Of a DNA stretch of 39,875 nt, positions 1-39,875 are shown in pieces. Location: positions 1-39,875 of the forward strand of contig SCPZ01000085.1 of the NCBI GenBank assembly GCA_004299305.1, read 5' to 3'. This stretch comes from Methylobacter sp. GTDB taxonomy: Bacteria; Pseudomonadota; Gammaproteobacteria; Methylococcales; Methylomonadaceae. The position numbers were made by a program, and so were the translations under genes. The notes beneath the pieces are model-generated. The model searched no databases. It had not been told where the DNA came from and saw only the letters and a list, made by a program, of their open reading frames with translations. Position 1 is the stretch's first letter; each line of letters begins with the position of its first letter.

Positions 1-150
1 GGAGTTCAATCTGCCGGACAGGCTTTAAGCCTCAGGGATGGCTCGACTTCCTCGCTGCCCTCCCGATGATCAGTCGGGGATTCTGGCTCTTTGAGAGAAC
101 AGAATCAAGATATAAGGGATGACGGGATCCAGGCTACATGGACGTATGCA

Positions 151-277
151 GCTTGCCATCATGCTCTACCTCCTGCATCTATAAAGTCGTGGATACCCGC
201 TTCCCGGCGGGTATGACGAGTTACTTGGAACGTGTGTATAAAGATGAGAGCTGGAGCTTGGGAGCGAGCCAAAAACC
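151..277 (-). repeat. Dispersed intergenic repeat, reverse-oriented copy
   Basis: Read on the minus strand, this matches the copy near 39683-39800 in order: the segment ending GTTATACACAAG (here diverged), a GTCATCCCGGC-type core, TCCACGACT, and GATGCAGGAGGTAGAGCA. The blocks GCTCTACCTCCTGCATC and AGTCGTGGAT on the plus strand are near-exact matches. It has no coding potential and lies beside a receptor cassette, like two other copies in the window. Confidence 0.7.
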
Positions 278-286
278 TTGTGCCTT

Positions 287-319
287 AGACCTTCCAGGTT
301 TTTAAAACCTGGAAGGTCT
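287..319. repeat. Perfect 33-nt palindrome (16-bp stem)
   Basis: The arm AGACCTTCCAGGTTTT and its exact reverse complement AAAACCTGGAAGGTCT are separated by a single T at 303. The stem has no mismatch. It lies about 70 bases past the stop of the minus-strand cheW, so it could act as an mRNA 3'-end hairpin for that operon. Equally it may be a mobile palindromic repeat of the REP type, since no long T-tract follows on the minus strand. Confidence 0.75.
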
Positions 320-391
320 GTCTATCGGCATACCTACATGGTTGCGCTACTGCAAGGCCAGCTTTGCACTCCAATCGCTGCTGTGAGCCCG

Positions 392-934
392 TCACCCCAC
401 CTGTAGCACATCGGCAACCGAAGCCGAACCCGCCGTAGCCAAGGCCGCCATGTCATCCATCGACAGCACCTGCTGGATATTCAGGATGATCACAAACTTG
501 CCGTTAATCTTGCCCATACCGGCGATAAACTCGGCATGAATATGGGTGCCGAAGGTCGGGGGCGGTTCGATCTCGCTGGCTGGAATTTCCAGCACTGCGC
601 TCACCGCATCCACCATTACCCCGACATTCTGGGTTTCATCTCCTGTCGTTACCTCAATAATAATGATGCAGTTGCGCCGTCCTACCTCGGTGGGCTTCTT
701 GCCGAAACGCGCACTCAGGTCAATCACCGGCACCACCGCCCCCCGGAGGTTAATCACTCCACGGATGAAATCCGGCATCCTCGGCACTTCGGTCACTTGA
801 CCGTATTGAATGATCTCCTTGATGCGAACGATGCTGGCGGCATAGATTTCACCGCTCAACATAAAGGTCAGATATTGCTGTTGTTCCTCAAGCGCCTGGC
901 TGTCAGCCGTAGCCGATGCTGTGATTTCATGCAT
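392..934 (-). CDS. cheW: CheW-type chemotaxis coupling protein
   Basis: This is an adaptor that bridges receptor signalling tips and the CheA kinase P5 domain in the cytoplasmic array. One CheW domain covers nearly the whole 180-residue protein. It has the family core [16 protein letters not shown], including the Arg in N-L-R-G, and the closing GKFVIILNI strand. The ATG at 934 is chosen over an in-frame GTG at 940, because the GTG lies inside the AGGAGG ribosome-binding site and the paralogue at 33610 begins at the equivalent Met-His. The gene follows its receptor by nine bases on the minus strand, so both are very likely co-transcribed. It is close in sequence to the cheW at 33610 and far better conserved than the copy at 36592. 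Confidence 0.95.
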   Translation of the reverse strand: MHEITASATADSQALEEQQQYLTFMLSGEIYAASIVRIKEIIQYGQVTEVPRMPDFIRGVINLRGAVVPVIDLSARFGKKPTEVGRRNCIIIIEVTTGDETQNVGVMVDAVSAVLEIPASEIEPPPTFGTHIHAEFIAGMGKINGKFVIILNIQQVLSMDDMAALATAGSASVADVLQVG

Positions 935-939
935 AATCA

Positions 940-945
940 CCTCCT
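940..945 (-). promoter_or_regulatory. Shine-Dalgarno site of cheW overlapping the MCP stop region
   Basis: The minus strand reads TTTTAGGAGGTGATTATGCA: the receptor stop TAG runs directly into AGGAGG, five bases before the cheW ATG. The same TAGGAGG arrangement recurs at 33598, 36580 and 39647. This marks a duplicated junction and points to translational coupling of each receptor with its adaptor. Confidence 0.85.
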
Positions 946-2827
946 AAAACCTGACGAATTCGGCCTCGTTATACGTCGGTCTCGATGCCGCCGTTTTTCT
1001 AGCCGCAGGCTTAAACGGCGCGGCCTTGGACCTGGAAGACGCAGATACCGCACTATCGCCTACGCTAAAGAACTCCATCAGCTCCTGTAATTGCGCGGCT
1101 TGTCCGCTCATCTCTTCCGAGGTGGCGGCCAACTGTTCCGATGAGCTGGCGTTTTGCTGGGTGATTTTGTTCAACTGATCCATCGCAGTGTTGATTTGGC
1201 CGACGCCAGACGATTGCTCTTCCGAGGCCGCCGCGATTTCCTGCACCAGATCGGAGGTTTTCTTGATTGACGGCACGATAGTATCCAGCAGCTTACCGGC
1301 GCTTTCGGCCATCTCGACACTGCCGGAAGCCAGTTCGCCGATTTCCTGTGCGGCAACCTGGCTGCGCTCGGCCAGTTTACGCACTTCGGCGGCGACCACC
1401 GCAAAGCCCTTGCCGTGTTCACCGGCCCTGGCCGCTTCAATCGCCGCGTTCAGGGCCAGCAAGTTGGTTTGGTAGGCAATATCGTCGATAATGCCGATTT
1501 TTCCGGCAATGCTCTTCATCGCGGTCACAGTCTTTTTAACCGCTTCGCCGCCTTGCATCGCCTCGTTGCTGGCTTGGGCCGCCATGCCATCGGTAACTTT
1601 GGCGTTTTCGGTGTTTTGGTTGATCGACGCCGACATCTGTTCGACCGAAGCACTGGTTTCTTCCACCGATGCGGCTTGTTCGCTGGTGGCTTGCGACATG
1701 CTTTGCGCGGTCGAGGAAACTTCCTCGCTGGCCGAGGCGATATTGGCGGCCGCACCGTTCACTTCGCCGATCACTTGCGATAGTTTGGCGACGGTGTTAT
1801 TTAGGCTTTGTTTGACCTGGTCGAATGCCCCCTGATAGTCGCGGGTGACGGTCTGGGTCAAGTCGCCTTGCTCCAGAGCTTGCGATACTTGGATGGTGTC
1901 TTTGAAGGCGGTGTCGACAGTGTCGGATAGTTGGTTGAGCAGTTCGGACAGTTCCTTGGTGTAACCCGCTTTGCCGTTTAGCTCCATCTTGGTGCTGAAA
2001 TCGCCTTTGTTGGCAGCTGCAACGATGGTGGTGATTTCCGAGACGATCTTGGTGAGATTGGCCTGCATCACTTTCATGGCCGCCAGCAATTGGCCGGTTT
2101 CATCGGTGCTGGAAACCTGGATATTAGCTGTCAGGTCGCCTTCGGCAATTTTTTGGGCGGTATCCATGGCTATATTCAGCGGCAAGGTGATGGAGCGTGT
2201 CACCCAAAGGGCGATACCCACACCCATGACAATGGCTATCCCGCCCAAGCTGAACATCAGGTTGCGTGATGCGTTGTAAGCCTCCGCTGCATTCTTCGCA
2301 TCCTCTGCATTGTTCTCTGTCTGGCGCTGTAGGTTGTCATCCAAGGCTTCCTGCCATTTAGTCACCAGCGGCGCAGCCGTCCCCATCAGCAACTGTAGGG
2401 CTTCGGCATCTTTATCGGCAAACGCCAGTTCGATGACTTTGTTGTTCACATCACGGGCATTCTCGGCGGCATCGTCGACAGCTTTACGTAGCGCCCTGCC
2501 TTTTTCGCTGGCCGGGAATTTTTCCAGGTCTTCCCTGGCTTTGTTATAGGCGGCCCGCGCCTTATCCAGCTTGTCCTTTTCCACCTGCATGGCGGCTTTA
2601 TCATCCAGCAAAATTATGGTGCGTAAAATGCGTGACACGATATGGATGTTCTCGGACATGGTGTTGCTTAAGGCCATTTTGACGTTGTTCTCGTTAACGA
2701 TCTGATCCATCTTGTCATTCTGGGACGACATCCCGCTAATGCCGCTATAAATGATGCCGGTCATTAGCAGCAGCACTACACCGAAACCTAATCCGAGACG
2801 CATCCCGACTTTCATATTTTTAAACAT
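944..2827 (-). CDS. Methyl-accepting chemotaxis protein, 4HB sensor, one HAMP-pair unit
   Basis: This is a transmembrane chemoreceptor of 627 residues. A membrane segment (11-31) and a second (189-211) flank a helical periplasmic region of about 155 residues that fits the four-helix-bundle MCP sensor family. A HAMP domain follows (about 209-257). Next comes a 91-residue unit (258-348) made of two HAMP-like segments, with cores [16 protein letters not shown] and [16 protein letters not shown]. The signalling domain runs about 349-585 and its hairpin tip (about 448-484) has the universal [20 protein letters not shown]. The flexible tail ends E-A-E-F-V-R-F, matching the CheR-binding pentapeptide pattern. 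The ligand is unknown. It heads a minus-strand pair with cheW and closely resembles the receptor at 34699, which has the same length. Confidence 0.96.
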
Positions 2828-3224
2828 GTTTATTCCTCTTATTGATTTTAAAATTTACCTTGATCTAAGGCTGCATTTCCGTATCTACATTTAATCCCAT
2901 AGCAAAACAGGGTTACGTTTTTTCTGCTGGACTGACTATAGCTAGAGGGTTGTGGAAGATAAATCAAGAAATGCTGATATTGCCCTTGGAAAAAGCTGAA
3001 ATGGCGGTAGGAATTTTCCTAGTGGTGTGAAGCGTGTTTGTGCCGATTCGGTGGTTTTCTCGTTCCTACGTAGCGCGCTCGTCTTTATACACAAGTGTTC
3101 AAGTATACCTCGTTCATGTGCTACGTGGGAATGCCGTACTGGACGCGCTACGTGGGGGATGAGGGGAAGCTCAGCACGAACGGTTTTCACACGCCCCAAC
3201 TGATTTTTTAGGTTCAATGAGCGT
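2828..3224. other. Intergenic region with receptor leader and a repeat copy
   Basis: The minus strand just before the receptor reads ATCAATAAGAGGAATAAAC then ATG. It matches the ATCAATAAGGGGAAT leaders of the receptors at 30352 and 34699. No clear promoter could be fixed. Bases 3057-3165 hold a diverged dispersed-repeat copy. The remaining bases show nothing recognisable, and the small open frames here lack similarity to known proteins. Confidence 0.6.
3057..3165 (+). repeat. Dispersed intergenic repeat, diverged copy
   Basis: It begins TTCTCGTTCCTACGTAGCGC and continues with CTTTATACACAAGTGTTCAA, matching the starts of the copies at 34361 and 39683. An inverted segment GCGCTACGTGGGGG near 3145 can pair with the start (TACGTAGCGC). 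It lies between the receptor and response-regulator genes. Confidence 0.65.
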
Positions 3225-3857
3225 TTATTCGTCGAGCCCATGTTGTACGGCATAATGCACCAAGTGCGCCACGCTCTGGAGATTCATCTTGCCCAGCAAG
3301 TTGGTTTTATGGGTGCTGACAGTCTTGTTGCTGATAGATAAGTGTGCTGCGATTTCATTGTTGCTCTTACCGGCGACAAGTAGGCGAAATACCTTAAACT
3401 CACGATCCGACAGGGTCTCGTGCGGAAGCTTGCCTTCCGGTATCCTGATTTCGTTGACGAGCATTTCAAGCACTTCCTGACTGAAGTATTTTTTGCCGGA
3501 CACCACGTCGCGTACAGCCTCCACTATGACTGCCGACATGCATCCCTTGGTCAGGTAACCGGAGGCTCCAGCCTTAATAAGGCGTATGGCGTATTGATCT
3601 TCCGTGTAATTACTGAAAATAAGTATCGGTAACTTCGGTTTTTCATCACGAAGCTGCTTGAGCACTTCAATGCCGCTTAGGCCGGGCATGTAAATATCGA
3701 GCAGCACCACGTCACAATCGTTGTGTCGAAGCCAATGCAACGCGTTAATACCGTTATCTTGCTCAGCAATGATTGTCATCCCCTGGACTTTTTCAAAGAG
3801 CTTCTTCAAGCCTTGGCGCACGATGTCGTGATCGTCTACGATCAGGATACGTATCAT
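3225..3857 (-). CDS. NarL/FixJ-family response regulator transcription factor
   Basis: This is a two-component DNA-binding regulator of 210 residues, the usual length for the family. The receiver domain (2-118) has the acidic pair D8/D9, the phospho-acceptor D54 in L-L-D-I-Y-M-P-G and the conserved K104. The LuxR-type helix-turn-helix (about 147-208) contains LSDREFKVFRLLVAGKSNNE and ISNKTVSTHKTNLLGKM. It resembles the UvrY/GacA type, although that assignment is only by general appearance. No sensor kinase lies beside it. The start is supported by GGGGA six bases upstream. Its targets cannot be read from the sequence. It is oriented with the receptor cassette downstream but is separated from it by about 400 bases. 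Confidence 0.93.
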   Translation of the reverse strand: MIRILIVDDHDIVRQGLKKLFEKVQGMTIIAEQDNGINALHWLRHNDCDVVLLDIYMPGLSGIEVLKQLRDEKPKLPILIFSNYTEDQYAIRLIKAGASGYLTKGCMSAVIVEAVRDVVSGKKYFSQEVLEMLVNEIRIPEGKLPHETLSDREFKVFRLLVAGKSNNEIAAHLSISNKTVSTHKTNLLGKMNLQSVAHLVHYAVQHGLDE

Positions 3858-3908
3858 AATTTCCCCGTGTTTTTGTTGTTAGTAGGTTGCGGCAACATTA
3901 TTATACTG

Positions 3909-3927
3909 AATCCCTGCCGGGATGACG
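3909..3927 (-). repeat. Core fragment of the dispersed repeat
   Basis: These 19 bases (starting AATCCCTGCCGGGATGACG) are the exact reverse complement of bases 39733-39751. It is a short fragment of the same repeat family, in the promoter region of the response regulator. Confidence 0.65.
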
Positions 3928-3950
3928 GTGGGCGAGGGTATGTAAGTCAA

Positions 3951-3997
3951 AGCTGAACTTTTTGTAAGCATAAAACTACGGTTCAGCTGTTTTTTTA
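3951..3997. other. Inverted repeat AGCTGAAC/GTTCAGCT followed by T-tract
   Basis: Arms at 3951-3958 and 3981-3988 are exact complements with a 22-base spacer, and seven T residues follow at 3990-3996 on the plus strand. It lies between two minus-strand genes. A plus-strand terminator has no obvious gene to serve, so it may be an operator or chance structure. Confidence 0.35.
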
Positions 3998-4014
3998 TAG
4001 GCTATGGTTTGATT

Positions 4015-4527
4015 CTATATATCCATAATCAACATTGGAATGCCGTAAGTTAAAACAAAATAGCTGAACGCTAAAATAATACTCAAGCTCATTTTGTACG
4101 CAAAAAATTGTCGAAAAATATAACCGACAATCGCTAAATACCATCCGACTAATAATACGGCTAGACTGATCGATATTTCTTCCCGGTATTCTTCCTTGTT
4201 CATCACCATCACAAAATCCAATGCTTCTGCGGCAATTGCCAGTGTCATAATGAAATTTTCACAGATAAAAATGGCGGTGAACAGTTGATTAAAATACTGC
4301 CATTTTTTGATAACGAGTAAAAACGTGGCGATGGACGAAAATGCCATGATTGTGCGTAACAGAACTTCCAGTGTGCCATCGGCAGGATCGGCAATCAGGC
4401 CTTCAACAATAAACCCTGAGATAAGGTAAAACGCCACTGTTTTCCACATAAATGATTTGGTGGGTATTAAGTCGGCGGGGTTTTTTATGAACCAGCAGGA
4501 CGAAAGGTATTTGAGTAGTAAGGTCAT
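4015..4527 (-). CDS. Unrecognised multi-pass membrane protein
   Basis: I do not recognise the family. The 170-residue protein has about five hydrophobic segments (near 28-46, 55-73, 82-107, 117-138 and 145-166) with short charged loops, the clearest being NKEEYREEIS. It therefore probably sits in the inner membrane. No catalytic or ligand-binding motif is visible. It is transcribed in the same direction as the response regulator downstream but is separated by about 160 bases that contain repeats, so a shared operon is doubtful. The start codon has only a weak ribosome-binding site. Base composition is more AT-rich than in its neighbours. Confidence 0.75.
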   Translation of the reverse strand: MTLLLKYLSSCWFIKNPADLIPTKSFMWKTVAFYLISGFIVEGLIADPADGTLEVLLRTIMAFSSIATFLLVIKKWQYFNQLFTAIFICENFIMTLAIAAEALDFVMVMNKEEYREEISISLAVLLVGWYLAIVGYIFRQFFAYKMSLSIILAFSYFVLTYGIPMLIMDI

Positions 4528-5105
4528 AGTAAGGTATTTGTATTCAAGAAAAATCGTAAATATTATAGGGTTTATTAGGGGCTATTATAACCGCTGTTAA
4601 AAGATCAATGAAGCTAAGCGGATATGCGTCTTTATTGTTTGTTCGCCGATTAAGCGGGATTCGCGCGGAGGGCAATACTGTTGACTTAAGGTGCTTTCCA
4701 AGCGAGAACATCCCATCAAGAATTTGAGCCATAGCTGCGTAGATCGGACCTGCGGACAAGCCGATCCGGGCTTGCAAAGCCGCACCTGCACAAGGTATTA
4801 TATGGTTTGGAATACGGATGAAAAATTCTTTAATCTCAGTAAGTCTATATTTTTAAAATATTTATAATCAATTAGTTATAAGTTATTTGGCTTAAGCTTG
4901 ATAACTAGATTCTTTAAAAACACGCCTTAGGCAAGGCGCTGTTGTTTCCGGCATACTAATCATGATCAAGCTCAAGCTCAGGCTAGCGTTACTGTAGATT
5001 TGAACGAGAGGCGCCTTTTAAGGTGCTGATAATAAATGTTTTCAGATTCAGAATTGCTGCTTTAACTTCAATCTTGCTTACACGAAATTTGGGATACCCT
5101 ATTTA
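4528..5105. other. Gene-free, AT-rich stretch between divergent genes
   Basis: The flanking genes diverge, so promoters for both probably lie here. Short hairpins are visible at 4923-4938 (CGCCTT/AAGGCG) and about 5011-5026 (GCGCC/GGTGC). Open frames on the minus strand at 4544-4791 have no recognisable similarity and are not called. Confidence 0.5.
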
Positions 5106-6095
5106 ATGAAATTACCGAAATGTATCCTCGTCGTCGGTGGTGCTGGTTACATCGGCTCCCACATGGTTTGGCTTTTAGGCCAGAAAGGTGTCGACGTCGT
5201 CACTCTCGACAATCTCTCCAGTGGCCACCGCGATGCTGTATTGCACGGACAGTTCGTGCAAGGCGATATAGCCGACCGACTGATACTTGACAAAGTGTTC
5301 CGCGAGCATAAATTTGATGCAGTTATGCATTTCGCCTCCTTTATTCAGGTGGGCGAATCGGTGCAAGATCCCGCCAAATATTATCAAAACAACGTCGTCA
5401 ATACCCTCAATCTGCTCAATGCGATGCGCGCCCATGGTGTGGATAAATTCATTTTTTCATCCACCGCCGCCATTTTTGGTGAGCCGGAATACATCCCTAT
5501 CGACGAAGCTCATCCCAAGCGGCCCATTAATCCTTATGGCTGGAGCAAGCTTATGGTGGAGCAGGCGTTAGCTGATTATGATCGCGCATATAATCTTAAA
5601 TCGGTCTGTTTACGTTACTTCAACGCAGCGGGTGCGCATCCCGACGGCCTGCTTGGCGAACGGCACGATCCCGAAACCCACCTGATTCCTTTGATTTTGC
5701 AGGCCGCCTCCGGCTGTCGTCCGCATATTACTGTTTTCGGTCGCGATTATGACACCCCGGATGGCACCTGCATCCGGGACTATGTTCATATTCTCGATTT
5801 GGCGGAAGCTCATTGGCTGGCCTTGCAATACCTACAGTCAGGAGGAAAAACTACCGCCTATAATCTGGGCAACGGTAACGGCTATTCAGTCAACGAAGTC
5901 ATTGATACCGCTCGCCGTATTACCGGGCATGTTATCCCTGTTCAGGAAGGAGAGCGCCGCGATGGCGATCCTGCACGTCTAGTGGCAGAGGCAGCCAAAA
6001 TAAAGCAAGAGTTAGGCTGGCAGCCGGTTTACGCTGACTTAAATGCCATCGTTGAACATGCTTGGCGTTGGGATGCCTTGAATTTGCAGCATTAA
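5106..6095 (+). CDS. galE: UDP-glucose 4-epimerase
   Basis: The enzyme interconverts UDP-glucose and UDP-galactose through an NAD-dependent 4-keto intermediate in the cytoplasm. It is a 329-residue extended short-chain dehydrogenase. The NAD-binding glycine motif GGAGYIGSH lies at 11-19. The catalytic S119/T120 are in FSSTAAIFGEP, and Y144 with K148 form the Y-x-x-x-K pair in NPYGWSK. RYFNAAGAHPDG and GTCIRDYVHILDLAEAH are the family's substrate-binding stretches. Length is close to the usual 330-340. Just downstream lies a giant glycosyltransferase with a GT31-like module, a family that includes galactosyltransferases, so this epimerase may supply its donor. The ribosome-binding site is weak. 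Confidence 0.95.
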   Translation: MKLPKCILVVGGAGYIGSHMVWLLGQKGVDVVTLDNLSSGHRDAVLHGQFVQGDIADRLILDKVFREHKFDAVMHFASFIQVGESVQDPAKYYQNNVVNTLNLLNAMRAHGVDKFIFSSTAAIFGEPEYIPIDEAHPKRPINPYGWSKLMVEQALADYDRAYNLKSVCLRYFNAAGAHPDGLLGERHDPETHLIPLILQAASGCRPHITVFGRDYDTPDGTCIRDYVHILDLAEAHWLALQYLQSGGKTTAYNLGNGNGYSVNEVIDTARRITGHVIPVQEGERRDGDPARLVAEAAKIKQELGWQPVYADLNAIVEHAWRWDALNLQH

Positions 6096-6149
6096 TATAT
6101 TGGGTTTGTTATCAACACCCTGCGTCATTGATTACTAGAGTTTCGCCAA

Positions 6150-9100
6150 ATGAAAAGCACTGAAAATAATACCAAGACCCCGGCTAAATCAGCCGCTAGA
6201 AAAAAAACAGCTGACAACAAAAAAACCTCTCCTAAACCCGTCGACACAGAAGTAAAAAAAGTTGCAGGTCTGGAATCCCCGATTTGGGTGCGGAATCCAG
6301 CGGGGCAAATACTTTGTGGATTAAAGGTTGATGAAGCCGTTTGGGGAAGCAATGAAATACGCATCCACGGCTGGTTGGTCGGGGCGCTTGATGAAATCGC
6401 GCTAAGGATAAATGGGAAAAACGTGACCGCCACATTTTCCAGAATGGCTAGGCCGGATGTTGCTCAAGCCCTTGGCATTAAAGAACATGCGGCCGGTTTC
6501 GGCTTTCAGTTGGTAGCAAGTCCGCCTTCCGTGAAGACAACTGACGATAAGCTGTCGCTTTATTGGTCGGCAGGAGCCGAGTTGGGCGAGATTGCTTTAC
6601 TTGAGGAAAATATGGCTGAATCAAGCACTCCCTCGCCACGGAAAGCGGTCTTAGCTGAGCCAAAGTATCATTTGGACAAGATAGAAGGTCCCTATCTACA
6701 CGGCTGGATGGCGGTTGGCGGGCTCTCCGTTCAAAAGATAGCCATTAAGGCGGGTGACCGTATCATTGAGTGTGAAGTTCTGAAAAAAGACCGTAAGGAT
6801 GCAGCTGCCGCGCTCGGCATTGATGCCGTTGATTTGGGATTTCAACTTGCCATTCCCGGCTATATCTGGGAGGAAATTCCCGTAGATGCCCCGCCCCATA
6901 TTCAATTGCTGGCAAATGGACTGCCTTTGGCTAATATTGCCTTTACGCGCAAAGGTATTGTCGAATGGATTGAAAAGCTGGTTGAGATGCCGCAGGACAG
7001 AAAAAAAATCGGCTTAGCGGATGACGGGAAGGAAGTCGCGCTAATCAAGGAAGTTGAGCTAACAGATGACAGCGAGAAACAATATCTCGTTCTTCTCGCT
7101 TTGGAGCATGTTCGTTACGGCGGCTTGTCCAAGCTGCTCACGCCAAGAACACTGGGCCTTATGCAGGAATTCGCCACCAAGATGAATTTGGTGGAATTTC
7201 TTCCTGTGGGGGATGTGGATTCTAAAAAAATGCAGCCTGCCGAGTCTTTCAGCCAGCTGTTGCACTGGAAAGCGTTAAGTACCCTCAATGAACGATTGAG
7301 CACCGCAGATTCACCAAACGCAGTGTTTGCTGCCGTGGTAGATGTCATGCATGAACTCGATTTGCCCGAGGAAATCAAGAATCATTATCTGGAATCGATC
7401 ATTCCCACTCTTTGTCGACATGATGTTTTCTTTCGGCTGCGTGAGTTAATCGATCTTGCTCGTTGGCATCATTACGATGATATAGACAGCGCCTGGGGGT
7501 TGACCATCGCCTTGCCCGCTCTAGTAATTGATCGCAAAATTTTGCATGCTGTCAATGTGCTCGGAAAATTAAGAAAAAATCTGGATCATACCTGGGTTAA
7601 CACAGAATGCTTTCATTTCTCTGTTAAAGAGGTTAATCGACAATTACTTGCAGGCCAATTAGAGACCGAACAGGCTGAAAAATTCGGTCGTGCCGTTATT
7701 GCTGTCGTTGATAGCTTTCGAGGGGAGTGGTTCTCTCGGCTCCATGACCGCGAATTGATTCATGCAGTCGTTGCGTTGCTTGATGCATTCGATGCTTATA
7801 CGGATCGTTTCCGCATAGACTTGATCGAAGCCTTGATCCGCAATTATGGACTGGTGCCTGAATTTTGGCAGATCATGGTTAAAACACACCCCGGTTTTTA
7901 CAATGTAGAACTTGATCGCGCCCGAGTTCATTGGCAACGCCTCCATGAAGTATTGGAAAGTCGTCAGGCTTTACATGAACAACTGGATCAATTATTGCGG
8001 CCTTTAAGCTATTTTCGTGCTTTGGAAAATCCTGAAACTGTCATCTTCCTGCGGGAACTGGTGATGAATGGTGTGCCTCAGCACAACGGCAACCTTACTT
8101 ATGCTGGGCGGGCGCTCATTGAAATGTTGCTTGAAGATACTCAGGAAGGTGTGCGGATCGCCGCCTTCCCTCTGGCTGAGTCGAACAGTTTGCAAGCGTG
8201 CTTTCCTGAGAGCAGCCGTTATTTGCTGCGAACCTTACGTGAACTCACTCCGCACTCCAGAAGTGCGTATTATCAAGCGCAGAGCGAAGCCGGACGTCTT
8301 ATTCAGCAGATTTTGTTGGTAAGCTCTGATAATGATACGCTGGCGGAGGGGCTGAAAGCCCTGCGTTGTTATTCGGTTATTTTAAATAATTGGTCGTCTC
8401 AATTCCTATCGGTGGATTTGCAAGTATTGATATACGAGCTGGGTCGCAGGGTTGGTCTTGCCAAAGACAGCGAATTGCATGCAATTGCCGGAAAGATAAG
8501 CAAAACCATTGCTGAAACGAAGCCGGATTGGTTTTTGCCGGCGCCGGTTCAGGCAGCGCTTGCCAGACTGAATCGATATGCGGGCGACGATGTAATGATC
8601 CGTGCTTTTCTCGCAGATATGCAGCAATTGATTACGCGCAAATTCGGCGATACGCACGATTTTTTGTTTGAATTACCGAAAGTCCAAGCGCTCACTTCCA
8701 GCGGAACGGGTTTTCCAAGCGATACCCTGGTTGTTATTTACTCCTGCCGTAAATATCTCGATACCCGCATTGCCGCGATCCGCAGCACTTGGGTGCAAGA
8801 CCTTAAGGACCGCAACATTCCCTATTTGATTTTAGTGGGCGACGGTGAGGATACTATCGATGGTGATGTGCTGGAGCTTAATGTGTCAGACACATACGAG
8901 GATCTGCCGAAAAAAACACTGAAGCTTTTCGACTGGGTGTTGAATAACACCGCGTTCCAGTATGTATACAAGATCGACGACGACTGCTACTTGGAAGTGC
9001 CCCGTTTTTTCGATACCCTGACGTATCGCAAGCATTTTTATTACGGTCGAGTCATTCAGCGAGGCATTGGTAGTATGGATCGTGCTTGGCACCAGCTGAA

Positions 9101-10481
9101 GTCGCATACCCGTCATGCCCAAAAAGTGCTGGATAAATCCCCGGAGCCTTCGGTTTATGCCGATGGTGGCGGTGCATACACACTCTCCCGATTGGCGATG
9201 TTCAAGCTCCAAGAGCTCTCGCAAACGGAGGCGGGGCAGCACCTAATTGCGGTGTCGTTAATGGAAGATAAGCTGGTAGGGGATTTATTGTCCCTTGCCC
9301 ACATTATTCCCAGTAATGAAGATTACGAGTCCTACCAGCGCCGTCGTACATTTGGCGAAGCGCTGCCGGTTGGGATGCGTGAAAATATTTTTTTCCCAGG
9401 TCCCAATACACCTACAGTCATGGCCCATCTCGATATGGATCGTGATATGCAGCCTGTGCATGAGCGGCACTTGGCCGCCGAACTCTGGCCGAAGAAAATT
9501 TGGCCGACCTATTCGCCGTCGCTACTCTACAGGACAGGCGCTAACGGTCATTTAATAGGGTCAAATCAGCTCGAATTATTAAGCTCGCCGGAACAGTTAC
9601 ATGTTTTATTGGGTAATTCGCTCTATGTCGTAGCGGTAGTCCGCAATGAGATGATTATGCTGCCTCACTTTTTGGAGCATTATCGGCGACTAGGCGTGCG
9701 GTGTTTTTTGATTGCGGATAATCTTTCTGATGACGGCACTCGAGAATATCTTCTTCAGCAGCCTGATGTGGGGATTTTTTCTACCGACACCGACTACAAG
9801 GATTCTCATTATGGCGTTGCTTGGCAACAGGCGTTGCTGGGTAACTTTTGTCTCAATAAGTGGGTGTTGCTCGCCGATGCAGACGAATTGCTGGTCTATC
9901 CTGATTGTGAGACTGTATCGCTACCTGAATTCATAGCTACTGTCGAACAAGAAGGGGCTGAGTGTGTCCGCACCGATATGGTCGACATGTATCCATTCGG
10001 TGATTTAGATGATGCGGATTTGACCGAGCATTCCCCTTTTGAAGTCGCGCAATGGTTTGATGCTGCACCCTTTGTAGAATGGCGATTGGGGAAGGGGCAG
10101 TTTTCAAATACCTTAAGTTTATTAAGTAGCTTGCGTCATCGCATCACCTCGTTAACAGAGCCGAATACCTTTACTGCACAAAAACATGGTTTGTTGCGAT
10201 ACAAACCGTGGATGCGTCTATCGCAAGGGATTCATGACTTAGCCGGGGGCAAAATTGCAATGCAGAATGCTTGGTTTGCACACTTCAAATACCACGCCGG
10301 CTTTAAACAGAAAGTGGAAGCCGAAATCCTGCGTGGTCAGCACTTTGATAATGCCAAGGAATATCGCCGATACGCAGAGATATTGGCCGAAAGTAAGGGA
10401 GGATTTGGCGACGAAAATCTGTCGGCATGTTACAAAAACTCGGCAAGTTTGTCTGCACTGACTGGTGTGCATAAAAAATAA
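6150..10481 (+). CDS. Giant two-module glycosyltransferase (GT31-like plus Glyco_tranf_2_4/GT92-like)
   Basis: This 1443-residue protein probably builds a surface or secreted glycan. It opens with a Lys/Thr-rich tail (1-38). Two related beta-rich repeats follow (about 52-150 and 173-265), each with an H-G-W core, an R-x-D-x-A-x-A-L-G-I stretch and a G-F-Q-L strand. A long, mostly helical region of unknown role spans about 280-850. The first catalytic module (about 858-1060) resembles family GT31: IRSTWV near the start, the metal-binding D943-D944-D945 in YKIDDDCYL, YADGGGAYTLSR, and E1039-D1040 in EDKLVG. The second module (about 1156-1400) has VAVVRNEMIMLPHFLEHYRR and D1243-A-D1245-E, as in the Glyco_tranf_2_4 and GT92 families. 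No signal peptide or membrane segment is seen. Sugar specificity is inferred only from the neighbouring galE. Confidence 0.88.
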   Translation: MKSTENNTKTPAKSAARKKTADNKKTSPKPVDTEVKKVAGLESPIWVRNPAGQILCGLKVDEAVWGSNEIRIHGWLVGALDEIALRINGKNVTATFSRMARPDVAQALGIKEHAAGFGFQLVASPPSVKTTDDKLSLYWSAGAELGEIALLEENMAESSTPSPRKAVLAEPKYHLDKIEGPYLHGWMAVGGLSVQKIAIKAGDRIIECEVLKKDRKDAAAALGIDAVDLGFQLAIPGYIWEEIPVDAPPHIQLLANGLPLANIAFTRKGIVEWIEKLVEMPQDRKKIGLADDGKEVALIKEVELTDDSEKQYLVLLALEHVRYGGLSKLLTPRTLGLMQEFATKMNLVEFLPVGDVDSKKMQPAESFSQLLHWKALSTLNERLSTADSPNAVFAAVVDVMHELDLPEEIKNHYLESIIPTLCRHDVFFRLRELIDLARWHHYDDIDSAWGLTIALPALVIDRKILHAVNVLGKLRKNLDHTWVNTECFHFSVKEVNRQLLAGQLETEQAEKFGRAVIAVVDSFRGEWFSRLHDRELIHAVVALLDAFDAYTDRFRIDLIEALIRNYGLVPEFWQIMVKTHPGFYNVELDRARVHWQRLHEVLESRQALHEQLDQLLRPLSYFRALENPETVIFLRELVMNGVPQHNGNLTYAGRALIEMLLEDTQEGVRIAAFPLAESNSLQACFPESSRYLLRTLRELTPHSRSAYYQAQSEAGRLIQQILLVSSDNDTLAEGLKALRCYSVILNNWSSQFLSVDLQVLIYELGRRVGLAKDSELHAIAGKISKTIAETKPDWFLPAPVQAALARLNRYAGDDVMIRAFLADMQQLITRKFGDTHDFLFELPKVQALTSSGTGFPSDTLVVIYSCRKYLDTRIAAIRSTWVQDLKDRNIPYLILVGDGEDTIDGDVLELNVSDTYEDLPKKTLKLFDWVLNNTAFQYVYKIDDDCYLEVPRFFDTLTYRKHFYYGRVIQRGIGSMDRAWHQLKSHTRHAQKVLDKSPEPSVYADGGGAYTLSRLAMFKLQELSQTEAGQHLIAVSLMEDKLVGDLLSLAHIIPSNEDYESYQRRRTFGEALPVGMRENIFFPGPNTPTVMAHLDMDRDMQPVHERHLAAELWPKKIWPTYSPSLLYRTGANGHLIGSNQLELLSSPEQLHVLLGNSLYVVAVVRNEMIMLPHFLEHYRRLGVRCFLIADNLSDDGTREYLLQQPDVGIFSTDTDYKDSHYGVAWQQALLGNFCLNKWVLLADADELLVYPDCETVSLPEFIATVEQEGAECVRTDMVDMYPFGDLDDADLTEHSPFEVAQWFDAAPFVEWRLGKGQFSNTLSLLSSLRHRITSLTEPNTFTAQKHGLLRYKPWMRLSQGIHDLAGGKIAMQNAWFAHFKYHAGFKQKVEAEILRGQHFDNAKEYRRYAEILAESKGGFGDENLSACYKNSASLSALTGVHKK

Positions 10482-10782
10482 TTGGCTTTAGATACTCGAA
10501 AAATAAACCGCCGCAGATTCTTTGGCTTCATTCAGGGTAGATTCGCTGATTTGATAATCACTGAATCTGTGGCGACTTCATAATCTTTGATCAGCTCCTT
10601 TCATGAGCCATATTCTCACTCTATGCACAACTGCGGTCTTTATAACTCGCTTTATGGCGGAATGACGTAAGCGTGTTTGTCTAATTTGGTTTGATGGTTT
10701 TTTGATTTGCAAGTAAATCATCACGTTCTTTTATGGTATTCTAGTCGGCTAGCTTTTTTTTGATAAATTCTCATATCACTTT
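10482..10782. other. Gene-free leader region before the trp genes
   Basis: An imperfect inverted repeat pairs CGCCGCAGATTC (10509-10520) with GAATCTGTGGCG (10563-10574), 11 of 12 matching. A short CTAG-TCGG-CTAG hairpin followed by eight T residues (10741-10761) lies just before trpF and could be a weak terminator or attenuator. No leader peptide with tandem Trp codons was found. The promoter was not fixed with confidence. Confidence 0.45.
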
Positions 10783-11415
10783 ATGCGAACTCGCGTTAAA
10801 ATTTGCGGCTTTACCCGTGTTGAAGATGCTGTTTGTGCCGCCCAGTTAGGCGTGGATGCAATCGGTCTGGTGTTTTATCCGCCCAGTCCGAGAAATGTTG
10901 ATATTGAACAAGCGGTTAAAATTGTTAGTGCCTTGCCTGCGTTTGTTTCGATCGTTGCTTTGTTTGTTGACGAACAGGAGTCGCGAATACGCGAGGTTCT
11001 GGAACAGGTGCCGATCGATTGTCTTCAGTTTCACGGCGATGAACCGGGTGAAGATTGCAGGCTTTACAGCAAACGCTATATGAAAGCGGTGAGAATGCAG
11101 GATGGTATCGATATTGCCGACTTGGCTCTGCAATATCATGATGCGGCAGGATTATTGTTGGATGCTTATCATCCGGGAGCAAAAGGCGGTACGGGCAGTC
11201 GATTTGACTGGGATTTGATTCCTGAACAGTGTGCCTTGCCTATCATATTGGCAGGTGGCTTGGATCAAGGTAACGCCAGACAGGCAGTGCAGACAGTAAG
11301 ACCTTATGCGTTGGATGTCAGCAGCGGTGTAGAAGCGGAAAAAGGGGTAAAGGATGCGCTAAAAATGGCGGCATTCATACGTGAAGTTAATGAGGGTGAC
11401 AGAATAATAATATGA
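10783..11415 (+). CDS. trpF: Phosphoribosylanthranilate isomerase
   Basis: It catalyses the Amadori rearrangement of N-(5-phosphoribosyl)anthranilate to CdRP, the third step of tryptophan synthesis. The 210-residue single-domain TIM barrel has the catalytic C8 in VKICGFTR and the catalytic D127 in LLLDAYHPG. The phosphate-binding loop GGTGSRFDW and a second one, ILAGGL, are also present. It is a free-standing TrpF, not fused to TrpC as in enteric bacteria. Its stop codon overlaps the trpB start by four bases (ATGA), so translational coupling is likely. The start lacks a strong Shine-Dalgarno site. Confidence 0.97.
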
Positions 11416-12614
11416 CAGAAAAATATAATATGCCCGATGAGCGGGGACACTTTGGCCCTTACGGCGGAATGTTCGTCGCAGAAACATTAATGCTGCCGAT
11501 TCAGGAATTGAATGCGGCTTATCAGCAGTACCTAGATGACCCGGATTTTATCGCGGAATTGGATGCCGATTTAAAGCACTACGTAGGGAGGCCTTCGCCT
11601 TTATATCATGCCGAGCGCTGGAGTCGTACACTTGGCGGTGCGCAGATTTATTTAAAACGCGAAGATCTTAATCATACCGGCGCACATAAAATAAATAACA
11701 CGATCGGCCAGGCCTTACTGGCCAAGCGCATGGGCAAGACGCGTATTATCGCTGAAACCGGAGCAGGGCAGCATGGTGTGGCGACCGCGACGGTTGCAGC
11801 ACGGCTGGGACTGGAATGCGTGGTTTACATGGGCGCTGTTGACGTTGCCCGTCAGTCTTTAAATGTATATCGGATGAAGTTGTTGGGCGCGAAAGTTGTC
11901 GCCGTTGAATCCGGTTCCAAAACCTTAAAAGATGCGTTGAATGAAGCACTCAGAGATTGGGTGACCAATGTTGATAATACTTTTTACATTATCGGTACGG
12001 TTGCAGGCCCCCATCCTTATCCGGCGATGGTCAGGGATTTTCAAGCCATTATAGGTCGTGAAGCAAGACAGCAATGCCTGGATCAAGCCGGACGCTTGCC
12101 GGATGCGCTGGTTGCCTGTGTTGGTGGCGGATCGAATGCAATTGGCTTGTTTTATCCTTTTATTGACGACCGTTCGGTAAGAATGATTGGTGTTGAAGCG
12201 GCCGGAGACGGTATTGAAACAGGGCGTCATTCTGCGCCGTTGTGTGCAGGCCGTCCCGGCGTATTGCACGGCAACCGGACTTACCTGATGGAAGATGATG
12301 ACGGTGAAATCATCGAGACGCACTCCATTTCAGCCGGTTTGGATTATCCGGGCGTAGGGCCTGAACATGCTTGGTTGAAAGATACCGGCAGGGCTCAATA
12401 TGTCAATATTACCGACAATGAGGCCTTGGAAGGTTTCCATTCATTGACCCGGATGGAAGGCATTATTCCGGCATTGGAATCGAGTCATGCTATGGCTTAC
12501 ACGATGAAACTCGCACCAATCATGAGCAAAGACGAAATTATCATTGTTTGCCTGTCCGGTCGCGGCGACAAAGACATGCAAACGATGGCGCAACGCGAGG
12601 GGATAGAATTGTGA
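11412..12614 (+). CDS. trpB: Tryptophan synthase beta subunit
   Basis: This PLP enzyme joins indole and serine to make tryptophan, in an alpha2-beta2 complex with TrpA. The 400-residue protein has the PLP-binding K93 in HTGAHKINN, the catalytic E115 in AETGAGQHG, and the phosphate cradle [10 protein letters not shown]. The C-terminal SGRGDKDM stretch, with the Ser near the PLP ring nitrogen, is intact. The length matches the canonical TrpB1 type. It overlaps trpF by four bases upstream and trpA by four bases downstream, so the three genes form a tightly coupled unit. Confidence 0.98.
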
Positions 12615-13414
12615 GTCGATTAGCTGCTACATTTGAAGCGTTATCCAAATCAGGCCGTAAGGCATTAGTTCCTTTTATTACCGCAGGCGATCCGAGGCCG
12701 GATTTCACTTTGCCTATGATGCACGCTATGGTTGAGGCCGGTGTTGATGTGATCGAATTAGGCATACCGTTTTCCGATCCGATGGCGGACGGGCCGGTTA
12801 TCCAGCGGGCCAGTGAGCGTGCTTTAGAGCATAAAATGAGTTTAAGGCGCACCTTGGCTATTGCGACAGAATTTCGAAAAACCAATCAACATACGCCGGT
12901 GGTGCTGATGGGTTACGTGAACCCGATTGAAGCCATGGGTTACGAAGATTTTGCCAATGCTGCACAACGTGCCGATATTGATGGTGTTTTAACTGTCGAT
13001 TTGCCGCCGGAAGAGGCGGATGAATGCGTTGCCTTATTAAAGGCGAGGGATATTGACCCGATTTTCCTGTTGGCGCCCAATAGCACCGATGAACGTATTA
13101 AAAAGATGGATGCCGCCGGCAGCGGTTATCTTTATTACGTTTCGCTGAAAGGTGTAACCGGCGCCGGTCACTTGGATGTTGCAGATGTTGAAAGCAAACT
13201 CAATCAAATCAGGGCTAATACGCGTTTGCCCGTGGCTATCGGTTTTGGTGTCAAAGACGCCCAAACAGCAAAAACGGTTGCAAGTTTGGGTGATGGTGTG
13301 GTCATTGGTAGCGCCCTGATCAGTAAAATTGAAGCCAATCTGGATGATCTGGAACGCGCTAAAAAAGAAATCGTCGAGTTATTGGTCGCCATGCGCCAGG
13401 CAATGGATAACTAG
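12611..13414 (+). CDS. trpA: Tryptophan synthase alpha subunit
   Basis: It cleaves indole-3-glycerol phosphate to indole and glyceraldehyde-3-phosphate and passes indole to TrpB through a tunnel. The GTG at 12611 is taken as start. It overlaps the trpB stop (GTGA) and gives 267 residues, the usual length. The longer frame starting at 12548 would run deep inside trpB. The catalytic E49 and D60 in [16 protein letters not shown] carry the same numbers as in the Salmonella enzyme, which supports the start. The phosphate site GFGVKDAQ is present. Confidence 0.96.
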
Positions 13415-13480
13415 AGAATAGGTAAGATGGGCCGACGCAAGGAAGCTCATCAAACAACAGCAATACGATGGGGCATATGA

Positions 13481-14443
13481 ATGAGTTGGTTTGAGAAGTT
13501 AATCCCTTCAACAATTAGAACGGAAGGGTCGAATAAAAAAGGCGCTGTGCCGGAAGGATTGTGGAATAAGTGCCCTAGCTGCAATGCGATTCTTTACAAT
13601 ACGGAATTGGAAAGAAATTTCAGTGTTTGCCCAAAATGTGAGCATCATCTGCGCATTTCGGCCAGAACTCGATTGAATATGTTTTTGGACGAGGGCAGTC
13701 ATGAAGAGATCGGCAAAAATGTTAAACCTATCGATCCGTTAAAATTCAAAGACAGTAAAAAATATAAAGACCGGATTTCTCAGGCGCAAAAACAGACCAA
13801 AGAAAATGATGCCTTGGTGGTGATGAAAGGCCAGTTAAAAGGCAGGGATATTGTGGTTGCCGCTTTTGATTTCGGCTTTATGGGCGGGTCTATGGGTTCT
13901 GTAGTCGGCGAAAAGTTTGTTCGCGGCGTTAACAAGAGCCTGGAACTGGGGGTGCCATTCCTTGTGTTTACCGCCAGCGGCGGGGCGCGTATGCAGGAAT
14001 CGCTGTTTTCGTTGTTCCAGATGGCGAAAACCAGTGCTGCATTAACCAAGTTGTCCGATGCGGGTCTCCCGTATATTTCGTTTATGACCGACCCGACTAT
14101 GGGCGGCGTTTCAGCCAGTTTGGCTATGCTGGGCGACATTAATGTTGCCGAACCGAATGCATTGATCGGTTTTGCGGGCCCTCGTGTAATCGAACAAACC
14201 GTCCGCGAAAAGCTGCCTGAAGGCTTTCAGCGTAGCGAGTTTTTACAGGAACATGGCGCTATCGATATGATTATCGACAGGCGCGAAATGCGCGACAAGA
14301 TAGCTGGAGTTTTGGCTATGCTGATGGCGGGTAGAGACCAAATCCCCCTTAGTTCCCCTTTATTAAAGGGTGAAGTCGAAGGTGCAGGAGAATTTGACGT
14401 TGAAGTGGATGATGTCCCGCATCAACCGGATCAGGAAGACTGA
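13481..14443 (+). CDS. accD: Acetyl-CoA carboxylase carboxyltransferase beta subunit
   Basis: With AccA it moves the carboxyl group from carboxybiotin to acetyl-CoA, the first step of fatty-acid synthesis. The 320-residue protein has an N-terminal four-Cys zinc site (C31, C34, C50, C53). The crotonase-type carboxyltransferase core follows, with [12 protein letters not shown] and [16 protein letters not shown]. The C-terminus is unusual: after the normal family end it carries about 25 further residues beginning [14 protein letters not shown]. These are encoded by DNA containing the hairpin CCCTTTATTAAAGGG (14356-14370), which looks like an intruding repeat. The extension is acidic and probably disordered. 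The gene follows trpA by 66 bases, an order common in gammaproteobacteria. Confidence 0.96.
14356..14370. repeat. Hairpin repeat inside the accD 3' end
   Basis: The inverted repeat CCCTTT-ATT-AAAGGG, preceded by AATCCCCCTTAGTTCC, lies within the coding sequence. This resembles a common intergenic palindrome of bacterial genomes and is read in frame here, lengthening AccD. Confidence 0.5.
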
Positions 14444-14458
14444 TTTTAATATCGGTTA

Positions 14459-15730
14459 ATGATACATTTTGATTCGCTACAGGATTGGTTGACGTGGCAG
14501 GAAAGTTCACATCCTTTAGTCATTGATTTGGGTTTGGAGCGGGCGGCACAGGTTTTTGCTGCACTTAACCCCGATTATGTCAAGCCCCCGACCATTACTG
14601 TCGCCGGAACTAACGGCAAGGGCTCATCGATTGCTTATCTTGAGGCTATTTACACGGCGCAGGGCTACCGGGTAGGGGCTTATACGTCGCCGCATATCCT
14701 GAAATATAATGAAAGAATAAAAATAGACGGCAAACCGGTGTCGGATGAGCAAATTTGCGAGGCATTTGCAAGAATAGAAGCGGTGCGGGGCAATACCTCA
14801 CTAAGCTATTTTGAATTTGGTACGTTGGCGGCATTGGACATATTTCATCATGTCGGGGTCGATGTTCAATTGCTTGAAGTGGGCTTGGGCGGTCGCCTGG
14901 ACGCCGTTAATATTGTCGATCCCGATGTGGCATTAATCACCAGCATCAGCATCGATCATGTTGAGTGGCTGGGCGGTACGCGGGAAGCCATAGGAAGAGA
15001 AAAGGCCGGTATTTTCCGGGCGGCAATCCCTGCAATCATAGGCGACCCGGAGCCCCCCGAATCATTGATACAGAGCGCCATTGAGCAACATGCTTTGCTG
15101 TATTGCATCGGTAAAGATTTTGCTTATAAAAAGCAGGCAACAGGATGGAATTGGTTTTCCGCCGACCAACAAATGTTACAATTGCCGGAGCCGGGCTTAA
15201 AAGGGGAGCATCAGTATCGCAATGCATCGGCGGTTATTTTAGCGGTGACTAAGATGGCCGAACTCTTGCCGGTAAGCGAAGCATCGATCAGGCAAGGGCT
15301 GGCTTATGTTCATTTGGCCGGTCGGTTTCAGTTGATTGATGGCGAAATTCCCGTGCTGTTGGATGTAGGACACAATCCCCAAGCAGTCAGAACATTGGCT
15401 GATTACGTGACGGCTGTTTTTCCCGGCAGACGCATTCATGCAGTTTTTTCAATGATGAAAGATAAGGACATCGCCGGTGTTCTTGAAATTATGGATCATG
15501 TGGTTTACGACTGGTTTTTTGCACCTTTGGCAAATCCCAGGGCGGCATCGGAAGCGGTTATGCGGGAGATTTTTTCACAAAGCTCAGTGTCCAGGGTTTC
15601 TTTTGGTTTTGCCGATTTTACTGAAGCATTTGCAGCTGCAAAAAAACAGTCGCGCAAAGGCGATTTGTTATTGGTTTTTGGATCTTTTTTTTTGGTATCT
15701 GAGTGCTTGGTTGAATTTGAGAATAAGTGA
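14459..15730 (+). CDS. folC: Bifunctional dihydrofolate synthase / folylpolyglutamate synthase
   Basis: It adds glutamate to dihydropteroate and then extends folates with further glutamates, using ATP. The 423-residue Mur-ligase-family protein has the P-loop AGTNGKGSS at about 49-57. The Y-T-S-P-H loop, the EVGLGGRLDAVNIV stretch (metal and folate site) and the C-terminal domain with LLDVGHNPQA are all present. Length is normal. It follows accD closely and is followed nine bases later by the SPOR-domain gene, the same order as in many gammaproteobacteria. Confidence 0.96.
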   Translation: MIHFDSLQDWLTWQESSHPLVIDLGLERAAQVFAALNPDYVKPPTITVAGTNGKGSSIAYLEAIYTAQGYRVGAYTSPHILKYNERIKIDGKPVSDEQICEAFARIEAVRGNTSLSYFEFGTLAALDIFHHVGVDVQLLEVGLGGRLDAVNIVDPDVALITSISIDHVEWLGGTREAIGREKAGIFRAAIPAIIGDPEPPESLIQSAIEQHALLYCIGKDFAYKKQATGWNWFSADQQMLQLPEPGLKGEHQYRNASAVILAVTKMAELLPVSEASIRQGLAYVHLAGRFQLIDGEIPVLLDVGHNPQAVRTLADYVTAVFPGRRIHAVFSMMKDKDIAGVLEIMDHVVYDWFFAPLANPRAASEAVMREIFSQSSVSRVSFGFADFTEAFAAAKKQSRKGDLLLVFGSFFLVSECLVEFENK

Positions 15731-15739
15731 GTAGACGAA

Positions 15740-16723
15740 ATGGATCATGAATTAAAACAACGTTTGATTGGCGCCGTCGTCGTTACGGCCCTATGTGCTA
15801 TTTTTATCCCCATGTTGTTCGATGATCCTGTCGAAAATAGTGGTCAGGTAGTCAGTGAACTGAGCATTCCCGCTCCAGTTGATCAAGGCGCGGAGTTGGC
15901 CGGTAAAGTGCCGGGCAGCGCCGATCAGGTTTTAAAGTTGCCGGAACCGGAGCCTTTGTCTACCGAAGCAGCCGGGGATACGCTTGAGAGTACCGGGGCA
16001 GCAGAAGAAATTATCGAAGAACCTGAAGCTAACCAGTCGAAACAGGGGCATTCCGGGGAGTCTTTGTATGCCGAGTCCGAAGGTTATACCCGAGAGGATA
16101 CCAATGCAGAAGAGCCCATCGACGAACCTGAAGAAAATCAGCCAAAGCCGCGTCCCAAAAAGGTTATCCCAGAGCAATCCTTCGACTCCGTTCAGAGCAA
16201 ACCTTTATCGGCAGACGCGACAGGTGGCGCCCGAACCAAAGTACAGGCCAGGGACGAGGCTATAGCTAAAGAATCCGCAAAGATTAAAAAAGTTGTAGAG
16301 ACGGTAAAAACCGCGCCGGTTAGAAAGCTTGAAAATGAACCGCCAATAACTGCTGCAACTAAACTAAGTACTTTAGACGATGCCGAGCAGTCGCGGCAAA
16401 TAACGCCTAAACAGCCTAGTTCCGCAAAGAGTCTGGCCGCTGCTGTAGCGGAAGCAAAAAAACCGACAGTCGCACCGAAAGCGAGTCCAAAATTGGTGCG
16501 GTGGTATATTCAATTAGGCAGCTTTAGTAAAAAAGAAAATGCGATGTCTCTTTGGGATAGCTTACACGAGCAAGGTTTGCCTGCTTCGCTGGATACCGTG
16601 CAAACAGATAAAGGCATCTCATATCGGCTTCGAGTTGGCCCGGAGCTCGATGGAAAAAAAGCGGCCGCAATGAAGTCAAGACTGGATAAACAGAACATCA
16701 AAGCAATTTTGATTTCTGAGTAA
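15740..16723 (+). CDS. dedD: DedD-like SPOR-domain cell-division protein
   Basis: It is a bitopic inner-membrane protein expected to bind denuded peptidoglycan at the septum. A single membrane segment (about 9-27) follows a short cytoplasmic start. Residues 30-245 form a long low-complexity, Pro/Glu/Lys-rich periplasmic linker. The SPOR domain occupies about 250-327, with WYIQLGSFSKKENA and YRLRVGPELDGKKAA. At 327 residues it is longer than E. coli DedD because of the linker. The symbol rests on the SPOR architecture and on its place between folC and purF. cvpA, which usually comes next, is absent. Confidence 0.88.
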   Translation: MDHELKQRLIGAVVVTALCAIFIPMLFDDPVENSGQVVSELSIPAPVDQGAELAGKVPGSADQVLKLPEPEPLSTEAAGDTLESTGAAEEIIEEPEANQSKQGHSGESLYAESEGYTREDTNAEEPIDEPEENQPKPRPKKVIPEQSFDSVQSKPLSADATGGARTKVQARDEAIAKESAKIKKVVETVKTAPVRKLENEPPITAATKLSTLDDAEQSRQITPKQPSSAKSLAAAVAEAKKPTVAPKASPKLVRWYIQLGSFSKKENAMSLWDSLHEQGLPASLDTVQTDKGISYRLRVGPELDGKKAAAMKSRLDKQNIKAILISE

Positions 16724-16739
16724 TACGTAGAATAAAACC

Positions 16740-16838
16740 ATTCAGCCACAGAGCATACAGATTAAACGGATTGTCCCTGTTCCCATATCATGTGGGAACG
16801 ACAGAACCTGTTTAAGCCGTGTCAGTTTGTGGCTGAAT
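16740..16838. repeat. Short element with 11-bp terminal inverted repeats
   Basis: The ends ATTCAGCCACA (16740-16750) and TGTGGCTGAAT (16828-16838) are exact complements. Between them lies a hairpin at 16779-16799 (GTTCCCATAT, C, ATGTGGGAAC) with one G-T pair. The 99-bp unit resembles a MITE or an REP-type palindrome. It occupies the dedD-purF gap where cvpA is usually found. No flanking target-site duplication was made out. Confidence 0.6.
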
Positions 16839-16898
16839 AATCAAAGTCAGCATCAGCTGAGTAAATTACAATTTCTTTCCGAATCAGGTTAAAAAATA

Positions 16899-18407
16899 AT
16901 GTGTGGTATTGCTGGTATCGTTTCACATCAGGCTGTTAATCAGGATTTATATGATGCCCTGACAGTTTTACAACATAGGGGGCAGGATGCCGCAGGTATT
17001 GTGACTTGTGAGGCTGGGCGCCTACATTTACGCAAGGAAAACGGTTTGACCCGCGATGTTTTTACCAATGCGCAAATGTTGCGATTGAAAGGCAATATGG
17101 GTATTGCTCATGTCCGTTACCCAACTGCAGGATGCACCAGTTCGGCAGAAGCGCAACCGTTCTATGTAAACTCCCCATTCGGCTTGACGCTTGCACATAA
17201 CGGCAATTTGACTAATACCGAAGAGCTAAAAAAGGCCCTGTTCGTCGAAGATCAACGGCATATCAATACCGATTCCGACTCTGAAGTTTTGTTGAATGCC
17301 TTTGCCCACGAATTGCAAAGTTTAGGTAAATTGCAGTTAAGTGTTGATGACGTTTTTCAGGCGGTCTCCGGCGTGCATCGCCGCTGTCGCGGGGCTTATG
17401 CTGTGGTGATTATGATTGCAGGATTCGGAATTTTAGGTTTCAGGGATCCTCATGGCATCCGGCCTATCGTGTTTGGCGAAAGAAAGAGCGAACAAGGTTC
17501 GGAGTTCATGATTGCATCCGAAAGCGTCGCATTGGATGTGCTTGGTTTTGAGCTTATCAGGGACATAGCGCCGGGCGAAGCGGTATTTATTGAAGAGTCG
17601 GGGGCATTGCATACTAAACAGTGTGCCGAGAGCGTAGATCATTGCCCGTGTATTTTTGAGTATGTTTATTTTGCCCGCCCTGATTCAATTATCGACCGTA
17701 TTTCGGTCTACAAGGCTCGTCTGCGTATGGGCGAAAAGTTAGCTAAAAAAGTGCAGAGAGACTGGCCCAATCATGACATTGATGTGGTTATTCCTATCCC
17801 TGATACCAGCCGAACAGCGGCTTTGCAGATGGCGAACATTCTTGGCGTAAAGTACCGTGAAGGCTTTATCAAAAACCGCTATATCGGCCGGACCTTTATC
17901 ATGCCGGGCCAGAAAATGAGGGAGAAATCGGTCAAGCAAAAGTTAAACGCGATCAGTCTCGAGTTTGAAGGCAAGAATGTATTATTGGTTGATGATTCTA
18001 TCGTCAGAGGCACAACCTCCGAGCAGATTATCCAGATGGCCAGGGATGCTGGCGCCAAAAAAGTGTATTTTGCCTCAGCGGCGCCGCCGGTTCGTTATCC
18101 CAATGTTTACGGTATTGATATGCCGGCCGCTAATGAATTGATCGCTCATGATCGTACTGAAGACGAGGTCTGTATTGCAATAGGCGCAGACCGGGTTATT
18201 TACCAGGACCTAAACGACCTGATTGACGCGGTTCGTAAGGGTAATCAAGACATCGAACACTTCGATACCTCCTGCTTTAGCAAAGAATACATCACCGGCG
18301 ATATTGACGACGCGTATTTGGAGCGCACCGAGGCTTTGCGCAATGATAATGCACAAGCGGCAAGAAATTCGGAGAATTTCATTATCGAAATGCAAAATGG
18401 TGATTAG
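16899..18407 (+). CDS. purF: Amidophosphoribosyltransferase
   Basis: It catalyses the first committed step of purine synthesis, PRPP plus glutamine to phosphoribosylamine. The 502-residue length is typical of the E. coli type. The nucleophile is C2, directly after the initiator Met ([10 protein letters not shown]), so there is no propeptide as in Bacillus. The glutaminase domain covers about 1-235, with HNGNLTN and DSEVLL. The phosphoribosyltransferase domain has the PRPP loop [13 protein letters not shown]. The four-Cys iron-sulfur set of the Bacillus type is not evident. Feedback inhibition by purine nucleotides is expected from the family. Confidence 0.97.
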
Positions 18408-18413
18408 GAGTGA

Positions 18414-18429
18414 GTCGCTCTTAAGCGAC
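18414..18429 (+). terminator. Possible weak terminator hairpin after purF
   Basis: GTCGCT (18414-18419) and AGCGAC (18424-18429) form a six-bp stem with a four-base loop, seven bases past the purF stop. It is followed by AATATTTG instead of a clean T-tract, so intrinsic termination is uncertain. Confidence 0.3.
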
Positions 18430-18612
18430 AATATTTGCCCTTGCTAATCTTAAAACTGACGTTTTCCAGTATTTGAGTCAGCATTAGAACAGCCCTTAAC
18501 ATTATTCCCGTCAGCAGTACCGAGCGAATTTCCTCAGGAATTTTAATTGCTGATTGCTTTCTCGTATGCTAGCTTGCGAAGGAATCGGTTTTTTTCAGGT
18601 CAAAGAGGCATT

Positions 18613-19029
18613 GTGATAACAGCGTTGTATTACAAAAGAAATCGTCCTTACCTGCACACACTGGTGTTCATGCTGCTGGTGAGCTGGATTTCTTTGACTA
18701 TTTCGTCAACCTGTATCATGCCTATGTCTCTGGTATCGACGGCAATGCCCGATTACATGCCGGGCTGTTCGGAATCAGACACACCTAAGCATACCCCAAA
18801 GACTATGCAGAATTGTGCATTCAAGCCTTGTCTCGATTCTCCAGCTAATCCGCTCACCGATTTTAATCGTCTGGCTAAACCGGATCTGCCGGTTTTTATT
18901 TTCGTCATGGTTTTGACGTTTTTGTGCTTATTTCTAAGTCATCCAGCCACAAAGATTCCTCCTAAAGCTGATCCTCCGTTCGGACGACGGATCCTGCTCA
19001 TCTATCGATTCTGCACACTACTGAATTAG
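18613..19029 (+). CDS. Small Cys/Met-rich membrane protein ahead of the Cus-type efflux genes
   Basis: Its function is not established. The GTG at 18613, behind AGAGG, is preferred over a TTG at 18547 and gives 138 residues. A hydrophobic segment (about 14-34) leads into a region with C34, C52, C68, C73 and several Met and His residues, centred on MQNCAFKPCLDSPANP. A second hydrophobic segment (about 91-109) is followed by a short basic tail ending YRFCTLLN. Position and composition suggest a metal-related role, such as periplasmic Cu(I)/Ag(I) handling, but this is inference. From memory, similar short proteins precede heavy-metal RND operons in related bacteria. Its stop is 92 bases before the outer-membrane gene. 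Confidence 0.65.
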   Translation: MITALYYKRNRPYLHTLVFMLLVSWISLTISSTCIMPMSLVSTAMPDYMPGCSESDTPKHTPKTMQNCAFKPCLDSPANPLTDFNRLAKPDLPVFIFVMVLTFLCLFLSHPATKIPPKADPPFGRRILLIYRFCTLLN

Positions 19030-19120
19030 CCACTCCTCCCAAGATATAACCGCGCCGTTGTAGGCCTTACTGCGGCTCTATTCTATGGAGCCTGGTTGTT
19101 CTAATTTGAGAGGAAATTCG

Positions 19121-20485
19121 ATGTTTTTTATTAACTATTGGCAGCCGTTACGCCACGCTTATTCTGTATGGGCTGTGGTTTTTGGGCTAGCGCTGTTTTT
19201 GCCCGGCTTGGTTTTTCATGTTTCAACCAGCGCCGTCCGTGTAAGTTGGTCTGAGGTATTGGCCGAATCCCGCACCGATGAATCTAACCTGACACTGGAT
19301 CTGGCGGTTGATTATGCGTTGGCGGGCAATCCCGGTTTGGCGGAGATAAAGGCTCGCGCTGAAGCTATAGCTGCAATCTCGTCGCAAGTGGGCTCCTTAC
19401 CGGACCCGACGGTAAATTTCGAGATGCTGAATGTACCGACGCGGAGCTTTAATTTACGTCAGGAAGACATGACCATGATGGCAATGGGGATTAGCCAGGA
19501 ACTTCCGTTCCCCGGTAAGCTGGCGCTACGGGAAAAGATTGCCGAGCATGAGGCAATGGCCGCCGCAAATTCGGTTGACGAAGCGCGTTTGCGCTTGGTG
19601 CGGGAGGTCAAACAAAATTGGTGGCAGTTGTTTTATTACGATCGGGCGCTAAACCTGTTGGACGAGACCGAGCGCGTCTTCCAACAGCTGATCGACATTA
19701 GCCAAGCTAACTATAAAGTGGGCAAGGGAACGCAGCAGGATGTGTTGCTGACGCAACTTGAACTATCCAAGCTCAAGGATGAGAAATTGAACCTGGTCAG
19801 TATGCGGCACGCCCTGAGCGCCCGGTTTAATGCCTTACTGGATCGCGTACCGGAAAAGCCGGTGCAGATTCCGGCGGAGGCCGAATTCAAGTTGCCGGTG
19901 TTTACTGAGTCTGCTTTACAGGACAAGGTGCTGAAAATTCGTCCTTTATTTGCTCAACACCGAAAAATGCTGGATGCGGCATTAGCCAAAGTCGATCTGG
20001 CAAAACGGGATTTTTACCCTGACTTCACCGTTGGCGCAGGCTACGCGTTCAGGCAGAACAGTCAGACAGGACAGACGCGCAGCGATTTCGCCAGCGTCCA
20101 ATTGAGCATGAATGTGCCGATTTATGCAGACCGCAAACAGGCTAAGGCGGTTGACCAGCGCCAGAGTGAATTGTTGCAGGAGCAGTATGCGTTAGAGGAT
20201 GAGCACCATAAGATTCGGGCCGAGATAGCGGTCAAAGCCGCCGAGTATCAACACGCCAAGGAAAAATTATTGCTGCTCGAACATGAAATCATCCCGCAGG
20301 CCCAGCAAACCGTTAACTCCCTGTTAGCCGGTTACCAAGTGAGTCAGGCTAACTTTAGCGATCTGCTGCGCACACAGCAAAGCCTTTTCCAATACCAGGC
20401 CCAGTATTGGCAAGCCCTAAGCAATACTCAGCAACTGTTGGCCGAGTTATCCGCTGAAGTCGGCGAGGAGTTGAGCCATGATTAA
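19121..20485 (+). CDS. CusC/TolC-type outer-membrane efflux channel
   Basis: It forms the outer-membrane duct of a tripartite heavy-metal pump. The ATG at 19121, after GAGAGGAA, is preferred over an upstream in-frame ATG at 19085 that has no ribosome-binding site. The protein has 454 residues. A hydrophobic signal-type segment lies at about 17-38. Two outer-membrane-efflux repeats follow, with long helices and the motifs LDLAVDYALAGNP, ISQELPFPGKLALREKI and DFYPDFTVGAGYAF. The helical barrel is rich in Gln and Ala, as usual. Its end overlaps the membrane-fusion gene by eight bases, indicating one operon. Confidence 0.92.
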   Translation: MFFINYWQPLRHAYSVWAVVFGLALFLPGLVFHVSTSAVRVSWSEVLAESRTDESNLTLDLAVDYALAGNPGLAEIKARAEAIAAISSQVGSLPDPTVNFEMLNVPTRSFNLRQEDMTMMAMGISQELPFPGKLALREKIAEHEAMAAANSVDEARLRLVREVKQNWWQLFYYDRALNLLDETERVFQQLIDISQANYKVGKGTQQDVLLTQLELSKLKDEKLNLVSMRHALSARFNALLDRVPEKPVQIPAEAEFKLPVFTESALQDKVLKIRPLFAQHRKMLDAALAKVDLAKRDFYPDFTVGAGYAFRQNSQTGQTRSDFASVQLSMNVPIYADRKQAKAVDQRQSELLQEQYALEDEHHKIRAEIAVKAAEYQHAKEKLLLLEHEIIPQAQQTVNSLLAGYQVSQANFSDLLRTQQSLFQYQAQYWQALSNTQQLLAELSAEVGEELSHD

Positions 20486-21869
20486 ATATCTATTGGCCGG
20501 TTTGATGTTAATACTGGGTTTAAGTCTCGGATTTTGGGCAGGCCGTTTGAATGATTCGCAAAATCCTGCCGCAATCGGCGAAAAAAAGCCGCTGTATTAT
20601 CGTCATCCGATGAATCCCAAAGTCACCTCAATGACACCGGCAAAAGACGAAATGGGCATGGACTATGTGCCGGTTTATGCGGAACAGCCGAGCATAGCCG
20701 CGCCGGAATCAGGAAAAATCCTGTATTACCGGCATCCGATGGGGGCTGCGGATACGTCAGCGCTGCCGAAAAAAGACGAGATGGGCATGGACTACCTTCC
20801 AGTCTATGAAAAAGAACTCGTCAATGCCGGGCAAATTCAGATCAGTCCGGAAAAAATCCAAAAACTGGGGGTTAAAACGGAAACGCTGGCAAAACGCACA
20901 CTGACTCGCAGCATTCGTGCGCTGGGCGGCATTCAAGTCGATGAGCGGCGCGTTCATGCAGTAACCACCAAGTTTGAAGGCTGGATTTCGCGTTTGTATG
21001 TCAACTCGACAGGGCAGGCCGTCAAGCGCGGCCAACCGCTGCTTGAGGTATACAGCCCGGAACTGATCACCGCTCAGCAGGAATACCTGATCGCCCGGCA
21101 AGCACAGCAAGCATTGCAACAAAGTAGCGACCAGGCGCGCGGCACGGCGGAGAATCTGGCTGATAACGCATTGCAGCGCCTGCATTATTGGGATATTGCT
21201 CCGGCACAGTTGCAGCGCTTGCAAACCCGGCAACAACCTTTAGATACCCTGCCGTTGCAATCGCCGGTCAATGGCGTGGTGCTGGAAAAACCGGCGCAGG
21301 AGGGTATGCGTTTCATGCCCGGCGAGCTGCTGTTTCGTATCGCCGATTTAAGCTCCGTATGGCTGGTGATTGAAGTATTTGAACAAGATATCGGCGAGGT
21401 GCGTTTGGGCCAAGTCGCGCAGGTGCATATCAACGCTTACCCGGACCGGCTGTTCAGCGGCAAGGTAGAGTTTATTTATCCTACATTGACCGCCGAAACC
21501 CGCACCGTCAAAGTGCGTGTCGAGTTGCCCAATATTGAAGGTTTGCTAAAGCCCGGACTATACGGCAGCGTGACGCTGGCAGCGTTGACGGATAAGTCCG
21601 CCTGTTTGGCTGTTCCCGACTCGGCAGTCATAGACAGCGGCGCCCGGCAAGTGGTTTTAATACAAAAAGCCGAGGGCCGGTTCGAACCGCGTGTAGTCAA
21701 ACTGGGGCTGCAAGCCGATGGCTATTGGGAAGTATTGGCGGGGCTGGATGAAGGCGATGAAGTGGTTAGCCGCGCCAATTTTCTGATCGATGCCGAGAGC
21801 AACTTGAAGTCTGCCCTGAACGGCTTGGACAATGTCGACAGCCATGAAACACAACACGGAGACCACTAG
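20478..21869 (+). CDS. cusB: CusB-type periplasmic membrane-fusion protein with two heavy-metal-binding segments
   Basis: It links the inner-membrane RND pump to the outer-membrane channel and, in CusB, hands metal to the pump. The 463-residue protein has an N-terminal membrane anchor (about 3-20). Two copies of a heavy-metal-binding segment follow (39-67 and 82-110), each with YYRHPM and DEMGMDY. The Met and His residues suit Cu(I)/Ag(I) binding. The adaptor body has barrel-sandwich halves around EGWISRLYVNSTGQAVKRGQ and SPVNGVVLEKPAQEGMR, then a beta-barrel and a membrane-proximal domain. Family members often carry one such segment; here there are two. It overlaps the gene before by eight bases and ends two bases before the pump gene. 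Confidence 0.92.
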   Translation: MIKYLLAGLMLILGLSLGFWAGRLNDSQNPAAIGEKKPLYYRHPMNPKVTSMTPAKDEMGMDYVPVYAEQPSIAAPESGKILYYRHPMGAADTSALPKKDEMGMDYLPVYEKELVNAGQIQISPEKIQKLGVKTETLAKRTLTRSIRALGGIQVDERRVHAVTTKFEGWISRLYVNSTGQAVKRGQPLLEVYSPELITAQQEYLIARQAQQALQQSSDQARGTAENLADNALQRLHYWDIAPAQLQRLQTRQQPLDTLPLQSPVNGVVLEKPAQEGMRFMPGELLFRIADLSSVWLVIEVFEQDIGEVRLGQVAQVHINAYPDRLFSGKVEFIYPTLTAETRTVKVRVELPNIEGLLKPGLYGSVTLAALTDKSACLAVPDSAVIDSGARQVVLIQKAEGRFEPRVVKLGLQADGYWEVLAGLDEGDEVVSRANFLIDAESNLKSALNGLDNVDSHETQHGDH

Positions 21870-21871
21870 CC

Positions 21872-24800
21872 ATGTTGAATCATATTATTGCCTGGTCGAT
21901 ACGCAACGTGTTTTTGGTGCTGCTGGCAACCTTTAGTATCGTCATCGGCGGGATTTATGCGTTATCACAAATGCCGCTGGATGCACTGCCCGATTTGTCC
22001 GACGCGCAGGTGATTGTTTACAGCGAATATCCCGGACAAGCGCCACAAGTGGTCGAGGACCAAGTCACTTACCCGTTGACCACCGCAATGCTGAGCGTGC
22101 CGCGCTCGAAAGTCGTGCGCGGTTTTTCGTTTTTCGGCGCGTCTTTCGTCTATGTCATTTTTGAGGACGGCACCGATATTTATTGGGCGCGTTCACGGGT
22201 TCTGGAATACCTGACCACGCTGACCGGAAGCCTGCCGTCCAGCGTCAAGCCGAAATTGGGGCCGGACGCCACCGGAGTTGGTTGGGTTTACCAGTACGCC
22301 TTGCTGGCAAAAGACTATTCGCTGGCTGAATTACGCACGCTGCAAGACTGGTTTGTGCGCTACCAATTGACCAAAGCTAAAGGCGTGGCCGAAATCGCCA
22401 GTATCGGCGGTTTTGTCCAGCAATACCAAGTCACCGTCGATCCGCATAAACTTCAAGCTTACGGCATTTCTTTACGCAGTCTCAGCGACACTATCCGTAA
22501 CGGCAACCGCGATGTCGGCGGACGGGTTATCGAGCTTGCTGAAACCGAATACATGGTGCGCGGACACGGGTATTTGCGCGGCCAAACCGATTTGCAAGGG
22601 CTGGTGTTGAAAGTCGACAACGGCATTCCGGTATTGCTGCGCGACGTGGCGCGCGTGGAACTGGTTCCCGACGAGCGCCGAGGCATCACCGAATGGAACG
22701 GCGAAGGCGAAGCGGTTTCAGGCATTGCACTGGCGCGCTACGGCCAGAACGCATTGGAAGTCATCAGTCATGTCAAAGACCGGTTGCGGGAAATTACCGC
22801 CGGTTTGCCTACCGGTGTCAGCGTGCAAACGGTTTACGACCGCTCCGAGCTGATTCATCGCGCGATTGAAAATTTGCGCCATACCTTATTGGAAGAAAGC
22901 GTTGTGGTCGCCACAGTTTGCGTGCTGTTTTTATTGCATTTGCGTAGCGCTTTGGTGGCGATTTTGATGCTGCCGGTCGGCGTACTGATCGCCTTCATCA
23001 TCATGCAAACGCTGGGCATGAACTCCAATATTATGAGTCTGGGCGGCATTGCGATTGCTATCGGTGCGATGGTGGATGCCGCCATCGTCATGATCGAGAA
23101 CACCCACAAGCATCTGGAACGCGATGCAGACCGCCTGCCGCGCGCCGAAATCCTGCTCAACGCCTGTAAGGAAGTCGGCCCGCCGCTGTTTTTCAGTTTG
23201 CTGATTATTACGGTCTCGTTCCTGCCGGTGTTTGCTCTGGAAGCGCAGGAAGGCCGCCTGTTTCATCCTCTAGCCTACACCAAGACTTTCGCGATGGCGG
23301 GCGCGGCGCTGCTGTCGGTGACGCTGGTTCCGGTATTGATGTCGCTGTTCGTGCGTGGAAAAATCCTGCCCGAGCAAGGTAATCCTATCAACAGGGTTTT
23401 AATTTGGGTTTATCGCCCGGTTATCTCTTGGGTCATGACTTATAAAAAACTGACGCTCGCTTTAGCGCTGCTGATGCTTGGGGCAAGCTGGTATCCGGCT
23501 TCGCAGCTGGGCGGCGAATTCATGCCGACGCTGAACGAAGGCACGTTGTTATTCATGCCGCAAACCTTGCCGGGACTTTCAGTAACCAAAGCCGCCGAAT
23601 TGCTGCAAACCCAGGATCGCATCATCAAGGGTTTTCCCGAGGTCGAATCGGTGTTCGGTAAAGCCGGGCGGGCGCTGACCGCCACCGATTCGGCGCCGCT
23701 GGAAATGTCGGAAACGCTGGTCAACCTGAAGCCGGAATCGGCCTGGCGTCCCGGCATGACGGTCGATAAGCTGATTAGCGAAATGGATCTGGCGCTGCAA
23801 ATTCCCGGCGTCAGCAATGCCTGGACTATGCCGATCAAGAACCGGATCGATATGCTGGCGACCGGCATTCGAACGCCTATCGGCATCAAGCTGTTTGGCA
23901 AGAACCTAGCCGATATGGAAGGCTTGGCTCAACAAATCGAGCAGGCCGTCCTTACCGTCCCCGGCACCACCAGCGCTTACGCCGAACGCGTTACCGGAGG
24001 TTTTTACCTGGACATCGTCCCGAACTACGAAACACTGGCCCGCTATGGCCTGTTGGTCGGCGACGTGCAGGATATTATCGCCACCGCTGTCGGCGGCGAA
24101 ACTGTCACCACCATGGTGGAAGGGCGCGAACGTTTTGCCGTTATCGTGCGTTACCCGCGCGAGCTGAGAGACAGCCCGCAAGCCATCGCCGCGCATGTAC
24201 TGGTCCCGATACCCGGCGGTGCGGTGATTCCCTTGGGGCAGTTGGCGCAGTTAAGCCTGAACAAAGGTCCTCCTGCTATACGCACCGAGAACGCATTGCT
24301 GTCGGTTTATATTTATGTCGACATGCGCGGACGCGACATCGAAAGTTATGTGCAGAATGCCAAGCAGGTCGTGCAGCAAGCGGTCAAGTTTCCTGCGGGT
24401 TATTACATCGCCTGGAGCGGCCAGTTTGAATACATGGAACGGGCCAAACAGCGCCTGCAACTGGTGGTGCCGCTAACGCTGTGCATTATTTTTATCCTGC
24501 TTTACCTAAATTTCGGTCGCCTGACCGAGACCCTGATCGTCATGTTGTCGGTGCCGTTCGCGTTGGTCGGCGGTATCTGGCTGCTGTGGTTTCTGGATTA
24601 TAACGTCAGCGTGGCGGTCGGCGTAGGTTTCATCGCTTTGGCTGGCGTTGCCGCAGAAACCGGCGTGGTGATGCTGATTTACCTGGACCAGGCCTTTATG
24701 GAAAAACAGCGGCAATGCCTCGAAGAAAAGCGGGCTTTTACCGTGGACGATCTTTACCTAGCGCTGATGATCGGTGCTGCGGAACGCCTGCGACCGAAGT

Positions 24801-24994
24801 TAATGACTGTAACGGCAATTATGGCAGGACTTTTACCTATATTGTGGAGTACCGGCACAGGATCTGAAGTCATGCGCCGTATCGCCGCACCGATGGTTGG
24901 CGGCATGGTATCGTCAACGCTATTGACGCTTATAGTTATTCCGGCGCTTTATGCGCTGTGTAAACAATATTCCATCGGCAAACAATCCAGATAA
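21872..24994 (+). CDS. cusA: CusA-type heavy-metal RND transporter (Cu(I)/Ag(I))
   Basis: This is a proton-driven inner-membrane exporter for monovalent copper or silver. At 1040 residues it is close to E. coli CusA (1047). The fourth-helix signature is GGIAIAIGAMVDAAIVMIEN, the HME4 (CusA) form, unlike the divalent-metal CzcA form. The three Met residues that bind metal in E. coli CusA (573, 623, 672) have counterparts at M562, M612 and M661, each shifted by 11, in LLFMPQTLPG, APLEMSE and NRIDMLATGI. Twelve membrane segments and two large periplasmic loops follow the RND plan. It is the last gene of the efflux operon. No CusRS or CueR gene is in the window. Confidence 0.95.
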   Translation: MLNHIIAWSIRNVFLVLLATFSIVIGGIYALSQMPLDALPDLSDAQVIVYSEYPGQAPQVVEDQVTYPLTTAMLSVPRSKVVRGFSFFGASFVYVIFEDGTDIYWARSRVLEYLTTLTGSLPSSVKPKLGPDATGVGWVYQYALLAKDYSLAELRTLQDWFVRYQLTKAKGVAEIASIGGFVQQYQVTVDPHKLQAYGISLRSLSDTIRNGNRDVGGRVIELAETEYMVRGHGYLRGQTDLQGLVLKVDNGIPVLLRDVARVELVPDERRGITEWNGEGEAVSGIALARYGQNALEVISHVKDRLREITAGLPTGVSVQTVYDRSELIHRAIENLRHTLLEESVVVATVCVLFLLHLRSALVAILMLPVGVLIAFIIMQTLGMNSNIMSLGGIAIAIGAMVDAAIVMIENTHKHLERDADRLPRAEILLNACKEVGPPLFFSLLIITVSFLPVFALEAQEGRLFHPLAYTKTFAMAGAALLSVTLVPVLMSLFVRGKILPEQGNPINRVLIWVYRPVISWVMTYKKLTLALALLMLGASWYPASQLGGEFMPTLNEGTLLFMPQTLPGLSVTKAAELLQTQDRIIKGFPEVESVFGKAGRALTATDSAPLEMSETLVNLKPESAWRPGMTVDKLISEMDLALQIPGVSNAWTMPIKNRIDMLATGIRTPIGIKLFGKNLADMEGLAQQIEQAVLTVPGTTSAYAERVTGGFYLDIVPNYETLARYGLLVGDVQDIIATAVGGETVTTMVEGRERFAVIVRYPRELRDSPQAIAAHVLVPIPGGAVIPLGQLAQLSLNKGPPAIRTENALLSVYIYVDMRGRDIESYVQNAKQVVQQAVKFPAGYYIAWSGQFEYMERAKQRLQLVVPLTLCIIFILLYLNFGRLTETLIVMLSVPFALVGGIWLLWFLDYNVSVAVGVGFIALAGVAAETGVVMLIYLDQAFMEKQRQCLEEKRAFTVDDLYLALMIGAAERLRPKLMTVTAIMAGLLPILWSTGTGSEVMRRIAAPMVGGMVSSTLLTLIVIPALYALCKQYSIGKQSR

Positions 24995-25628
24995 ACCTAA
25001 AAAATCAGTTAGCCACGAATTTACACAGATACTCACTGATAAAACACTTGGTTGTGCAATATGGCATGGGGGCTCAAGGAATTAATGTAATCCGTTGTTT
25101 ATTTGTCTAAAGCTGTATTCATCCATGGCTCAACTGCTCTTTTCAGGATAAATGAGGTAATCTTAACAATCTTTTTGGCGGGTTTAATAACCAAAATCAC
25201 CATAACTTAATTTGTAGACTATTTCGGGATGCTCGACTGCCGATATGCTTGCCAATAGAATTCATATTGTGTACATAATGTCTAACTTTTAGCATTATCT
25301 CTTGCTTTTTATAAGTTAATGTACTCGCCAGCCATTGCCGAGCATGGCGTAATACAATAATTTTTTTATTCAGGCTTCCTGGGCGTTCGCACGGCGGTTT
25401 TAGTTTTAATACCTAATAATTTTAATGGATTAAGGTGAAATAGTGAGCTAAGTTATCAGTAAGCAATAAAGCGTATAATTCATTAAAACGATAAAACCGA
25501 TTAAAACGATTGACTAAAATAGTTATGCGCAATAGACTTTTTTAAAGGTTTTCGAGTGGTCGTGCTAGTATCAACTGCTCGTACATAATTAATATTGTTA
25601 ATCTAAGGATCGTTGAGGGAATTACAAT
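24995..25628. other. Gene-free AT-rich stretch before the chemosensory cluster
   Basis: No reading frame or RNA gene was recognised in these 634 bases. An 11-bp direct repeat, ATTAAAACGAT, occurs at 25482-25492 and 25500-25510, spaced 18 bases start to start and about 120 bases before the next gene. This could be a regulator site. The end of the stretch, GAGGGAATTACAAT, serves as ribosome-binding region for the next gene. No terminator with a T-tract was identified after the pump gene. Confidence 0.5.
25482..25510. promoter_or_regulatory. Possible operator: two ATTAAAACGAT direct repeats
   Basis: Two exact 11-bp copies begin 18 bases apart upstream of the chemosensory genes. The spacing is a little under two helical turns, so a dimeric regulator is conceivable. 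The AT-rich context makes chance similarity possible. Confidence 0.3.
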
Positions 25629-27098
25629 ATGAAAGAACCGATGAGATTTTATCAAAATGATTATTGGCAGGCGTTTTCATTATTGGCGCCCGGTGGACTA
25701 GGTGCGTTAGGTATTGCACTGTTCAGTCGCTATTCAATGAGCGGATTGCTTATGGCGGTTGGTTTGATCGTCATGACTATCGGCTTGTATTTCTGGAGTC
25801 AAAATCGCTATCGAACATCCTTGCAGGCTTTCGAGCAGCATTTGACTGAAAGTCTGCAACAGGAAAATGAAGGCAAAATCAAAGCATTGCAGGCAGCACA
25901 ACATGAAAATGCCTTGACCTGCACCAAGCAATTTGAGGCAGAGCGAAAACATATCGAAATATTAATGGCTGATTTAGCACAACGTTTCGACAGCTTATCC
26001 TTACGTTTCGGAACCCAGGATCAACCTGTCGAGGCGGTGAAGCGTTCCGTCGAAACCCAGATTGCCGATTTAGCACGACGTTTCGAGGTCTTGAGCAAAC
26101 ATCTTGACGAGCAATCGACAGATGATGAAAAGCAAGAGCAGGGCATAGCCGGGCTGGACTCGCTATGCCAAAAAGTATTACCCATCTGGTCGAATCAAGT
26201 CGAAATGGCCAGGGTGCATACCGAAGAATCCATCGCGGATTTGGCGCAACGTTTCGATGCGCTGTCACAACGTCTCGATGCCGCTGTTTTAGCGTCTCAA
26301 AATACCTTGGAAGGCGACAAAGACTCACACGGCGGTATTGTTGAACTGTTACAGGATAGCCAATCCGAGTTGGGCTCTATCACCCAAGCACTGGGTTCCT
26401 CGCTGGAAGAAAAGGAAAAATTGCTGCGCTCAATTGAGGATTTGTCCAGCTTTACCGAGCAGTTAAGCAAAATGGCATGGGAAGTCAGCAGTATTGCCAG
26501 CCAGACTAACCTGTTGGCGCTGAACGCAGCCATTCAGGCTGCACGCGCCGGGGATGCCGGACACGGCTTTTCAGTGGTTGCCGATGAAGTGCGGAAATTG
26601 TCGCGTTCGTCAGGTGATATCGGTAGGAAAATTACTGAGACCATAGAATCTGTCAATGAGGCGATTGAAGACACGTTAATAATTTCCCGGAAATTTGCCT
26701 CACAAGATAAAGAAACGCTGGGTAATGCGGAACGCATTATTGCTGCGGTATTGAGGCATTTTACCCAAGCCGCTGCCGGATTGGTTGATTCAGAGGAACT
26801 GTTGCGTACAGAAAACAAAGCCATCAACAATGAAATATCCGATGTTTTTGTTGACTTGCAGTTTCAGGATCGGGTAAGCCAGATTCTGACCTTGGTCAGT
26901 GACGATTTGAACAAACTAGAACAGCATTTGAATGAGTTCAAACATAATGAACGCAGTGATGGATCATCCCGCTCGGTGAATGTAGAGCAATGGCTGGAAG
27001 AATTGACCCATAGTTACACCATGGAAGAGCAGCTTGCTGCACACGAGGGTGCGAAGACCGATATTAAGACTCATCAAAACAACATTACATTTTTCTGA
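25629..27098 (+). CDS. Membrane-anchored MCP-like transducer with coiled-coil repeats
   Basis: This 489-residue chemosensory transducer differs from the other receptors here. Two adjacent N-terminal membrane segments (about 14-32 and 38-56) leave almost no periplasmic loop, so it probably senses cytoplasmic or membrane signals. The coiled coil after them holds three copies of a 15-residue heptad-like repeat (113-127, 145-159, 202-216) on the pattern [14 protein letters not shown]. No HAMP domain is visible. A short signalling hairpin follows (about 270-345), with [18 protein letters not shown] and [10 protein letters not shown]. The C-terminal part contains [16 protein letters not shown] and lacks the pentapeptide tail of the other receptors. 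It begins a probable operon with the response regulator, STAS and CheA genes. Confidence 0.88.
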
Positions 27099-27109
27099 GG
27101 GCGCATAAC

Positions 27110-27478
27110 ATGGCAAAAACAATACTGTTTGTAGAAGACTCGGCTTCGGTCAGGCAGGTGATGAAAAGCACTTTGACCCGTGAGGGCTATGATGTAATTG
27201 TGGCTTGTGACGGACAGGATGCCATGAGCAAACTGGACGGTTGCAAAATACACCTGATCATCAGTGACGTAAACATGCCCAATATGGATGGTCTGACTTT
27301 TGTTAAGGCAGCCAAACAACTGCCTGCTTACAAATTTACCCCGATCATCATGCTGACCACCGAAACCCAACAAGAGAAAATGAATGAAGGCAAAGCAGCC
27401 GGTGTAAAGGCCTGGATAGTCAAACCCTTCCAGCCACCGCAATTACTGGCTGCGGTTTCGCAGCTTATCCAGGCATAA
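27110..27478 (+). CDS. cheY: Single-domain CheY-like response regulator
   Basis: This is a stand-alone receiver of 122 residues, expected to take phosphate from the CheA encoded two genes downstream. It has the acidic pocket E9-D10, phospho-acceptor D53 in ISDVNMPNMDG, T83/T84 and K105 in VKPF. There is no output domain, so it works by protein contact or as a phosphate sink. It starts 11 bases after the transducer gene with GAGGG as ribosome-binding site. Whether it controls flagella, pili or another output cannot be read from the window. Confidence 0.94.
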   Translation: MAKTILFVEDSASVRQVMKSTLTREGYDVIVACDGQDAMSKLDGCKIHLIISDVNMPNMDGLTFVKAAKQLPAYKFTPIIMLTTETQQEKMNEGKAAGVKAWIVKPFQPPQLLAAVSQLIQA

Positions 27479-27494
27479 ATGACGGGAGCAGCTA

Positions 27495-27818
27495 ATGGTA
27501 AACGTAAAAAATAAGAAACAGCCGGGCAGTCGCATCGTCATAGAGGGTGAGTTAACCATCTATACCGCCCTGGAGTTGAAAGATAAATTATTAACGGGTT
27601 TATCGGCGAATGAAGAACTGGAGTTGGATTTGTCCGAAGTGGGTGAAATCGATGGGGCCGGTTTACAGTTGCTGGTAATGATAAAACAGCAGGCGGCAAT
27701 TTTAGGCAAAGTCTTGCGAATTACCGGGCATAGCCCGGTGGTGGTGGAACTCCTGGATTTATCCGGCTTGTCCGGTTTTTTCGGTGACCCGCTGCTGATT
27801 GTTCGCAAGCCCACATAA
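27495..27818 (+). CDS. STAS-domain protein (anti-sigma-antagonist fold)
   Basis: This 107-residue single STAS domain is encoded between cheY and cheA. The core strand and helix ELDLSEVGEIDGAGLQLL fits the family, but the position of the phosphorylatable Ser in SpoIIAA (D-S-S-G) is G54 here (D-G-A-G). Regulation by a serine kinase is therefore unlikely. Such STAS proteins occur inside chemosensory operons, where their partner is generally unclear. It starts 16 bases after cheY and ends 14 bases before cheA. It could also belong to the MlaB-like group by fold, but no lipid-transport genes are near. Confidence 0.9.
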   Translation: MVNVKNKKQPGSRIVIEGELTIYTALELKDKLLTGLSANEELELDLSEVGEIDGAGLQLLVMIKQQAAILGKVLRITGHSPVVVELLDLSGLSGFFGDPLLIVRKPT

Positions 27819-27832
27819 GAAGGTAAATCGAC

Positions 27833-30022
27833 ATGATTCCAGACGAATATTTACAAACCTTTGTTGTCGAATGCAGGGAATTGCTCGAACAAATGGAAGA
27901 GGCCCTGTTAAGCGTAGAGCAGGCCGCAGAAGACCCTGAAATTATCAACGCCATCTTTCGGGCCGCCCATACCATCAAAGGTTCAGCCGGTATGTTCGGT
28001 ATCGACCCTATCGTGGCATTTACTCATGCCGCCGAAAGCGTTCTGGACCGGGTGCGTAGCGGCGAGATAGTCATGAGCCCTGAATTGGCGGCATTATTTA
28101 TCGCAGCGCACGACCATTTAAGCGTATTGATCAATCTCGTTGCCGAAGGCAGTGAGTCAAACAGTGACATCGACAGTAACGGTAAAAGTTTAATTGCGCA
28201 GTTGGAAACCTACCTGGGCGAAACCGTGGCGGAGCAAGCTGAAAGCTCGGGCGAAGTGCCATCAGTCCATCAGTCCAAGCTGGAGCGTGAACAAAGCGAT
28301 ATGGTTGGAACCGATCATTGGCATATATCCTTGCGTTTTGGCCCGGAGGTGTTCAGGAACGGCATGGACCCCTTTTCCTTCGTGCGTTGTCTGTCTTCCC
28401 TGGGCAGCATCGTGCAACTGGTGACCCTCATTGATGCGATTCCCGCCGCCGAACAAATGGACCCGGAAACCTGCTATCTGGGGTTTGAAATCAGCTTTAG
28501 CAGTGATGCCGATAAGCTCGCCATTGAGAGCATCTTTAATTTTGTACGTAGCGACTGCTTAATCCGTATCCTGCCGCCGCACAGCAAAGCCTCCGAATAC
28601 CAACGCCTGATTCGGGAATTGCCGGAGCAAGAAATGCGCTTGGGCGAAATCCTGATCAAGTGCGGCACCTTAACGCAGGAAGAATTGGAAAATATCCTAT
28701 ACCTTCAATCGGAACGCAAAGATGAACAGCAACAGCTTATCGGCGAAGTCCTGGTCGAACAACAGCTGGTTAGTCAGCCGGTGGTGGAAGCTGCACTGGA
28801 AAAACAAAAACAGGTTAAAGAAAACAAAAAAACCGAAGCCAGCCTGATCCGAGTCGATGCAGAAAAACTCGACGACCTGATCAACCTGGTCGGCGAACTG
28901 ATTATCGCCGGAGCCGGAACCAACCTGATCGCCCGACGCGCCAAAATGGCGGATCTTATCGAATCCACCGCCATCTTGTCGCGGCTGGTCGAAGAAGTCC
29001 GCGATTCAGCGCTGGCGTTGCGCATGGTGCCGATCGGCGGAACCTTCAATCGCTTCCAGCGTGTGGTGCATGATGTCAGCAAGGAATTGGGCAAAGAGAT
29101 TGATTTGGTTATCAGCGGCGCGGACACCGAACTTGATAAGACTGTTGTCGAAAAAATCGGCGACCCGCTGACCCATTTGGTGCGCAACGCGATGGATCAC
29201 GGCATAGAGCCTGCCGAGCTGCGTATTGCTCGCGGCAAACCGGTCAAAGGCACGCTCAAGCTCAACGCTTATCATGCCGCCGGCAGCATTGTCATCGAAG
29301 TCAGCGACGATGGCGGCGGCTTAAACAAAGAAAAAATCCTAAGCAAAGCCATAGAACGCGGCCTGATTACCGCAGGTACAAGCCTAAGCGACAAAGAAAT
29401 TTATAACTTGATCTTCGAACCCGGGTTCTCTACCGCTGAAGCAGTCAGCAACTTGTCCGGTCGCGGCGTCGGCATGGATGTGGTGCGTCGCAACATCCAG
29501 GCCTTAAGGGGTTCAATCGACCTGGATAGCGTAGAAGGCCAAGGCAGCACCATTCGTATTCGTCTGCCGCTAACCCTCGCTATTATCGATGGCTTCATGG
29601 TGGGCGTCGGCAACGCCGCTTATGTCATACCGCTGGATATGGTGGTCGAATGTGTCGAATTAAGGGCATGGGTCGGCGACGGGGGGGATGGGCAATACCT
29701 GAACCTGCGCGGCGAAGTACTGCCGTATCGACGCTTGCGCGACCATTTTGAGGTGGAAGGCGACACAGCACAACGCGAGAATGTCGTGGTAGTGCGCTAT
29801 GGCGAGCATAAGGCAGGATTGGTCGTTGACAAATTGATGGGTGAATTCCAGACCGTGATCAAACCGCTGGGCAAGTTGTTTAAAGGCGAAAAGAGCATCG
29901 GTGGCTTTACCATACTGGGCAGCGGCGAGGTCGCGTTGATTGTGGATGTACCGGGCTTGATGGCCCAGGTAGAACACGAAAGAGTGGAGAACGAGATGGC
30001 GCTTGCTGCGACATCAAAATAG
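27833..30022 (+). CDS. cheA: CheA histidine kinase with an MshEN-like insert
   Basis: This is the central kinase of the chemosensory array and should phosphorylate the adjacent CheY. Its 729 residues form an HPt domain with phospho-acceptor H46 in AAHTIKGSAGMFG, then a P2-like region around HISLRFGPEVFRNGMDP. An unusual stretch follows (269-325). It has two 24-residue motifs; the first, starting R269-L-G and ending at Q292, fits the cyclic-di-GMP-binding MshEN pattern, and the second is weaker. Next come the dimerisation helices (about 337-400), the ATP-binding domain with H448-L-V-R-N452, D492 in SDDGGG and GRGVGMDVV, and a C-terminal CheW-like P5 domain. It follows the STAS gene by 14 bases. 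Confidence 0.96.
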   Translation: MIPDEYLQTFVVECRELLEQMEEALLSVEQAAEDPEIINAIFRAAHTIKGSAGMFGIDPIVAFTHAAESVLDRVRSGEIVMSPELAALFIAAHDHLSVLINLVAEGSESNSDIDSNGKSLIAQLETYLGETVAEQAESSGEVPSVHQSKLEREQSDMVGTDHWHISLRFGPEVFRNGMDPFSFVRCLSSLGSIVQLVTLIDAIPAAEQMDPETCYLGFEISFSSDADKLAIESIFNFVRSDCLIRILPPHSKASEYQRLIRELPEQEMRLGEILIKCGTLTQEELENILYLQSERKDEQQQLIGEVLVEQQLVSQPVVEAALEKQKQVKENKKTEASLIRVDAEKLDDLINLVGELIIAGAGTNLIARRAKMADLIESTAILSRLVEEVRDSALALRMVPIGGTFNRFQRVVHDVSKELGKEIDLVISGADTELDKTVVEKIGDPLTHLVRNAMDHGIEPAELRIARGKPVKGTLKLNAYHAAGSIVIEVSDDGGGLNKEKILSKAIERGLITAGTSLSDKEIYNLIFEPGFSTAEAVSNLSGRGVGMDVVRRNIQALRGSIDLDSVEGQGSTIRIRLPLTLAIIDGFMVGVGNAAYVIPLDMVVECVELRAWVGDGGDGQYLNLRGEVLPYRRLRDHFEVEGDTAQRENVVVVRYGEHKAGLVVDKLMGEFQTVIKPLGKLFKGEKSIGGFTILGSGEVALIVDVPGLMAQVEHERVENEMALAATSK
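28637..28807 (+). other. Segment of cheA encoding the tandem MshEN-like motifs
   Basis: Motif one (residues 269-292) has R1, L2, G3, G10, L17, L21 and Q24, all the key positions of the MshEN half-motif. Motif two (302-325) keeps G3, L21 and Q24 but has Leu in place of R1, Gln in place of G10 and Val in place of L17. The linker is nine residues. In MshE and related ATPases this tandem module binds cyclic di-GMP; binding here is unproven. Confidence 0.6.
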
Positions 30023-30075
30023 TGAATAGATATGTGGGGCTTCCAATTTAGAGTGAGACGATTTTCGGGGCTGCT

Positions 30076-30104
30076 CTTGTTCCCACGCGGCGCGTGGGAA
30101 CAAG
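30076..30104. repeat. Perfect 13-bp hairpin CTTGTTCCCACGC / GCGTGGGAACAAG
   Basis: The arms at 30076-30088 and 30092-30104 are exact complements around the loop GGC. It sits 54 bases past the cheA stop. There is no T-tract, so it may stabilise the cheA mRNA 3' end or simply be a palindromic repeat. The word GTTCCCACGCG also begins the dispersed repeat at 39683. Confidence 0.7.
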
Positions 30105-30290
30105 GTAAAACGTTAGTAACGAGACTGCAAACCCCGTTCCGCTTGGAGGATCAAAATAGTAGGTAGGCGTGTAGGGCTTTCAATTTAAACGGGACGATTT
30201 TACAGATAACATCTTTTTAAGGAATGTTACCTGTTCCGGCTTAAGTTGGCAGCCAAAAAGAGAAAAAGCATGCGCAGCGTATCTACAGGG

Positions 30291-30317
30291 TTGGGCAACG
30301 GTGAGGTCGCGTTAATT
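30291..30317 (+). pseudogene. Relic of a cheA 3' end in a receptor leader
   Basis: These 27 bases match 29915-29941 inside cheA at 23 positions, and three of the four differences are silent. They translate as L-G-N-G-E-V-A-L-I against L-G-S-G-E-V-A-L-I in the CheA P5 domain. The frame continues for several residues toward the receptor start. A second copy lies at 34637-34663. Confidence 0.6.
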
Positions 30318-30351
30318 ATGCTGGTGAAATCAATCAATAAGGGGAATGGAA

Positions 30352-33300
30352 ATGTTTAAAAATATGAAAGTCGGGATGCGTCTCGGATTAGGTTTTTGTG
30401 TGGTGCTATTGCTAATGATCTGCATAATTTATAGCGGCATTAGCGGCATTAGCGGAATGGCGGCTCAGAATGACAGGATGGCGGAGATTGTTAATGAGAA
30501 CATCGTTAAAACCACGTTAAGTAATGCGATGTCCGAAAATATCTACATCGTTTCGCTCGCTCTACGTAACATTATTTTGATAACAGACGAAGCCGGCATG
30601 CAGGCGGAAATGGAAAAGCTGAATAAGGCCAGAGCCGCCTATAACAAAGCCAGGGAAGATTTGGAAAAGTTTCCGGTCAGCGAAAAAGGCAGGACAATCC
30701 GAAACAAAATCGACGCGGCCCTCGAAGCTGCTCGTGAAGCGAACAACAAGGTTATTGATCTGGGGAGAGCCAACAAAAATGCTGAGGCCACCGATGTTCT
30801 GCTGACTAGGGCTGCACCGCTGGTAGTCAAAGTGCAAGAAGCCCTTAATGAAAACCTGGAGCTTCAGGCGGAGAACAATAGCGAGGATGCCAAGACAGCA
30901 ATGGAAGCGTATAACGCGGCACGCAGCCTGATGTTTATTCTGGGCGGGATAGCACTGATCATGGGAGTGGGTATCGCCTTTTGGGTAACTCGCTCCATCA
31001 CGCTACCGTTGCTTATAGCGATGGATGTCGCCAAAAAAATTGCCGCAGGCGACCTGACATCCAACATTCAGGTTACCAGCAGCGATGAAACCGGCCAGTT
31101 ACTGGCCGAGATGAAAAACATGAGCGGCACGTTACATAAGCTGGTGTCCGAAATGAATCACATGTCGAGCGAGCACGACAAGGGTGACATCGACATCAAG
31201 ATTGAGGAAAGCAAATTCGAGGGCGCATTTAAGGAAATGGCCGAAGGCATCAATAATATGGTGTTCGGCCACATTGCCGTGAAGAAAAAAGCCATGGCCT
31301 GCATCAAGGAATTCGGCGAGGGTAACTTCGATGCCCCGTTGGAAAAATTTCCCGGTAAAAAAGCCTTCATTAACGAAACCATCGAGCAGGTGCGGACTAA
31401 TCTCAAGGGCTTAATCGCTGAGATTAACCACATGTCAGCGGAACACGACAAGGGTGATATCGACATCAAGATTGACGAGAGCAAATTTAAGAACGATTTT
31501 GCGCTGATGGCTACAGGCGTGAATAACATGGTGTTCGGCCATATCGCCGTGAAGAAAAAAGCCATGGCCTGCATCAAGGAGTTCGGCGAAGGCAACCTGA
31601 ACGCCCCGCTGGAAAAATTCCCCGGCAAGAAAGTGTTTATCAACGAAACCATTGAGCAGTTGCGCAGCAATCTTAAGCAGATCGTCGGGGAAATCCAGCA
31701 GATCGTCGCTGCCGCCAATAAGGGCGACTTCAGTATCAAGATAGATATGAACGGCAAGGCGGGCTTTACCAAGGAACTGTCCGAGTTGCTCAACCAACTG
31801 TCCGACACCGTCGATACCGCTTTCGATGACACCATCCGCGTGGCGAAAGCCTTGGCGCAAGGCGACCTGAGTCAGAAAGTCACCCGCGACTATCAGGGGG
31901 CTTTCAACGAAGTCAAGCAAAGCGTTAACACCACCGCCGACTCCCTAACCGGCATTGTCGCGGAGATCAAGAGCATCGTCGCCGCCGCCAACAAAGGTGA
32001 TTTCAGCACCAAGATGAACTTGAACGGCAAGGCGGGCTACACCAAGGAGCTATCCGAACTGCTCAACCAATTGTCCGACACCGTCGATACCGCCTTCGAG
32101 GACACCATCCGCGTGGCGAAAGCCTTGGCGCAAGGCGACCTGAGCCAGAAAGTCACCCGCGACTATCAGGGCGCTTACAACGAAGTCAAACAAAGCGTCA
32201 ACACCACCGCCGACTCCCTGACCGGCATCGTCGCGGAGATCAAGAGCATCGTCGCCGCCGCCAACAAAGGCGATTTCAGCACCAAGATGAACTTGAACGG
32301 CAAGGCGGGCTACACCAAGGAACTGTCCGAACTGCTCAATCAACTGTCCGACACCGTCGATACCGCCTTCGGGGACACCATCCGCGTGGCAAAAGCCTTG
32401 GCGCAAGGCGACCTGAGCCAGAAAGTCACCCGCGACTATCAGGGAGCTTACAACGAAGTCAAACAAAGCGTCAACACCACCGCCGACTCCCTGACCGGCA
32501 TTGTCGCGGAAATCAAGGACATCGTCGCCGCCGCCAACAAAGGCGATTTCAGCATCAAAATGGACCTGAGCGGCAAAGCGGGTTACACCAAGGAACTGTC
32601 CGAACTGCTCAACCAACTATCCAACACCGTCGATACCGCTTTCAAGGATACCATCCACGTGGCTCAGGCCCTGGAGCAAGGCGATTTGACACAGAAAGTC
32701 ACCCGCGATTATCAGGGGGCATTCGATCAAGTCAAGCAAAGCCTTAATAACACCGTCGCCAAGCTGTCGCAAGTTATCAGCGAAGTGAATAGCGCGGCTT
32801 CCAACATCGCATCGGCCAGTGAGGAAGTGTCCGCCACGGCGCAGAGCATGTCGCAAGCCACCAGCGAACAAGCCGCATCAGTGGAGGAAACCAGCGCCTC
32901 CGTCGAACAGATGTCGGCGTCGATCAACCAGAACACTGAAAATGCCAAGGTCACCGACGGCATGGCTACCCAAGCCAGCGGCGAGGCAGCGCAAGGCGGT
33001 GAAGCGGTTAAAAAGACCGTGAGCGCAATGAAGAGCATTGCCAATAAAATCGGCATCATCGACGATATTGCTTATCAAACCAACCTGTTGGCTTTGAACG
33101 CGGCGATTGAAGCCGCCCGAGCAGGAGAACACGGCAAAGGTTTTGCTGTGGTCGCCGCCGAAGTGCGCAAACTGGCTGAACGTAGCCAAGTTGCTGCACA
33201 GGAAATCGGCGAACTCGCCTCGGATAGTGTCGAAATGGCGGAAACCGCAGGCAAGCTGTTGGATACCATCGTGCCCTCAATCAAGAAAACCGCCGATCTG

Positions 33301-33600
33301 GTGCAGGAAATCGCGGCGGCTTCAGAAGAGCAATCGTCCGGTGTGAGCCAAATTAATTCCGCTATGGGCCAGCTTAACCAGATCACCCAACAGAATGCCA
33401 GTTCATCGGAAGAGTTGGCCGCCACCTCGGAAGAGATGAGCGGACAGGCCGAGCAGTTGCAGGATCTGATGAGCTTCTTTAGCGTGGCCGATAGAGGGCA
33501 TACGGTATCGGCTCCCAAGGTCAAACTTTCCAAATCGGCTTCTAAAAAAGCGGGATCGGCCAAACAGGCCTTTGATGATAGCGAATTCGTAAAATTCTAG
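30352..33600 (+). CDS. Large methyl-accepting chemotaxis protein with a poly-HAMP array
   Basis: This 1082-residue chemoreceptor is nearly twice the size of its relatives. The second ATG (30352) is chosen because it aligns with the MFKNMKVGM start of the paralogues and has a better ribosome-binding spacing than the ATG at 30346. Membrane segments near 11-34 and 191-214 flank a four-helix-bundle-like sensor, followed by a HAMP domain. Then come two 90-residue units (261-350, 351-440) with [15 protein letters not shown], and four 91-residue units (441-531, 532-622, 623-713, 714-804), each holding two HAMP-like segments. The signalling domain (about 805-1040) is nearly identical to those of the neighbouring receptors. 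The tail ends D-S-E-F-V-K-F. The array would place the signalling tip much farther from the membrane unless it folds back. Confidence 0.96.
31132..31671 (+). repeat. Two 270-bp tandem units (variant HAMP pairs)
   Basis: Units begin at 31132 and 31402. Each encodes 90 residues with [31 protein letters not shown] and [10 protein letters not shown]. They are found only in this receptor within the window. Confidence 0.9.
31672..32763 (+). repeat. Four 273-bp tandem units encoding HAMP pairs
   Basis: Units begin at 31672, 31945, 32218 and 32491, exactly 273 bases apart. Each encodes [42 protein letters not shown] or close variants. The middle units are nearly identical at DNA level, so recombination could add or remove copies. 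The fourth shifts toward the [13 protein letters not shown] form that precedes the signalling domain in all four receptors. Confidence 0.95.
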
Positions 33601-33609
33601 GAGGCGGTC

Positions 33610-34140
33610 ATGCATGCAATCACAGCAGCTGTTCAGGAGTCGGAAGAAGCGCAGCAATATCTTACCTTTATGTTGAGCGGTAAGACCTATGCGGTAAGCA
33701 TAAGCCGTATCAAGGAGATTATTCAATACGGGCAAGTGACCGAAGTGCCGCGAATGCCGGATTTCATTCGCGGCGTGATTAACCTTCGGGGGGCCGTGGT
33801 GCCGGTGATCGACCTGGGCGTCCGTTTCGGCAAGCCGCCCACAGTGGAAGGGCGACGCAACTGCATCATTATTATTGAAGTGGAAATAGGAGGAGAAACC
33901 CAGAATGTCGGGGTGATGGTGGATGCGGTGAATGCAGTGTTGGAGATTCCAGCCGACGAGATCGAACCTGCGCCGACCTTCGGCGCCAATATCCATGCTG
34001 AGTTTATCGCCGGTATGGGCAAGGTCAACGGTAAGTTTGTGATCATCCTGAATATTCAGCATGTGCTGTCGACGGATGACATGGCTGCGCTGGCGGTGGT
34101 GGGTTCTGCATTACATGCCGATGTGGTGCAGGCTGAGTGA
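33610..34140 (+). CDS. cheW: CheW-type chemotaxis coupling protein
   Basis: This 176-residue single CheW domain couples the preceding receptor to CheA. It has the intact core [16 protein letters not shown] and closing GKFVIILNIQHVL. It starts nine bases after the receptor stop, with the Shine-Dalgarno AGGAGG overlapping that stop, the same junction as in the minus-strand cassette. It is the best candidate for the working adaptor of the main cluster, since the next copy (36592) has lost conserved residues and the last one (39659) is truncated. No further domain is present. Confidence 0.95.
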   Translation: MHAITAAVQESEEAQQYLTFMLSGKTYAVSISRIKEIIQYGQVTEVPRMPDFIRGVINLRGAVVPVIDLGVRFGKPPTVEGRRNCIIIIEVEIGGETQNVGVMVDAVNAVLEIPADEIEPAPTFGANIHAEFIAGMGKVNGKFVIILNIQHVLSTDDMAALAVVGSALHADVVQAE

Positions 34141-34179
34141 TGAGGCGTGGCATATAGCGGGACGATTTTACAGATAACC

Positions 34180-34254
34180 GGGAACGCCGAGCCCCAGCCA
34201 GATCGGCAATGTTGATAATTGCAGACACTCGCCAAGCAGGGGCTTGGCGTTCCC
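34180..34254. repeat. Inverted repeat with 16-bp arms
   Basis: GGGAACGCCGAGCCCC (34180-34195) pairs with GGGGCTTGGCGTTCCC (34239-34254) at 15 of 16 positions across a 43-base spacer. It follows the cheW stop by about 40 bases. Confidence 0.65.
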
Positions 34255-34360
34255 AGCCACCCACTTAAGACCAGTCTGAGGTTAAGCCTAGCAACTTGTT
34301 CCGTATTAAACGGAAAGCAAAAAAACTTATAGGTCAGGTTAGCGTACCTAGACAGGTTTT

Positions 34361-34440
34361 CTCGTTTCCACGCGCCATGCTCATCGTTATACACAAGTGT
34401 TTACGAGACACCGTCATCCTGGCAATTTCTGCCGGGATGA
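34361..34440 (+). repeat. Dispersed intergenic repeat copy
   Basis: It shares CTCGTTTCCACGCGC, TGCTCATCGTTATACACAAG and CGTCATCC...GCCGGGATGACG with the copies at 39683 and, inverted, at 151-277. Confidence 0.7.
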
Positions 34441-34456
34441 CGACTCTGGGAGTTTT

Positions 34457-34517
34457 CGCTAGTTCCCCTAAGCTCCAGCTTCCAACGAATTTCCAAGCTG
34501 GAGCTTGGGAACTAGCG
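34457..34517. repeat. Inverted repeat CGCTAGTTCCC...GGGAACTAGCG
   Basis: The left arm (from 34457) and right arm (to 34517) pair over about 25 bases with small gaps. Both contain the word AGCTCCAGCTT or its complement. Related words occur at 250-270 and in the hairpin at 37151-37180. Confidence 0.65.
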
Positions 34518-34636
34518 CAATTATATGAACCATCGGAACTTTCGACAGCATAAGCTGTCGGATTAGGCCTCCGTTGTTGAAAATCATATACAGGCGTGCG
34601 GTAGTGACTTACGCAATCCAGTTACCCCGATCAGGG

Positions 34637-34663
34637 CTTGGCAACGGTGAGGCTACGTTAATT
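34637..34663 (+). pseudogene. Second relic of a cheA 3' end in a receptor leader
   Basis: This is homologous to 30291-30317 and to cheA 29915-29941. It reads L-G-N-G-E-A-T-L-I in frame. The shared stretch continues through ATCAATAAGGGGAAT to the receptor start, so the whole leader was duplicated with the receptor. Confidence 0.55.
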
Positions 34664-34698
34664 ACGCTGGTGATATTAATCAATAAGGGGAATAAAAA

Positions 34699-36582
34699 AT
34701 GTTTAAAAATATGAAAGTCGGGATGCGTTTAGGATTAGGTTTTTGTGTGGTGCTATTGTTGATGATCGGCATAATTTACAGCGCCGTTAACGGCATGTCG
34801 GCTCAGGATGATAAGCTCGATGAGATCGTTAATCAGAACATCTATAAAACCGCGTTAAGCAATACGATGTCCGAGAATGTCCACATTGTTACGCGCATTA
34901 TGCGTACCATAGTTTTGTTAGATGATCGCGCCGCCATGCAGGCGGAAAAGGAGAAACTGGATAAGGCGCGAGCCGCCTATAACAAGGCCAGGGAAGATCT
35001 GGATAAGACCCCGGCCAGTGAAAGAGGCAAGGCCATCCGTAAAGCTATCGATGAAGCCGCTACGAATGGCCGTGATGCGAACAACAAAGTCATCGAACTG
35101 GCGTTTGCCGATAAAGATGCGGAAGCCTTGCAGTTGTTGATGAGTACGGCTGCGCCGCTGGTGGATAAATGGCAGGAAGCCCTTAATGACAATCTGGAAC
35201 TTCAGGCAGAGAACAACAGCGAGGATGCCAAAGCGGCAACGGAAGCTTACAACGCGTCACGCACCCTGATGTTCACCTTGGGCGGGATAGCTCTGATCAT
35301 GGGGGTGGGTATCGCCTTCTGGGTGACGCGCTCCATCACACTGCCGCTGAGCATGGCTATGGATGTCGCCAAAAAAATCGCCGCAGGCGACCTGACGACG
35401 AAGATCGAAGCGACTTCTATTGATGAGACGGGGCAATTGCTGGCCGCCATGAAAGTAATGCAAGATGGCCTGACCGGCATCGTCGCGGAAATCAAGAACC
35501 TCGTCGCATCCGCGAACAAAGGCGATTTCAGCGCCAAAATGAACCTGAACGGCAAGGCGGGCTACACCAAGGAATTGTCCGAATTGCTTAATCAACTGTC
35601 CGACACCGTCGATACCGCTTTCCAGGACACCATTCAAGTGGCTCAGGCTCTGGAGCAAGGCGACTTGACGCAGACAGTCACCCGCAACTATCAGGGGGCG
35701 TTTGATCAAGTCAAGCAAAGTCTCAATAACACTGTCGCCAAGCTGTCGCAAGTCATCAGCGAAGTGAATGGCGCTGCTACCAATATCGCATCGGCCAGTG
35801 AGGAGGTAAGTTCCACTGCGCAGAGTATGAGTCAGGCAACCAGCGAGCAGGCGGCTAGCGTGGAAGAAACCAGCGCCTCTGTCGAACAGATGTCGGCGTC
35901 TATCAACCAGAACACTGAAAACGCCAAAGTCACTGACGGTATGGCTACCCAGGCCAGCAGCGATGCGGCTCAAGGCGGTGAAGCAGTTAAAAAGACTGTG
36001 AGCGCGATGAAGAGTATTGCAGGCAAAATCGGCATCATTGATGACATTGCTTACCAAACCAACCTGTTAGCTTTGAACGCGGCGATTGAAGCGGCCCGAG
36101 CCGGCGAGCACGGTAAGGGCTTTGCTGTGGTCGCCGCCGAAGTGCGCAAACTGGCTGAACGTAGCCAAGTCGCCGCACAGGAAATCGGTGAACTCGCCTC
36201 CGATAGTGTCGAGATGGCGGAAAGCGCTGGCAAACTGTTGGATACCATCGTGCCTTCAATCAAGAAAACCGCCGATTTGGTGCAGGAAATTTCGGCGGCC
36301 TCTGAAGAGCAATCAGCAGGCGTAGCTCAAATCAATACCGCTATGGGGCAGCTTAACCAGATCACCCAGCAAAATGCCAGTTCGTCGGAACAGTTGGCCG
36401 CCACCTCGGAAGAGATGAGCGGACAGGCAGAGCAGTTGCAGGAACTCATGGGCTTCTTTACTGTGGTCAACAGTACCCGTAAGGTATCGGGGACTCCCAA
36501 GGCTACACCTTCCAAACCTGCTTCTAGAAAAACGGCGGCAGCAAAACGGGGATTTGATGATGGCGAATTCGTAAAATTCTAG
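34699..36582 (+). CDS. Methyl-accepting chemotaxis protein, 4HB sensor, one HAMP-pair unit
   Basis: This is a 627-residue chemoreceptor, the same length as the minus-strand receptor at 944-2827 and similar throughout. Membrane segments near 11-31 and 189-211 flank a helical periplasmic sensor of about 155 residues whose sequence has diverged most. A HAMP domain and one 91-residue HAMP-pair unit (258-348) follow. The signalling domain has [20 protein letters not shown] at the tip. The tail ends D-G-E-F-V-K-F, fitting the CheR-tether pattern. Its leader ATCAATAAGGGGAATAAAAA is shared with the receptor at 30352. It is followed after nine bases by the decayed cheW. Confidence 0.96.
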
Positions 36583-36591
36583 GAGGCGGTC

Positions 36592-37167
36592 ATGCATGCA
36601 ATCACACCTGCTGCGCAGACGTTATCGGCAGCTATTCAGGAGCAGGAAGAACTTACCTTTATGTCGAGCGGGAAAAACTATGTCACAAGTATCAGCCGCA
36701 TTCAATATGCTCAAGTGGCCGAAGTGCCGCAGCTGCCTGGTTTTATTTGCGGCGTGATTAACTTGGGCGGAGCCGTGGTGCCGGTGATTGATTTGAGCGT
36801 GTGTTTTGGCAAACCATCTGTAGGGCGGCGTAACTGCATCATCATTGAAGTGGCAATAGAGGAAGAGACTCATAGTGTCAGGGTGATGGTCGACGCGGTG
36901 CTGGAGATTCCAGGCAGTGAGATTGAACCGGTTTCCAGCTTCGGCGCCAACTTTATTGGCGGAATAGGCGAGAGCAATGGCAAGTTTTTGATGGTCTTTA
37001 ATATTCATCAGCTGTTATCGATGGATGATATGGAGGTCTTGACTATGGTGGGATCTGCTTCGATTGCCGAACTGATGGCGGTCGGGGCGATAAATATTAG
37101 ATTGGAACAGGCTGTAGAGTGCGCACTGCGCACCTTTTTAGGCTTTTGCACAGGTTCCCAAGTTTGA
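36592..37167 (+). CDS. Degenerate CheW-like protein
   Basis: This is a paralogue of the cheW at 33610, with clear signs of decay or divergence over its 191 residues. Several short in-frame deletions have removed residues: the K-E-I-I stretch after SRI, three residues before G-R-R-N-C, two in the D-A-V-L-E-I-P strand, and the IHAE of the ANIHAEFI loop. The conserved Arg of N-L-R-G is now Gly ([14 protein letters not shown]). About 20 extra C-terminal residues (ending [10 protein letters not shown]) run into a palindromic repeat, and the stop codon lies in its loop. The frame is still open and the ribosome-binding site intact, so a protein may be made. Binding to CheA or receptors is doubtful. 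Confidence 0.8.
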
Positions 37168-37180
37168 GCTTGGAAACCTG
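37151..37180 (+). repeat. Hairpin overlapping the stop of the degenerate cheW
   Basis: CAGGTTCCCAAG (37151-37162) pairs with CTTGGAAACCTG (37169-37180) at 11 of 12 positions around TTTGAG. The gene's TGA is at 37165-37167 within the loop. The T-rich run TTATTTTTC follows ten bases later, so partial termination is possible. The sequence belongs to the same family as the inverted repeat at 34457-34517. Confidence 0.65.
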
Positions 37181-37219
37181 CATGAATTGTTATTTTTCAT
37201 TTATCAGGGAGTAAATACT

Positions 37220-39649
37220 ATGAAAATGACCATCGTTAGAAAAATGATCCTGTTGGTGGCTTTTGCTATTTTGGGTATGGTTGGGCAGGTCTGGCTTGGA
37301 CAAAACAGGATGAATGCGGTATATGAAAAAACCAATTTCGCTAATGTCAACAGTGTTCCGGCTATTGTCGATCTGTATAAGGCCAATGCGTTGTTCGGTC
37401 ATTTACGTGTTCGTCCATACCGCCATGTACTGGCTACCGATATGGCCGAGATGGCGAAAATAGAAACTACTATCAAGGTAGGACGGGAAGACGTTCTCAA
37501 TGCATTGAAGGAATATGAAAGCACCATTGTGGACGACAAAGACAAGCATCTAACAGAGGAAGATTACGCTGCTTTTAATGCCTATTTTGATGGACTGGAC
37601 AAAGCATTGGAGCTTTCCCGTCAAAACAAGAAGGAGCAGGCTCGTGATTTGCTGGTGCAAACCAGGCCACTGGATCAAAGGGCGTATGCCGCGTTTGATG
37701 CCCACCTGGAATATAACATTGAACTGGCGAAGAAGGGATCCGGCGAAGCTATCGCTGCTAAAAACCATGCGAACCTCATGTCTACCATTATCGTGGTTAT
37801 CGATTTGTTGGCGACTGCGCTGCTGGGTTGGTTTATTACTCATAACCTGAAGCGTCAACTAGGCGGCGAGCCGGATGCGGCTGCCTATATTGCCAACAAA
37901 ATTGCAGCGGGTGACCTAAGCAGCAAGATCGAGATCAAATCCGGCGACACGATCAGCCTGTTCTACTCCATGAAGACGATGCAGGACAATCTAAGTATGA
38001 TTGTCGAGGAAATTAAGAGCATCGTCGGAGCCGCCAACAAAGGCGACTTCAGCGTCAAAATAGACCTGAGCGGTAAAGCGGGTTACAGCAAGGAACTGTC
38101 CGAGCTGCTCAATCAACTGTCCGACACCGTCGATACCGCCTTTGGGGACACCATTCGCGTAGCAAAAGCTTTAGCGCAAGGCGATCTGAGCCAGAAAGTC
38201 ACCCGCGACTATCAGGGGGCTTTCAACGAAGTCAAACAAAGCGTCAACACCACCGCCGACTCCCTGACCGGCATTGTTGCGGAAATCAAGAGCATCGTCG
38301 CTGCCGCCAACAAGGGCGATTTCAGCGCCAAGATGAACCTGAACGGCAAGGCGGGCTACACCAAAGAGCTGTCCGAACTGCTCAACCAACTGTCCGACAC
38401 CGTCGATACCGCCTTTGGGGACACCATTCGCGTAGCAAAAGCTTTAGCGCAAGGCGACCTGAGCCAGAAAGTCACCCGCGACTATCAGGGCGCTTACAAC
38501 GAAGTCAAACAAAGCGTCAACACCACAGCCGACTCCCTGACCGGCATTGTTGCGGAAATCAAGGGCATTGTCGCTGCCGCCAACAAGGGCGATTTCAGCG
38601 CCAAAATGAACCTGAACGGCAAGGCGGGTTACACCAAGGAGCTGGCCGAACTGCTTAACCAACTGTCCGACACCGTCGATACCGCCTTCAAGGACACCAT
38701 TCATGTGGCTCAGGCTCTGGAGCAAGGCGATTTGACCCGGACAGTCACCCGCGACTATCAAGGGGCCTTCGATCAAGTCAAGCAGAGTCTCAATAACACC
38801 GTAGCCAAGCTGTCGCAAGTCATCAGCGAAGTGAACAGCGCTGCCGCCAACATTGCCGGGGCCAGCGAAGAAGTCAGCTCCACCGCCCAAAGTATGAGTC
38901 AGGCAACCAGTGAGCAGGCCGCCAGCGTCGAGGAAACCAGCGCTTCGGTCGAACAGATGGGGGCCTCCATCAATCAGAATACTGAAAACGCCAAAGTCAC
39001 CGACGCTATGGCCGCCCAAGCCAGCAGCGAGGCGGCGCAAGGCGGTGACGCCGTTAAAAAGACCGTGAGCGCGATGAAGAGCATAGCCGGTAAAATCGGC
39101 ATCATCGACGATATTGCTTATCAAACCAACTTATTGGCTTTGAACGCGGCGATTGAAGCCGCCCGAGCAGGCGAACACGGTAAGGGTTTTGCTGTGGTTG
39201 CCGCCGAAGTGCGTAAGCTGGCTGAACGTAGTCAGGTCGCCGCACAGGAAATCGGCGAACTCGCCTCCGGCAGTGTCGAGATGGCGGAAAGCGCAGGTAA
39301 GCTACTGGATACCATTGTGCCTTCTATCAAGAAAACGTCCGACTTAGTACAGGAAATTGCAGCGGCCTCTGAAGAACAGTCGGCAGGCGCAGGCCAAATC
39401 AATACCGCGATGGATCAGCTCAACCGGATTACCCAGCAAAATGCCAGTTCGTCGGAACAGTTGGCCGCTACTTCGGAAGAGATGAGCGGACAGGCAGCCC
39501 AACTGCAAGAGTTGATGGCGTTTTTTACCGTGGACATGGCCTCGGGTGCAGCGTCGGCGGTATCCAAAACTAGGGCTTTCAAACCTGCGGGTCAAAGAGC
39601 GGTGGCGGCAAAACATGCGCCTCACGATGCTGAGTTTGTGAAATTTTAG
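37220..39649 (+). CDS. Methyl-accepting chemotaxis protein with three HAMP-pair units
   Basis: This is an 809-residue chemoreceptor. The ATG at 37220, behind GGGAG with an eight-base gap, is preferred over an upstream TTG at 37187. Its sensor differs from those of the other receptors: membrane segments near 8-26 and 187-208 flank a four-helix-bundle-like domain with [17 protein letters not shown] typical [24 protein letters not shown] entry follows. Three 91-residue HAMP-pair units (258-348, 349-439, 440-530) are nearly identical in DNA to those of the large receptor. The signalling domain (about 531-770) matches its paralogues, and the tail ends D-A-E-F-V-K-F. The sharp change from unique sensor to shared rear half suggests domain shuffling or gene conversion. 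Confidence 0.96.
37991..38809 (+). repeat. Three 273-bp tandem units encoding HAMP pairs
   Basis: Units begin at 37991, 38264 and 38537, exactly 273 bases apart. They share long stretches of identical DNA with the units at 31672-32763 and with the single units in the other two receptors. The last unit again has the [13 protein letters not shown] form next to the signalling domain. Confidence 0.95.
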
Positions 39650-39658
39650 GAGGCGGAT

Positions 39659-39875
39659 ATGCACACATGCGGAAAATTTTATCCTCGTTCCCACGCGCTG
39701 CGCTCATCGTTATACACAAGTATTTCAAAGCACGTCATCCCGGCAGGGATTGCCGGGATCCACGACTGCAAGGATGCAGGAGGTAGAGCAACGCAGGAGC
39801 AGTTGCCGAGAAGCCATGGATGGCATACTGAAGTAGGCAACAAGTCTCGCCACAGGAATTGCTCAATGAAATCAA
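39659..39875 (+). pseudogene. Truncated cheW start interrupted by a repeat
   Basis: The receptor stop is followed by the usual TAGGAGGCGGAT and an ATG-CAC start nine bases later, just as in the other cassettes. After about eight codons the sequence turns into the dispersed repeat starting near 39683. The frame stays open to the window edge but encodes only repeat sequence with no CheW similarity. The rest of the gene may lie beyond the repeat, outside the window. Confidence 0.6.
39683..39800 (+). repeat. Dispersed intergenic repeat, fullest copy
   Basis: In order: CTCGTTCCCACGCGCTGCG, CTCATCGTTATACACAAG, CGTCATCCCGGCAGGGATT with its inverted partner TGCCGGGAT, CCACGACTGCA, and GATGCAGGAGGTAGAGCA. 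It matches copies at 151-277 (inverted), 3057-3165 and 34361-34440. It interrupts the cheW of the last cassette. Confidence 0.75.

Follow-up and report, generated by a model that had tools for sequence, protein, structure and literature searches.

Stepwise variation of HAMP-pair arrays in the chemoreceptor stalks of Methylobacter sp. and related genomes

Four chemoreceptor genes lie in a 39,875-nucleotide stretch of the 144-contig draft genome of a methane-oxidising bacterium, Methylobacter sp. (contig SCPZ01000085.1; the whole stretch is called the window below), and they carry different numbers of a 91-residue unit in their stalks. This raises the question of how such arrays change in length and what their length means for the receptors. 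Poly-HAMP receptors are already known, and long poly-HAMP arrays were reportedly described by Dunin-Horkawicz and Lupas in 2010; what is new here is the dynamics of the units. Neither variable HAMP-pair number nor gene conversion in receptor stalks was found in the titles and abstract openings of the open-licence literature searched.

Receptors of the window and their repeat unit

The four receptors (A to D), their units and the surrounding chemotaxis genes are as follows.

392..940, minus strand: CheW gene after receptor D
944..2827, minus strand: receptor D, one pair (627 aa)
1775..2047, minus strand: D1, U91 unit, terminal class
25629..27098, plus strand: MCP-signal protein in which Pfam finds no HAMP
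27110..27478, plus strand: CheY-like receiver
27495..27818, plus strand: STAS-domain protein, same cluster
27833..30022, plus strand: CheA with Hpt, dimerisation, ATPase and CheW domains; synteny anchor
30352..33600, plus strand: receptor A, 4HB sensor, canonical HAMP, two N90 pairs, four U91 pairs, MCP signalling domain (1082 aa)
30982..31137, plus strand: first (canonical) HAMP of A
31144..31413, plus strand: N90 pair 1 of A (HAMP_N3 type)
31414..31683, plus strand: N90 pair 2 of A; its final codon overlaps A1 as cut
31681..31953, plus strand: A1, U91 unit
31954..32226, plus strand: A2, U91 unit
32227..32499, plus strand: A3, U91 unit
32500..32772, plus strand: A4, U91 unit, terminal class
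33610..34140, plus strand: CheW gene after A
34699..36582, plus strand: receptor C, one pair (627 aa)
35479..35751, plus strand: C1, U91 unit, terminal class
36592..37167, plus strand: CheW gene after C
37220..39649, plus strand: receptor B with three pairs (809 aa counted from the ATG); divergent sensor half, also called 4HB by Pfam
38000..38272, plus strand: B1, U91 unit
38273..38545, plus strand: B2, U91 unit
38546..38818, plus strand: B3, U91 unit, terminal class

Pfam recognised the MCP signalling domain PF00015 (E 1.8e-35 to 1.2e-39) and a 4HB_MCP_1 sensor in all four receptors, each of which has two hydrophobic segments. The open reading frame of B opens at a TTG (37187), with the first ATG following at 37220. 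From the last unit onward, A-D can be aligned gap-free through 327 residues of signalling domain. The best-matching stretch of A covers 264 residues against 278 in Tsr, which may fit the 34H class, whose signalling domain is two heptads shorter than that of 36H Tsr. An MCP-signal protein like that at 25629..27098 is also found upstream of CheA in many relatives.

A first, sequence-only reading of the window had described 91-residue units in exact 273-bp register, with four, three, one and one copies. These were recovered at 31681-32772 (A), 38000-38818 (B), 35479-35751 (C) and 1775-2047 on the minus strand (D), and TRF reported period-273 arrays at 31702-32742 (A) and 38000-38781 (B). The count of four in A is correct for U91 units, but two additional 90-residue pairs (31144-31683; Pfam HAMP_N3) that precede them had been overlooked, so that A holds six pairs besides its first canonical HAMP, and the totals for A, B, C and D are 6, 3, 1 and 1.

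The proposal that one unit encodes two HAMP-like segments is confirmed by Pfam HAMP_2 stretches, by sequence matches of A to the Aer2 structures 3vol and 3lnr (2e-16 to 5e-16), and by a moderate-confidence predicted model of the four A units, in which a helix of about 31 residues and a connector of about 14 residues occur twice per unit (pLDDT 74.6, pTM 0.40). Because of this pTM no distances were taken from the monomer model; in a Foldseek search with it the top three matches were Aer2 poly-HAMP structures (E 0.005-0.023, none below 0.001).

Aer2-type receptors of P. aeruginosa (PDB 3LNR, 4I3M, 3VOL) likewise have concatenated HAMPs ahead of an MCP signalling domain. Aer2, however, is a soluble protein in which five HAMPs accompany a haem PAS domain (PMC3570549), whereas the window receptors combine a transmembrane 4HB sensor with 3 to 13 HAMPs that are partly near-repeats. 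No PAS domain was found in A-D among the Pfam matches listed at E 1 (for A, the best 25 of 30 families), and since membrane segments are present as well, the window receptors are not Aer2. Fungal group III hybrid histidine kinases of the CaNik1p type share HAMP-pair repeats of about 90 residues and an odd HAMP total, nine HAMPs being made up of four 92-residue pairs and one more (PMC3848655). Their output is a histidine kinase, whereas that of the window receptors is MCPsignal; neither HisKA nor HATPase was found in A-D among the Pfam matches listed (for A, the best 25 of 30 families). The available text of PMC3848655 describes neither variable copy number nor DNA-level repeat dynamics for CaNik1p.

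Divergence of the window units

The units had been taken to be nearly identical at the DNA level. Pairwise comparison of the nine U91 units (36 pairs) gave 75-97% identity and dS of 0.14-1.04. Near-identity applies to A2 and A3, the closest pair (96.7%), and less so to either of them against B2 (93-94%), but the remaining 33 pairs are only 75.5-91.2% identical, with dS of 0.30-1.04. Two classes of unit can be told apart, the terminal units adjoining the signalling domain (A4, B3, C1, D1) sharing no more than 75-82% identity with the internal ones. Against the units of another genus dS was 0.55-2.08 overall and 0.55-1.42 for internal units, a range that overlaps the within-window dS of most units (0.3-1.0). 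The longest exact direct repeat is 80 bp in the window and 54 bp between A2 and A3. For the window itself, these values do not support exchange among the units.

On the unit tree, the window's internal units and those of the other genus form one clade (100/99), which splits by species (97/92, 91/84). A permutation run test gave weak signs of gene conversion inside the window, in one of ten unit pairs (B1-B2, P 0.024) and in one of six receptor pairs compared over the last unit plus signalling domain (A with D, P 0.002). The protein tree joins A1 with B1 (80/87), whereas silent distances place A1 nearer to A2 and A3 (dS 0.46 and 0.38) than to B1 (0.63), so the history of the units appears mixed. 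A positional orthology of A1 with B1, A2/A3 with B2 and A4 with B3 was dropped over this disagreement.

Receptor length and homogenisation in relatives

The pair number of comparable receptors in related genomes ranges from 0 to 12 and mostly changes by whole steps of 91 residues. Among 156 distinct receptors, comprising all loci fetched in which the first HAMP and the signalling domain were recognised (66 without a recognised first HAMP were excluded), 146 deviate by no more than 6 residues from a multiple of 91, and for 41 of them that multiple is zero; above zero, 105 of 114 are on the step. An earlier subset of 133 rows yielded 115 distinct receptors with 108 on the step, or 112 and 105 after stricter removal of cut copies. 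Arrays of 5-10 and 12 pairs measure 454, 545, 636, 727-728, 818, 909 and 1091 residues. One of the ten off-step rows, L259, has a mis-called start. Pfam detected PAS in four of the seven off-step receptors first scanned and not in the other three; L274 (1075 aa) and L273 (1375 aa) also break the step with no PAS detected.

Array length was thus found to differ among paralogues and relatives, as first suggested. At the slot beside cheA, or one gene from it, membrane receptors of relatives whose cheA is 82-87% identical have 1 pair (G014, G021, G052, G001), 4 (G007, G019) or 5 (G022), and the window receptor has 6. The count leaves aside some further relatives in which the receptor at that slot lacks a predicted membrane segment. 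Unit number also varies between species inside one sensor family (one genome per species), which refutes fixed numbers in all relatives.

Terminal units never had their nearest relative inside their own array (0/58), while 91 of 175 middle units and 15 of 58 first units did. The other 84 middle units were nearest to a unit of another genome, and many arrays are therefore old and stable. Within each of seven Methylomonas-like genomes, two paralogues have signalling-domain DNA that is 93-100% identical; between those species the figure is 82-96%, taken over pairs of genomes whose sensor halves can be aligned well. Of 54 aligned units, 39 are at least 95% identical between the paralogues. Six such genomes have neighbouring receptors with different sensors, yet with signalling domains at 94.6-100% and 36 of 49 units at least 95% identical. 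Gene conversion, for which the first reading had proposed a test among the units, or an equivalent exchange is thus evident between neighbouring receptors of sister genomes, but is weakly signalled in the window. Repeat identity, on which recombination would depend, is 75-97% in the window and up to 100% in relatives: four genomes have 546-bp higher-order repeats with lag-2 identity of 95-100% across most middle steps (G102, G107, G109, G118), and in G061 and G052 neighbouring units are 97-99% identical.

In the six Methylomonas-like genomes the two neighbouring receptors have equal pair numbers (5/5, 6/6, 8/8, 8/8, 10/10 and 12/12), which differ between species. Shuffling tests were run on 60 loci chosen from among those fetched, with soluble receptors and loci lacking a usable receptor excluded. 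Matched clusters numbered 7/12 in Methylomonas-like genomes (0.80 expected, P at the 5e-5 floor, in a repeat test with the cut receptor of G131 entered as 6), 8/10 in Rhodocyclaceae-like genomes, the family of G237 (3.54 expected, P 0.0015), and 2/5 in the window's own genus (1.05 expected, P 0.27). The window, with 6, 3, 1 and 1 pairs, shows no matching. A third receptor of G389, located elsewhere, was excluded from the count, and L162 entered as 0.35 pairs, probably through a mis-called membrane segment. Species of one genus are non-independent data points, and the shuffles ignore kinship except for one run dropping G127 (6/11 Methylomonas-like clusters, 0.67 expected).

After removal of recently converted pairs (signalling domains at least 95% identical), 3/6 clusters matched in the Methylomonas-like group (P 0.006) and 3/5 in the Rhodocyclaceae-like group (P 0.10). 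One of the three remaining Methylomonas-like matches, G131, has to be discounted, as the contig end truncates one more of its receptors, which has at least 5 pairs; the genome was scored as matched (2, 2, 2) in one shuffle test, and the repeat test entered the cut receptor as 6. Another, G127, has signalling domains at 94.6%, barely below the limit. Since matching is weak without recently converted pairs, it could be a by-product of gene conversion and not of selection on height. Height matching was not upheld as a general rule: it is not seen in the window's genus, and it may depend on recent conversion.

What unit number may do

Because counts vary stepwise and units and paralogues are homogenised, array evolution is read as unit gain and loss combined with homogenisation. 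Middle units would be gained, lost and homogenised via unequal exchange and gene conversion, both within an array and between neighbouring genes, while the unit adjoining the signalling domain would stay constant; recombination is the presumed mechanism, in the window above all. Gain or loss of entire units keeps translation in frame, the coiled coil in phase (91 = 13 x 7) and the HAMP count under the membrane odd; signal polarity could therefore persist.

Unit number would most likely fix the distance from membrane to baseplate, with receptors of equal number joining a common array and those of unequal number kept separate. Arrays form only among receptors of one length class, 14 residues being enough to segregate them (PMC6759762), and array heights track receptor architecture (PMC7184735). 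For the F8 system of M. alcaliphilum the latter paper names a 34H receptor with two TMs. Receptor length decides array membership in those heptad classes too, but there it is set by the length of the signalling domain, whereas in A-D the HAMP array differs instead. Overall, it seems somewhat probable that the poly-HAMP stalk is an evolvable tandem array whose unit number sets this distance and sorts receptors by height. The more specific proposal that unit number adjusts array height in 13-heptad steps, that conversion equalises neighbours and that a window-like genome holds several height-separated arrays is possible but tentative. Of the window receptors, A, C and D (6, 1 and 1 pairs) each have a CheW gene after them.

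Extra HAMP pairs might instead adjust how the sensor drives the kinase, in gain, threshold or damping, with height only incidental. HAMPs do relay conformational signals, the HAMP1 and HAMP2 conformers of Aer2 giving opposite, alternating signals (PMC3570549), and deletion of HAMP pairs alters the response of CaNik1p (PMC3848655). By itself, however, such processing does not predict equal numbers in receptors with different sensors within a genome and differing numbers across genomes, and it is held to be unlikely. A functionless number, with recombination expanding, contracting and homogenising repeats under the sole limits of frame and coiled-coil phase, fits the concentration of matching in recently converted paralogues, its weakness elsewhere and its absence beyond chance in the window's genus. 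Against it, the 2-pair arrays of G309 and G357 match despite signalling domains of 88% and 77% and units of 53-68% identity; the cases are few, and neutrality is regarded as rather doubtful.

A contingency locus, in which unit number changes frequently and receptor length is polymorphic within a population as in phase-like variation, is improbable. The near-perfect repeats of relatives described above would allow it, and congeners with 94% identical signalling-domain DNA are two units apart (6 in G104, 8 in G126 and G127), but G126 and G127, 96% identical in that domain, have the same number, and the window has short exact repeats and high silent divergence. Mis-assembled repeat numbers are very improbable even though the window genome is a draft and contig breaks fall at or near the receptor slot in several draft relatives (L143/L144, L164, L165, L167, L178, L181, L182), for any two window units differ in at least 9 of 273 bases and exact direct repeats never exceed 80 bp, so that ordinary short reads can resolve them and assembly collapse behind the window numbers was ruled out, and most of the longest arrays are found in genomes of 1 to 5 contigs (draft genomes: G112, G113).

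The arrays resemble variable tandem-repeat proteins in whole-unit variation, a homogenised middle, diverged edges and, in some relatives, 546-bp higher-order repeats, but here a signal-relaying domain pair in a receptor stalk makes up the unit, and the variation was seen between species. If unit number does set height, the window species would have three height classes (6, 3 and 1 pairs). The relatives offer a natural length series of 0 to 12 pairs, nearly always whole, on otherwise similar receptors, which makes testable how HAMP number relates to signal sign and stalk length to array sorting. The relatives also show concerted evolution of stalk and tip with sensors staying different, a modular route for adding senses to one array.

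Chemosensory genes and HAMP-pair units

The window (contig C104) belongs to a draft genome of 144 contigs (4.49 Mb). Among the named relatives of receptor B, those that score best are mostly from Methylobacter and other Methylococcales. The chemoreceptor genes are arranged as follows.

25629-39649: chemosensory cluster, in the order MCP-signal protein, CheY-like, STAS, CheA, receptor A, CheW, receptor C, CheW, receptor B
30352-33600, plus strand: receptor A
34699-36582, plus strand: receptor C
37220-39649, plus strand: receptor B
944-2827, minus strand: receptor D with its own CheW, at the opposite contig end from the cluster

The sensor halves of A, C and D are alike (182-200 identical positions in 255-258 aligned columns), while that of B is divergent from them (63-72 in 263-264). 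A CheW gene lies directly 3' of A, C and D (33610-34140, 36592-37167 and 392-940), the place after B falling beyond the contig; the CheW after D is 80% identical to that after A and only 58% to that after C. Of the two genes at 27110-27818, the CheY-like one precedes CheA in many relatives too, and the STAS-domain gene lies between it and CheA in the window and in relative G015 (locus L165), short ORFs being listed for these only. The system may act on more than the flagellar motor. Ahead of the cluster is a putative tripartite efflux operon (19085-24994), labelled from its translations as an outer membrane factor, a membrane fusion protein in which YRHPM motifs recur, and an RND pump.

As the sequence-only reading had stated, the 91-residue unit of two HAMPs occurs four times in A, three times in B and once each in C and D, in exact 273-bp register; receptor A has two extra 90-residue HAMP_N3 pairs beside its four units. 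The near-identity claimed for the units holds at the top of the range, for A2 and A3 (96.7%; 8 silent and 1 replacement differences), and not for the whole set, in which DNA identity over 36 pairs is 75.5% to 96.7%. The units form two classes, those touching the signalling domain and internal ones. In a tree with units of other genomes, the window's internal units fall into one clade (100/99) with those of G131, from another genus; inside it, each genome has its own group (97/92 for the window, 91/84 for G131). Since both genera share this clade, the internal type probably predates the genus split. Within each species, internal units are closer to one another by dS than to those of the other genus (0.14-0.63 within the window vs 0.55-1.42 from the window to G131). 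A structural model of moderate confidence presents each unit as a pair of HAMPs connected through continuous helices, and its best solved-structure matches are Aer2 poly-HAMPs (E 0.005-0.023).

Contig C68 of the same genome (locus L152, about 270-1700) carries a broken paralogue, with a sensor half 69% like that of D, one unit, a lost frame and a partial second unit in another frame. A signalling domain was not found in the 1.5 kb read, and the gene is apparently a family member in decay.

Unit number in relatives

Orthologous CheA (75-87% identical) was used as a synteny anchor and the adjoining receptors were read; those without a predicted membrane segment, found at this slot in several relatives, were excluded from the counts. 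Membrane receptors at CheA or one gene from it have 1 pair in G014, G021, G052 and one of two in G001, 4 in G007 and G019, and 5 in G022. Receptors with sensor halves nearest to that of B (38-67% identical) have 0 pairs in G210, 1 in G021, G052, G001, G207 and on contig C130 of the window's genome, 2 in G001 and G217, 4 in G019 and G061, and 5 in G022 and G128, compared with 3 in B itself. A unit number fixed across relatives, which would speak against the receptor length polymorphism proposed earlier, is thus not what was found. Methylomonas-like genomes have arrays of up to 12 pairs, which would amount to 25 HAMPs.

Array length is quantised: 146 of 156 distinct receptors lie at most 6 residues from a multiple of 91, 41 of these at zero. 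A PAS domain is present in 4 of the 7 first-scanned off-step receptors, and also in the later-scanned 788-aa receptor of L149, where it lies between the HAMPs; PAS was not found in the off-step 1075-aa and 988-aa receptors of L274 or the 1375-aa receptor of L273 (2841-6965, G128), the 806-residue array of which is off the step by 13 residues. In G131 the array is split across two contig ends beside cheA (L143 on C42, L144 on C16), leaving one full unit on one contig and four on the other. Breaks at or near this slot occur in several further drafts too, so such arrays may be under-reported in draft genomes.

Array turnover and matched counts

For 58 arrays of at least 3 pairs, each unit was compared with units of other genomes within 60 chosen loci. 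The nearest unit was in the same array for 91 of 175 middle units, 15 of 58 first units and none of the 58 last units; in 17 arrays this held for every middle unit. Adjacent middle units are 96-99% identical in G022, G052 and G061, while in G102, G107, G109 and G118 the true repeat is two pairs (546 bp), with lag-2 identity of 95-100% over most middle steps. Repeated unequal exchange that leaves the edges conserved would be expected to produce such a pattern. In seven Methylomonas-like genomes, the signalling domains of two paralogues are 93-100% identical, compared with 82-96% between these species, and 39 of 54 units of paralogue pairs are at least 95% identical, with differing sensors.

The two long receptors have equal counts in G102 (12/12), G104 (6/6), G105 (5/5), G109 (10/10), G126 (8/8) and G127 (8/8), and unequal ones in G122 (8, 5, 1), G113 (8, 1) and G112 (7, 1). 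Of the 12 Methylomonas-like clusters examined that have two or more membrane receptors, 7 are matched against 0.80 expected by shuffling (P at floor), the cut array of G131 having been entered. Matching was also found in another lineage, the Rhodocyclaceae-like family of G237 (8 of 10, 3.54 expected, P 0.0015); the figures for the window's own genus are 2 of 5 and 1.05 (P 0.27), and the window's receptors are unmatched.

Repeats might simply expand, contract and homogenise by recombination, unit number having no function. This neutral account, which we consider rather unlikely, gains from the matching becoming weak when clusters with recent conversion are set aside, one of the unconverted matched clusters being borderline; recently shared units in the length-matched genomes are 36 of 49 overall and only 2 of 5 in G105. 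In 5 of these 6 genomes the opening one or two units are of different types between the two receptors (15-20% identical residues), and the totals are equal nonetheless.

Stalk length and array height

A HAMP is given as 35 Å long (PMC6628036), so each unit would add several nanometres; a difference of 14 residues (about 2 nm) reportedly suffices to sort receptors into distinct arrays (PMC6759762), and membrane-to-baseplate distances in gammaproteobacteria, including Methylomicrobium, are described as 24-40 nm, following receptor architecture (PMC7184735). From these values, unit number would set array height, and equal numbers would allow different sensors to share one array; the own CheW genes after A, C and D would suit separate arrays. 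Because adjacent HAMPs are reported to take opposite conformers (PMC3570549), gain or loss of two HAMPs would preserve signal sign, and coiled-coil phase would be kept (91 = 13 x 7).

Poly-HAMP chains are already known from Aer2 (PMC3570549), and 92-residue HAMP pairs from the fungal CaNik1p, with nine HAMPs (PMC3848655). As far as a search of the open-licence literature shows, whole-unit length variation, stalks homogenised between neighbouring receptors and matched counts are new. The best overall explanation, which we favour with some reserve, is that the stalk is an evolvable tandem array, with unit number most likely setting the distance from membrane to baseplate.
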